This document shows, piece after piece, positions 1 through 64,000 of a stretch of DNA of 64,000 nt (the stretch's first letter is position 1; every line of letters starts with the position of its first letter). The DNA comes from Mesostigma viride (taxonomy: Eukaryota; Streptophyta; Mesostigmatophyceae; Mesostigmatales; Mesostigmataceae), in contig RPFO01000552.1 in the NCBI GenBank assembly GCA_009746045.1, positions 62,001 through 126,000 of the forward strand. Reading direction: 5' to 3'. The notes beneath the pieces were generated by a model that saw nothing but the letters and a program-made list of their open reading frames with translations, searched no databases and was not told the origin of the DNA. The position numbers were made by a program, and so were the translations under genes.

Positions 1-1522
1 TCTTTCAAGGGGGAGGCTGCCCCTGCCTTCTAGTGCCAACTCATCAGAGGTCAAAGTAACCCCTGGCATGCACAAGAAGTTCTGACCCAGAATGGCAGGC
101 CCCTTATAGCCCTCTACCACACAGAACGTGGTGGGCACCCCTAAGATAGGCACACTCACTTCCCCAAGGATCTTCATGGACACCTTTCCTGAGAAATCAG
201 ACACAGCAAGGCAACTGGGATGGGACATCTGTAAGCCTACAGCATCCTCTTCCCTGATGACAGACACCTGTGAGTTGGTATCTACCTCCATTGTAGCTGC
301 CCAGCACGACCCCCACCCCGTGAGCTTGGATACCTTGGGATCATGTTTGCTGCGCATGAGTGCTCGGATGACGTCCGCCATGAGAGGCCCCCGGGCCTTA
401 GGTGGCTGCCCCGTCCCCTCTGGCCTTGTGACAGTTGCTTCAGCAGCCTCCTGCTCGTCATCTTCCAGCAGGGACAGACCATCATCCACCACCAGAGGAT
501 TGTTAGCTGCTGCTGCCTGGCTCTGGCCTGGCTCCTCAACCCAGCTGGGAGGGCCTGGCCCGTCTGCAGGCCAGATTGCATGTGGCCTTCTTTCCTTGAC
601 ATGAGCCCAGGACAACCTGTACACGTGCCTTGGATCCTTTTCCAAAGCCACCAGGCAAGATCTGTTAGCTTCTTCCACACGAGTGACAACCCCATCCTGC
701 CACTTCCCCCGCTTGCCTGGAATAGATGGTTCCTTCCACATCCTGACCTTCAGCCCCACCTGAGGCCTCAGCACATTCCAGTTCTTGTCCTTACGTCTCA
801 GCTGGGCAAATAACCTATCTGCCTTCCTAAGACTGGCCTGCACCACGTTCTCAGGCAGCAAGCTATACTGCAGGGCCAGGGGAGAGACAGCCACACCATC
901 AAAGTAATAGTTAACCCTGTGGTTCAGCTGCTCTTCTATCCCCTTACACCAGGCTGCCCTCTCTAAGGCAGATGCCACAAGTGGCACTGACTCTGCTGCT
1001 AGCACCACTGTCTTCACTTCACGTATGGATCTCTCTACAGCCCCTTGCTGCCCATGACTCTCCCTGGGGACTACCACCAGCTTACAAGGCAGCTGGTCTT
1101 GATGCTTGAGCAAACAGTCAAACTGCAAGTCTGCCTGCACACTCTTGCACACCCCAAAGCCTGGGATCAGGGCCTTCATACCCAACAACAAGTGGTGCTC
1201 CTGCATACCAGGCAGAACGTCTATCAGCCTATATCTGCTGAACCTGTCCACCCCCACCAATATATACAAGCCCCTGATATGCTGGATATCCATCTGGATG
1301 TCGCCACGCTCCCTAGCAGGCTCCCTAGCATGGGACTGAGGTGGGTGAACAGCATTCTCCTGGCAACCACAGTTCTCAGCAGCAGCCTGGCAAGCTTCCC
1401 ACAAAGGCTCCCTACCCAGCTTCCAAGCAAACATTGCTGCCTGCCCAGAATGCCCAAACATATGATGCAATCTATGGCCAGCCTCAGCATAGTTCAGCAC
1501 TCTGTCAGTACTGACCTGGCGA
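1..1522 (-). pseudogene. Copia A pol: integrase and start of retropepsin-like domain
   Basis: This segment is collinear with the element B pol between about 53708 and 52185. Read on the minus strand it encodes the GAG-pre-integrase zinc region, the integrase core, the integrase C-terminal region and then the start of a retropepsin-like domain, whose D-T-N-S motif lies at about 255-292. The protease-like region therefore follows integrase here too. The frame is open to the window edge. A differs from B by one in-frame 3-bp deletion near 447. The polyprotein would make and integrate the element's cDNA. It is scored as a pseudogene because the frame is broken on the 5' side by a TIR element and a 4-bp insertion. 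Confidence 0.85.
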
Positions 1523-1691
1523 CATTACAATTCGTTCAAGTGGCCCGCCGGAGCGGCTGTACAATTTTTCCCAGTGAGCGCGCTGCCAAGTGTACTTGTG
1601 GGCAAATTTTTAGGTGCCCCGTCACTTCGAGGTACTAAAAATTAGGCTACGGTACGAATTCAGCGAATTTCAGCGAATTTTCAGTCGAACC

Positions 1692-1880
1692 AAAGGAAGT
1701 GACGCCAACTACCAAAAAGTTTCCGTTACGAATTTTCAGCCCAACACTCGCGCAAAATGAAGTGACGGCAACTACCAAAATGTTTCCGTTACGAATTTTC
1801 ACTCCCACACGTTTGCACAAGAGGAAGTGACGGCAACTACCAAAAAGTTTCCGTTACGAATTTTCAGTCCCACACTTCGC
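1692..1880. repeat. Three tandem ~62-bp repeats inside the TIR element
   Basis: Three consecutive copies share the core GAAGTGACGGCAACTACC and a following GTTTCCGTTACGAATTTTCA. They differ by a few substitutions and short indels. Subterminal repeat arrays of this kind are typical transposase-binding regions of DNA transposons. Confidence 0.75.
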
Positions 1881-2190
1881 GCAAATTTTAGTAGGGCTGC
1901 ACGCAAGCTACCTTTCAAAATTTTGCGCTAGTATGGAACGCATTTCATTCGTCTGGAGGAACGCTGCCCGCCAACTACCCCCGTTCAGAATGTTCCGCCG
2001 AAATTTACTTGAGATTTGGAAATCTGAACGTGCGGGCAAATTTTAGTAGGGCTGCACGCAAGCTACCTTTCAAAATTTTGCGCAAGTATGGAACGCAATT
2101 CATTCGTCCGGAGGAATGCTGCTCGTCAACTGCCCCCGTTCAGAAAGTTGCGCCGAACTTTACTTGAGATTTGGAAATCTGAACGTGCGG
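1881..2190. repeat. Two tandem 155-bp repeats inside the TIR element
   Basis: The units 1881-2035 and 2036-2190 both start GCAAATTTTAGTAGGGCTGC and end at GAACGTGCGG. About a dozen differences separate them, so the duplication is not very recent. Confidence 0.85.
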
Positions 2191-2309
2191 TTGGAGTTTC
2201 GCGGGGAAACCCAAGTTCCCTAGTAATTCACCAATGACGCGCTTCGAACACTTGCCCGCTAAAACCTAAGCAGCCGCTCCGGCTTGCCACTTAAACGAAA
2301 CATGATGCA

Positions 2310-2658
2310 GACGTCGCGAGACGTCTGAACCGTGTGTGGGGACACATGATCCACTCCTGAGGTTCCAGGGCTTCCCTGCAGGCCATCCTGATGCCCCAAG
2401 CCAGGCCCTGCACCCTGGATCGACCGCTCCAGGCCCTTCCAGCAAGGTCCCTTGGCCCTCCAGGCCAGCACCTGCTGGAGACCCACCACCTGCATGAGGA
2501 ATAGGGAATTCAGCTGCAGCATTGTTATTGCAATCCAGTGGAAGAACAACATCTTTACACCCTTGGTGCTGTACAAGGGCCACACCCCCGTCCTTATGTA
2601 CATCCAGCACACCCTCCCCAAGGGGTGATTGACTATTTACAGGGGATGATGTAGCTAG
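2310..2658 (-). pseudogene. Copia A pol N-terminal segment (readthrough extension of Gag)
   Basis: This segment follows directly on the gag stop codon in the same reading frame, beginning L-A-T-S-S-P-V. It corresponds to the low-complexity linker between Gag and the GAG-pre-integrase domain of element B. Compared with B it has a 4-bp insertion near 2419-2424, which breaks the frame, and the TIR element follows at 2309. The linker contains no D-S/T-G motif, so the usual copia protease is not located here. Confidence 0.7.
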
Positions 2659-2661
2659 TCA
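2653..2661 (-). promoter_or_regulatory. In-frame UGA-CUAG between gag and pol (readthrough candidate)
   Basis: The gag stop (2659-2661) reads CAG-TGA-CTA-GCT on the minus strand. The pol frame continues without another stop in the same frame. UGA followed by CUAG is an established high-readthrough context in eukaryotic mRNAs. The same sequence is present in element B at 54045-54047. I infer that Gag-Pol is made by readthrough rather than by frameshifting. Confidence 0.6.
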
Positions 2662-4014
2662 CTGTTGCCCAGACTGGCCCCCTGCCCCAGCAGGCTTGGC
2701 CTTCCTGTCAGGACACTCACGACGCCAGTGACCTTCCTTGCCACACACAAAACATGCTCCACCCTTCTTCCCAGACCCAGCCCCACCCTTGCCAGGCTTC
2801 CCCTGGCCTCCCTGAGACTGCCCACCCTGCTTGCCCTGGTTGCCTTGAGCTTGGCCCTTGCCTTGCCCTTGGCCACCCTTACCCTGCTGACCACCAGCTT
2901 GCTGGCTCCCAACCCCTCCTTGGGAACCTGCACCCTTGCCACCCTGAGCCCCCTGCCTCTGGCGCCTGAAGCGCTTACGCTTGTTGGGCCTTGCCCCATC
3001 ACGGGCTGGGTACCCGGGGACATCACCTTGGCCCTGCACAGCGGAGGTGGCATTGCTGCCATGGGACTGGATAGCCTTGCAGGCAGGATCTGGCTTCCTT
3101 ATGCTGAGGATTACAAGCTCCAGAGCACGCAAGGAGCCATCAGTCTGGTTAAGAAACATGCGGGCACTGTTCCTCCCATCCACACTCAAACCCATACGGT
3201 CCAGGAAATAGTCTGCCAAGGCCCTATCTGTGACCAGGAAGCCATATTTGGCCCCCTTGTCCCTGATACGGTTGAGCCTAGCCCATTCCTCTGCCACAGA
3301 ACCCACTATCTCAAAGGTGTCATACTGATGTTTATAGTAGTTGGTGAGGTTGAGAACCTTGTCAGAGAACTCCTCCCTCAACCCATCCAGGAACTGTGCC
3401 CAGGTTAGCTTATCCTTGACACCAGTCCTAGCCTTTTCTCTGACACGCTCTGACGAGTCCCTGTTGCACGTGGACGAGTGAAACACTTGCACTAGGTTGA
3501 CAGTGGGGTCCACGGAGAGCAAAACCAGCTCCATGTCCTCTAGCCACTTGTCTAGAGCTTCCTGTGCTAGCGGTGGGTTAAGAGGCTTTTGTCCATTCAT
3601 AAGAGTGACTGCACTCATGTGAGGTCTCGACCCTGGCAGCGCTTTCACCGGCTCCACCACAGTGGGTGTCACAGCAACAACGCCACTTGGGCCAGCAAGC
3701 ACAGGGGAGATCACATCCACATGAAGCCTCTTACCATTGCCGTCAGCGGAGGTGTCCCTCTTACGCTTCTCCACGGCTGGTTGCCCATTCGCCACCGTTA
3801 TTGCATCAGTTTGCCCTGCCGCCCGCGCCTTGCGCGCCTCCTCCACCGAGTCTTCGTGCCGTCTCTTGCTGCCTGGTCTCTTTCCCCCATCGCCGTCGCT
3901 GGCTGGGATCGCCTCCCCCACCAGCTGCTCCTTGTCTTGTCGAGGCTCCTGGCTCGCCCCAGCCGGTGCCTCCATCTCGCCCTTGTCGCCGTCTCCCGGT
4001 TTGCCACGAGGCAT
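2659..4014 (-). CDS. Copia A Gag, intact
   Basis: The product of about 451 aa would form the virus-like particle of the retroelement. The chosen start is the ATG of M-P-R-G-K-P-G-D, which is conserved in element B. An N-terminal Lys/Arg/Glu-rich region (residues about 1-130) is followed by a helical capsid-like region (about 170-330) containing Y-Y-K-H-Q-Y-D-T and L-N-R-I-R-D. A Gly/Gln/Lys low-complexity stretch (about 350-420) precedes one CCHC zinc knuckle, C-F-V-C-G-K-E-G-H-W-R-R-E-C. The gene lies 53 bp downstream of ORF0. Unlike its homologue in element B it has no frameshift. Confidence 0.9.
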   Translation of the reverse strand: MPRGKPGDGDKGEMEAPAGASQEPRQDKEQLVGEAIPASDGDGGKRPGSKRRHEDSVEEARKARAAGQTDAITVANGQPAVEKRKRDTSADGNGKRLHVDVISPVLAGPSGVVAVTPTVVEPVKALPGSRPHMSAVTLMNGQKPLNPPLAQEALDKWLEDMELVLLSVDPTVNLVQVFHSSTCNRDSSERVREKARTGVKDKLTWAQFLDGLREEFSDKVLNLTNYYKHQYDTFEIVGSVAEEWARLNRIRDKGAKYGFLVTDRALADYFLDRMGLSVDGRNSARMFLNQTDGSLRALELVILSIRKPDPACKAIQSHGSNATSAVQGQGDVPGYPARDGARPNKRKRFRRQRQGAQGGKGAGSQGGVGSQQAGGQQGKGGQGQGKGQAQGNQGKQGGQSQGGQGKPGKGGAGSGKKGGACFVCGKEGHWRRECPDRKAKPAGAGGQSGQQ

Positions 4015-4067
4015 TATATTCAGTGGGATGGCAAAACAAAACAGGCGATAGACAAGGAATAACAGGC

Positions 4068-5219
4068 TCAAGCGCTGGTGCTGCCTGAAGAAGCCGCTGG
4101 CTGCTCTCCAGCTACTGCCTCCTCTTCACGCTCCTGCGCTGTGCGTGCCACCGGTGTCCCCACGCGTGGAACTGAGCGGACCTCCTCCGCGTTGTAAGGA
4201 CCTAGCACACGGCTCACCGGCCTCCCGGCTGCTGTCTGCTCTACCGGCAGTCTAGGTGCACTGCCACGGCGATACCACTGAAGATTTCTGACCCACCGGC
4301 TACCACCACCTCGCCGATCGTTCCGAGACCCCCGACCAATCTCACCAAAATCGTGTTCCGGCTCAAACGGTATGTGTAACTCTGCTCTACGCCGAGCTGA
4401 GTATCCCTCGTTTGTGCCGTCACCCTCGTCAATCTGCTGTGACGACCGGGCTATGATGCCCGTTGGTCTGTCCACGAACTGATCGTGGAACTCCTCGTCG
4501 GTGACCTCCCGACCGGTGATGACCGTCACCGTTGGCCCAGTCGCCCCTGGCCTGCTCTGCAACCTCGGCGTGTCCAAGGTCGACCAAATGCCCGGCGGAC
4601 GCGTAGTGATCACCCAGTGATCTGCGTGACCACGCGCCTCTTGGATCAGAATGTTGACCAGGTGCTCACACGTTTGAGCCACCACCTCGGCCGAATCCCA
4701 CGGGCTATCGGCCTCGCGCGTCTGCGCGTCCCGTATGATGTGTGACGCGTCGGTCCCCTCCCCCAGCGAGCTTGTCGCCACCCAGTGATTATAAAGCCTG
4801 GTTCCACCTAAACAGATGGCCACCAGTTGGCCCAGCGTCTCACGCGCTAAGTCAAGCGCCTGGATGGTTACGTGCCCGCCCTGGTACGCAACTTCTAAAC
4901 TGTAGATCAACGAAGCGATTTCGTCGCGGATGGCAACGAGGCGCTCCGTGCAGACCCTCCATGTTTCCCCTGGCGACGTCGTCGCCCGAATCCTCATCAC
5001 CACGGGGTCGTTCGCCGACGGCCCTGCTGCGTTACCGAACACAGCGACCCAACCTCCCTCCGCAAGGCCTCTTCTTGCGACGTAGGCCGCTTGCACAAAT
5101 GTGGAAGCGTTGGATTGATGAGTATAGGGGTAGAAGGCGTTTTCGCGCGCCAGCAACTCTGGTGCTGCTTCGCGCCTGGGAGATGAATCAGGTGTCTCAA
5201 CCCGAGCCTCGGCCGACAT
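4068..5219 (-). CDS. ORF0 of copia A, extra protein between LTR and gag
   Basis: This 383-aa protein lies between the LTR and gag and is not part of the standard copia layout. I do not recognise its family. The start is the ATG of M-S-A-E-A-R, which matches the start position of the homologues in B (56636) and D (30884). A variable Ser/Glu-rich N terminus is followed by a conserved block, F-V-Q-A-A-Y-V-A-R and G-W-V-A-V, then a largely helical region. A second block reads S-S-Q-Q-I-D-E-G-D-G-T. The C-terminal tail is charged and carries W-V-R-N-L. No membrane segment, zinc motif or catalytic motif is evident. Conservation in three copies indicates that it was functional. A structural or RNA-binding role is possible but unproven. 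Confidence 0.8.
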   Translation of the reverse strand: MSAEARVETPDSSPRREAAPELLARENAFYPYTHQSNASTFVQAAYVARRGLAEGGWVAVFGNAAGPSANDPVVMRIRATTSPGETWRVCTERLVAIRDEIASLIYSLEVAYQGGHVTIQALDLARETLGQLVAICLGGTRLYNHWVATSSLGEGTDASHIIRDAQTREADSPWDSAEVVAQTCEHLVNILIQEARGHADHWVITTRPPGIWSTLDTPRLQSRPGATGPTVTVITGREVTDEEFHDQFVDRPTGIIARSSQQIDEGDGTNEGYSARRRAELHIPFEPEHDFGEIGRGSRNDRRGGGSRWVRNLQWYRRGSAPRLPVEQTAAGRPVSRVLGPYNAEEVRSVPRVGTPVARTAQEREEEAVAGEQPAASSGSTSA

Positions 5220-5250
5220 GAAACCTTGCGAACAGAAATGCAATAGTACG

Positions 5251-5896
5251 AGTTAGCGAACAACCAGAGCTGTGAGCTCCTGGTCTTTCACGCACACAAC
5301 GGGATGAGCCAAAGTTGCAAGGCAGCAACCTTTTAACCCGTGCACCAAGCCACGACCACGGTGAGCGGTTCCACGTCCAATGGGGGAGCCTCGGTTCGTG
5401 CTTGCCAAGATAGCTGGTCATCCCCATGACCAAGCTATATCCTTTGCGTTGTTCCTCGTTCCCATCGGCGTGACGAGGCACGTGCAGGCATGCAAGCAAA
5501 TCCCCAACGTCCACTGGCATCAGTGCAGAGCCAGGACGAACTGGATTTGCCTAGACTCTGCAACCTAGGAAGTACAGGACCTGTCACAAGCCTGCAAGGT
5601 CTAGTATCCGTGCAGACCTGTGCCAGCTCCTGTATTCCACCAGCCACAGGCTGCTGCTCCTCTGGTCTACGTGGACCACAGTCACGTGATAGTCAGGCTA
5701 AGCCTGTGCAGGCACGGCCTGCCACGTGTCCTGTCCACTATACCAGAGGACTGTACCCTAGTCGGCCACGGACGGCTAGGACTTCGGGACCTCATATCTT
5801 TCTCGTCCCTTGTCTGTTTCAGGCGGTCAGCACGGCGTTGGAAAGGTCTTTCCAAACTGCATCCACTTAGCATATTGGTTGCCCAAAATGCTAACT
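5251..5896 (-). repeat. LTR of copia A (5' LTR)
   Basis: This 646-bp sequence is homologous to the two LTRs of element B (48815-49462 and 56662-57304). On the minus strand it starts AGTTAGCATTTTGGG and ends CTAACT, so the ends form a short inverted repeat but are not TG...CA. Immediately downstream (5250 towards 5240) is CGTACTATTGC, a sequence conserved after the LTR in B and D that may be the primer-binding site. Confidence 0.85.
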
Positions 5897-7073
5897 CCTC
5901 CGGTGCCCAGCAACGCTGTGCAGCCGTCCCCTCCGGTGCCCAACAACACCGTGGAGCCGCCCACTCCGGGGCCCAAGCTGGCCGACCTGCCAATGCCGGA
6001 TGGTCTCCCGCCTGCTCGTGTGCCTGCCATGCATCAAGCCAGATGTCTTCGAGCCCATCACGTCGCGCCCCGCCATCAACAAGCCGCCCGCCAGCAACAA
6101 GCCGGCCGCCAGCAAGAAGCCGGCTGCAAAGCGAAAGCTTCCTAGTGGTCCCATGGACTTGGGTCTTGCGCACTATCTGAGCACCTTACTTCCAACCGCG
6201 GTGGTTCAAGAGCGACCGGGCCCTGGTGGTTTCGGAGAAGCACTGCACGGGGCCTTCGTGGCACAAAGGTACAAGTACGAGCGCGATGGGGCGCGGCCGG
6301 CTGCGTATGTTTGGGAGCCTGGCAAAGTGGTGGAGGTGAAGCCGAAGCTCAAGGCCCCTTACGGCACGCGGTTTGTGGAGCGTGATGGGGGCTCGCAAAT
6401 GCTGTTTGTTGACTTTGCCACGATGCATTACGGTGACGCCGAGGGCAACGAGAATGCGTGGGTCCTTCTGGGCAACGTCACTGACTACGACCTTCGAGGC
6501 GCACGTGCAAAATTGAAGGAGAGTTGGGGGCCAGCAGAGGAGAAGGAGGAGGTGTCGGATGAGTATGTACCGGCCAAGCGAGCGCGGGCGCCACCCAAGG
6601 AGAAGGCGTCTGCCGGTGCTCCCTCCGCGCCAGCGATCCCGCCTGCCTCTAGCTCTCCGGCCGCAGCAGCGTCTGCCGGTGCTCCCTCCGCGCCAGCGAT
6701 CCCGCCTGCCTCTAGCTCTCCGGCCGCAACAGCGTCTGCCGGTGCTCCCTCCGCGCCAGCGATCCGGCCTGCCTCTAGCCCTTCGCCCGCAATGGCGTCT
6801 GCCGGTGCTCCCTCCGCGCCAGCGATCCCGCCTGCCTCGAGCTCTCCGGCCGCAGCAGCGTCTGCCGGTGCTCCCTCCGCGCCAGCGATCCCGCCTGCCT
6901 CTAGCCCTTCGCCCGCAACGGCGTCTGCCGATGCTCCCTCCGCGCCAGATCTCACCGAGGCGGAACTGGAGCTTGCCGCGATCCAGGCCATGATGGCAAA
7001 AGCGCAGCGGAAAGTTGAGCTGGAGCGGCAAGCAAAGGAGTCCCAGAGTCAGACTCCTGATCCGGTAATTTAG
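5897..7073 (+). pseudogene. CACTA second-gene fragment (Pro/Ala-rich protein)
   Basis: This is a paralogue of the protein encoded at 17677-19266. It contains the same core: L-A-D-L-P-M-P-D-G, A-H-Y-L-S-T-L-L-P, G-G-F-G-E-A-L-H-G, Y-V-W-E-P-G-K-V, and the C-terminal helix E-A-E-L-E-L-A. It lacks the start because copia A interrupts it. An extra ATGC at about 6029 (tgccATGCatcaag against tgccatcaag) shifts the frame. From about 6034 the frame is open to the TAG at 7071-7073. The function is unknown. By position it is the accessory CACTA protein, comparable to TnpA in role only. Confidence 0.75.
6606..6945 (+). repeat. Coding minisatellite, ~60-bp units
   Basis: About five tandem units encode S-A-G-A-P-S-A-P-A-I-P-P-A-S-S-S/P-S-P-A. 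They are polymorphic at the last codons (A-A-A, A-A-T, A-M, A-T). The same array with a different order of variants is present at 18798-19140, which suggests unit shuffling or gene conversion. Confidence 0.85.
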
Positions 7074-7654
7074 TGGAATGTTTTTTCTGAAGCACGTTTT
7101 AGCTATGTAGTGATGTGGTGTTGTCACACCCAATTGCCATGTGCGTATATTTTTGTTACTCATGTATGTATCACTCTCATGCTAGGTCATGCATCATACC
7201 CACAGGCATAACCCATTTCACCATAGGATGTTTTGCTGGGCAACAACTATCTGCCGTGCCTGACTGCCCCCCCCCCTGCCTTGCTGCCCTTGTGTCCTCT
7301 TCAATGGTGGTGCTCTGTGTGCCTGCAGGCCTCCAAAGCATGAGTGCTGGCAACTGTGTGGCTTTGTTCATGCAAAGAAGCATCATTGATCATGATGACC
7401 CCTGAAGAAGAAGTAAATTAATTGGCGGGGCTTGATGCGGCCTGTGTTATTTCACAATGGTGGAAACGTATATCGCTGAGACGCCCAATGTGGGGCTAAA
7501 TCCTCATTGTAAATCAAGAGAGACAACTGTGAATGGGATGTATTATTATTTCTAATAAAGAAACCATTTGGAATGATGGCCTGTTAAGCTGTTCTTAACA
7601 GTGCTTGTGTTGTAATGCTGGCAAAATCTGCATTTTCCCCTTTTTTATCACTGT
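7074..7654 (+). other. 3' flank of CACTA second gene
   Basis: This non-coding stretch follows the stop codon and is duplicated at 19267-21360, where the hAT-like element splits it at the C-run (intact here at 7267-7276). It contains AATAAA at about 7553 and TGTAA at about 7609. The latter is the usual polyadenylation signal of many green algae, so this is probably the 3' UTR. Confidence 0.5.
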
Positions 7655-8048
7655 CATTTTTACCACTTTGTGGTATTTTTTTACCACCCTCATTTTTACC
7701 ACTTTGTGGCGTGTTTGTACCACCCTCACTTTTACCACTTTGTGGAGTGTTTTTACCACCCTCACTTTTACCACTTTGTGGTATTTTTTACCACTTTGGT
7801 GGTAAAAGGGGTGGTAAAAGGTGGTAAAATGATTTTACCACCTGCTCTGCTCCTAGCGTTTTCCCACCGTTTTATCACTTTCCCCCCACTTTTACCACTT
7901 TTTATCACTTTTTACCACTTTTTACCACTTTTTACCACTTTTTACCACTTTTTACCACTTTTTACCACTTTTTACCACTTTTTACCACTTTTTACCACTT
8001 TTTACCACTTTTTACCACTTTTTACCACTTTTTACCACTTTTACGGCA
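7655..8048 (+). repeat. CACTA subterminal array, TTTTTACCACT units
   Basis: A 10-11-bp motif TTTTTACCACT is repeated about thirty times, with some copies spaced or inverted near 7790-7830. It borders the CACTA terminus. Arrays of short motifs next to the ends are characteristic of CACTA elements, where they bind the accessory transposition protein. Confidence 0.85.
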
Positions 8049-8063
8049 ACCGAGTTCCTAGTG

Positions 8064-8449
8064 CCGCATAATTGCATGGTTTCGGTGCCCATTGTGGCAG
8101 CCATTTCCGCTTGTTCTCACCCATGCACCGAGCTCACCGTGTTCAACAGTTGCTTTCACTGTTTGAATTCAAAGTGCAGTGCAGTCCGCTAAAACCAAAA
8201 TGCCGAGCACGCATAAAATGCCTTGCTACAACGGTAGTTGCGACTGATGCGCGGCTGTTCAGAAAGGACGGCGAATCCAAAAGTGCCTAGGCAAATCTAA
8301 AAATGCCTAGGCATTTTTATTGCGACCAATTCGTTGCTGTTCAGATCTAGTTCACGGAAAAAATGCCTAGGCATTTTTAGATTTGAGATCTAGTCCTGCC
8401 TAGTCGAATCCAAAAGTGCCTAGGCATTTTTCGATTTGCCGTAGTTCCT
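8064..8449. other. Unassigned interval with repeated AATGCCTAGGCATT palindromes
   Basis: No gene is visible. Three copies of a short palindrome centred on TGCCTAGGCA occur near 8305, 8368 and 8420, with a degenerate fourth near 8285. They are embedded in sequences such as AATCCAAAAGTGCCTAGGCA. The interval separates the CACTA terminus from the truncated gag of copia D. Confidence 0.6.
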
Positions 8450-8636
8450 GAACAAGCCGCGCGTTGCGCGCCGAAAGTTTGCTCACTAGAATGCTTGTCC
8501 AACTGAGTAAACTTGCGGCCACCAACTCCTGTCCATCTGGCATGACGCTGTCGGGGCCTCCAGTATCCGCCCTTGCCTCACCACCGCCATCCCCCGCCCT
8601 GCTCCCGCTGCCGCTCCCGCGCGTGTTACGAAGCAT
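8450..8636 (-). pseudogene. Copia D gag, N-terminal fragment
   Basis: A short frame on the minus strand starts M-L-R-N-T-R-G and runs to about 8450, where it is cut off. It lies 47 bp after the end of the ORF0 remnant, the same spacing and order as ORF0 and gag in A and B. Similarity to Gag A is weak in this region, so the assignment rests on position. Confidence 0.5.
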
Positions 8637-8683
8637 TATAAAATACTACAGACAACACACGCAGATATGGCTGCTGGAACCAC

Positions 8684-9076
8684 TCAGGCCGACGCACCTA
8701 CCCCAGACGAGGCCGCCTCCTGGCCTGCACTCGCCTGTGACTCCTCACGGTCGGGACGCTCCTCAACACCCTCAGCAACCGGTGTGGCTGCTGCTGCTGC
8801 GACAATCTGGAGGTCTGGGTTAAACTCTCCCAGCACGCAGGTTACAGGTCGCCCGTCTTCCTTGCGTTCGACCGGGTGCTGTTCCTCACCTGGATTGCAA
8901 TGCCAGGCAAGATTGCGCACCCACCGCTTACCGCCTCCAGCAAGCTCGTTCTGCTCGCCTCGGCCGTAACGATCGTACTCGTGAGTCACCTCACGAGGGA
9001 CGTGCAGATCTGCTCTCTGCCTCTCCTCGTAGGTCGCAGTATAGTGCCGTCGCCCTCGTTTATCTGCTGGGCCGAG
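8684..9076 (-). pseudogene. Copia D ORF0, C-terminal part
   Basis: Read on the minus strand from 9076 it encodes A-Q-Q-I-N-E-G-D-G-T and then the conserved block W-V-R-N-L. These correspond to the C-terminal third of ORF0 of A and B. Joining it to the ORF0 fragment at 30126 across the shared CTC gives K-H-S-A-Q-Q-I in frame, matching the E-R-S-S-Q-Q-I of B. The two pieces are therefore one gene split by element E. A stretch near 8990-9030 has degenerated. Confidence 0.8.
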
Positions 9077-9525
9077 AGTTGGAATGAGATGAAAGCGAGA
9101 GACAACTCACGAAAGCTGAGAATGATGAAAGTGATTGTATTAGCAATAATACAATGAACGCTGAGGGCTCAGAATGGAACTGGGCAAACTCGGGTGCTGC
9201 GGCACTCCCCAGTGCTACGCCTATATGCCTATCTATGGCAGCGCTACCTGCAGCGCCTACCAGTGGACAACTGTACACTGCAATGCCATGCGACCACGTC
9301 ACTAGCATCCACTACACACTCGGCCCGTCAGACCCGGATACCCCGGATCTGGCGGGTCGAGCTAGAGCCTAGGAATAGTCTGGCACTAACTGCACGTCAG
9401 TCCACCTGACGCCTCAGTACCGTACGACCTGCCGTACAGTACTGAGGTGTCCCGCTCAGCCGCGGTGGCAATACTCGGCGCGCAGGCCGGAAATCCGTGT
9501 GTCAGCCTAAGCATCTCATCTAACT
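9077..9525 (-). repeat. 3' LTR of copia E
   Basis: This 449-bp sequence is repeated directly at 29652-30104 with about 99 percent identity by eye. On the minus strand it begins AGTTAGATGAGATG and ends CATTCCAACT. It is preceded by a purine-rich tract, GAAAGGAAAACATAATGGG (9544 to 9526), fitting a polypurine tract. Both LTRs lie inside the ORF0 of element D and share a flanking GAG. Confidence 0.85.
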
Positions 9526-10604
9526 CCCATTATGTTTTCCTTTCAGGTTGAAGGCTAGCGACTTCAAGCCTGACCCTGCCCAGCTAGGAGACTGACTCCA
9601 AGCTGACTGAGGTGCTGAGCAACTGACACCCATACTGCAACATCTGGACTGAAAAAGATGGGCCCCAGAACTCGTGCAATACTTCTGGTGGCGTCAAGTT
9701 TAGCTCAACAGGCCCGGGGAGTTCCTCCTCCTCGCGAGCTCACAAGGGAGATAGCTATGCCTGTCTGCCTATCCAGGGAGTGCATCACCAGCCAAGAGAG
9801 CCACTGTAAAAAAAAAAAAAAAAATGCCAAGGTAAACCGTTTAAGAGGTTCCATGTTGTTCCATCATCACCGCCCACTCAGAAAACATAGCACCCAGCCA
9901 GGCTGGGGCAACTGAGCTCAGGTCACCTGCAACCTGAGGGGTGACAGTAGTCAGGTTTATTGCACCCTGCACTGTCCACGTTGCACCTGCACAACATGTG
10001 AGGACCAGCCACCCCTGCCCTGCACAGTGGTGGCTGAAGTCCTAGTGACAGGTGACAGGAATATGACATCCTGGACCTGTCCACGTTGCACCTGCACAAC
10101 GTGTGGGGACCAGCCACCCCTGCCCTGCACAGTGGTGGCTGAAGTCCTGGTGACAGGTGACAGGAATATTGCATCCTGCACCTGTGCTGATCACATTGTA
10201 CTAGACAACATGACAGCACCCATGCCTTTACTGCCACTGAACAGTGAGGCCAGGTGGCCCAGGAAGCCCACAGTGAACGGGGTCCTGGGTAACCACCTGT
10301 CAAGGGAGGTTTGACCCTCCACTTGAATGGGAGGCACCTGAGCCACTGAGCTCAAGGCCTATCCACCAAGGCATACAACCCTAATGGATAAAGAGTGTGA
10401 GATACATCCCCTGCCCACCTATGAAGGTGAGCAGCACGAAATTCCTTGGTGTGTGAAAAATCAAAACAGATTTTATTGGCATAGGGCACGCAGATGCATA
10501 AAAACAGACTCCAACCAACCCCCCTTGCTGGAAGCACAACCTGCCCCTTGGACCTGCCCAAGGGGTACTGGGTTACCTAGGCGGCCCTGGTTAACAGGAC
10601 CCTG
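9526..10604 (-). other. 3' untranslated region of copia E
   Basis: No coding sequence is visible between the pol stop (10605) and the 3' LTR. The interval contains a tandem duplication (9977-10185) and a run of 17 A residues at about 9808-9824. A long 3' UTR of about 1 kb is also present in B (49463-50471). Confidence 0.6.
9977..10185. repeat. Two tandem 105-bp repeats in the copia E 3' region
   Basis: The units start CACGTTGCACCTGCACAAC at 9977 and 10082. They are about 95 percent identical, and both include GACCAGCCACCCCTGCCCTG and GGTGACAGGAATAT. Confidence 0.9.
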
Positions 10605-11531
10605 CTAGGCATCCCCCCGATGGAGCAGGGTTGCCTGCTTGCCATACGGGTTCATCAGGTGGTACAACAGCTGATATTGATCAGCTGCCTGCTGAGGCAC
10701 TTTAGTAAGTGCGTCAGCAGCGTTGTGCTTGTCCTCCACGTGACGGGTGGACTCCCAGTAGGTGGACTCCTGTTTAAGGACCACCCAGTCAAGATCAGTG
10801 TGCACAGCATAGGGGTTAGCAAGGAAACTGAGGACTGACTGACTGTCAGTGAGCAAGTGTGCCACCACCCCAGCACTGCTGCCTGCTTGCATCTGCAACC
10901 AAACCAGCACATGATTCGAGTACCGGGCATGAAGCACTGCTGACACCACTGCCCTGCACTCAGCAGCATTGCTGCTGACAGCCTTGCGTCTATGCAACCG
11001 GCTGTACCATGAAATGAGAGACAAGGGTGCATCATCATTCTGCACAAAATACAAGCCTGACTCCCTTGCCTGCAACCTGGTAATCTGCCTGGACTCCATG
11101 GAACTATCCATCATAGCTTGGATGTGAATGGTTTTGTGGAGATCTAAGGAATGCAAGATAAGGGGAGGGCCTTCCTGGAGAGTTTTGGTGATGGCTTTGT
11201 GACCTACTTGCATCAAGACATCATCATCAACTCTGCTAACCACAGCCAGGTGAGGTGCACAAGTTGAGCACAACCACCCCAGCTTGCCTCTAATGGTGGG
11301 ACAGGCACCTGGTTTGATTTTGGTTTGCAGAACCTCCAAGCAGCTGTGCATGTAATCAGTAGGAGAATATAGTGTACACACCCACTGGTTTTGATGCTGC
11401 TGGAGCTGTAACATTGTGCCACAAAATTTTATGGCAGTGGTGCCCAGCTCTACTTGCTTGCCAATCTCAAAATGCTGTGACACTTGTTGAATAAAATCAT
11501 CTACAGCACGCCTTGGCCCAGCAATCAGCTG
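10605..11531 (-). pseudogene. Copia E pol, end of RT and RNase H
   Basis: The frame is open from the CACTA border to the stop at 10605. It encodes the RT thumb (F-C-G-T-M-L-Q-L), a connection domain and a copia-type RNase H, with W-Y-S-R-L-H, N-A-A-E-C-R-A, the aspartate of L-L-T-D-S-Q-S, and the terminal K-H-N-A-A-D-A-L-T-K. Removing the CACTA element plus one copy of a TG duplication fuses this frame exactly with the RT at 21719 (D-D-Q-L-I-A-G). The RNase H would remove the RNA template during cDNA synthesis. Confidence 0.88.
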
Positions 11532-11556
11532 CACTAGGAACTCGTTGGTGGTAAAA
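11532..11556 (+). repeat. CACTA left terminal inverted repeat
   Basis: It begins CACTAGGAACTCGTTGGTGG and is an exact inverse of 21694-21718 over 25 bp. The CACTA start is diagnostic of the superfamily. Confidence 0.95.
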
Positions 11557-11895
11557 AATACCACTTTTACCACTTTTTACCACTTTTTACCACTTTTTAC
11601 CACTTTTTACCACTTTTTACCACCCACAAGGAGTAAAAAGCAGTAAAAAGCAGTAAAAAGCAGTAAAAAGCAGTAAAAAGCAGTAAAAAGCAGTAAAAAG
11701 CAGTAAAAAGCAGTAAAAAATACCACCTTTTACCACTTTTACCACCTAACGGAGGTGGTAAAAGTGGTAAAAGGTGGAAAATGGTGGTAAAAAGCAGTAA
11801 AAAGCAGTAAAAAGCAGTAAAAAGCAGTAAAAGTGGTAAAAAGTGATAAAAAGTGGCTGAAGTGGTAAAAAGAACACCACGACGAGCACAAAAGT
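11557..11895. repeat. CACTA left subterminal arrays (two motifs)
   Basis: TTTTTACCAC units at 11560-11625 are followed by about nine AAAAAGCAGT units (11633-11720), an inverted pair around 11725-11775, four more AAAAAGCAGT units and GTGGTAAAA units to 11895. The GCAGT variant is absent from the right end, so the two ends carry different motif sets. Confidence 0.9.
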
Positions 11896-12037
11896 GGTAA
11901 AAAACACAAGGGCTGAACCGACAACAAGTCAGTTTAGGCCCAAACAATGAGTGATGCATCTTTATTCAACATAATATCGGCATGATTACACTTGTGAGCA
12001 GCATCTAATGAGGCCGCAAAATGCTGGCGCAGCAGCT

Positions 12038-15000
12038 TCAATCAGAATCATCCTTGGCATCACTACCGTTAAAATCACTGTCATTCCCCTCGTTGCTCGT
12101 GGTTTGTTCTCTATAGTCCCTGACCGTGCGCGCGCGTGCACTTGTGCGCAACGGGGGCATGGGCTCCTTCCCCTTGTGTGATGCAGGCGCCAAAGCCTCA
12201 GATTTCTTCTTTCTCTTGCGAGGCGGGGCTGCGCGTGAGGGTTCTGCCGCCGTGGTTGCCGGCGCGGGCTGCCGTTCAGCGGGCGGCTTCTTTTTCTTGC
12301 GAGGCGGGGCTGCGCGTGAAGGTCCTGCCGCCGTGGTTGCCGGCGCGGGCTGCCGTTCATCGGGCGGCTTCTTTTTCTTGCGCGGCGGGGCTGCGCGTGA
12401 AGGTCGTGCCGCCGTGCTTGATGGCGCGGGCGACGGATCAGCGGGCGGCGGTTCAGCGGGCGGCCGTTCAGCGGGCGGCTCAGGTGGGAAGTACCTGATG
12501 TCTTCCTGCCACCTTGTCGCCGTGCTTTGGAAAAACTCGTTCTCCAAAGCCCACCCGGTTGCCAGGTGACGGGGCAGCTTGCAGTGAATGACCGAAAGCT
12601 GGGGCTGATGCCGTGGGTCCAGCACAAACCCAACAGAGCTAACAGATGTTGGCCACACTAGCTTTGCCGTGCGTGGTGCCTCGGCGCTGCGGACCAACAC
12701 CAAGCGTTGATCCCGAATGTAAGCCACCTCCGATGCATCGAAAAGCTCTACTCTCAGCACAAGCTGTTTAGTCCACTGCCCCACCGGCTGCACCAGCTTT
12801 GCCACGAGAATGTGGGTCAGGTAGCCGTACTGAGTGCTGCTTCCCTCCTTATGGTAGGCTACACCACAGTTTGCAGTCCGCCATGCTTGCTTCCTGTCAG
12901 CTTCTTTTGTCCGGTAATTGAAACCGTACAAGTGCACCCTATCATACTCCTCAGCCTTGAGCTGCACGCCGGCTGCTGCAGCCTGGACAAGCTCCGGGAC
13001 CAGCGGCTGCTGGTTGAGTCCGATCCAGTCTTTGAGCCATGAGAGGTCGCTGCACAAGGGCCGCCTGCATGCACATCGTATACAAAGCAAGATAGCAATG
13101 CAAGAAAAAAAAAATTAGAATAACGGCAGTAGTCCTTGGAAATCAGATGAAGTTCCCTATACTGAAAGAAAATCAGCTCAAAGAATAGCAACTTACAATA
13201 ATAGGACAGCGGCGTCTTACCAGTAGGCCTCATCGCCGTTGACTTCGGGATCTTTGTACTCCGCATTGGGCAGCGCATACTCCAACAAAATCGCGCCCAC
13301 TTCATCAGATTCCGCGGCGGTGAAAGTGTAGAAATTCTTGCGGCTGCGCCCCCCCAACTCGACCTTCTTGGACGGGTCTGCGTGGATGACGTCCCAGATG
13401 TAGTAGCGGTCTTTTGGCTGAAAGAAAAAAAAGAAAGCAAACAAGACATTGCAAGCAGCGCACACAAATATGCACAGAAATTAGCTGCATGCAGCACAAG
13501 ACCGTGCCACAAGGAGCGCGTACATAACACTAAATCTGCACACAAATCCATTAAAAAAAAAAATCGGTCACTAGCGTGTACTTACCATCCCGGTTTTCAC
13601 CATGTGATAGGCCAGATGGGTCAGCGCCTCAGACTTGCGATATGCTCCGTCCATGGAGCACTCCACATTGACGTTGGACAGCTTAGCTTTCGTGATGGCC
13701 CCCATCATCCGCTCGCCCGACGCCATGGTGCGGGTGTCACATCGACCCAACAAGGGGATTTGCTGGGCCAGGTGGGCCATCATATGAACAGATTTTGCCA
13801 TCTCAGACGCTGGCGCTATACGCTCCATCGCCACAGCAGCAAGCAAAAACATCTCGCCGCAGTCATCCAACTGCTGCTGAGTCGCCGGGCCGCTAGAAAA
13901 CACAAAGTCCCAGGCCGCTGATTGAAGGAGAAATGCTTGCCGTGCATCGTCATCTAACCGCCCACGCAAGATGGTCGGGAGTTGCTTGCAAAAGTAGAGG
14001 ATCTTGTCACGCGTCTTGGATTTTTCAGTACTCTTCGCATCGCAGAGCAAGCCACTGATCCGGCCGGTGAAGTAGTCGGGTAGGCTATGCGCCATGATGT
14101 CATCGAGACCTGCGCATTACAACCACACGCAAAAAAATAACACATAGTAGTAACACGACAGCCGAAAAAAATAGTCAGTCCTATGTAAATCACACAGACC
14201 ATAGTCAGTCCTACATATTAAATTTCCAAATTACGGGAAAAATAAAAACCCAATGTCACACTTACGCTTGATATCAGCCTTTTCCTCAGCCGTCAGCTGG
14301 AACCCGGGGCGCGGTGCTGGCGCCCTCTTCTTCTTGCGGCCTTTCTTCGGTGGACTTTGGTGGTCTCCCTCCGGTGGTGGGTCTCCCTCCGGTGGTGGGT
14401 CTCCCTCCGGTGGTGGGTCTCCCTCCGGTGGAGGGTCTTCATCAGGCCGCCACAGCTCCGGGTTCAGACCGAGGACCTTCAGCCTGCCACGAAGTGACCC
14501 GGTCGCCATAGCCTTCCCTGCATGGAGTACAAACAGAAAAAAAAAAAAAAACAATATTACATCAGCTTTCCATGTGAACAGATAGGCCACAGTCAATGTA
14601 TGCATGCAACAATCACAATGAAATGATACAATTAAATGTTTAGCAATTACCGCTTGTGCAATGAATGACCCGCTTGAAGTTGTTGGGACACAGATGGAAC
14701 TCGTCAATAAAATGACGGATCTTCAGGTGAACCCAGTACGGTAACTTGAGAAACGGCTCGGGCTGCTTTTTTAGCGTAGCACAGTACTTCAGGTAGCCAG
14801 CATGGTCCATCTCCTGAACAACAGGAGCGTGAGCCGGCCGGCGGGGGTCACCCTCGGGAAACATGCGGTCATTGCCAAGGAGAACGATACGGCCATTTGA
14901 GATAAAAACCCCACGCCACTCATCACCATGTAGGACGCATTGATAGTACCCTGCATCTGGAATGTTCAGGGACTTGGAGTATGCCGGGTAGTCGTGAATT

Positions 15001-16133
15001 ATGCCAGCAAGAATGGACCTCACAAATGTCGTAGTGTAAACACCCGCCACGTCCAGCGTCACATCACAAATGTAATACCCCTTCCACAGTACCAGGAAGT
15101 CCTCAGCGATCAAGTCCAAAAAAATGGTCATGTTCTTGGGTGCCTTCCCCTTCATGGCGCCCACAAGAAGCACCATAGGGCAAAACCGCCCATTCACCAT
15201 CACCCACTCGGGCAAGTTCACACAGGAAACAAACGCGGGCCAGCTGCTGTGGGTATCCATGAAAGACCTTGGACATACTCCGTCAAAATTCAGAAGGAAG
15301 ATGGTGTTCCGCGGCTGGCTGCGAAAGTCCCAGTTGTTCTTTATGTGCTGGATGGCACGGCTGTCTGCACGAACAGGTCCATGCACAAGAAACACCAGAC
15401 GTAAAAAGAAAGGTATCCATCAGAGCAGTACAAACAAAAGATAAGCGCAAGAGGAAAAATCTCGAACTTGATACTTTGGCACACATTGCATAACAGAAGG
15501 CGTAGAAACAAGTGCAAACCTGCCTTTCAAGCCGTCCACAACGCGCGTGGATGAGTCTGGCTCCCTGTTTTCATGTTTCGCAGCGTACTGAAGGGCTTCC
15601 GCCATTTCCGGGACTCGGAACCAGGCCCTAATCCGATCCATCAGGGGGAAGTGCCTAACCTGGCGATGCGCTTTCCGCGAGTTGACGATGTCACCGTTTC
15701 TGTCAGTGTACGTCTCGTAGCGCGACAGCTTGCAAAGAGGGCAGCTCTTAGTAATCTTGTCCTTGTACAAGTAACCCTCGCATGGGCAGGCATCGTACAC
15801 ACGGTACCCCAAGCCCAAGCCTTTGATCACTTTCCGTGCCTTCCAGATACTGTCGGGCAGAGTGTTGCCCGCGGGGAGAACGTTTCCCAACAGCTTGAAG
15901 AGCTCATCAGCAAAGCTCTGAGGGCATGAGTTTTCCCCCATTAGCGTCAGCAATTGCAATGTAAACATCAAGGCCTTGCTCTCAGATCCCGGGTACAATG
16001 GCGTATCGTCCTTGACTCTGGCCACTGCTTCGTCATAATTTCTAGCAAACTGGCGTGCTGCATCCTCTCCACTGGCCGACCCGTCGTCAGGGTCCTCGGC
16101 CATGAATTCATCGACTGTCTGTCCTTGACGCAT
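12038..16133 (-). CDS. CACTA transposase (tnp2 family), six exons
   Basis: The inferred exons are 16133-15520, 15364-14651, 14517-14266, 14109-13586, 13417-13221 and 13064-12038. Introns have GT...AG ends, and the donors at 14265 and 13585 read GTAAGT. Exon 1 has the tnp2 signature A-C-P-C-E-G-Y-L-Y with C-P-L-C-K-L-S-R-Y and R-H-F-P-L-M-D-R-I. Exon 2 has the catalytic-region motifs F-D-G-V-C-P and L-P-E-W-V-M-V. Exon 3 carries four P-P-P-E-G-D repeats. Exon 4 has V-H-M-M-A-H-L-A, as in the tnp2 C-terminal region. Exon 6 resembles DUF4216 and ends in a Pro/Lys-rich tail with three similar blocks. The enzyme would cut and move the element. Exon 1 may have upstream coding exons. I see no stop inside the inferred exons. 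Confidence 0.82.
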
Positions 16134-16148
16134 TTACAATCTCTACAT

Positions 16149-16190
16149 GGAGGGCCGGCATCGACCGTTGATGGTCAATGCCGGCCCTCC
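16149..16190. repeat. 18-bp-arm hairpin upstream of the transposase
   Basis: GGAGGGCCGGCATCGACC and its inverse flank a 6-nt loop, GTTGAT, with a single mismatch. It lies 15 bp before the transposase start codon, in the 5' leader or promoter. It could be a protein-binding site or an RNA structure in the leader. Confidence 0.8.
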
Positions 16191-16268
16191 GTGGCTAACC
16201 AGTCGCCATCGGGATCACAAATCGAGCCACGCTAGGGCGTCTGCGCCAGTGAGACCACTGGCAGCTCA

Positions 16269-16562
16269 CTAATCAACCGTGACCATGAAGTCCGGCTCAG
16301 TCGACATTTCCAGGAACGCATCCAACATAATTTGGCGATAAAACTCAGGAAGCCTGCAGGATGACCAATGAAACTGGACAATGTAGGTATCCGTGGAGGA
16401 AGGGAAAGGAGACATCACGAAATTTGGCCAGCTAGCATGTGTGTCGATGTAAGTGTTCGGCTCGATTCCGGTATCCATGGGTGGGACCGCCATCTTTCTG
16501 GTGCCACCCGCCGCCGTGATAGCCGCTAAGTCACCCGTTGCAAGTTTGTGTCTGCTCGCCAA
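16269..16562 (-). CDS. Small ORF, possible upstream transposase exon
   Basis: A 97-codon frame upstream of the tnp2 gene on the same strand begins M-A-S-R-H-K-L. It contains Y-I-D-T-H-A-S-W-P-N-F-V, which resembles the M-D-T-H-S-S-W-P-A-F-V of exon 2 at about 15250. That similarity suggests a duplicated or shuffled transposase segment rather than an independent gene. Confidence 0.4.
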   Translation of the reverse strand: MASRHKLATGDLAAITAAGGTRKMAVPPMDTGIEPNTYIDTHASWPNFVMSPFPSSTDTYIVQFHWSSCRLPEFYRQIMLDAFLEMSTEPDFMVTVD

Positions 16563-17169
16563 CGCTTTCGATGTCGTCGATCCCTTTTGATCAAACGGAC
16601 ATTTTCTCAGTCATTCAAATGGTAGATATTACGGTCAGTGTACGGTAGTGTTGGTTAGTCACGGGCTCATTGGTAGAAGTCTACTGAAACGGTACAGCCT
16701 TAGCTCCTGAGGCCTCTGTACTTGTACCAAGCAGTACGGAGTTTAGCCGATCCGCACGCAGCCGCGCGGGGCGTGCGGGCCCCGCGCGAGGCGTGCGGTC
16801 CGGCCGTTTGTGTAGCTGCCGTTGGTGCCTTTTGGCGAAAGACGTTCAAAAAATTTTTGCGCGGGATGCTGCCAGGTTCGTCGATCTGCTGAATCCAACG
16901 GCGGACAGAGGCAGGTGCAGTGCGTCATGTATACGTTGGCACCGTCTCCGTTCGCAAAACGGGGGGATTCCGGACTTAGCCAGCCTTGGTCATCTGCATG
17001 GTGGTGTGCGACCGAACGTTGTAAATGCCGAGAAGGGTAGCAGTGCTACGACCAGCTCACGTGTGCAGTCCTGAGGAGTGGGAGCGATTTGATGCAAGAG
17101 CATGTGAAGAGGAAAAGCCGAAACAAAACGTCGTTCCCTCGGAATATGTGCGGACCTTAAGACTGCAAA
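16563..17169 (+). other. Interval between the divergent CACTA genes
   Basis: This is probably the shared promoter region plus the first, unresolved part of the second gene. Around 17045-17195 an open plus-strand stretch encodes C-S-P-E-E-W-E-R-F-D-A-R and E-Y-V-R-T-L-R-L, which looks like real coding sequence. I could not fix exon borders. Confidence 0.35.
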
Positions 17170-19266
17170 TCACGACCTTTGGCCGTGCATACCTGTAGAG
17201 GGGTATGTCCTCAAGGAACAGGATGGCGCCATGGTGGATGCTCTCATTAACCGGGTAAAGAAGAGCTGCATAAACTTTCTAGAAACATGTGTGGCTGACG
17301 ACAACCGTGCGAGCTGGATAAGTATGAGGCATCAGCTGGGTGGTAGACCCGACGACTGGTGAGCTCACCGCCCAGAAGCCCAAGGGCTCCAAACCCAAAG
17401 CCCTAAGTGTTGAAGAATTCGTAAAAAAGGAGCTGAGCCGGTGGCTAAGCAACTCCAGCTTAAAAAAGAGGCAGAGTTTTGCCGAGGACGAGGATGATGA
17501 CGTGAAGGAAAATACCAAAGCGCTAAGCGACGTGACCAACATGCCAAAGGTAATAACGCTATCTTTAGCTACAGGAGTCTGCAAGCTTCTTGGTTTTTTC
17601 TTTCATCGCAGGTCTGCTACTAACCGACTTCCCGAATGTTAACGTCCTTATTCCATGCCCCGCCCTCTGCTTGCAGACAACTCCTGCTGCCAAGCCGGCG
17701 GCAAAGCCGGCGGCCAAGCCGGCGGCCAAGCCGGCGGCCAAGCCGGAGGTCAAGCCGGAAGTAAAGCCGGAAGTAAAGCCGGAGGTCAAGCCGGAGGCCA
17801 AGCCTGTGCAGCATGCCACAGGCGTCCGAGCAGATGAAATTCGGAGACTCAGAGCTCGGCTCCAAGCCCTTGAGGAGGAGTTAGAGCAGGAAGTGGCAGG
17901 GTACGCGCCTGCACCTGTGGAGGTATCGGATGTGAGGCCGCCGCCTCCGGTGGCCAAGAAGGTTGTACCGCCGCCCCCTCCCGTTCCCAAGCAGCCTGTC
18001 ATGCCGCCCCCTCCGGTGGCCAAGAAGGTTGTACCGCCGCCCCCTCCCGTTGGCACGCAGCCTGTCATGCCGCCCCCTCCGGTGCCCAGCAACGCTGTGC
18101 AGCCGTCCCCTCCGGTGCCCAACAACACCGTGGAGCCGCCCACTACGGTGCCCAAGCTGGCCGACCTGCCAATGCCGGATGGTCTCCCGCCTGCTCGTGT
18201 GCCTGCCATCAAGCCAGATGTCTTCGAGCCCATCACGTCGCGCCCCGCCGTCAACAAGCCGCCCGCCAGCAACAAGCCGGCCGCCAGCAAGAAGCCGGCC
18301 GCCAGCAAGAAGCCGGCTGCAAAGCGAAAGCTTCCTAGTGGTCCCATGGACTTGGGGCTTGCGCACTATCTGAGCACCTTACTGCCAACCGCGGTGGTTC
18401 AAGAGCGACCGGGCCCTGGTGGTTTCGGAGAAGCACTGCACGGGGCCTTCGTGGCACAAAGGTACAAGTACGAGCGCGATGGGGCGCGGCCGGCTGCGTA
18501 TGTTTGGGAGCCTGGCAAAGTGGTGGAGGTGAAGCCGAAGCTCAAGGCCCCTTACGGCACGCGGTTTGTGGAGCGTGATGGGGGCTCGCAAATGCTGTTT
18601 GTTGACTTTGCCACGATGCATTACGGTGACGCCGAGGGCAACGAGAATGCGTGGGTCCTTCTGGGCAACGTCACTGACGACGACCTTCGAGGCGCACGTG
18701 CGAAATTGAAGGAGAGTTGGGGGCCAGCAGAGGAGAAGGAGGAGGTGTCGGATGAGTATGTACCGGCCAAGCGAGCGCGGGCGCCACCCAAGGAGAAGGC
18801 GTCTGCCGGTGCTCCCTCCGCGCCAGCGATCCCGCCTGCCTCTAGCTCTTCGACCGCAACGGTGTCTGCTGGTGCTCCCTCCGCGCCAGCGATCCCGCCT
18901 GCCTCTAGCTCTCCGGCCGCAACAGCGTCTGCCGGTGCTCCCTCCGCGCCAGCGATCCCGCCTGCCTCTAGCCCTTCGCCCGCAATGGCGTCTGCCGGTG
19001 CTCCCTCCGCGCCAGCGATCCCGCCTGCCTCTAGCTCTTCGACCGCAACGGAGTCTGCCGGTGCTCCCTCCGCGCCAGCGATCCCGCCTGCCTCTAGCTC
19101 TCCGGCCGCAACGGCGTCTGCCGATGCTCCCTCCGCGCCAGATCTCACCGAGGCGGAACTGGAGCTTGCCGCGCTCAAGGCCATGATGGCAAAAGCGCAG
19201 CGGAAAGTTGAGCTGGAGCGGCAAGCAAAGGAGTCCCAGAGTCAGACTCCTGATCCGGTAATTTAG
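17170..19266 (+). CDS. CACTA second gene: Lys/Pro/Ala-rich accessory protein
   Basis: A clear intron runs from 17550 (GTAATAAC) to 17676 (CTTGCAG), with a CTACTAAC branch-point-like sequence at about 17617. It joins the exon ending N-M-P-K in phase 0 to T-T-P-A-A-K-P. Upstream coding seems to begin before 17340 (G-Y-V-L-K-E-Q-D-G), but there is a frame change near 17335. The protein has K-P-A-A repeats, P-P-P-P-V repeats, a conserved globular core (about 18340-18770) and an Ala/Pro repeat array. It ends in a helix, E-A-E-L-E-L-A-A-L. I do not recognise the core. Its position, divergent from tnp2, suggests the DNA-binding accessory protein of the transposon. Confidence 0.65.
17690..17805 (+). 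repeat. Codon repeats encoding K-P-A-A and K-P-E-V
   Basis: About five AAGCCGGCGGCC units are followed by about five AAGCCGGAGGTC-type units. They are in frame with the second CACTA gene and were probably expanded by replication slippage. Confidence 0.85.
18798..19140 (+). repeat. Coding minisatellite, ~60-bp units (second copy)
   Basis: Five units plus a diverged sixth are homologous to 6606-6945 but with variant ends S-T-A-T-V, P-A-A-T, P-S-P-A-M, S-T-A-T-E and P-A-A-T. The order of variants differs between the two CACTA copies. Confidence 0.85.
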
Positions 19267-19470
19267 TTGAATGTTTTTTCTGAAGCACGTTTTAGCTATG
19301 TAGTGATGTGGTGTTGTCACACCCAATTGCCATGTGCGTATATTTTTGTTACTCATGTATGTATCACTCTCATGCTAGGTCATGCATCATACCCACAGGC
19401 ATAACCCATTTCACCATGCATAGGATGTTTTGCTGGGCAACAACTATCTGCCGTGCCTGACTGCCCCCCC

Positions 19471-20975
19471 CAATGTTCAATTATACGGCGTATTATACGG
19501 TATAATACGGTATAATACGCGTTATACAAGGTCGAGCGTATAATTTTTATCCGTTTTATACGATTTGCGTATTTTTACGTATAATACGGCGAATAACATG
19601 TATGAGCGCGCGTATAATGGGGTTTTCGCGCTCATCCGAGGTCCGGCAGCCAAATTTTTCGGGCGGGAACCAAGGCGGGAAAGCAAGGGAACTTAGAAAC
19701 ACTACGGAAACCATCCACTTGTTGACATTTGGCGACCGTGAGACACAAGGATCTTACAAGCAAGCTACACTGTAGCATGGCAAGTTGGCAACCCTCCATG
19801 CTGTTTAGGTGCTCTGCCCTTGCCTCTCGGGCAGCCATGCACCGAATATTTAAGTCATACAGAAAACTGACTGGTACGAGAGCATGGCCGCTTTACATTT
19901 TCAACTGAAATTTTGTAGGCATGATCCTTAGGTCTTGAAAAGCTTATATCCTTGGCCAGGCAACGTTTGGATGTGCGCAGATATGTCTCGACCTTCTGCT
20001 CGATGCGGCAACCTCGTTTCAGCAACCAGGTGGCGACCGTGCATGTGCTAACTGTTGATAGGCGGGAAATGCCCCTACATTTGAACGCGGATAGATGTTT
20101 CACGTTATTCCTTACATTATTTATAAGCGACGATGGCCAGGAAAGGCTCGCAGCTACGTCCATCAGGTGGGCATGCTGGCTCCGTCAAGAAAGGTAATAT
20201 GCGGTTTTGATCTGGTACGTGCTATCCTGTTCACGTGTTCATTGTACTGTATCAAGTTGTTGGGTGGATTGTAAAATAGTCGTAGACCTGTAATGGAGGT
20301 TTTCTGCTTGTCTTTTGGTTGCTTTACTGCCTCTACGCATTATTGGCTTGTGATGGTTGGGGAATACCACTACGACATGCAGATTTTGGACCATATTTGT
20401 CTGCTATTAGCTTATGCTTCATCGAAAGCAGTGACGTAGTGCTTGGCATTGTTTATAAATATGATAAGCTTGATAACGCGATGTTTTTTCTTGCTAAAAA
20501 CATCTCGAAACAAGTGGTTTTCTGGCCAGATCTAGCCACTATTTCTTGTTTTGCTCGCCAAAGTCAGCCTTCTTCTTGTGTGCTCCTCATCATGCATGCA
20601 AGAAACATGGAGATGCCCAGGACCTGCTTGCATGGAAGCATAGCCATCTTACTTCTTTTGCTTTTTTCATCTTTCCATTTCATTTGGCGTTGTTTTTTAG
20701 GGTATAATGCATAGGTAATCTAGCTCCTCGTGAACCCCGGTTTACACGTCCAGTGTTCCCAAGCACTGCTGAGCAGTGGCAACCCATGTATCATGTGTAA
20801 TTTAGTGTTAGAAACATGTGGACTGCTTGAAATGATATCAAAATGCATGAAACAACCCCAAAAACGATGAAATCGAGTATTCGCGTATAATTTCCGGATA
20901 ATACTGTATTATACCGTATTATCCATTATACGGACCCCGCGCGTATAACCGCGTATTGCGTATAATTGAACTCTG
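19471..20975. mobile_element. hAT-like non-autonomous element, 1.5 kb
   Basis: The terminal inverted repeats are CAATGTTCAATTATACG at the left and CAGAGTTCAATTATACG at the right (reverse-complemented). An exact 8-bp duplication, GCCCCCCC, lies at 19463-19470 and 20976-20983. The C-run is uninterrupted in the paralogous CACTA copy at 7267. The right terminus resembles that of the autonomous hAT at 38840 (CAGTGTATAATCATACG). No transposase ORF is present. About 700 bp inside (20019-20720) is homologous to insert X at 24439-25150. Confidence 0.88.
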
Positions 20976-21367
20976 GCCCCCCCCCCCCCTGCCTTGCTGC
21001 CCTTGTGTCCTCTTCAATGGTGGTGCTCTGTGTGCCTGCAGGCCTCCAGAGCATGAGTGCTGGCAACTGTGTGGCTTTGTTCAGGCAAAGAAGCATCATT
21101 GATCATGATGACACCTGAAGAAGAAGTAAATTAATTGGCTGGGCTTGATGCGGCCTGTGTTATTTCACAATGGTGTAAACGTATCGATGAGACGCCCAAT
21201 GTGGGGCTAAATCCTCATTGTAAATCAAGAGAGACAACTGTGAATGGGATGTATTATTATTTCTAATAAAGAAACCATTTGGAATGATGGCCTGTTAAGC
21301 TGTTCTTAACAGTGCTTGTGTTGTAATGCTGGCAAAATCTGCATTTTCCCCTTTTTTATCACTGTCA
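20976..21367 (+). other. CACTA 3' flank downstream of the hAT-like insert
   Basis: This continues the non-coding region homologous to 7277-7660. It includes AATAAA at about 21266 and TGTAATG near 21321. Confidence 0.55.
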
Positions 21368-21706
21368 TTTTTACCACTTTGTGGTATTTTTTTACCACCC
21401 TCATTTTTACCACTTTTTACCACTTTTTACCACCCTCACTTTTACCACTTTGTGGCGTGTTTTTACCACCCTCGCTTTTACCACTTGGTGGTGGTATTTT
21501 TTACCACTTTGGTGGTAAAAGGGGTGGTAAAAGGTGGTAAAATGATTTTACCACCTGCTTTTCTCCTAGCGTTTTCCCACCGTTTTACCACTTTTTACCA
21601 CTTTTTACCACTTTTTACCACTTTTTACCACTTTTTACCACTTTTTACCACTTTTTACCACTTTTTACCACCCACTTTTACCACTTTTACCACTTTTACC
21701 ACCAAC
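21368..21706 (+). repeat. CACTA right subterminal array
   Basis: TTTTTACCACT and TTTTACCACC motifs are repeated up to the terminal inverted repeat. Inverted copies (GGTGGTAAAA) occur near 21510-21541, as in the related array at 7655-8048. Confidence 0.9.
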
Positions 21707-21718
21707 GAGTTCCTAGTG
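21694..21718 (-). repeat. CACTA right terminal inverted repeat
   Basis: It is an exact inverse of 11532-11556 over 25 bp and ends CCTAGTG. It is followed by TG, which matches the TG before the left end. Confidence 0.95.
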
Positions 21719-22604
21719 TGATCATCCCCATGCCACACAAAGGTGAGTATGCCATGAGGGTGTGGGACCACAAAGAAGCAAGGGTCTATGTCATCATATC
21801 TAGCCCCTAGCTTTTCAAACACAGCCTGAGCTGACATCCTGAAAATGCGAGGAGCTGATTGCAGCCCTTCAACACCTATGTTAGCTTTCAGGTACTGCTG
21901 AGGGATATGTTTTGCCCAGACTCTGGGAGTGGAGACTACATACACCTGACCATGCCACACTTGTTGTGCTATTTCAGGTGAGCCTTTCAAGAAAGCCCTT
22001 TTAATGTCTGTAGCCTTACATACATAATCATCGCCGTCATTGAGATGACCCACAAAGACACACAGCAATATTTTTAGAGAGGTTTTCTGAATGCCTGGCG
22101 TGTACAACTCTGCCTCTGTCAGATCAGTGGTGCCCTTGAACTCTGTCACACAAGGTCTAGCATGGAAAATGACTGACCCATCTGCTGCTGGCTTATGTTT
22201 GCACACAAACTTCAGGCGCAAGTGCTTGCACCCTGCAGGCTTTTTGTCAATAGGTGTGACAGGTGGAGTGTGAGAGGGGCTAAGAGGATCTGGCACTACC
22301 CATTCTTCCCTGGCCTTGTTGAAGGCCACCACCCATTTTAGGAAACCTATTTGTGTGCGACAGTCTTGCTCTATCTGTTCATAAGAAAGAGGGGACATTT
22401 TAGCCACATCATGCTTTCCCAATCCAAAGGAGGTGGGATGGAGTTTTTGGTTATGAACCAAGTCTGCCACACAAGGTTCTTGCCCTGGGGCATACTTGGG
22501 GGTAGCAAATTTTACAGAAGCAATGTTGGTTTGAATAAGTTTGTGAAGAGAGATTTTGAAATGATTCACATCAACACGTACCACCCAGGTCCTGGATGGC
22601 TAGT
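21719..22604 (-). pseudogene. Copia E reverse transcriptase (N-terminal and palm)
   Basis: The minus-strand frame encodes L-R-L-K-F-V-C-K, A-R-P-C-V-T-E-F-K-G, E-L-Y-T-P-G-I-Q, motif A as A-T-D-I-K-R-A-F-L-K-G, and G-V-E-G-L-Q-S-A-P-R-I-F. Motif C is F-V-W-H-G-D-D (21721-21732). The usual copia motif C is Y-V-D-D, so H-G replaces Y-V. The frame stops at the CACTA border and continues at 11531. An in-frame stop lies between it and the protease-like domain. The enzyme would copy element RNA into DNA. Confidence 0.9.
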
Positions 22605-22607
22605 CTA

Positions 22608-22898
22608 TCACTGCATGGAGATAATGACACCAGGGTAAGAGAGAAAAGGGTCACCCAACAAGGCATTACCTTTATAACCTTCCAATACCTGGAAAGGGGT
22701 TGGGATACCAAGTATAGTCAACATGACCTGACCTTGTACCTTGAGTGATGACTGCCCTGAGAAATCAGCCACATGGTGCCAGGGTGAAGGTTCCAAAGGC
22801 ATATGGGGCACAGCCAGTGCACTGATAATGCTGACCTGGGCTTGTGTGTCCACTGCAACCATAAATGGGCTATTGTCATTCTGCCCAACCTTACCCAC
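22608..22898 (-). pseudogene. Copia E retropepsin-like domain, downstream of integrase
   Basis: This block of about 95 aa has the retropepsin pattern: a hydrophobic strand, A-V-D-T-Q-A-Q-V-S-I-I (22824-22860), a flap-like region with V-Q-G-Q-V, I-L-G-I-P-T-P-F, and a closing A-L-L-G-D-P-F-L. The family normally has D-T/S-G at the active site; here G is Q. It sits between integrase (ending near 22933) and RT, whereas copia elements normally have protease before integrase. The same block occurs in B and T. It is probably the Gag-Pol processing protease, but activity with D-T-Q is uncertain. Confidence 0.8.
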
Positions 22899-22932
22899 CT
22901 TAGCTGATCCTGCAGCAGTTTGAGCTTTAGCT

Positions 22933-24428
22933 CTATGAGCTGATTGTAAAATGCGAACAGCTTCTGCTAGGCTGCGTTTGGAAGGTGCAGCTAGTGGCTG
23001 AGCTATCTATGTCCACAAGTGTATAGGTGATAGGTTGCTGATCACCTGTTTTGCCAATTTGACCCTCTGCTGCAGGGGGGCAAGCCTGCAGTGACTGCCT
23101 GCAATCATCAACCTTGGTGACCTGGGTGTCACAGTGGTTGTGGCTCTCACACTCACCAGTGGGTGTTCCAAACAACCACTCACTGGGCAATGCTGGGATG
23201 CCAGGCAATTGTACAGGGCTGTCGGCCAACAGCTCTTCCTCCTCTGCCACGTCTGACACAGTTGGAAAATACAATTTCATCCTGTGAGGTGAACACCTGT
23301 GAATCTTACCCGTGTCGTTGTGTTTAACCAGCACTGTCCTGCCAGTGGTGTTAAATGTTAGGATGGTGGCTGGCCCATGCCAGTTACCCACCTTGCCTAG
23401 TCCCGACTCCTTGTAGAATAGGACCTGATCCCCTTCTTTGAAGGTGGGACGTGGATGCTTTGCATCCTTGACAGCTAACCAGCTAGCTGTATGTGCTCTC
23501 TGTGCGTTGTATAGGGCTAGTACCTCAGCTAGTGGATAGATGCCTGCATGCAATCCATCTGGTGTAATGACCACCCCTTGTGGGGTTTTCATGAGTGGCC
23601 GCCTGTTGAGGACCTGGCACAACCTGGTGGACCACAGAGCTCTGTCAGCATATGACCCACTGTCAGCCAGCAGATTACCATCTTCCTTGGCTACAAGGGT
23701 TTTAATGGACCTGATGGCCCTTTCAATGATGCCTTGCCTCTCATGATCTTCTAGCCCTGCCAGATCAATAGCCTCACACCCTGGTTCATTGGCAAGACAC
23801 GTGAACTGTTGATCCAGTAACAATGCCTCCACAGGGTAGTACCTGGCCTGAGCAATCAAGAGAGCCCTGAGCAACTGTGTCTTGTCCATTCCAGGTAATG
23901 GTTCAATGGTTGTGTACCTTGACCATGCATCTTTAAGTGCCAAGTAAGATTGTCCTTTTAAATGAAAGACATCTCCTACCACCCTGCCCTTGCACTGAGG
24001 TGGGGTAGCTACATGCCACTTAGGGGGTTTGGGTGCATTCGGAACTGGCAATGCTGGCAGTGGGATCTGACCACCTGGCAGGCACGTCTGAGTGCTGCCC
24101 CCCCTATTGCTGCTGCCACCACCTCTGCACTCACTTCATGCCCATAAAGGAAGTGCAACTGCAAAGCAAGCTCCTGAATGCTGATATGAGCATCCTCTGA
24201 GGGGGACACTCTACACACCTTGGGAACCATAGAGGTGAAGGTGGGTTTAGAGACATAGTCTTCTGAAACCAGCTGTAACACCTTTCCAGAACTGCTCACT
24301 GCTCTGACAGTGGGGCATGCAGAAGAAAGAGGTGAAGCAGGCACACTCAAGCCAGCATGAGAAAGAGACTCACACTTCTTGCCGTAAGGAGGCCGCTTGC
24401 AGTCCTTCTCGGGGTGCTGGTCGGCGCA
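22933..24428 (-). pseudogene. Copia E zinc knuckle end, GAG-pre-integrase and integrase
   Basis: From 24428 downwards the sequence encodes the second half of a Gag zinc knuckle (A-D-Q-H-P-E-K-D-C), an HHCC region (L-H-F-L-Y-G-H followed by H-C-Q-H-C), and the integrase core. The core acidic residues are in V-V-G-D-V-F-H, L-L-L-D-Q-Q-F and G-I-I-E-R-A-I. A C-terminal region contains P-T-F-K-E-G-D-Q-V-L-F-Y and R-C-S-P-H-R-M-K-L-Y. A one-base frameshift lies near 24040. Gag and Pol seem continuous here, without an intervening stop. Confidence 0.88.
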
Positions 24429-26566
24429 GCAAATGATGTTAGCGGCCAGGCAGTGATGGTGCGAGTGCTGCATGTTGCTAGGCCGAATTTTCCCAGACAT
24501 CTGCGCATCGATCAATTTAGTACGTTGTTCCCAACAAGATTTATTAGCATTGGCAGCCAGTAAAGGCTCGAGGCTACGTCCATTACTCTGGCGTGCTGGC
24601 TCGCGCAAGAAAGGTAATCTGCTGTACGTACCGACCCGGTACGTTCTAGCCTCCAAGCGTGTTCTATTAGCCGTATATAGTTGTATTATCGTTTAAAGCT
24701 AATATCAGAGTTATTACCGAGGGGTTGTGATAGCCTTTTTGTTGTTTTGCTGCCTCTACGCATCGGCTTGTCATGGTTGGGGAATACCATCAGGTCAAGC
24801 AGATTTTGGACCATGTTTGGTCACCGTTAGCTGATGCTGCGACGGAAATAGCGAGGTAACGATTGTTATCGGTCACTAATATGGTAACGTTGATTACCCA
24901 ATGCTTTTCCTTGGTCAAGCACCCCGAGACAAGTTCTTTTCTGACCAGTGTTAGGCGTGGCTTCTTGTTTTGCTGGCCAACGCCCACCTTCTTGTTTTGC
25001 ATCCATTGCATGTGAAAATTGTGGAGATACCCATAACCGGTTTGCATGGGAGCATTATACCAACTTATTCCTATTGGTTTATTCATTGTTTCCAAGAACA
25101 TAGAGGTGTTTTGTCGTTCATTGGGTGTGTTAGTGATGTAGCTCCTTGCCACCCTTTGTACGCGCGCTTTAGGCCTTGATATGAGCCTTACACCTATTGT
25201 ATAGCATGAGCTTGTGTCTTATTATATGCTGGATATGGTGTCGGCATTGCTTTTGTGGCCATCTAGTTGTTGTTTTGTGCCACTTTGGGATAGGAAACCT
25301 ATACGGCAGTTCTAGCAACCGTCCCAAAATAGCTTGCACCGTTAGAACGGTCTGAGCTATTTTGGGCTGTTTGCTACCTAGCATGTGCAGTTCTGTGACA
25401 TTTCATGCTGTGAATGCATTGATGGCATGCCTGTGATCCTAATAAACTGCCTTTAAAAGGCCAGGGCCACCTGATTTGTGTAAATGGTCTATAATGCATT
25501 ATATATGTCTCCAACCCCATGTGCACCGTACCCCTCTGGGGGGGTGCTATTTATAGTATGCATGGGGCATGGATATGTGACCAACCACATTACCCCAACT
25601 TTATTCAACATAAAAGCATGCTTGGTTCCAAGGGTGGGCCAGAAAATGTTATTAGGCTAGATACTCTCAGGCGCACAACGATACCCAAACTCAGTCCGTT
25701 CTGGTGGTTCCAGTCCAGACGGTTGAAGAGTTAAGGGAGTTGTCCCAGGGCGACCGGGAACGTGCCCCCTCTGTGGTGCATGCTACGCCGGAGTCGCGAG
25801 ATTCGCCCGTTCCTGGGTATGGGATGTCTGCGCTCGCGTGCCGACAGTGTGACCTCCCGCGCGTCGCTCCGGAGCTTTCCATTTCACCCATGTCCTATGG
25901 GTTTTCCCAGGTGTGTCGGGCGCCGCGGGACCGTAACCTACCCATTGATACTGATCGGCCTCCTTTTGACATGGTTATTGTAGCAGATCCTGTGTTCCAA
26001 AGTGAGATCCTGGTTCGTCGTGTCCTGTATCGCTGGGCGAGGCGTCATAACGACTTGGACACCTACGGTGGTTACCAGTGGGCTTACCCTCCGCCTCTGG
26101 GCATTATGGCCTCAGATGCCCTTACGGTCGAGTACCCTGCCGCGCCTGGTGCTGCGTATGGTGCGGTGCACCTGCAGCCCCTCCTGGAGTGGGATGCCCG
26201 TCGCCCAGTGCCACTTCCGGGCCAGGGCCTGGATTCCCATGGCCATCCTCCCCCTCGGGCTAGCGACTATCTAGAGACGTTTGGGTCGCGGCAGTGCGCT
26301 CGTCGGTGGCGCTCACGTGAGATTCGGCATATCAGGTTGTGGCCGGCTAATGTGGAGCCTCTGCTAGATCTGTTCTTCCCGACGGGTCTGCGTCATCGGA
26401 TCCGGTACCATCGCCTACTCCTTCGGGCTCTCTGTTTGATCGCGGTAGAGCCTTTCCTACGCCTCTTTGCCTGTGGCTTCTTAGACTGGGCCCGGGGCCA
26501 GGTGGTCCTAACGCAGCATAGGTATTACTGGGCCTTTCTGGGGGGAGCGCCGTGGGGCGGCCCGTG
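24429..26566. mobile_element. Insert X: 2.1-kb unclassified insertion in the copia E zinc knuckle
   Basis: Removing 24429-26566 and one copy of the flanking GCA (24426-24428, 26567-26569) restores a continuous knuckle, C-H-K-C-A-D-Q-H-P-E-K-D-C, so these borders are secure. I see no terminal repeats. The left 700 bp is homologous to the interior of the hAT-like element (20019-20720). Both copies contain an exon-like stretch, K-G-S-x-L-R-P, ending at an AAGAAAG|GTAAT donor-like site. The right part is a long plus-strand ORF. It may be a truncated, gene-carrying or unknown transposon. Confidence 0.6.
25653..26566 (+). CDS. Long unrecognised ORF in insert X
   Basis: An open plus-strand frame of about 300 codons extends from the region encoding R-Y-S-Q-A-H-N-D-T-Q to the right border of X, where it is cut. 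It contains F-D-M-V-I-V-A-D-P-V-F, R-R-V-L-Y-R-W-A-R-R, and a basic and aromatic stretch around R-W-R-S-R-E-I-R-H-I-R-L-W. The composition looks coding. I do not recognise the family, and no catalytic motif is obvious. It may be the last exon of a captured gene or a fragment of an unknown element protein. Confidence 0.4.
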
Positions 26567-29632
<3,066 letters not shown>

Positions 29633-29651
29633 GTCTAACGATTTCAGTCCA

Positions 29652-30125
29652 AGTTGGAATGAGATGAAAGCGAGAGACAACTCACGAAAGCTGAGAATGA
29701 TGAAAGTGATTGTATTAGCAATAATACAATGAACGCTGAGGGCTCAGAATTAATGGAACTGGGCAAACTCGGGTGCTGCGGCACTCCCCAGTGCTACGCC
29801 TATATGCCTATCTATGGCAGCGCTACCTGCAGCGCCTACCAGTGGACAACTGTACACTGCAATGCCATGCGACCACGTCACTAGCATCCACTACACACTC
29901 GGCCCGTCAGACCCGGATACCCCGGATCTGGCGGGTCGAGCTAGAGCCTAGGAACAGTCTGGCACTAACTGCACGTCAGTCCACATGACACCTCAGTACC
30001 GTACGACCTGCCGTACAGTACTGAGGTGTCCCGCTCAGCCGCGGTGGCAATACTCGGCGCGCAGGCCGCAAATCCGTGTGTCAGCCTAAGCATCTCATCT
30101 AACTCAGCCTAAGCATCTCATCTAA
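29652..30125 (-). repeat. 5' LTR of copia E with terminal 21-bp duplication
   Basis: 29652-30104 is the direct repeat of 9077-9525. The outer end carries an extra tandem copy of CAGCCTAAGCATCTCATCTAA (30105-30125). Just inside the LTR (29650 downwards) is TGGACTGAAATCG, which starts with TGG like a conventional primer-binding site. Confidence 0.85.
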
Positions 30126-30884
30126 GAGTGCTTTACGGAGCCCTCTGGCTTGTCGGTCCACTCCAAATGGACGTCCTCAGGCGTCTTCTCGACACCCGTG
30201 ACTATCTCCACCTCCGGACCCCACGCTGTGGTGGTTTCCGGCCTTGGTGTGTCAAGCCTGGAGTACACCCCGAAAGGCTGCGTGGTAATATAGAACCTGT
30301 CCGCGTACCCTCGCGACTCTTGCAAAAGGACTGAAACCAGATTCTCAATGGTTTGAGCAAATACCTCCGCCGTGCTCCACGGATTCACAACCTCGCGAGC
30401 TCGGGCGTTCCGGATTATGTCGGTGTCTGGTACCCCCTCCCCTAGCACCGCTGTAGCCACCCAGTGGTTGAACAGCCTTGTGCTGCCGAGCGCTGTCGCC
30501 ACGATCTGGCTAAGCGCCTCCCTGGCTAGTAGGTCGAGACCGGCAAGCGTGATATGGGCGCCCTGATAAGCGACCTCCATGCACTCTGTTAGCAGTTTCA
30601 GCTAGCGCGTCACGAATACGCACCAGCTCTTCCACCGCCACCCGCCCTGTCTCACCCGGGGAAATCACGACGCGAGCCCTTTGAATAATCGGGTCCGCCG
30701 CCGCTGGCCTGTTGCCTCCCCCACAAACCGCCACCCACCCCTCTTCTGCCAAGTGCCTCGCTACGTAGGCCGCTTGCACGAACGTTGGGGCGTTTGCTTG
30801 GTTACGGTAGGGGAAAAACGCTTGCGCGTCTCTCTGCTCGCTCGCCTCACCAGCACCGTGGCTGCTCGACGATGAACCAGACAT
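30126..30884 (-). pseudogene. Copia D ORF0, N-terminal and middle part
   Basis: The start is M-S-G-S-S-S-S-S-H. It shares F-V-Q-A-A-Y-V-A-R, G-W-V-A-V and S-P-G-E-T with ORF0 of A and B, followed by A-R-E-x-L-x-Q-I/L-V-A and F/Y-N-H-W-V-A-T. A frameshift lies near 30585. The gene ends at the border of element E and resumes at 9076. Confidence 0.85.
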
Positions 30885-30909
30885 GAAAGCGCTTGGAAGC
30901 AATAGTACG

Positions 30910-31568
30910 ATTTGCACAGCAACTCGTCAGCAGAGCTTGTGAGCTCCTGGTCTTGCTGGCTGGAATGACCCTAGGCTGCTGGCTAGCAACCTTTATCCTC
31001 ACACCAGGCCTACGACCCTCGATAGGCTCGCCACTTGTCGTGACGACCAAGGTTCGTGTGTGAAGACGATAGTTGCCTCGTTGAGCCTCGAGCTATATGC
31101 AACCTCGTTCCATCCTTGTTCCTCGGTCATGAGCAACGCTGTGCAACGCTACTTTGCCAGAGCCTCGTATCGCTGCCCTGCATCCTTGTTGCAGGCAGCA
31201 TACAGGAATCTCTGGCTATCCTGTGTCTAGGACAGCACAGGACCTGCCACAGTCCTGCATGGACTTACATCCTTGCAGACCTGCTGGCTGGCTACTGGCT
31301 TCTACTAGCCACAGGACCGTTGCGTCCTCAGTACACTGTGTCCCAGTCACGTGATGGTCCAGGCTAAGCCTGTGCAGGCACTGCACCTGCCACGTGTCCT
31401 GTCCACTATGCCCTGAGAGTGCACCGCCCTCGCCCGCCGGTCGGCAGTACTTCCGTACCTGATATCTCTCTAGTCCCTTTTCTGTTCTAGGCGGTTGACA
31501 CGGCGTTGGAAAGGTCTCCTCAACCTGCAATGATCCATCTAGCACATTGGTGCCCCAATATGCTAACT
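30910..31568 (-). repeat. 5' LTR of copia D
   Basis: This 659-bp LTR on the minus strand starts AGTTAGCATATTGGGG and ends GTGCAAAT. It is followed by CGTACTATTGC as in element A. It is highly similar to the LTR of relic C (38762-42745), where a hAT element interrupts it, and more distantly similar to the LTRs of A and B. Confidence 0.85.
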
Positions 31569-31771
31569 GAGCTCTCTCGGGTCGGCCGACAAAAGCTGTC
31601 ATCCTACCAGGTGGCGTTCGAGAGAGACTTGCGCTCGTATCCCGGTAGTCTGATCCAGAGTATGACACCCATGGGTCGTCAGGCCCTTATCGCAACCCAG
31701 CAACAACGGCGCGCCAACAATGGCGGTCGCTGAGATGGTTGTGAGAGTTTTATGACGGATAGCGGAATGTA
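31569..31771 (+). pseudogene. C-terminal ORF end of an unidentified LTR element
   Basis: A short plus-strand frame encodes R-Q-K-L-S-S-Y-Q-V-A-F-E-R and ends N-N-G-G-R-stop at 31732. It lies upstream of a purine tract and LTR-like sequence at 34581-35390 in the same orientation, with the palindromic array in between. I infer it is the end of that element's polyprotein or gag. Confidence 0.35.
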
Positions 31772-32157
31772 CAAGTATGCAAAAGTAATGCGTATTGCAT
31801 TACTTAACTAAAATTGGGCCGCGTGGGGAAATCCGGCGTTCCGCACACACCGCTCGTTACCGAGGTGACTCGATTAATTACGACTCGGCTATTCCCAGCC
31901 TCCCGCCGTAATCCCTATTTCGACTTGGCCTACCCGGCCTCCGCCAAACATAGAAATCCACAAATATTTCGACTCGGCCTCCCAGGCCTACCCGCCGCAA
32001 ATATTTCCGTGCCTCCGAGAGGATTCGAACCCGGTACCCCAGGAGCGAACGCCAATCTTAGTTAAGTAATGCAATACGCATTACTTTTGCATACTTGCAA
32101 GTATGCAAAAGTAATGCGTATTGCATTACTTAACTAAGATTGGCGTTCGCTCCTGGG

Positions 32158-32185
32158 GTACCGGGTTCGAATCCTCTCGGAGGCA
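32158..32185 (+). other. tRNA T-arm / B-box-like sequence in the array unit
   Basis: ACCGGGTTCGAATCC matches the RNA polymerase III B-box consensus GGTTCGANNCC and the TPsiC arm of tRNAs. It recurs in every unit (inverted at about 32022, direct near 32484 and, as GGTTTGAATCC, near 32810). No matching D arm or acceptor stem was found, so this is not a tRNA gene. It suggests a tRNA-derived short retroelement or a pol III promoter. Confidence 0.6.
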
Positions 32186-33034
32186 CGGAAATATTTGCGG
32201 CGGGTAGGCCTGGGAGGCCGAGTCGAAATATTTGTGGATTTCTATGTTTGGCGGAGGCCGGGTAGGCCAAGTCGAAATAGGGATTACGGCGGGAGGCTGG
32301 GAATAGCCGAGTCGTAATTAATCGAGTCACCTCGGTAACGAGCGGTGTGTGCGGAACGCCGGATTTCCCCACGCGGCCCAATTTTAGTTAAGTAATGCAA
32401 TACGCATTACTTTTGCATACTTGCAAGTATGCAAAAGTAATGCGTATTGCATTACTTAACTAAGATTGGCGTTCGCTCCTGGGGTACCGGGTTCGAATCC
32501 TCTCGGAGGCACGGAAATATTTGCGGCGGGTAGGCCTGGGAGGCCGAGTCGAAATATTTGTGGATTTCTATGTTTGGCGGAGGCCGGGTAGGCCAAGTCG
32601 AAATAGGGATTACGGCGGGAGGCTGGGAATAGCCGAGTCGTAATTAATCGAGTCACCTCGGTAACGAGCGGTGTGTGCGGAACGCCGGATTTCCCCACGC
32701 GGCCCAATTTTAGTTAAGTAATGCAATACGCATTACTTTTGCATACTTGCAAGTATGCAAAAGTAATGCGTATTGCATTACTTAACTGTTCGCTCCTGGG
32801 GTACCGGGTTTGAATCCTCTCGGAGGCACGGAAATATTTGCGGCGGGTAGGCCTGGGAGGCCGAGTCGAAATATTTGTGGATTTCTATGTTTGGCGGAGG
32901 CCGGGTAGGCCAAGTCGAAATAGGGATTACGGCGGGAGGCTGGGAATAGCCGAGTCGTAATTAATCGAGTCACCTCGGTAACGAGCGGTGTGTGCGGAAC
33001 GCCGGATTTCCCCACGCGGCCCAATTTTAGTTAA

Positions 33035-34376
33035 CCCATAGTCCGTAAACTACCCGACCTGTCGGGTAGTTTGACTAACGGTCGAATTTCGCGCCGCGCC
33101 GTGAGCGCCGCGCCACCTGTGACGGATGTCAGTGGTCCGGTGGGTCCGGGAACACTTAGGGACGAAGGTGATGCATAGGTTTGGGGGTAATATTCGCCAT
33201 AGCCTGGTAATTACAACGTGCATTGAGAATGTATCACGTGACTTTGGCGGGAAAATTTCGATCGCGCGCGCGCGTAATGAGATATGGCTGACAACGTGCC
33301 GCTGTCACGAAATTTTTGCGTCTCACGGCTTGAAACGGTTCAGAATGTTGCTCAGAATGACGATGCATGATTTTCGTAGGTCAGGCACCGCCAGATTTAT
33401 AGGGTTAGGAAAATACAGGTAGGAAAATATGACTTTCCTGGTCGTCAGTTCCAGATGAGTCATAGCTTGTCATAGGTCGATTTTCTCCCTATGGCCGGGC
33501 AATCTGCGCCAGCCCGGGCATCCAGTTTGGGTAAGGGACGTCAGCTGCAGCGTTTGCTGAGAATGCGGACTAGTTTAGTGGCCATCTTTGCACGGAACAT
33601 CGACCTGGTAGCCATGGTGGATCATGAAGTATGCGGCTATGGCGGCCTTTGCCTGTGGAGCATCAGTATGTGTGAGATATGAGGGTCCCGGCCAGCGGAA
33701 TCCGGGTAGGGCATGAACGAGCCAGGTAGGACAACGTATTTGCGTGTGGTTTGCAGCGGAATACGTATCCCATGCATTATGAATGACGATTTTATCCATG
33801 CATATTTCAGCAAGTTCCATGCCTGTTGTAAAGAGTGGTATTGGCCCTGAAAGTGCCCAGTTTATGGCATATCTCTGGAGTATACCACTCCGTCAGTGCA
33901 GGTAGGCAACGTGTTTGTATTCCAGCACTTTTGGAAGCCTTTGATAGCTTGTTATAATGCATTATTGTGCTGCATGTCATAGATAGCTGTTTTCACGCGC
34001 GTAACCCACACACATGTATGAGCACGTTATATAGGGGTAATGGGTTATCCGGGTGGTCTGACCCAAGGAAACCCCCATTGGACTATCCAACTAAGTTGTC
34101 CAATGTTGGTATTGAGATTCCCTGCCCTCCCTGGGAAGTTAGGGGGGGGTAGACTTTTCCTTGGGGAAAAAAGATCGTCTTTTGGCCAGCTTTGACTGGA
34201 GCTATCATCCAAATGCTTTGATAAAGCCAAGGTATTATTGCATATTCTGAAAGCCCTTGAAGTCTAGATACTCCTAGCATCTTGGTTGGGGGTATTTGGA
34301 GTTGTGGCCTGTAAGTTATGATTTTTTTCATTTTCAGGGGTATAAAAGTGCCAAAAATGGGTCAGCGGACTAGGGG
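33035..34376. mobile_element. piggyBac-like non-autonomous element
   Basis: It is flanked by TTAA at 33031-33034 and 34377-34380. The ends are CCCATAGTCCG at the left and CGGACTAGGGG at the right, so both termini read CCC(A/C)TAGTCCG. TTAA duplication with CCC...GGG ends is diagnostic of piggyBac. Removing the element and one TTAA regenerates the 38-bp repeat of the host unit exactly. There is no transposase ORF. A hairpin follows the left end. Confidence 0.85.
33047..33072. repeat. Subterminal hairpin of the piggyBac-like element
   Basis: AAACTACCCGA, a 4-nt loop, and its perfect inverse begin 12 bp from the left end. Confidence 0.8.
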
Positions 34377-34412
34377 TTAAGTAATGCAATACGCATTACT
34401 TTTGCATACTTG

Positions 34413-35393
34413 TCATCCTGTTTCATGCTACTACGTCAGGGTTGGTCCTGTGTATCAACCTCTCGAGGAATTGGTATTACCAACCCGCGGGTGAACCGGG
34501 GTTGGGACATATTACTCTTATAGTAGTGTAGCTTACCTGTTTCCTTTCCATCTCTTGTACGGTAGGGACTACCGACCCCCGTGGGGGGGGAGGAGTGTTA
34601 CGGACCGGCCCTTTCGGACGGACGTAACAATGGAAAAAACTATGTAGTTTGACTTGTTGTCATATAGTCCGTAGGACTTTGGGACTCACTTCGGGACTTA
34701 ATTTGGGAATATTCCCTTGGTCAGGACTTTTGTATGGAACTATGACAGTTTGTGTGATTCGGACCAGTTATTTTGGGCCTAGGTTGTTGTATGCGTGTAT
34801 CTTCTAGGGGGCGGTGCAGTCGCGCCGCGCTGCGTACTTTATAGCTAGTTGAGATATTGTACTCATGCGTGGATTCTGAAGGCGAGGGTCGATGTCGACC
34901 CGAGGATCTTGTGTGGACTGCATGCTTTGGAAGGTCGGCGCCATGTCGGCGCCCCTTGCCAGCTTAGTGGCAGACCTAGGTGAAATTGGTCCGAGGACGA
35001 GAGTCTCGTCCTCTTGCTTTGATGAATGTTAAGTGCGAAGACACCTTCACATTGAGCCTGGCGCAATTATCCATTCGTAATTGGTATTGCTAGCCAATAT
35101 AAGTGTGTAACAATTAGCTTGGCATCAAGCCGCGGTGCCAGATATCTCACGACCCCAGTCGTGAAGCGCAATCTGCATTAGGCCATGCACCTTGAATCTT
35201 CCTAATTCCGGCATGGTAGATCTTTCGCTACGTAGCTCAGGCTAGGTATCTGGGCTGGGAAGTCACACCTATTTCCTGCGTACGACGTAGGTTCAGCACC
35301 TGACCAATACCGTCGTAGGTTCAGCACCTAATTCCTGTCAGCCCAGGAATTACTGTCGACCCCATGTGCCGTCGGCACATATTCACGCACGAC
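34413..35393 (+). repeat. 3' end of an LTR retroelement: purine tract and LTR-like sequence
   Basis: At 34581-34596 a purine run (GTGGGGGGGGAGGAG) is followed at 34597 by TGTTACGGACCGGCCC, a typical polypurine-tract and LTR start. The sequence to about 35390 is non-coding and contains a near-tandem repeat, CGTCGTAGGTTCAGCACCT (about 35285 and 35311). The right LTR end is not clear. The orientation is plus, opposite to the copia elements. The family (gypsy-like?) is unproven. Confidence 0.45.
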
Positions 35394-36363
35394 TTAGAAG
35401 AACAGCCGGCTCGCGCTCGCGCGCGACCGGGAAGTCGGAACACCATAGCTTTCTTGATACTTGTCGGAATGAACTCGTTCCGGTGCCGCTGGAATCGTAG
35501 AGATATGCCGAATCAAAAACACGCCAATGCGCTTGGCGTTAACTACTTGCTCCGGCGCGGCACCTGCAGGGGGGTGGGCAACAAGCGCATCATGCACAGC
35601 CACCCCAAGTGGGGTGGGTAGGACACGGTTCCGGCCGGGCCCGCTTGGCCGGCCGGCTATCCACATCCCAACCGAGCTGGCGGCTGTGCTCCTTGGCCGC
35701 CTGGACCTGGGCATCGGACGCCTTGTACCGATACACCTTATTCCACGGGATGAGATAGTCCCTATGCTCCCAGTGCACCTTCACCGGCCTATGCGCCCAG
35801 TCCAAATCCACCACCATGCCTGGCCCTTGCATCTGCCCCCGCTTGCCAAAGGAAGTCTCCTTGTGAAACAAGACCAACTCCCCCAGCTCCCACTCCTGCG
35901 ACAAGTCACTGAGGCTGGGTGGGGTCTAACTGCCGCCTCAGCGGTGGTAGCGAGGTGGGCCTCTCAATGGTCTGCCACGTCCGGAGGGTAAATGCCCGAC
36001 TGCAGCCCCTGCGCGGTAATAAGACCTAGTCCCTGGGGCAGCTTGAAAAGCACCTGTCTGTTCTACTTGTCCATGAGCAAGCGGCACCACATTACGCGCG
36101 TTGTGCATAAGGCTGCCTCGCGGGCTTGAATCCTACCCCGCTGGCCTGCCGCTTGGCTGCCATGCCCTTTACGCTGCTGATGTGCTTATCAATCAGCCCC
36201 AAGTTGCCATGGTCCTGCCGCCCAGCAATAACCACCATCTCACAGCCCTCCCGCCCCACAATGCAGTCAAGTTGTTGGCCCAACATGACCTCAGAAATGA
36301 GAAAGAAGTGAGACATGGCAATGCGCAGCCCCCGCCATGCACAAGGACTCCTCTACCATGCTT
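35394..36363 (-). pseudogene. Copia relic U, integrase C-terminal half
   Basis: Out-of-frame segments encode I-V-G-R-E-G-C-E-M-V-V-I-A, H-G-N-L-G-L-I-D-K-H-I and the integrase C-terminal module E-L-V-L-F-H-K-E-T-S-F-G-K-R-G. All match element T closely. The third catalytic position is D (G-L-I-D), as in T. The piece continues at 37030 across the miniature element. Confidence 0.8.
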
Positions 36364-36441
36364 AGTTATAAACATCGATTCCTTACGGAATCGACACTAA
36401 GCGCTTAGTGTCGATTCCGTAAGGAATCGATGTTTATAACT
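36364..36441. repeat. Perfect 78-bp palindromic terminal repeat (left)
   Basis: Two 39-bp arms meet at AAGC|GCTT without a spacer. The arms match base for base, so the sequence could form a long cruciform or RNA hairpin. Confidence 0.95.
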
Positions 36442-36952
36442 AAAACTTTTGCTTGCGCCGGCAAGGCTAAGGCCGATACTAGTCGGGTCATCGAATCGGC
36501 TATTCGATTATCGAAGTTGCCTATTCGACCATCTAACTTTCCTATTTGATTATCGAATTTTCCTTATTCGATTGTCAAAATTTCCTAGTCGACAGGGGGT
36601 CAGAGGCCAGCGGCCTATCATACTCGGCGCCCAGCGAGCCACCGAACTAGGCCTAGTCGATTATAGCGAGACATCACGTGGAAATTGGCCGATTTCGGGG
36701 ACTTAGCCGATTTTCGGAGCGACGTCGAACAACACAGATGATTAGCCGGTTGAGCACATCATATCAGTCGAATAGCTAGCGCTGGTACTCCGCCTAGTCA
36801 GCGGAGAGCACTTGCCTTTTTCGATTAACATAGCACATTAGGCCGAACGACTAGCGTCCGCAACGTTATTCGCATTACTAGGCGAAAAATCCACCCCCGG
36901 AACGATCCTTGCGGGATTCGAACCCGGGATGCCGGCGTGTCGCAACAGTCTT

Positions 36953-37029
36953 AGTTATAAACATCGATTCCTGCGGAATCGATACTAAGCGCTTAGTGTC
37001 GATTCCGTAAGGAATCGATGTTTATAACT
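36953..37029. repeat. 77-bp palindromic terminal repeat (right)
   Basis: It is a direct repeat of 36364-36441, with one arm carrying CCTGCGG instead of CCTTACGG and one further substitution. Confidence 0.93.
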
Positions 37030-38761
37030 TGCTTGGCAGGGGCTCGATGGCTAGGAACTTGGTATAGTGATCCATCAAGACCACATAATAATAGTCCCCC
37101 TCCTCCAAATGCATGACATCCCCCACTAACCTCCCCCGGTACGGGGAAGGAGTCTTAGCATGCCAGCGCCTACGCTTCTTCCTGACACTTGCGCATGCGT
37201 GGCACTCCTCTAACTCCGCCTGAGCGACCTTCAACCCCGGCGCCCCCATAAGCCGAGTCGCCCAGTCTAGTGTTTGCCCCGCCACATTACCCACCGCAAG
37301 GTGAATCTGGTGAGCAAGCATCCGCAACCCTACGGCCGTGGGGGGGTGGTGCCATGATTCCCCTTCTATGCTAGGCACCTGCCCCACCAAGCTCTCTGCA
37401 TGTGCATTCCTGTCGGCAATGTGCTCTAGTGAGGCCTTACTGAGGCGGCGACCCAACTCCACGTCTACGTAAGGGGCTACCTCGGCATCTACCGGCACTA
37501 TCTCACCTGAAGGGGTGAGCTCCGGTAGGGCGTGTTCAGGCTCTATTGCGACCACGCTGGGCATATGCACGCACTCCTGATCAGCTGCAGCACTTGCACT
37601 TCCATTCTAAACCACTGACGTGGGAACATTAGGACTACAAGGCACAGCATCCTCATGCCTAGCCGACTCACCGCAACACACATCACCACTACTGTTAGGA
37701 CGTCACTTGGGCATCGCTGGCCGTGGGGCGCGGCATGTGTTGGGGTCGTGTCCAGGAAGCCGAACTGCCCAGCAGCGCCGGCACACTCGAGTCGCCTTGC
37801 CGAGGTCCAGCCGCAGCGTGCAGTTGGCCTCGGTGTGCCCCACGCCGGTGCACCGCTCGCAGACAACCTTCTCCTTGGGGACGCCATGCACCCTGCTGCT
37901 GTACCTGCCTGCCAGCGCCGCCCTCCTGTCAAGGCTGTTAATGCCCTGACCGCCTCCCGGCCCGCCTTTGCTGGACGCGTTCTGAGTTGTGCCGACCACT
38001 GCGAGCTCGGCGTTTGCCACCCAATATTCGCACCACGTTGTCGGCCACCGTCGTGCCGGACAGCTGGGTAACAAGAGTAGTCAATTCCGACAGAGAAGCT
38101 GCTGGCGGGGTCGTAGCAGGCACAGGGTTTACCTGAGCGACTGGACATCGGCAGCTTGTTGTTACGCCTGGGGCCGCCCCGGTCCTTGAACATCTTTCCG
38201 AGATGCGCTATGGCTGCGTTGAACCGCTTCTGGTTGTCGGGGGTGCCCACTACCACGGAAGAAGCTAGCGCAATTTTCATGCCGAGACCGGCCTTGACAT
38301 TGGCACGGCTCTCTGGCGTCAGCCCCAGCGCATCCAGAACTGCGCTGAGTAAACATTCGCTACTCATGTGCTTCAATTCAAGACACCCGCTTGCTCCGGA
38401 CCTGGGCCGCGAATCTGGCCATGTCCGAGCTGAGGTAATTGGGGTCAAGCGACAGGTTGCGCACTAGCGCCTGCCCCTCCTTTTCCTCGTCAGGAAAGCT
38501 TGAGGTGTCGAGCACCTCCTGCAGAGCCTTCACCGTGTCGGGCCAGGTCCACGCCTAGCTCTTTGCTGGCGTACGTTGATAATGACCCCTCGCACGTCCG
38601 CATTACCCGTAGCCTTGTTGCAGACCTCTCACCGGCGCAGCTTGGTGAGGAAAACTGCGTCGGACAGTTCGTTGTACAGTAGTCCTGCATGCCGGAGCTC
38701 GCCCAGGCTGTTAATAAACTCCTCCACGGCGGACGGCGTCAGAATTTCTGGCAGCTTACTT
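37030..38761 (-). pseudogene. Copia relic U: gag, UGA, start of integrase
   Basis: Gag segments in shifting frames share L-P-E-I-L-T-P-S-A-V-E-E-F and the capsid block A-N-V-K-A-G-L-G-M-K-I with relic V. Two zinc knuckles, C-E-R-C-T-G-V-G-H-T-E-A-N-C and C-R-R-C-W-A-V-R-L-P-G-H-D-P-N-T-C, end at a UGA (37703-37705). The same frame continues beyond it into A-L-P-E-L-T-P-S-G-E-I-V-P and the integrase N-terminal zinc region (37570-37035). There is one further stop near 37610. The second His of the HHCC region is lost (G-N for G-H). Confidence 0.8.
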
Positions 38762-39232
38762 ATTTGCACAGCAACTCGTAAGCGAAGCTTGTGAGCTCCT
38801 GGTCTTGCTGGCTGGAACGACCCTAGGCTGCTGGCTAGCCAGTGTATAATCATACGCCGTATTATACGCCGTATCGCGCGTATTATACGCGATACGCGAG
38901 CAGCGCGTACGAAAACGGGGTACTTTCGTACGCGCCGCGTATTTTTAGGGTATTTCTTGTGTATCGCGTATTTTTTTGCATATTTTTTGCGTATTTTTGG
39001 CTCCGGCATCAGTTTACAGCTCGGGTGAAGCGGAAGTTTCTAGACTAGGCTGCGGCGCGCCGAGTAGTAGAAACAAGTGAGCAGCAAGGTGCCACTTGGC
39101 CAAGATCAATGCATATGGCTGCGTGTATTGGCAGGACAGGAAGGCACCGTTCTAGAAGACAAAATGTGCCAAGATAATTCGTCTGCCAGCAAGATCGCGG
39201 TGGTCACCTATCGCAGCATATCAACAGGCGCC

Positions 39233-41528
39233 ATGGCTACGGAGAGTGAGGAGATGGACCATGATGATGATGGGGCCGACAAGTTAGAGGCTGATTCTGA
39301 GGATGTTTGGACATATGTTAGCAAACAGCGTGTCTTGAAGGATGGGCAGCAGACAAATAACTACCAAACGACGTGCTCAGAATGCAAGGCACAGTTCAAG
39401 GGTTCTTCTACCCGAGGAAGGTGCCATATCATGGGCGGCACGTATGCCAAGGATGCGAAAGTGTGCCCATGCTCGAAGCCGCCCAAGGCATTGCGTCTCA
39501 AGCTGTTGAGGGAGCAGGCGGAGAAGGATGACAAGGCCAGGAAGAGAACGGCGGGTAGTGACGCCGGGAAGCAGGCTGATGCGCGGGCGGCAGCCAAAGG
39601 CAAGCTTCCTGACCTTGTAGAAACCGACGCCTCCGAGTGGCAGTCCGCTCATGCCAGCTCCTCCGGCATGGCCGGCTCTGGGCGCACCGCTACTGCTGGG
39701 CCATCCGGATCAAAGGGCCAGACCGCCGACGGTAATTTGCCCGCAGCTTATGGGCTCAGCAAAGAGCAGCTGGACGAGGAGTTGTGCAGGGCGTTCATTT
39801 GCGCTGGCTTGCTCTTCAACGCAATCGAAAACAAGTACTTCGGGCTGCTCTCACGAAGATCAGCAGGGGGGGGGGGTGCAGCCAGCTGGGATACATTCCG
39901 CCGCGTGCGAACACAATGCGGGCCCGCGATGCACCCCGCGTGGTCGCTAATAAGGTGGAGGAGGAAGTGGCCAAGCGCTTGGAGCTGGCAGAAAGGACGG
40001 GAGGCACATTTGGTGTGGATGGGTGGAAGGACTGCTCTGGACAGTCACTCATCATGAACGTGTTCCACCTGCCTGATTTTGTGCATTTCGTGGGGCTCGA
40101 CAACGCGACTGGCGAGACAAAGACTTCTGAGTACATGGCTGGCCTGCTGTGTGAGCACATTCGCCAGCTGGGCCCGGAGAACGTGGTGCAGCTGATTTCT
40201 GACACCACGAACTCGATGGAGAAGATGAAGGCCTACGTGGAGGAAAAGTTTCCCCACATCATCACCTCCAAGTGTGCTGCGCACTGCATCGACCTCCTGA
40301 TGGAGGACATGTACAAGGAGCCAATCATCGCGGACACGCTGGACAAGGTGGACACGGTGGTCACCTACGTGCTCAAGCATGAGAAGGTGAACAGCTACAT
40401 GATGGGTGTGAGGACGGCCGGAGCCCCCAACAAGCCGAAAGTCCTGAAGAAGCACGCAGACACGCGGTTTGGTACAAGGTAGTATCATCTATGTGGTGTG
40501 TAAGGTTGTTGGAATGAGGAATATGTGTAATCTTGCCATTTTGTTTGTCTCTTTTCACTTGCCATTGTTTACATTGCTTTGGCTGTATATTAGCATAGTT
40601 ATAACATATCCTGGGCAAGAACATGTGTGGGGTCACTGGGATGGGGCATGGTAATATCACCTGTCATGCCAGGTTCATTTCAGCGGAGAGCGTGCACGAC
40701 CTGAAGGTGAATCTCATGGTGACATTCGCGCATGACCAGCTGGCTGCCTCAGCCAAGAAGAATGATCGGGGGGCTGTCACATTCGACACGGTGGCTGGAA
40801 TCATCAAGGAGTCCACCTTTTTCCCCAGGGTCAAGATGATGGTGGAGCTGTATCAGCCCCTGCGCGAGGTGCTTAAGCTGTTTGACAGCGACAAGCCGGG
40901 CACGGGCAAGATCTACCACCGCATGTGGACGCTCAGGGAGATTGTCCTTGGCAAGAGTCTGGCGCTCCCCGCCGCCCTGAAGACTAGGCTGGCTGCAGCG
41001 ATCCGCGTACGGTGGGACTACATGTACTCCATCATCCACGGGGCGGGGTACGTGCTCGACCCATCCTTCTGGGACGGGCACAATCAACCGTCCAATGGAG
41101 AGGTCATGAAGGGCTTTCGCGAATGCTGCAAGAAGGTGCATGGCGCGGGGCCTGTGGCAGACCTCGCCATGCTCCAGCTGAAAATGTACCTCGGCAAGCA
41201 GGGCGACTTTGACGACGAGGGTGCCCAGAGGCAAGCCAAGTTGTGCGACGTTGAAGTCGAGGACCAACCGAGGGTTTTCAAGATCGAGCCCTACCAGTGG
41301 TGGCTTACCTGGGGGGGGAATGTTCCTGAGTTGCAGCGCGTGGCTGTCAGGGTGCTGGCCCAGCCAGTATCCAATTCAGCCGTGGAGCGGGTGAACAGCA
41401 CGGCTGGGTGGCTCAAGTCCCTCAGACGCAACAAGATGACTGATGAGACCCTAAACAAGATGGTCTATGTCTGCCACAACCTGCGTGCCCTGAACAAGAC
41501 CAAGGCTCATCTTGCGTATGATGACTAA
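39233..41528 (+). pseudogene. hAT transposase (BED finger, DUF659, dimerisation domain)
   Basis: The start is M-A-T-E-S-E-E-M. The BED-type finger has C-S-E-C ... H-I-M-G at codons about 45-65. The catalytic DUF659-like region includes F-G-V-D-G-W-K-D-C-S and L-I-S-D-T-T-N-S-M-E-K-M and K-C-A-A-H-C-I-D-L-L. The C-terminal hAT dimerisation domain includes N-S-A-V-E-R-V-N-S-T-A-G-W. An intron at 40479-40672 (GTAGTATC...GCCAG) restores the codon between T and F. A run of ten G at about 39869-39878 coincides with the only frame change, so the gene is either disabled by one base or the run is miscounted. Otherwise the gene looks intact. Confidence 0.85.
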
Positions 41529-42154
41529 AGGACCCTTGCCCGACATGCGGTGACGGTTATTGCAGCTGTTTCGTGATGTGAAGCACGATGCACTAGTGCC
41601 TTATTAGGCCATGCAGGTCAATGCAGCCAGTCAGTGGCCACCTTACCACATGTGATCAGTTTTCACGGAAGTGCCAGCAATAGGGCATGCCTAGGTTGCA
41701 TGAATGCATGCACTTTGTTAGCCTCCATGCCAGCCATAAAGCCTTTTGTATCCTTGCTTCATGCAGAACCATTAGTAATGGCCGACCTACGATGAGTAGG
41801 CAATGTGTCTTATTTCTGGCAAAATGTCTTATTCAGTACCCCAAATTGAATATAAACTTGACGTTTTGTTGTGCTTTTATTGAGTAACTATTCATTAGGG
41901 ACAGCGCTTGTTGTTCTAGGTATATATAGTGACGACATTGGCAAGGCCATGTGATAATGTGGCATATAAAGCCAAACTTGTGATGCTGGAGAACATGTTG
42001 GGTTGGTCAGATTGATGAATGATCATCAAAACCATGCAAAAACAGACTTTTAAGGGGTTAGCGTACGATTAGCGTATAATACACCGTATGAAGCGTATTA
42101 TACATTATACACCTGGGCCGCGTACGATAGCGTATTGCGTATGATTATACACTG
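41529..42154 (+). other. 3' region of the hAT element
   Basis: This is non-coding sequence between the transposase stop and the right terminal repeat. The last 90 bp are rich in GCGTAT/ATACGC motifs in both orientations, mirroring the left end. Confidence 0.6.
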
Positions 42155-42745
42155 TCTGTGGCTAGCAACCTTTATCCTCACACCAGGCCTACGACCCTCG
42201 ATAGGCTCGCCACTCGCCGTGACGACCAAGGTTCGTGTGTGAAGACGCTCGTTGCCTCGTTGAGCCTCGAGCTATATGCAACCTCGTTCCATCCTTGTTC
42301 CTCGGTCATGAGCAACGCTGTGCAACGCTACTTTGCCAGAGCCTCGCATCGCTGCCCTGCATCCTTGTTGCAGGCAGCATACAGGAATCTCTGGCTATCC
42401 TGTGTCTAGGACAGCACAGGACCTGCCACAGTCCTGCATGGACTTACATCCTTGCAGACCTGCTGGCTGGCTACTGGCTTCTACTAGCCACAGGACCGTT
42501 GCGTCCTCAGTACACTGTGTTCCAGTCACGTGATGGTTCAGGCTAAGCCTGTGCAGGCACTGCCTGCCACGTGTCCTGTCCACTATGCCCTGAGAGTGCA
42601 CCGCCCCCGCCCACCGGTCGGCAGTACTTCGGGACCTGATATCTCTCTAGTCCCTTTTCTGTTCTAGGCGGTTGACACGGCGTTGGAAAGGTCTCCACAA
42701 CCTGCATCCATCTAGCACCTCAGTCGGTCCCCCAATATGCTAACT

Positions 42746-44038
42746 CAAACCCTTTCTTGTTTTGGAGCTTGGACCAGCCTGAGAACCTATCAGCCACTGT
42801 CCCCACATGCCTTCAGACATCTGATCCCTCCCAGAGACCAGACCTGCCTTTTCTTTGGAACCTGAGGTGCCTCCAAATATTAGCTAGGCCTGCTCATTGG
42901 TTCAAAGGTTGCCCTCTGACCCACATGACATCCCAACCCTTTCTTTGGGAACCTGGTGTAGATTAAAGTTAGGTCTTCACTTAGTCAGAGGAGTTTGGAT
43001 AGAGGAGTCCATGAACATACTGTTGTGAGTTCCTGGTCATCCAGTTATCACAGGCGCCCGTTCATGTGGCGCCCGCCACGGAGCCTCCCTTATCTTTTAA
43101 ATCCTTCCAAAGACTGAGAGAGCCCTGACAAATGTTAGCCAACACATGGGGAGCCCATGTCCTCACTGAGGGATAAACTCAGGATTCACACCCCCATGCT
43201 GAGGTCAGCTGGGGAATCGAACCCCACCCCATATCCTCCAGGTTTGGATCAGATCCTGGAACTGAACATGACAAACAACATGACATGACAGTAAAATGAT
43301 TATGTTTTATTATAAAGAAGTATAACCCATAGTGAGGCCCCTGGCAACCACGTCCAACATGGTCACACAACCAGGGATTATTAGCATGCAACAGGTTGGT
43401 TACAGAGAATATATAAAAATGTACAGCAACCTGCTAGAGCCAACACTTGGGCTGCCCTTTCAGGGTCCATTCCAGGAAGACCCAAGGCCCATTACAAAGT
43501 CCTTAAGACTCTTCTGCAACCCCATGACAGGGCCAGGCAAAATTCTCAGCCAGGGGGGTGACTCCAGCCTGACACCTGTCCAGCAGAGTGTGTCTGAACT
43601 CTGAAGGACCTGCTGTCAGCCAACACTTGGCTGCCCAGCCCACTGGGATGCCTCCCACCTAGAGCAAGGCTGTTTGGTCTACTATGGCTCTCTCCCCCTT
43701 GGAAGCCATGAGCCCACGGAGCAGAGGCTAGTAACTGCAGCTCAGCCTTCTCCTCCAGCTTGGTGAGAGCATCTGCAGGGTTGTTCACGCCAGCCACATG
43801 TTCCATGTTAGCTAAGCAAGACATTTCCTTGAGCAACAAATAATCAAGGTCCCTGCTCCTGGCCAGCTGCCTGTGCACAAACTGCACCATGCCCATCCAT
43901 GCTGTCAGTTCTCACCAGTGTGTGCATCTGCAACCGACAGGAGGCCACTTGACATAGCTGGTAAAATAGCTCCCTCAAGTAAAGAGCAGTATGAAGAAGC
44001 CCTTCACAGATTGCCCTGCAGTTGTGCTCCCGAGGGGC
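42746..44038 (-). pseudogene. Copia relic C: RNase H end and 3' untranslated region
   Basis: 42746-43540 resembles the B 3' untranslated region, including a purine-rich tract (AAAACAAGAAAGGG) before the LTR. 43546-44038 encodes M-V-Q-F-V-H-R-Q-L-A-R-S and N-P-A-D-A-L-T-K-L-E-E-K, the RNase H end of the A/B family. Short indels break the frame. The element is cut at 44038. Confidence 0.8.
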
Positions 44039-44599
44039 ATCTATCCGCTGGCCGGTAGTCGCCGGCCTGGGCGCCTAGTCAGGTGGGCATCAAAGATTGG
44101 TGTCTAGATGCTAGTCGGTGCCTAAGCAAGGTACGGAAGCCAGTGCGCGCCGGGACGGTCAGAGGACCGTCGCCCTCGGTAGCACAGATCCGCTGAGTGC
44201 CGGTAGTCTCGGGTTAGAGGCTCGAGCATGCACTATCGGGTAGCCTACCGGTAGTCTCGGGTTAGAGGCTCGAGCATGCCTTAGCGGTTAGCGCCGCGCC
44301 GCTGAGCTCCTTGCGGCCTGGCCAGCTGCAAGGGTTCAATAGCAGTCAGTGGCGGCTGTGGGCTCAGCCTCCCACAATCCGTTCCCCAAACAACAAAAAT
44401 CCCGTCTCCATCGCCGGCGTGCTAGCCAGCGGTGAAGGGCATTCAACTTGTATTTACAACAGTCAACATTACCGTTGACCATTTTTTCTGGGCTCATGGC
44501 GCGTGGCGCGGAGCGAACGCCAGCTCCAACCCAGGACCAGGGAACGCAAGCATCAACTCAGGCGGATGGGAGTGGCGCAGCCACCGTGGCGACTGGGCC
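44039..44599 (+). other. Region upstream of relic V gag
   Basis: No certain gene. It contains two copies of GGTAGTCTCGGGTTAGAGGC (44201 and 44247) and may be the 5' LTR or leader of relic V. No second LTR is available for comparison. Confidence 0.35.
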
Positions 44600-45994
44600 A
44601 TGGCTGGTGGCTCGGTCAGCACAGCTCCGGGGCAGCAGTCAGCACCAACTGCCCGGAAAGTTTTCAAGAAAGAAGAGCTGCCAAGTAAGCTGCCAGAAAT
44701 TCTGACGCCGTCCGCCGTGGAGGAGTTTATTAACAGCCTGGGCGAGCTCCGGCAGGAGTACAACGAACTGTCCGACGCAGTTTTCCTCACCAAGCTGCGC
44801 CGGTCAGAGGTATGCAACGAGGCTACGGGTAATGCGGACGTGCGAGGGGTCATTATCAACGCCAGCAAAGAGCTAGGCGTGGACCTGGCCCGACACAGTG
44901 AAGGCCCTGCAGGAGGTGCTCGACACCTCAAGCTTTCCTGACGAGGAAAAGGAGGGGCAGGCGCTGGTGCGCAACCTGTCGCTTGACCCCAATTACCTCA
45001 GCTCGGACATGGCCAGATTCGCGGCCCAGGTCCGGAGCAAGGGTGTCTTGAAGCACATGAGTAGCGAATATTTACTCAGCGCAGTTCTGGATGCGCTGGG
45101 GCTGACGCCAGAGAGCCGTGCCAATGTCAAGGCCGGTCTCGGCATGAAAATTGCGCTAGCTTCTTCCGTGGTAGTGGGCACCCCGGACGACCAGAAGCGG
45201 TTCAACGCAGCCATAGCGCATCTCCGAGAGATGTTCAAGGACCGGGGCGGCCCCAGGCGTAACAACAAGCTGCCGACAGTTGCTCAGGTAAACCCTGTGC
45301 CTGCTACAACCCCGCCAGCAGCTTCTCTGTCGGACTTGACCCCTCTTGTTACCCAGCTGTCCACGACGGTGGCCGACAACGTGGTGCGAATGTTGGGTGG
45401 CAAACGCCGAGCTCGCGGTGGTCGGCACAACCAGAACGCGTCCAGCAAACGCGGGCCGGGAGGCGGTCAGGGCAAGCAGCCTCGACAGGAGGGCGGCGCT
45501 GGCAGGCAGGTACAGCAGCAGGGTGCATGGCGTCCCCAAGGAGAAGGTTGTCTGCGAGCGGTGCACCGGCGTGGGGCACACCGAGGCCAACTGCACGCTG
45601 CGGCTGGACCTCGGCAAGGCGACTCGAGTGTGCCGGCGCTGCTGGGCGGTTCGGCTTCCTGGACACGACCCCAACACATGCCGCGCCCCACGGCCAGCCA
45701 TGCCCAAGTGACGTCCTAGAGGTGATGTGTGTCGCGGTGAGTCGGCTAGGCGTGAGGTTGCTGTGCCTTGTAGTCCTAATGTTCCCACGTCAGTGGTTCA
45801 GAATGGAAGTGCAAGTGCTGCAGCTGATCAGGAGTGCGTGCATATGCCCAGCGTGGTCGCAAATATAGAGCCTGAACACGCCCTACCGGAGCTCACCCCT
45901 TCAGGTGAGATAGTGCCGGCAGATGCCGAGGTAGCCCCTCACGTAGACGTGGAGTTGGGTCGCCGCCTCAGTAAGGCCTCACTAGAGCACATTT
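44600..45994 (+). pseudogene. Copia relic V: gag, UGA, start of pol
   Basis: This is the plus-strand counterpart of relic U. Gag starts M-A-G-G-S-V-S and contains L-P-E-I-L-T-P-S-A-V-E-E-F, the capsid block and the two zinc knuckles (about 45540-45690). Frameshifts occur near 44895 and 45480. After A-M-P-K the frame meets UGA CGU (45709-45711) and continues open to 45994 through V-P-T-S-V-V-Q-N-G to G-R-R-L-S-K-A-S-L-E-H-I, where the copy is truncated. The single UGA is conserved with relic U. Confidence 0.8.
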
Positions 45995-46487
45995 TCTGCG
46001 TTTTCGAGTCGTTCAGGATAATTTATGAATATGAATGGAGATGGACATGTGTATATAGCCTTGTGCATTGGCATTATCAAGGAGACAACCAGCGCAGGCC
46101 AGAAATTGGGAGAATGGCTGGCTTACGTGTATAGCGACTAGATGACCTAGACGGTGGGGCCGGAAACAGCTAGCTTGATCAGGGCATGTGTTTCGAGCCT
46201 AACTGGCCGGGAGTGTCTAGTGGTGAGCACCATTGCTGCGATCGCTCTCCCACCATTTACGAGGAAATACCTGCAAATGGAAAACCACTGAAAAGTTCTA
46301 GCTAGTCAGTCATTACGTTAGTAGCCATGCCATGGTTCCAAAAGTCCAAGGACTGCACACGGTGCAAAGGCAAAAATCAGAGGACATCACTTTCAAATGT
46401 ACGGCGGGAACCAACAGCCCGCGTATGCCAGAAAACGTACATCATGTTACTGTAGCGACGCGACGGTGTGGACAAGTTCTATTCTAG
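45995..46487. other. Unassigned interval
   Basis: No coding sequence, repeat or terminus was recognised between relic V and the DIRS terminal repeat. Confidence 0.4.
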
Positions 46488-47268
46488 TGGAACTCCAGGG
46501 TAACCAGACTCTTTATTAAAACAATGAGTGGAGCACATACACTCCCGCCGATGCTCATGGGAACACTTATTGCTTGGCAAAGGCTAGCCTTACCCCCAAA
46601 CACGCAGGGAGGGTGGGCGGGAAAAGAAAAGAGGCCGACCTTAGCTAGGTGGGTTTGTTTTTGTCCTTTTTTGCGTGTCATGCGGCCTTGGCCCGGACGG
46701 CATTTTTTCGCCACGCAAATGTTGCGTCTGAACAAATGACGCAATGTGGCGTTCTAATTGCCGGCAGCTTACGTAAGGCTGCCGGGGCTATTAGGTCACA
46801 TAATGCGTGAGAGAAAGAATCTAGATCTAGTTAATCACTACGCCATGAGCCAAGAAACCTAGACAGTGGCAGGTTTATATCTCAACGTAGCTCCTGCCAC
46901 CTGGCCAAGAAAAACTGGCCAAAGCTTTGGCCACGACTGATCCGGATCAGGCCGCACCGGCCTCAAAAGGTATGTCACGTGAACCCAATAACCTAGCTAT
47001 AGCGGCTACCCTTCCATCTCACTATAAAGAAACTATGTTCAGAGAACCACGATTCTATTAACCGTGGAACTCCAGGGTAACCAGACTCTTTACAAAAACT
47101 CTTAACAATGATTGGAGCACATACAAAAGGCAGGCCACATCCCGGCCGCCGATGCTTATGGGAACACTTATTGCTTGGCAAAGGCTAGCCTTACCCTTAT
47201 ATCCCTCCCTGGCGATCCATGCCAGGGGCAAAGAACCTAGCATAATGACATAGAAATGAACAACCAAA
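46488..47268 (-). repeat. DIRS-like terminal region with repeated 3' blocks
   Basis: Two direct copies of a block of about 130 bp start GTGGAACTCCAGGGTAACCA at 46488 and 47063. They share ATGGGAACACTTATTGCTTG and GGCAAAGGCTAGCCTTACCC. Between them is a small hairpin (46760-46785, CCGGCAGC...GCTGCCGG). Direct repeats at the 3' end, rather than LTRs, fit the split direct repeats of PAT/Ngaro-like tyrosine-recombinase elements. Confidence 0.6.
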
Positions 47269-48174
47269 CTAGGTGGAGGGCAATTGCAAAATAGCCCGCC
47301 AGGCCCGAGGGGGGCAGGCGGCCATGGCCCGAAGAAGAACCTCAGGAAGCTCCACCTCCAAACTGCGGTGCAAGCCCACATAATGGGCAACCGTGGAGCT
47401 GCTAAGCCAGCGCCCCCGGCCCTGGATGTCCCCCATGCTGCGACCCGCGAGGAAATCGTGAGTGGCACCTCCATGCCGCAGCCCGTGAATGGTGAAAATC
47501 TGGGCGACCCCCAAGACCTGACTCGCAGCCTGCCAAATGCGCCTGAATTGCGGGTAGGTGAAAGGGAACACGGCCTCCCAAGCGTGCTTACCCGCGATGC
47601 AGTGACGGAGGATGGTTTCAGACATCACATCTTCTACCACCACTGACTGAGTCTTGCCCTTAGAGGTCTTGGTAGACCTCAGCAGTAGGGCGCCCCGTTG
47701 AGCCAGCCCAAGCCGAACGTCAGGCTGGAGGCGCACATGGCCAACACGGAGGTTCAGCGCCTCTGAGATTCGCAGGTAATGGCGGAACACGATGACCACC
47801 AGCAGGCCCGCAAGGCGCTGACCTTGCATGACCATCGTGCTGGCAAGTGCAAACGCCGCCTCCCATGGAATGGGAGGAGGGGCACGGGGGGGCACAAGTG
47901 TTTTCCACCCAGCGAGGACGCCACGGGCCAAGTCCCACCGCTTCACCATACCGGGATAATAAAGTTGCAACCCCATCAAGGCATTGACACACGCTTGGCG
48001 GCTGTACCCCCGAAAATGAGCCCAGGCGACATACGCACAAAATGTCTCCTCAAGGGTGTCAGCTCGTGACGATGACCCGTCCGCCCGCCCACCAGCCTCC
48101 CACCAAGTCAAGAGGGAATCAAGACCACGGCGGTAGGCCAGCAAAGTAGCCGGCTTTACTTTCCCCTCTAGCAA
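47269..48174 (-). CDS. Tyrosine recombinase of the DIRS-like element
   Basis: This 301-aa protein inserts the circular cDNA of DIRS-type elements by site-specific recombination in place of a DDE integrase. An N-terminal SAM-like domain (A-T-L-L-A-Y-R-R-G-L, about residues 7-100) is followed by the catalytic domain. That domain has the first arginine in R-H-Y-L-R-I-S-E-A-L-N-L-R, the box H-G-L-R-H-G-G-A-T-H (H-x-x-R), G-R-W-L-S-S-S-T and the nucleophile in V-A-H-Y-V. All canonical residues (R, H-x-x-R, W, Y) are visible and the frame is intact. Confidence 0.92.
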   Translation of the reverse strand: MLEGKVKPATLLAYRRGLDSLLTWWEAGGRADGSSSRADTLEETFCAYVAWAHFRGYSRQACVNALMGLQLYYPGMVKRWDLARGVLAGWKTLVPPRAPPPIPWEAAFALASTMVMQGQRLAGLLVVIVFRHYLRISEALNLRVGHVRLQPDVRLGLAQRGALLLRSTKTSKGKTQSVVVEDVMSETILRHCIAGKHAWEAVFPFTYPQFRRIWQAASQVLGVAQIFTIHGLRHGGATHDFLAGRSMGDIQGRGRWLSSSTVAHYVGLHRSLEVELPEVLLRAMAACPPRAWRAILQLPST

Positions 48175-48208
48175 TGGAAGGTAGCTAACAGGTGCAGGGG
48201 GCCCCGGG

Positions 48209-48814
48209 TTAGGATGGATGGATGCCTTCCGCGGTCAGGTCGCGCACCCAGCCTGCCAAGAAAGTCGCCATGGATTGGCCGCGAGAAACGCCATCGGCTG
48301 GTTGAAGTGCACTCGGCGTCCACACCCACTGGGAACGACTCCCAGTGGCGAGGGTCAGCGCGCACAAGCGGCGGCAGTGCTTGTTGAGCTTGTGGGATGA
48401 GGACCGCCCCTTAGCCAAGCAGCCCAACGCCGCGGTGGAGTCCACCAACCTCACCACCCGCTTGCCTCGGTTTGCCAAGCTGCGCGCACTCCTCTCCACG
48501 CCCTTCACTGCAGCCCGTACCTCCTTCTCGTTGATGTGCATCCCCGGATCCTGCCAACGACTCCTGACCCCAACCCGCCATTGCTGGCTAGTGATTGCTT
48601 GTTGCGCCCGCGCGCTCAGTGGCCTAGGGCCAGCGTAGGCCACCTCACTTGGTATGAGCAAAGTCGGGTACCCCCGCACCTCTTGTGCCCTCGCCAGCTC
48701 CGTCACATCGCCCGGCTCCATGGTTGCGTACACGACACCTTGCCCGTAGGTGGACGCGTCAGATGCAACTGACCTCACGTGCCAAAGGTGCGCTTCGGTC
48801 AACCCTTAGTTAGC
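48209..48814 (-). pseudogene. DIRS RNase H domain
   Basis: It encodes S-D-A-S-T-Y-G-Q-G-V-V (first Asp), I-N-E-K-E-V-R-A-A (Glu) and L-V-D-S-T-A-A-L-G (second Asp), then W-T-P-S-A-L-Q-P-A-D-G-V-S-R-G. This is the DIRS-type RNase H followed directly by the recombinase gene. The upstream edge is the TTAGC duplication of copia B. The frame relative to the RT half is shifted by one base. Confidence 0.85.
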
Positions 48815-49462
48815 AGTTAGAAAGAGCTCCCCAGCGTATGTGAGCTCTTGATCTTTCACAGCGCGTCTTAGCCAATGTTGCAAGGCAGCAACCTTAAATC
48901 TGTTCACCAGGCCACGACCACAATGGGCACTTCCACCACCAAGGTGGCACCCACGGTTCGTGCTTTTCGAGATAGCTGATCATCCCCCATGACCAAGCTA
49001 TATCCTTGCGTTGTTCCTCGTTCCCATCGGTGTGACGAGGCACGTGCAGGCGTGCAAGCAAATCCTCAACGTCCACTGGCATCAGTGCAGAGCCATGCAG
49101 GACGAACTGGATTTGCCTAGACTCTGCAACCTAGGAAGTACAGGACCTGTCACAAGCCTGCAAGGCCTAGTATCCTTGCAGACCTGTGCCAGCTCCAGTA
49201 TTCCACCAGTCACAGGCTGCTGCTCCTCTGATCTACGTGGACCACAGTCACGTGATAATCAGGCTAAGCCTGTGCAGGCACGGCCTGCCACGTGTCCTGT
49301 CCACTATGCCAGAGGACTGCACCCTAGTCGGCCACGGATGGCTAGGACTTCGGGACTTGATATCTTTCTCGTCCCTTGTCTGTTTCAGGCGGTCAGCACG
49401 GCGTTGGAAAGGTCTTTCCAAACTGCATCCACTTAGCATATTGGTTGCCCAAAATGCTAACT
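48815..49462 (-). repeat. 3' LTR of copia B
   Basis: This 648-bp LTR begins (minus strand) AGTTAGCATTTTGGG and ends CTTTCTAACT. It is preceded by the purine tract CCAAAAGAAGAAAGGGTTGG (49482-49463). It has an extra ATGC relative to the 5' LTR near 49094. Confidence 0.93.
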
Positions 49463-50471
49463 CCAACCCTTTCTTCTTTTGGAGCTGGACCAGCTTGAAA
49501 CAAGCCTAACCTTGCTTGTGCCCACTCAGCCACAGACCGCTTGGTCCCTTGGGGTTGATCAGACCTGATAGGGCCCAGGGTCCTGCCTCCTTTTGGGAAA
49601 CAACATATACGCCCTTGGACCAGGCTAGGTGTACTGGCCAGTGAATCAGAGGTCACCCCAGGTTATCCCCTGACCCCTTGGTCAGCTCCCAACCTTTCCT
49701 TGGGAACTTGGTGTTAGATTAAAGTCAAGGCACATTACCTAGTCCAATGGCTGGGATTAAAGGATGCCAAGAACGTATTATTGTGAGTTCCTGATCTTTC
49801 ACAGTTATCACAGGCGCCCGTTCTTATGGCGCCCGCCTTGGCCAGCCTTTCCCTTTTATGCTCAAAGAGACTCAGGTAGCACCTACACAAATACTGCCTT
49901 ATTGGGGAGCCCATGTCTTCACTGGGTGTTAAGCCCAGGAATCACTCATGCCAGGCTGTGGCTCTGCTGGGGAATTGAACCCCACCCCAACCTCCAGGTT
50001 TATAGGTGACCTGGAACTTACACAAGAGAAACATTACAACCATGAGAACAACATGAGAATGACATGACATGTTATGTTTTATTCAAGCATATATAACCCA
50101 GAATGTGGCTCCCTGGCAACCATGTTCCACATGGTCACACAACCAGGTTCTTTATTAGCAACAGGTTGGAAACAAGCACTAGAAAACATATATACAGCAA
50201 CCTGTAAGAACCAGCATTCGGGTTGCCCTTGCATGGCCTAACTGTTTGAGGCCAAAGGCGTCGACTTAAGTCCTGGCGACTCTTCTGAACCCCATGGGGA
50301 GGGCCAGGCATGATTCTCAGCTGGTAGGAGTGACATTCCACACCAACTCCTGTCCAGGAGGGTGTACCTAACCCTGAAGGACCGGCTGTCAACCAGTAAG
50401 CACCAGTCACCACTTGGTACTTTGGTCAAGCAGCCCACTGGGGACACCCAAGCTGAAGCAAGGCCTGGTCT
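49463..50471 (-). other. 3' untranslated region of copia B
   Basis: About 1 kb without a coding frame lies between pol and the 3' LTR. It contains an inverted GGGCGCC/GGCGCCC motif near 49815 and ends in the polypurine tract. A related region is at 42746-43540. Confidence 0.7.
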
Positions 50472-53400
50472 CTATGGCCGCCCGTGTAAGGGGTCCATGA
50501 GCCCACGGAGCAGGGGGTACTGCCTCTCCGCCTTCTCCTCCAGCTTGGTGAGGGCATCTGCAGGGTTGTCCACACCAGGCACATGTTCAATGTGAGCTAG
50601 GTAGGACATCTCCTTGAGCAACAAGTAGTCAAGGTCCCTGCTCCTGGCCAGCTGCCTGTGCACAAATTGCACCATGCCCATGCTATCAGTCCTCACCAGT
50701 GTGTGCAGCTGCAACCTACAGGAAGCCACTTGACATAGCTGGTAGAAGAGCTCCCTCAAGTAAAGAGCAGTATGCAGCCCTTCACAGATTGCCCTGCACT
50801 CAGCAATATCACTGCTGGGTGTAACCCTGTTCTGCAACCGACTGTACCAGGTAACAAGTGAGGTGTGATCTTGCTCCAGGGTAACTAATGCTGCTGCCCT
50901 GCCCCTGACCTCTGTGACCTTCCTATTATCCATAGAACTGTCCACATAGAGAACCATGTCAAGGGGCTTGTACAAATCCACAGGACCCAGTATGAGAGGG
51001 GGAGACATCATGACAGCCTGCACCACACTCTCAGCACCCACCTCAACCAGCTGGGAATCAGTAAGTCGACTCAAAACCAGCAAGTCAGGGGCACATATAC
51101 TTGCAAGCCATGCCAGCATGCCCCTGATGGTAGCACACCTAGCCTGCGTGATGGGCTCCTGCAATGCATCTACAATCTGCTGTGGGTAGTCCTTACCACC
51201 CTCCATCCTGATGAACCACGAGCCCTTGGCTTGGAACAACGTAGCCTGCATGCCACAGAAGACCATAGGCTCATTCTCCACCATGTGCTGTATCTTACCC
51301 AGCTCAAACCGCTTCTGGATCTTAGCCAAGACAGCCTCAACCCAGTCTGGTGGACCTATGAGATGCAGGTCATCACCATGCAGTGAGGCAAAGACAGGAA
51401 GGCCATTGTGGGACCCTTGGAACAAACAGGGATCCACTGGAGACACAGAAAACCCACAAGTATTCTTCAAGAATTTCTCTAGGCTCTTTCTCCAGATAAT
51501 GGGACTGGACCTGAGACCTTCCAACCCTTTCAGAATTCTCAGGTACCTGGCCTTTATCTCTGCTCTCCATACAGCAGGTACAGTCACAAAGAAAGGAGGG
51601 ATATCTCTCCAAGTCTGCCTAGCCTGATCTTGGTCACCCTTGAGAAAAGCCCTCTTGAAATCAATCAGCACAGAGCTATAGGGCACACCCTTAACCAGAA
51701 AAGACAGAAATATACACAGCAGAATCCTCCACGTGTCATGCAGCATCCCTGGAGTATAGAGCTCCTCATCTAACAACTGGCCAGTGCCATGATACTCGGT
51801 TACAACTGGTCTGACATGTGGCACCTGGACACCATCTACCTCCTTGAGCTTGAGGACAAACATCAATCTGAGCAGCTGGTGAACTTCTGGCAGCTCATCC
51901 ACAGGTTCTGCACAGTTGGAAACTATCCACTCATGCCCAGAAGCAACAAAGCCAAGAGTCCATGCCTTAGCCATCTTGGGGCTCTGCATCATCTCGACTA
52001 GCTGGCGCCAGGGAATAGGACTGTGAGCAGCTATCTGGTACCTGTTTACCCCTAACTGCCGTGGATCAAAGGTGGTTGGGATTATCAACAGGTCCTCAGC
52101 TATGGGCTCCTGACCTTGAGGACCCTCAGCTGGCTGACTCCTAACAGCCTTCACCGCCACTGCAAGACCCTGGGAATAGTGATATCTTTCAAGGGGGAGG
52201 CTGCCCCTGCCTTCTAGTGCCAACTCATCAGAGGTCAAAGTAACCCCTGGCATGCACAAGAAGTTCTGACCCAGAATGGCAGGCCCCTGATAGCCCTCTA
52301 CCACACAGAACGTGGTGGGCACCCCTAAGATAGGCACACTCACTTCCCCAAGGATCTTCATGGACACCTTTCCTGAGAAATCAGACACAGCAAGGCAACT
52401 GGGATGGGACATCTGTAAGCCTACAGCATCCTCTTCCCTGATGACAGACACCTGTGAGTTGGTATCTACCTCCATTGTAGCTGCCCAGCACGACCCCCAC
52501 CCCGTGAGCTTGGATACCTTGGGATCATGTTTGCTGCGCATGAGTGCTCGGATGACGTCCGCCATGAGAGGCCCCCGGGCCTTAGGTGGCTGCCCCGTCC
52601 CCTCTGGCCTTGTGACAGTTGCTTCAGCAGCCTCCTCCTGCTCGTCATCTTCCAGCAGGGACAGACCATCATCCACCACCAGAGGATTGTTAGCTGCTGC
52701 TGCCTGGCTCTGGCCTGGCTCCTCAACCCAGCTGGGAGGGCCTGGCCCGTCTGCAGGCCAGATTGCATGTGGCCTTCTTTCCTTGACATGAGCCCAGGAC
52801 AACCTGTACACGTGCCTTGGATCCTTTTCCAAAGCCACCAGGCAAGATCTGTTAGCTTCTTCCACACGAGTGACAACCCCATCCTGCCACTTCCCCCGCT
52901 TGCCTGGAATAGATGGTTCCTTCCACATCCTGACCTTCAGCCCCACCTGAGGCCTCAGCACATTCCAGTTCTTGTCCTTACGTCTCAGCTGGGCAAATAA
53001 CCTATCTGCCTTCCTAAGACTGGCCTGCACCACGTTCTCAGGCAACAAGCTATACTGCAGGGCCAGGGGAGAGACAGCCACACCATCAAAGTAATAGTTA
53101 ACCCTGTGGTTCAGCTGCTCTTCTATCCCCTTACACCAGGCTGCCCTCTCTAAGGCAGATGCCACAAGTGGCACTGACTCTGCTGCTAGCACCACTGTCT
53201 TCACTTCACGTATGGATCTCTCTACAGCCCCTTGCTGCCCATGACTCTCCCTGGGGACTACTACCAGCTTACAAGGCAGCTGGTCCTGATGCTTGAGCAA
53301 ACAGTCAAACTGCAAGTCTGCCTGCACACTCTTGCACACCCCAAAGCCTGGGATCAGGGCCTTCATACCCAACAACAAGTGGTGCTCCTGCATACCAGGC

Positions 53401-54044
53401 AGAACGTCTATCAGCCTGTATCTGCTGAACCTGTCCACCCCCACCAATATATACAAGCCCCTGATATGCTGGATATCCATCTGGATGTCGCCACGCTCCC
53501 TAGCAGGCTCCCTAGCATGGGACTGAGGTGGGTGAACAGCATTCTCCTGGCAACCACAGTTCTCAGCAGCAGCCTGGCAAGCCTCCCACAAAGGCTCCCT
53601 ACCTAGCTTCCAAGCAAACATTGCTGCCTGCCCAGAATGCCCAAACATATGATGCAATCTATGGCCAGCCTCAGCATAGCTCAGCACTCTGTCAGTACTG
53701 ACCTGGCGAGACGTCTGAACCGTGTGTGGGGACACATGATCCACTCCTGAGGTTCCAGGGCTTCCCTGCAGGCCGTCCTGACGCCCCAAGTCAGGCCCTG
53801 CACCCTGGACCGCTCCAGGCCCTTCCAGCAAGGTCCCTTGGCCCTCCAGGCCAGCACCTGCTGGAGACCCACCACCTGCATGAGGCATAGGGAATTCAGC
53901 TGCAGCATTGTTATTGCAATCCAGTGGAAGAACAACATCTTTACACCCTTGGTGCTGCACAAGGGGCACACCCCCGTCCTTATGTACATCCAGCACACCT
54001 TCCCCAAGGGGTGATTGACTATTTACAGGGGATGATGTAGCTAG
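50472..54044 (-). CDS. Copia B Pol: integrase - retropepsin-like - RT - RNase H
   Basis: The frame is open from just after the gag UGA. Domains in order: a linker of about 130 residues; the GAG-pre-integrase zinc region H-R-L-H-H-M-F-G-H ... C-G-C; the integrase core with D in I-Q-M-D-I, D in V-Q-A-D-L-Q-F and E in G-A-V-E-R-S-I; and an integrase C-terminal module. Next come the retropepsin-like domain (M-E-V-D-T-N-S-Q-V-S-V-I at 52441-52475, closing A-I-L-G-Q-N-F-L), RT (I-D-F-K-R-A-F-L-K-G; L-H-G-D-D-L at 51369-51380) and RNase H ending N-P-A-D-A-L-T-K. The protease-like domain follows integrase instead of preceding it. No stop or frameshift is present, so the enzyme set could be active. 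Translation would need readthrough of the UGA. Confidence 0.95.
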   Translation of the reverse strand, partial: LATSSPVNSQSPLGEGVLDVHKDGGVPLVQHQGCKDVVLPLDCNNNAAAEFPMPHAGGGSPAGAGLEGQGTLLEGPGAVQGAGPDLGRQDGLQGSPGTSGVDHVSPHTVQTSRQVSTDRVLSYAEAGHRLHHMFGHSGQAAMFAWKLGREPLWEACQAAAENCGCQENAVHPPQSHAREPARERGDIQMDIQHIRGLYILVGVDRFSRYRLIDVLPGMQEHHLLLGMKALIPGFGVCKSVQADLQFDCLLKHQDQLPCKLVVVPRESHGQQGAVERSIREVKTVVLAAESVPLVASALERAAWCKGIEEQLNHRVNYYFDGVAVSPLALQYSLLPENVVQASLRKADRLFAQLRRKDKNWNVLRPQVGLKVRMWKEPSIPGKRGKWQDGVVTRVEEANRSCLVALEKDPRHVYRLSWAHVKERRPHAIWPADGPGPPSWVEEPGQSQAAAANNPLVVDDGLSLLEDDEQEEAAEATVTRPEGTGQPPKARGPLMADVIRALMRSKHDPKVSKLTGWGSCWAATMEVDTNSQVSVIREEDAVGLQMSHPSCLAVSDFSGKVSMKILGEVSVPILGVPTTFCVVEGYQGPAILGQNFLCMPGVTLTSDELALEGRGSLPLERYHYSQGLAVAVKAVRSQPAEGPQGQEPIAEDLLIIPTTFDPRQLGVNRYQIAAHSPIPWRQLVEMMQSPKMAKAWTLGFVASGHEWIVSNCAEPVDELPEVHQLLRLMFVLKLKEVDGVQVPHVRPVVTEYHGTGQLLDEELYTPGMLHDTWRILLCIFLSFLVKGVPYSSVLIDFKRAFLKGDQDQARQTWRDIPPFFVTVPAVWRAEIKARYLRILKGLEGLRSSPIIWRKSLEKFLKNTCGFSVSPVDPCLFQGSHNGLPVFASLHGDDLHLIGPPDWVEAVLAKIQKRFELGKIQHMVENEPMVFCGMQATLFQAKGSWFIRMEGGKDYPQQIVDALQEPITQARCATIRGMLAWLASICAPDLLVLSRLTDSQLVEVGAESVVQAVMMSPPLILGPVDLYKPLDMVLYVDSSMDNRKVTEVRGRAAALVTLEQDHTSLVTWYSRLQNRVTPSSDIAECRAICEGLHTALYLRELFYQLCQVASCRLQLHTLVRTDSMGMVQFVHRQLARSRDLDYLLLKEMSYLAHIEHVPGVDNPADALTKLEEKAERQYPLLRGLMDPLHGRP

Positions 54045-54047
54045 TCA
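54039..54047 (-). promoter_or_regulatory. In-frame UGA-CUAG between gag and pol of copia B
   Basis: The sequence is CAG-TGA-CTA-GCT, identical to that in element A. The zinc-knuckle frame upstream and the pol frame downstream are the same. Confidence 0.6.
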
Positions 54048-55397
54048 CTGCTGCCCAGACTGGCCTCCTGCCCCAGCAGGCTTGGCCTTCCTGTCAGGAC
54101 ACTCACGACGCCAGTGACCTTCCTTGCCACACACAAAACATGCTCCACCCTTCTTCCCAGACCCAGCCCCACCCTTGCCAGGCTTCCCCTGGCCTCCCTG
54201 AGGCTGCCCACCCTGCTTGCCCTGGTTGCCTTGAGCTTGGCCCTTGCCTTGCCCTTGGCCACCCTTACCCTGCTGACCACCAGCTTGCTGGCCCCCAACC
54301 CCTCCTTGGGGACCTGCACCCTTGCCACCCTGAGCCCCTGCCTCTGGCGCCTGAAGCGCTTACGCTTGTTGGGCCTTGCCCCATCACGGGCTGGGTACCC
54401 GGGGACATCACCTTGGCCCTGCACAGCGGAGGTGGCATTGCTGCCATGGGACTGGATAGCCTTGCAGGCAGGTTCTGGCTTCCTTATGCTGAGGATTACA
54501 AGCTCCAGAGCACGCAAGGAGCCATCAGTCTGGTTAAGAAACATGCGGGCACCGTTCCTCCCATCCACACTCAAACCCATACGGTCCAGGAAATAGTCTG
54601 CCAAGGCCCTATCTGTGACCAGGAAGCCATACTTGGCCCCCTTGTCCTGATACGGTTGAGCCTAGCCCATTCCTCTGCCACAGGGCCCACTATCTCAAAG
54701 GTGTCATACTGATGCTTGTAGTAGTTGGTGAGGTTGAGAACCTTGTCAGAGAACTCTCCCTCAACCCTTCCAGGAACTGTGCCCAGGTTAGCTTATCCTT
54801 GACAGCAGTCCTAGCCTTCTCCCTGACACGCTCTGACGAGTCCCTGTTGCACGTGGACGAGTGAAACACTTGCACTAGGTTGACAGTGGGGTCCACGGAG
54901 AACACAACAAGCTCCATGTCCTCTAGCCACTTGTCCAAAGCTTCCTGTGCTAGTGGTGGGTTAAGAGGCTTTTGTCCATTCATAACAGTGACAGCACTCA
55001 TGTGAGGTCTCGACCCTGGCAGCGCCTTCACTGGCTCCACCACAGCGGGTGTCACAACAACAGCACCACTTGGTCCAGCAGGCACAGGGGAGAGCACATC
55101 CACATGAGGCCTCTTACCATTGCCGTCAGCAGAGGGGTCCCTCTTACGCTTCTCCACGGCAGGTTGCCCATTCGCCACCGTTATTGCATCAGATGCCCCC
55201 AGCGCCCGCGCCTTGCGCGCCTCCTCCACCGAGTCTTCGTGTCGCCTCTTGCTCCCTGGTCGCTTTCCCCCATCGCCGTCGCTGGCTGGGATCGCCTCTC
55301 CCACCAGCGCCTCCTTGCCCTTCCCAGGCTCCTGGCTCTCTCCAGCCGGTGCCCCCTCCTCGCCCTTGTCGCCGTCGCCCGGTTTGCCACGAGGCAT
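54045..55397 (-). pseudogene. Copia B Gag with three frameshifts
   Basis: It is homologous to Gag A over the whole length, starting M-P-R-G-K-P-G-D and ending with the same CCHC knuckle. Compared with A, one base is missing near 54760 (ACTCTCCC for ACTCCTCCC), near 54645 (TGTCCTGA for TGTCCCTGA) and near 54345 (GAGCCCCTG for GAGCCCCCTG). Two of the three are in short C-runs, so base-calling errors are possible. If real, B needs Gag supplied in trans. Confidence 0.85.
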
Positions 55398-55448
55398 TAT
55401 ATACAGTGGGGACACAACAATAAAGGCGAAGGAAAAGGAAGAACTGAC

Positions 55449-56636
55449 TCAAGCACTGGCGTCGCTGGGGGATGCCGTGGGCACCGTCCCAGCTACTGAC
55501 TCAGCACCTGCTTGGTTCGCTGCCTCCAGCTCTCGCTCTTGAGCAGTGGCTGCGATGGGCGTCTCTGGCCGCTCCTCGTCGCTGCCAGCGGCGTCCTCCC
55601 CGTCGGCGTAGGGTCCAAACACTCTGCTAACGGGTCGCCCGTCTGCAGACTTCTCCACTGGGATCCGGGGCTCGCTCCCACTCGAGCGATCCCACTCAAG
55701 GTTCCTCACCCACCGCGTTCCACCACCCCGCTTGTCGTTGCAAGCCCCACGACCACCGTAGTCGTGTTCGGGCTCTTGCGGGACGTGCAGCTCAGCACGA
55801 CGTCGTGCAGCGTACCCTTCTGTGGTACCGTCGCCTTGATCTATCTGCTGAGATGAACGTTCGATGATCCCCTCTGGCTGATCAACGAATTGGTAATGGA
55901 AGTCTTCTGGCGTTACCTCCCGACCCGTGATGACCTCGACCACTGGATCGTGTGCGTCTGGTTCCGCCGCCCGCGGTGTGTCGAGTGTTGACCAAATCCC
56001 AAATGGTCGTGTGGTTATCACCCACCGGTCTGCGTTGCCCCGTGACTCCTGCAAAAGAATGTTCACGAGGTGTTCGCACGTTTGTGAAACCACCTCTGCC
56101 GACGACCAGGGGTTGTCGACTTCGCGCGCCTGCGCTTGCCTGATCACGTCCGGGACTTCAACTCCCGCGCCCAGCACAGACGTTGCCACCTGATGGTTGA
56201 ACAGTCGCGCTGCTCCCAGTCCAATGGCCACGATCTGGCCCAGTGCCTCCCGCGCCAAATCCAGCTGCGACACGGTCACGTGCCCGCCCTGGTGAGCCAC
56301 CTCCAGACCGTAAATGGTCGAGGACAGCTCGTCCCGTATTGACACAAACTTTTCGACGGCCTCTCGCGACAATTCGCCGGGAGCTGTCGAAGCCTCAATC
56401 TGCATCACAATGGGGTCGCTCGCCGCCGGCCCTGCTGCAGTTCCGCAAACTGCTACCCAACCTTTCTTCGCCAGCCCCCTTGCCAGGTACGCCGCCTGGA
56501 CGAAGGTTGATGCGGTGCTCGGATGAGCGTAGGGATGAAAAGGTCGTGATCGCTCCGGGGCTCCTACCCGAAGCTGCGGCTGCGAGCTCTGGCTTTGCGA
56601 AGGCTCAATGGCCTGTTCCCTCGGCACGTTGGACAT
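55449..56636 (-). CDS. ORF0 of copia B
   Basis: This 395-aa protein is homologous to ORF0 of A over its full length. The start M-S-N-V-P-R-E-Q is 26 bp after the LTR. Conserved blocks are A-S-T-F-V-Q-A-A-Y-L-A-R, G-W-V-A-V-C-G, S-S-Q-Q-I-D-Q-G-D-G-T, R-R-A-E-L-H-V and W-V-R-N-L-E-W. The frame is intact even though gag of the same copy is broken. The function is unknown. The gene ends 51 bp before gag. Confidence 0.85.
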   Translation of the reverse strand: MSNVPREQAIEPSQSQSSQPQLRVGAPERSRPFHPYAHPSTASTFVQAAYLARGLAKKGWVAVCGTAAGPAASDPIVMQIEASTAPGELSREAVEKFVSIRDELSSTIYGLEVAHQGGHVTVSQLDLAREALGQIVAIGLGAARLFNHQVATSVLGAGVEVPDVIRQAQAREVDNPWSSAEVVSQTCEHLVNILLQESRGNADRWVITTRPFGIWSTLDTPRAAEPDAHDPVVEVITGREVTPEDFHYQFVDQPEGIIERSSQQIDQGDGTTEGYAARRRAELHVPQEPEHDYGGRGACNDKRGGGTRWVRNLEWDRSSGSEPRIPVEKSADGRPVSRVFGPYADGEDAAGSDEERPETPIAATAQERELEAANQAGAESVAGTVPTASPSDASA

Positions 56637-56661
56637 GAAGAAGTAAGGAGACAATAATACG

Positions 56662-57304
56662 AGTTAGAAAGAGCTCCCAACGTATGTGAGCTCTTGATCT
56701 TTCACAGCGCGTCTTAGCCAATGTTGCAAGGCAGCAACCTTAAATCTGTTCACCAGGCCACGACCACAATGGGCACTTCCACGACCAAGGTGGCACCCAC
56801 GGTTCGTGCTTTCCGAGATAGCTGGTCATCCCCCATGACCAAGCTATATCCTTGCGTTGTTCCTCGTTCCCATCGGTGTGACGAGGCACGTGCAGGCGTG
56901 CAAGCAAATCCTCAACGTCCACTGGCATCAGTGCAGAGCCAGGACGAACTGGATTTGCCTAGACTCTGCAACCTAGGAAGTACAGGACCTGTCACAAGCC
57001 TGCAAGGCCTAGTATCCTTGCAGACCTGTGCCAGCTCCAGTATTCCACCAGTCACAGGCTGCTGCTCCTCTGATCTACGTGGACCACAGTCACGTGATAA
57101 TCAGGCTAAGCCTGTGCAGGCACGGCCTGCCACGTGTCCTGTCCACTATGCCAGAGGACTGCACCCTAGTCGGCCACGGATGGCTAGGACTTCGGGACTT
57201 GATATCTTTCTCGTCCCTTGTCTGTTTCAGGCGGTCAGCACGGCGTTGGAAAGGTCTTTCCAAACTGCGTCCACTTAGCATATTGGTTGCCCAAAATGCT
57301 AACT
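56662..57304 (-). repeat. 5' LTR of copia B
   Basis: This 643-bp LTR starts AGTTAGCATTTTGGG (minus strand) and ends CTTTCTAACT, followed by CGTATTATTG. The outer flank is TTAGC. Confidence 0.93.
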
Positions 57305-57309
57305 TTAGC

Positions 57310-58917
57310 ATGGGAGCCAAGGCCAGGGCACACTCTAACTCCTCCCGCACCCCGGCCCACAGCACCCAGGATCGCTGCCCTCACCCTTGCAGGCTGATGA
57401 ATTTGAAACATTGCTGCCAAATGGACAAGCAGCTGCGGCTTAACATCTGCAGCCACAACCACCGCCCCAAGACGGCAGCCAGCCCCTCGGCCGTAGCTCG
57501 GCCTCGAGTGAGTATAGCCTGCGTGTGGGCGATCACAAGGTTGAGCTGCTTGACCGTTGGTTCCAGCACGCCGTTCCGTCGGTGCACCACCCCTAGGGCT
57601 TCTAGCTCGTCCCCTTCCAGGCTCGCCATCTTAGTCTTCTCCTTAGACGGCACAAGGTTGTTAGGGAGGTAGCCTTCCTCAATAGCGCGCGTGATGAGCT
57701 GGTTCACCGCCTCGCAGGTCCGCCCGTTGCTGGCCACCAAGTCATCAATGGTGATGGACAGCATGGGGGCAGGGGGGTTTTCCAGGTCAATCTGAAGCTC
57801 CCCGGCGCGCTCCTCCTTGTACTCGATGGCCAAGCGCAGTGGCTGGCCACACTCGTCGCGCACCAAGGTGAGCTCACCTGCGCTTGAGAGGTAGTTGACC
57901 TGGCGCCTCGGATCCAGGGCACCGGTCATGTAGAGCACCATCTCATGGATGGCCTCCCCCAGCGCCACCGCATGGGAATGTCCCATGGCCAGCACCTTGA
58001 GCACGGGCCACACCTTCCGCCTCGGCCCTGCCAGACCTACGCTAGTCGACCACACACTAGGAAGCCCTTGGTAGTCCCACCACCACTCGGGCACCTTGAT
58101 GGAGTAGTAGTATGACACGAGGTCGCTCTTGGCGCAGTAGCACCAGCCCTTGATGTAGACCTCCACGAGGATGCCCAGGTGGGGTAGCAGGATCTTGGGG
58201 GGGTCCACCCACAGCAGGTTGCCCAGCTTCCTGTTGACGATGAACCGAAGCTCGCCCACCCCCTTGGCCACTCCAAAGCAGCCATCCACCCACTTGGGCC
58301 GCCTCTCCCGGAACGCCACCATGTCCACGCCCGCTGCCCGGCTCATGAGCTTGCCCCATTCATCCATGGAGCATCCCCGGCTGGGCTTGGGCACATTCCA
58401 ATACTTTGCGCTCGCCACGACCGCTGGCTTGATGCAGTTCTCTTCGCTGGCATATATCTCCCGCCAGCTCGGCCGCATAGCCAACAGATCGAGCAGCCGT
58501 GCCTTCCCCGCCACCTCGACCGCCTTTGGCAAACTCACCGCGTCCGCGCGCAGTTGTTCATACTTATTCTGCTTCCCATATATTGCATCAGCACCTTCTT
58601 GCTCCTGGACTGTCGCAACGCCCCCTACGCGGCGACTGTGCCAGGTGCAGTGCCTCTTGACCCTCGCAAGGGCCTCCTCCCTCCCCTTAGAGCACGCCCC
58701 TCTAGGGTTAGGAGGAGGGTCTTGCCCCCCTCCCCACAGCCAATTAAGCCAACGCACTACCTTGCATTGCAGTGTGTACTCGCGGTGGCGGCGCGTGGCA
58801 CGCTGTCGCCGGCGTGCCGATCTCACCCTGCCCCACGCGGTGTACGCTGGCCTAAGTGGGTATGGCAGCGGGAAAAGGGAGCGGTCCCGCTGGGATTCTA
58901 TTTCCCTACTTGTTGAG
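57310..58917 (-). pseudogene. DIRS-like reverse transcriptase
   Basis: A Pro/Arg-rich N-terminal part precedes the RT. Motifs include R-F-I-V-N-R-K-L-G-N, motif A as K-S-D-L-V-S-Y-Y-Y-S-I-K, and motif C as I-T-I-D-D-L-V. The later block L-G-V-V-H-R-R-N-G-V resembles the DIRS thumb. An in-frame TGA lies at about 57381-57383, after F-I-S-L-Q-G. The frame continues open beyond it to the copia B border (L-W-A-G-V-R-E-E-L-E-C). It belongs with the RNase H at 48209-48814. Confidence 0.85.
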
Positions 58918-59205
58918 CCTTGCTGAGCTTGTCCAAGAGGATCGCAGTTTGGAGAGCTGCCTTGACAGCCGGGGTGGCTGACAGTGCAGCCTCCTCCCCC
59001 AATGGCAGGAGGTGGCTGGGCACCTTCCACCCCCCCCCTCCTTGCCCCTCCACCTGCAGCAAGGCCGCCACCACCCTCATTAGGTACTCCATGCCCACAA
59101 GCTCCCCGGCTGCTGAGCCCAGCTCCTTGAGAAGGGTGTCCATGGCCAATGCAATGTTCGTGACAATTTTCCTGTTCTCAGTTAAAGCCCCCGACTGGCT
59201 GAGCT
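58918..59205 (-). pseudogene. Gag-like end of the DIRS element
   Basis: A frame on the minus strand encodes N-I-A-L-A-M-D-T-L-L-K-E-L-G and ends A-Q-Q-V-G-K-stop, just before the RT frame. It is helical and Leu/Ala-rich. Its place upstream of RT fits the C terminus of a DIRS Gag. No motif confirms this. Confidence 0.4.
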
Positions 59206-59908
59206 ATGGCGGTCGGTCACGATGAGCTTGGGATAAGGTGAACACAGAGAACTGCTGTCGGAGCTGGCCAACCATTGGTTTATGTCTTAGCCAGCAAAGC
59301 CTATCCGGTTAGCCGTAACCGTGGGACAAGCTAGCTGTCCGTACCGACCCGGATAAGGCCCCGGACTCAGTGGGGCCTAGGTGGCGCCGGCCCTAGGCGC
59401 CGCCCTTAGACCGGTCGACCGCATCGGACCGCCGGATTATAGCCGGCGGCTTAGCGGACGCTAGCGGAAGGCGTGCGGACGGACATGGGGAACTCAGAGC
59501 CAGATCCTAGGGCTCTAGAGTTACTCAACTCCGACATACTCTTTTGTTCTTTGATTAATTATCAAAATAATTACATCAAATGCAGACCATACAAAACCCT
59601 CTAAGGTAGGGAACTCAAGGGGGCCTCAAGGCCGTCAAAATCACCACGGTATCGACCCGCGCCCTTGTGATCACACATGAATAGTGATGTAATAAGTGTC
59701 GAGCAAAAAAACCAACTATGCCACCAGACAAAAGGTGACCCATTTATTAGGACCAGTGACCCGCCGACGGGCCCAAGGCACCGTCCAACGTGGCTAGGGT
59801 ATGGTCAGGACAAGCAAAAAACTACCACCATGATATTCGTGAATGCTAGCAACACAGGGTGAGTTATGGCTGTATTCATAAAGCACCCGAGCCGTAACCC
59901 TGTGTGGC
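59206..59908. other. Unassigned interval, probably 3' region of element T
   Basis: No gene. It lies between the DIRS gag fragment and the pol stop of element T and is likely to contain the T 3' untranslated region and 3' LTR. No LTR could be identified because the partner is outside the window. Confidence 0.4.
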
Positions 59909-61660
59909 TCACGGGTGTTGCATCGTCATGCGCTTGCGCAACACTGCGTACTGCGGGGCAGCCTCCCGCGCCTCCTTGGTGAGTGCATCCGCGGGATTGA
60001 GTTCATCCGCGATGTGCTGGAGACGCGTGACGCAGGAGGCCGCCTCAGCGAGTACGAGGTAATCAACGTCCTGTGACCGCGCATAGGGATTGTCAAGGAA
60101 GGCCAAACAACTTTGTGAGTCAGTGTGCACCGTGCTAGTCCAGTGAAGAGTGAACCCACACGAGCCAAATACCCAACCCAGCAAGTACCGCAGCCACATG
60201 CCATGTGAGATAGCTGAAACAATGCCCCGGCATTCAGCCGTGTTGGGGCTAGTGGCAATGCGGCTGTGCAAGCGCGAGTACCAATCTAACAACATGCCAG
60301 GCTGGCCCTCATTGCTGATAAAGAACAGTGCCCCCATGCGGGCCCGCACTTGGCTGACTGTGCGCGTCTCTAGATTAGCATCCGTCACTATCTCGAGGTG
60401 CACCGGCTGTGAGCAATCGAGCCCACGAAGCACAATGCCGGGCGTCATGGCCAGCTGCCGCCGAACATGAATGGACCCTAGTCCTTCCAGCACATCATCG
60501 GGCAGGCGAGCGAGCACTGCCAAATCAGGTGCCACCGTGTCCGCCAACCACCCGAGCTTGCCCTTAACCGAGGGCCCATGGGTTGCCAACAGCGGGGACG
60601 GGAGGTCGGCCAGCAGGTCAACCACATAGTTGCGGCTATCCTGCATGTGCATGACCCATTCGCCAGAACGCGAATCCCGCTGCAACGTAGACTGCACGCC
60701 GCAAAACACCACGGGTTTACCCTCCTCATGATCCACCGCCCTGCCCAGGGGAAACTTAGCCGCCACTGCAGCAAGAAACTGGGTAGCAAATGTGCGAGGT
60801 GCCACCAGCTTGAAGTCATCGCCATGCCACACGAAGAGGGCTGGCTCGCCAGGGACGCCGGTGGGGACCACAAAGAAGTTAGGATCAGCGCGATGGTACG
60901 TGGCCCCTAAGCTCTGCAAGACCTCCTCCGCGGAAATGCGGAAGATGATGGGAGAGCTCTGCAGCCCCTCCACCCCTGTCAACAGCTCGATATACTCGCT
61001 GCCAATGGTGCCATCCTGCCAGACCACCGGGACCTTCACCACGTAGCGGGTGCCTTGCCATGTTTGCTGCGCGACCCCAGCGTCGCTGTGGAGGAATGCC
61101 CGCTGAAAGTCACCGCACCACATCCCGTAGTCCTTGCCCGCGTTCCGCTTGCCCAAGTAGATGACCGTCAGTAGCCGATGCGAAACATGGTTGAGCCCAG
61201 GGGTATAAAGATCCTTGGCATCCAGCGGGGAGGACCCCTTCGTCTCCGTGACCACGGGCCTAACCCGGAACACCACCGAAGAGTTGGTCTCGTCCGGCTT
61301 GTAGGTGAGCACGAACTTCAACCGCAACCGCGTGGCCCCGGCTGGCACACTCTCCAATCCTCGGTAGACCTCGCGCTCTCGCCACTGCTCCTTGGCTCGA
61401 ATGAACGCGTCGCGCCACAAAGCAAACTTGAGAGGATCTTGACAGTCCAGGACAAGTTGCTCCCACGTCACAGGGCTATCCGCCGCCAGTGAGTGTGAGT
61501 GGAGGCCGAAGCTGCGCGGGTGCCAATCCTGAGGCTGAATGATGGACTGGACGAGCGGCGGTGTGGAAAACGCCGCCATCGGTAAGCGCCGCACGACGCC
61601 GGGCTGCCCGACCACCACCCCCAATGGAGCGTGGTACTCGCGAAGCGGGATGCTGCCCAC
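59909..61660 (-). pseudogene. Copia T reverse transcriptase and RNase H
   Basis: RT blocks: L-R-L-K-F-V-L-T-Y-K, R-P-V-V-T-E-T-K-G, D-L-Y-T-P-G-L-N, motif A as C-G-D-F-Q-R-A-F-L-H-S, L-L-T-G-V-E-G-L-Q-S-S-P-I-I-F, and motif C as F-V-W-H-G-D-D-F (60815-60826). RNase H has D-W-Y-S-R-L-H-S, N-T-A-E-C-R-G, H-T-D-S-Q-S-C and L-N-P-A-D-A-L-T-K. It ends at 59909. The frame is open. It is separated from the protease-like domain by one frameshift near 61655. Confidence 0.92.
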
Positions 61661-62245
61661 CCCGCGACTGACAGCAAGTCAGCGGACACTGAGAACCCCG
61701 GGTATGATACGAAAGGTTCGCCCAGCAAGGCCACATCCTCGTAGCCATCCACGACGTGAAACGGCGTGTCAATGCCCAACACCGGCAGCACCACCATCCC
61801 GGTAACTTGATATGCCGAAGTGCCTGCAAAGTCGGTCACCGATTTGTACGGCGACTCTAGCACTGGATACAGGGTGGCTGCCCGACGAGAGATAATAGAC
61901 ACGGATGCTTGCGTGTCCACAGCCACCAGCTGCCACGGTCTACACGTAGGAAACAAGGCTGACTTAACCGGCCTGACCCCCTGTGAGAGAGTTTTGACCT
62001 GAGCCACCCCTGATGCAGCTTTCGCTTTAAGCGCCTGAGCACGCCACAAGGCCGTGACCGTTGAAGCCAGGTCCCTAGGTGGGCGAGGCGCATGGGCAGG
62101 ACCCTGACCCTCCGGCGAGGCCACGCTAGGCGGGCCTCCCACATTATCCGTGGCTAGCACAGGAGGTGAGTCACTACGTGCACTAGGTCCCGTCAAACCC
62201 ACCCCATCCTCATCCCACCCATCCACGGGGTCATATTGGGGCCCA
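61661..62245 (-). pseudogene. Copia T retropepsin-like domain, downstream of integrase
   Basis: It encodes L-V-A-V-D-T-Q-A-S-V-S-I-I (61891-61927), V-L-G-I-D-T-P-F-H-V-V-D-G-Y and V-A-L-L-G-E-P-F-V-S-Y-P-G, closely matching element E. The active-site triad is D-T-Q instead of D-T-G. The frame is joined to integrase by a shift at a run of eight C (minus strand, about 62247-62254) and to RT by a shift near 61655. Position and conservation point to the element's protease. Confidence 0.8.
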
Positions 62246-64000
62246 GGGGAGGGGGGGGTGTAGCTGTGTCTGCCCCTGGGAGCGACCCGTGGGGTACCAC
62301 CTCAGATGCTACGACAGGCGCATTATCCTTCACTACCCACCCCAGTGCCCTGTTGGCTGCCAGCTCACTCTCCATGCTATCCCCTTGCTTATAGCCTGCC
62401 ACCGATGCCCATGGTACCCTATACACCCGATCATTCCACTCTATGTCTATGACCCGCAGCGGCCAGTCTAACTTTGTGATGGCCCCAGGCCCCTGCATGG
62501 TGCCCCGTTTGCCGCTGGGCGAGCTCTCCTTGTGGAACATGACCAACTGCCCGACCTCAAAAGCGCTAGACAAATCAGGCAGCGTGGCATCCTTGAGCCG
62601 CAGCTTGGCGGCGGTATCCTGTAGATGCTGTTGGTATGCCTCTACTACCTCGGGTGAGTAGGTGCCCGCTGACAGCCCCCGAGGCGTGACTAGCCCAAAG
62701 CCCTTGACATCAAGCACGTGCCTATGGTTGCACACATGCATGAGCTCCTTGCACCACGCCGTCTTGACCGCGTAGGATTTGCCATGTGGGTTATCCTGTC
62801 GCTTGGCTGCCACAGTCTTGACATAGCTTACAGTGCGATCTATCATGCCCATATTGCCGTGATCCTCACGCCCCACGATGACCACGGCCTCCATCCCCGG
62901 CAAACCTTGCACACAGCGGAACTGCTGGTCTAGCATGAGCTCCACTACGGGATGAAAGAAAGCCAGGCTGATCTTGATAGCCCTGTGCAGGTCAGCCTCA
63001 TACATGTGGGGCAGCGGCTCAATGTAGGTGACCTTGCTGAACCTATCCTTGACTATGAAATAGGTGTCCCCCCCTTCCATGTGCATGACATCCCCCACAA
63101 GGTACCCTCGCTCCAAGGGTGGAGTCTTGGCATGCCGCCTACGCGACTTCTTCCTGATCTTGATGCAGGCAGGACACTGAGCACGCACATTCTTCAGCTC
63201 GTTGTATAAAGGTGCCCCCAACATGTGTGCCCCCTCTACCTCGGCTTGGGCCTCATGCCCGTATGCACGGTGCATCTGGTATGCTAACAGTTTCAGGGTG
63301 ACAGCCTGAGGTGCAGTGGCATTGTCAGGATTCTCAACAGGTGGGGTGACTACTGGGGTAGTGACATTGGCTAACTGGGCAGCTTCAGAGGCTGCACGAA
63401 AGGCCGCCCGTGTGAGCACCTTGCCAATGTGAAGATCCACACTAGGGTGGTGTGTACCGAGAACATCTGCCCGCCCAGCATTCTCTTGCACTGTCACAAC
63501 ATTCCTCATAGGCCCAACCGCCCCAGTATCTAGCTGGGGTGCTGCAGTAGTGCTTGGTCGCTCGGCGTTGTACACACCCGACCTAGAAGACACCACATTG
63601 CTTAGGTCACGCATTGTAGACCCGTGCTCAGGAAGCACGTGATCCTGGCGCGACAGAGCCAGAGCAGCATCAACGGATTGCGTGAGCACATCACGGAATG
63701 AGACAGAGGATGCAGTCACGTTGCTTTTAGGAACGACGTCAGGCTCTACGACGGCCCGGTTCAGCGTGATGCATTGAGCAAAAGAAGGGGTATCGAGCGT
63801 GCTCTCACCTGACTTTCGTGCTGCCCGTCGCTCTGCCCACTCCTCGCGTGTGCCGTGGACGACGATGCGCTTGGCCTTGCACGCCTCCACGCTGTGACCA
63901 CGCAGAACGTCGTGGCACTTGGGGCAAAGGTTGTCCTCGAGCTCCAGGTCCGGACGAACTCGGCAGTCATCCCGGACATGGCGACGTCCGAAGCAGCGCT
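62246..64000 (-). CDS. Copia T: Gag zinc knuckles, GAG-pre-integrase and integrase
   Basis: From the window edge the frame reads two knuckle-like motifs (the second C-P-K-C-H-D-V-L-R-G-H-S-V-E-A-C) directly into pol, with no stop. Integrase: H-R-A-Y-G-H-E ... C-P-A-C-I-K, V-G-D-V-M-H-M-E-G, M-L-D-Q-Q-F-R-C and G-M-I-D-R-T-V. The last has Asp where the third catalytic Glu is expected. The C-terminal module is V-M-F-H-K-E-S-S-P-S-G-K-R-G. A lone L-D-T-G-A at about 63510-63532 lacks retropepsin context. Confidence 0.88.

Follow-up and report, generated by a model that had tools for sequence, protein, structure and literature searches.

The order of the Pol domains is conventionally used to separate copia from gypsy LTR retrotransposons. 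Four elements (A, B, E and T) in a stretch of Mesostigma viride DNA do not fit either arrangement as first read. The stretch analysed here (the window) comprises 64,000 nucleotides, positions 62,001 to 126,000 of contig RPFO01000552.1. The initial annotation described the elements as copia elements in which integrase (IN) precedes the protease (PR), giving the order Gag-IN-PR-RT-RH. Two questions follow from this description: whether the order is real, and what kind of lineage carries it.

Element B is the most complete of the four. Its Pol is a single open frame of 1174 aa on the minus strand with the order IN-PR-RT-RH, and lies whole between two LTRs that share 98.5% identity. A 5-bp duplication (GCTAA) is present outside both LTRs. 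The LTR ends are inverted, AGTTAG...CTAACT, and therefore start with AG and end with CT rather than TG...CA.

56662..57304, minus strand: 5' LTR of B, AGTTAG start, CTAACT end
54045..54047, minus strand: TGA stop of B, followed by CTAG, between the Gag zinc knuckle and Pol, in the same frame
50475..53996, minus strand: Pol open frame of B, IN-PR-RT-RH, 1174 aa
52773..53672, minus strand: integrase of B, with zinc-binding part, D-D-E core and C-terminal domain (tblastn 52737-53696)
52218..52505, minus strand: retropepsin-fold domain of B, VDTN...AILGQNFL (PR profile; predicted fold)
51117..52076, minus strand: reverse transcriptase of B, copia type (tblastn; Pfam RVT_2 below cut-off)
50475..51116, minus strand: RNase H of B (tblastn; hhalign to copia references over RT-RH)
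48815..49462, minus strand: 3' LTR of B

Just past the 3' LTR of B, a tyrosine recombinase (Phage_integrase, E=2.5e-7) occupies 47269-48174 on the minus strand and perhaps belongs to a DIRS- or Crypton-like element.

The remaining three elements contain the following features.

2659..4071, minus strand: Gag open frame of A, 470 aa, CCHC zinc knuckle
2659..2661, minus strand: TGA-CTAG stop of A, closing the Gag frame, with Pol continuing in frame beyond it
550..1509, minus strand: integrase of A, 99.7% to B (tblastn)
34..321, minus strand: retropepsin-fold domain of A (PR profile)
23290..24194, minus strand: integrase of E, in two frames (tblastn)
22611..22886, minus strand: retropepsin-fold domain of E, VDTQ...LLG (PR profile)
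21721..22485, minus strand: reverse transcriptase of E, truncated (RVT_2 E=2.3e-7; tblastn 21721-22437)
62400..63317, minus strand: integrase of T, sharing its frame with a CX2CX6HX4C finger upstream (tblastn 62400-63284)
61669..61953, minus strand: retropepsin-fold domain of T, VDTQ...LLG (PR profile)
60560..61519, minus strand: reverse transcriptase of T (similarity to B; no Pfam match)
59915..60556, minus strand: RNase H of T (tblastn)

When the domains of B are used as tblastn queries, PR falls between IN and RT in B, E and T, all on the minus strand. A profile built from six PR blocks (B, E, T and the protein records P0002, P0003 and P0004) recovers four PR copies, in A, B, E and T, among the 1534 six-frame stop-to-stop segments of at least 25 aa in the window (E 2.1e-43 to 1.7e-40); B, E and T are themselves part of the profile, so their matches are expected, and A is nearly identical to B. 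The order in the initial annotation is thus correct and its block ranges are about right, except that the T block (61669-61953) is narrower than the 61661-62245 first given. Element A had been credited with the start of the block. The position after IN holds, but the PR core is whole at 34-321. The end of the window cuts this element so that only IN and PR lie inside, and there it is approximately 99% identical to B. The shared pol stretch contains six synonymous and two amino-acid changes, with two indel records set aside.

Element E is truncated and decayed; its coding sequence changes frame and meets stops at several points. In element T, Pol is spread over three overlapping frames. No slippery heptamer was found in a scan of the PR/RT frame change. 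Near the IN/PR frame change there is a run of eight C and a GGGTTTG at 62200, which is out of phase by codons for -1 slippage. Since neither change has an in-phase slippery site, indels or sequencing errors appear likelier than programmed shifts.

Protein searches identify relatives outside the window. P0002, an ENA contig protein of 1214 aa, has 44% identity over 98% of B residues 101-960. P0003 (816 aa, PR-RT-RH), P0004 (1157 aa, IN-PR-RT-RH, with the model starting at IN) and P0010 (182 aa, an IN piece) are gene models labelled jgi/Mesvir1, read as Mesostigma viride. IN precedes PR and PR precedes RT in all five families that are readable through the three domains: B (with A), E, T, P0002 and P0004. 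The integrase-first order is real and common to several families. Because its carriers are divergent in sequence, the order is taken to be old. A local rearrangement, an insertion of one element into another or a misassembly that joined unrelated pieces might be expected in a window full of transposons and broken copies. This explanation is very improbable, as B is whole between matching LTRs and the order recurs in divergent families, including two of the protein records from outside the window. The earlier statement that at least three divergent families share the order, and that it is not a local rearrangement, is consistent with this result.

The window contains several other repeats. Another IN fragment of the integrase-first lineage, matched by P0004 and P0010, is found at 35722-36173 on the minus strand. 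A related family is represented on the minus strand by the 3' part of an element (42156-44020, with an LTR at 42156-42745) and by a second LTR copy (30976-31568) that is 95.8% alike. Both LTRs begin AGTTAGCATATTGG. CACTA-type pieces (Transposase_21, DUF4218) are found at 13571-15395 on the minus strand and hAT-type pieces (DUF659, Dimer_Tnp_hAT) at 39784-41528 on the plus strand. These domain pairs are common in plants and, together with the Mesostigma relatives, they point to a green-algal host.

The block between IN and RT has a predicted retropepsin fold, as the initial annotation had supposed. In a Foldseek search against the PDB, the best 50 of 436 matches are retropepsins, and none of these 50 reaches E 0.001. 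A single-sequence phmmer search of the PDB with the B block returns three HIV-protease constructs (E 0.33 to 1.4). The B block reads VDTNSQVSVI...AILGQNFL. All six blocks have the triad Asp-Thr-Asn/Gln, with Asp and Thr invariant, as opposed to Asp-Thr/Ser-Gly. All six also carry ILG or LLG, and the LLS/ILS of copia is absent. Because the triad lacks glycine, protease activity is only putative. The block could instead be a catalytically dead retropepsin fold that serves dimerisation or particle assembly, with Pol processed otherwise or not at all. The contrast between the triad in six of six blocks and the DSG or DTG in all five reference PRs that could be delimited (three copia, two gypsy) favors this. 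It is nonetheless a doubtful reading, given the invariant Asp and Thr and the retained ILG-type loop. Conservation also speaks against it: PR shows the strongest conservation of all domains when B is compared with P0004, although between B and P0002 its identity (51%) is behind that of RT (54%) and RH (60%).

The block might also be something else entirely, in an ordinary copia element whose true protease lies in the Gag-IN linker. The linker scan covers B, T and P0002; the linker of E is decayed and the P0004 model begins at IN. No protease family matches these three linkers at E values up to 10, and no D[ST][GNQ] string is present in those of B and P0002. The T linker does contain a lone DTGA string, but a VLG follows only about 20 residues on, whereas the PR blocks have about 60 residues from Asp to the ILG loop. 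An ordinary copia arrangement is most unlikely on this evidence.

The RT-RH region groups differently from the domains that precede it. Pfam RVT_2 matches B (E=1.6e-4, 21.8 bits) and E (E=2.3e-7, 31.1 bits), both under the cut-off of 31.6, and the RT of T has no Pfam match. In profile comparisons, RT-RH scores 220 to copia and 14.5 to gypsy (41 columns), and copia scores 32.3 to gypsy. By sequence similarity, RT-RH is of the copia type. In the RT-RH tree, the integrase-first lineage forms one side of a branch with 100/100 support, which agrees with the single lineage proposed earlier, and has a very long stem. PR and IN are most similar to gypsy/retroviral-type domains rather than to those of copia, with the gypsy likeness weak and the RT-copia likeness strong. 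The C-terminal part of IN aligns to gypsy IN and to the PFV and Ty3 IN structures; the GPY/F motif is not strict. Gag was also considered as an indicator of class and was rejected, as only the zinc knuckle aligned, and it did so to both classes.

The combination of a copia-type RT-RH with gypsy/retroviral-like PR and IN indicates a mosaic lineage, not a reordered copia. This is not congruent with the initial description of copia elements with a moved PR, since only RT-RH is copia-like. Elements A, B, E and T probably represent a distinct LTR retrotransposon lineage, itself probably green-algal, with a single origin by modular recombination, later diversification and a readthrough life cycle. 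Gypsy/retroviral-type IN and PR would have been set once ahead of a copia-type RT-RH. A lineage that branched deeply, near the copia/gypsy split, and kept ancestral PR and IN types without copia-gypsy recombination would account for the very long stem and for the weak gypsy likeness of PR and IN beside the strong copia likeness of RT. However, the RT-RH score of 220 to copia, compared with 32.3 between copia and gypsy, places RT on the copia side, and a deep branch is accordingly rather unlikely.

The preferred reading, a recombinant lineage, includes a mode of Gag-Pol expression. In A and B, the Gag frame closes with CAG (or CAA) CAG TGA CTA G, and the Pol frame runs on from there without a shift. 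The Gag region of B occupies two frames or more; that of A is a single open frame. UGA followed by CUAG is an efficient readthrough context. The in-frame stop in A and B therefore suggests Gag-Pol readthrough. In T, a single frame without a stop holds both the CX2CX6HX4C finger and IN, so an in-frame Gag/Pol stop is not universal in the lineage. An extra frame of approximately 400 aa is present upstream of Gag in A (4068-5243) and B (55449-56654), on the minus strand, with no Pfam match above cut-off.

In the proposed life cycle, A and B would mostly make Gag alone. Occasional UGA-CUAG readthrough would yield a Gag-IN-PR-RT-RH polyprotein, which would be packed into particles. There PR, if active, would pair up and cut, freeing IN at its N-terminal side; PR may stay joined to RT. 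RT would then copy the RNA and IN would insert the DNA with a 5-bp duplication. A broader reading is offered tentatively, as somewhat less probable than its alternatives taken together: the elements may form an undescribed superfamily-level LTR lineage that combines an integrase-first mosaic Pol, a working Asp-Thr-Gln/Asn protease and UGA-CUAG Gag-Pol readthrough. With an integrase-first mosaic, modular exchange between the copia and gypsy classes becomes testable. The conserved triad, if active, would broaden the definition of the retropepsin active site.

No prior description of IN-before-PR elements was found in a limited search of titles and abstract openings, which does not establish their absence from print. 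The words copia and gypsy do not appear in the main text of the Mesostigma genome paper (PMC6947507). In diatoms, the accessible text reports the expected orders (PMC2806351). A green-plant survey, from the portion available, treated elements whose order was unexpected, or that looked chimeric, as likely mispredictions and discarded them (PMC6317226), and such lineages may thus be systematically missed.

The lineage shares with Ty1/copia the RT-RH type (RVT_2), an IN ahead of RT, LTRs and a CCHC Gag. It differs in that the Ty1/copia order is PR-IN-RT-RH, and every known Ty1/copia genome has IN downstream of PR, according to the part consulted of a 2009 survey (PMC2774666). The PR loop is LLS in Ty1/copia, where an LLS/ILS motif at the PR end is given as a trait of the group (PMC2774666, PMC2642776, in part), and ILG-type here. 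Ty1/copia IN is described as having no GPY/F module (PMC2774666, same part); the IN studied here aligns better to the gypsy type, C-terminal part included. The LTRs of B also lack TG...CA ends. Ty3/gypsy elements and retroviruses likewise have an ILG-type PR directly ahead of RT, and the IN match to them extends to the C-terminal part. Their order, however, is PR-RT-RH-IN, whereas Pol here starts with IN and its RT-RH is of the copia type. Gmr1-like Ty3/gypsy elements also have a displaced integrase, but they are gypsy elements that adopted the copia order, with IN downstream of PR (PMC2774666, same part). The caulimovirid Petunia vein clearing virus is named in that part of the survey as having INT before gag (PMC2774666); here IN is between Gag and PR. 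A copia-type RT within the green lineage is likewise found in Osser and other copia lineages of green plants. The retropepsins of clan AA share the predicted fold of the PR block, with Asp-Thr/Ser-Gly as their triad and Asn or Gln as the third residue in the integrase-first lineage.
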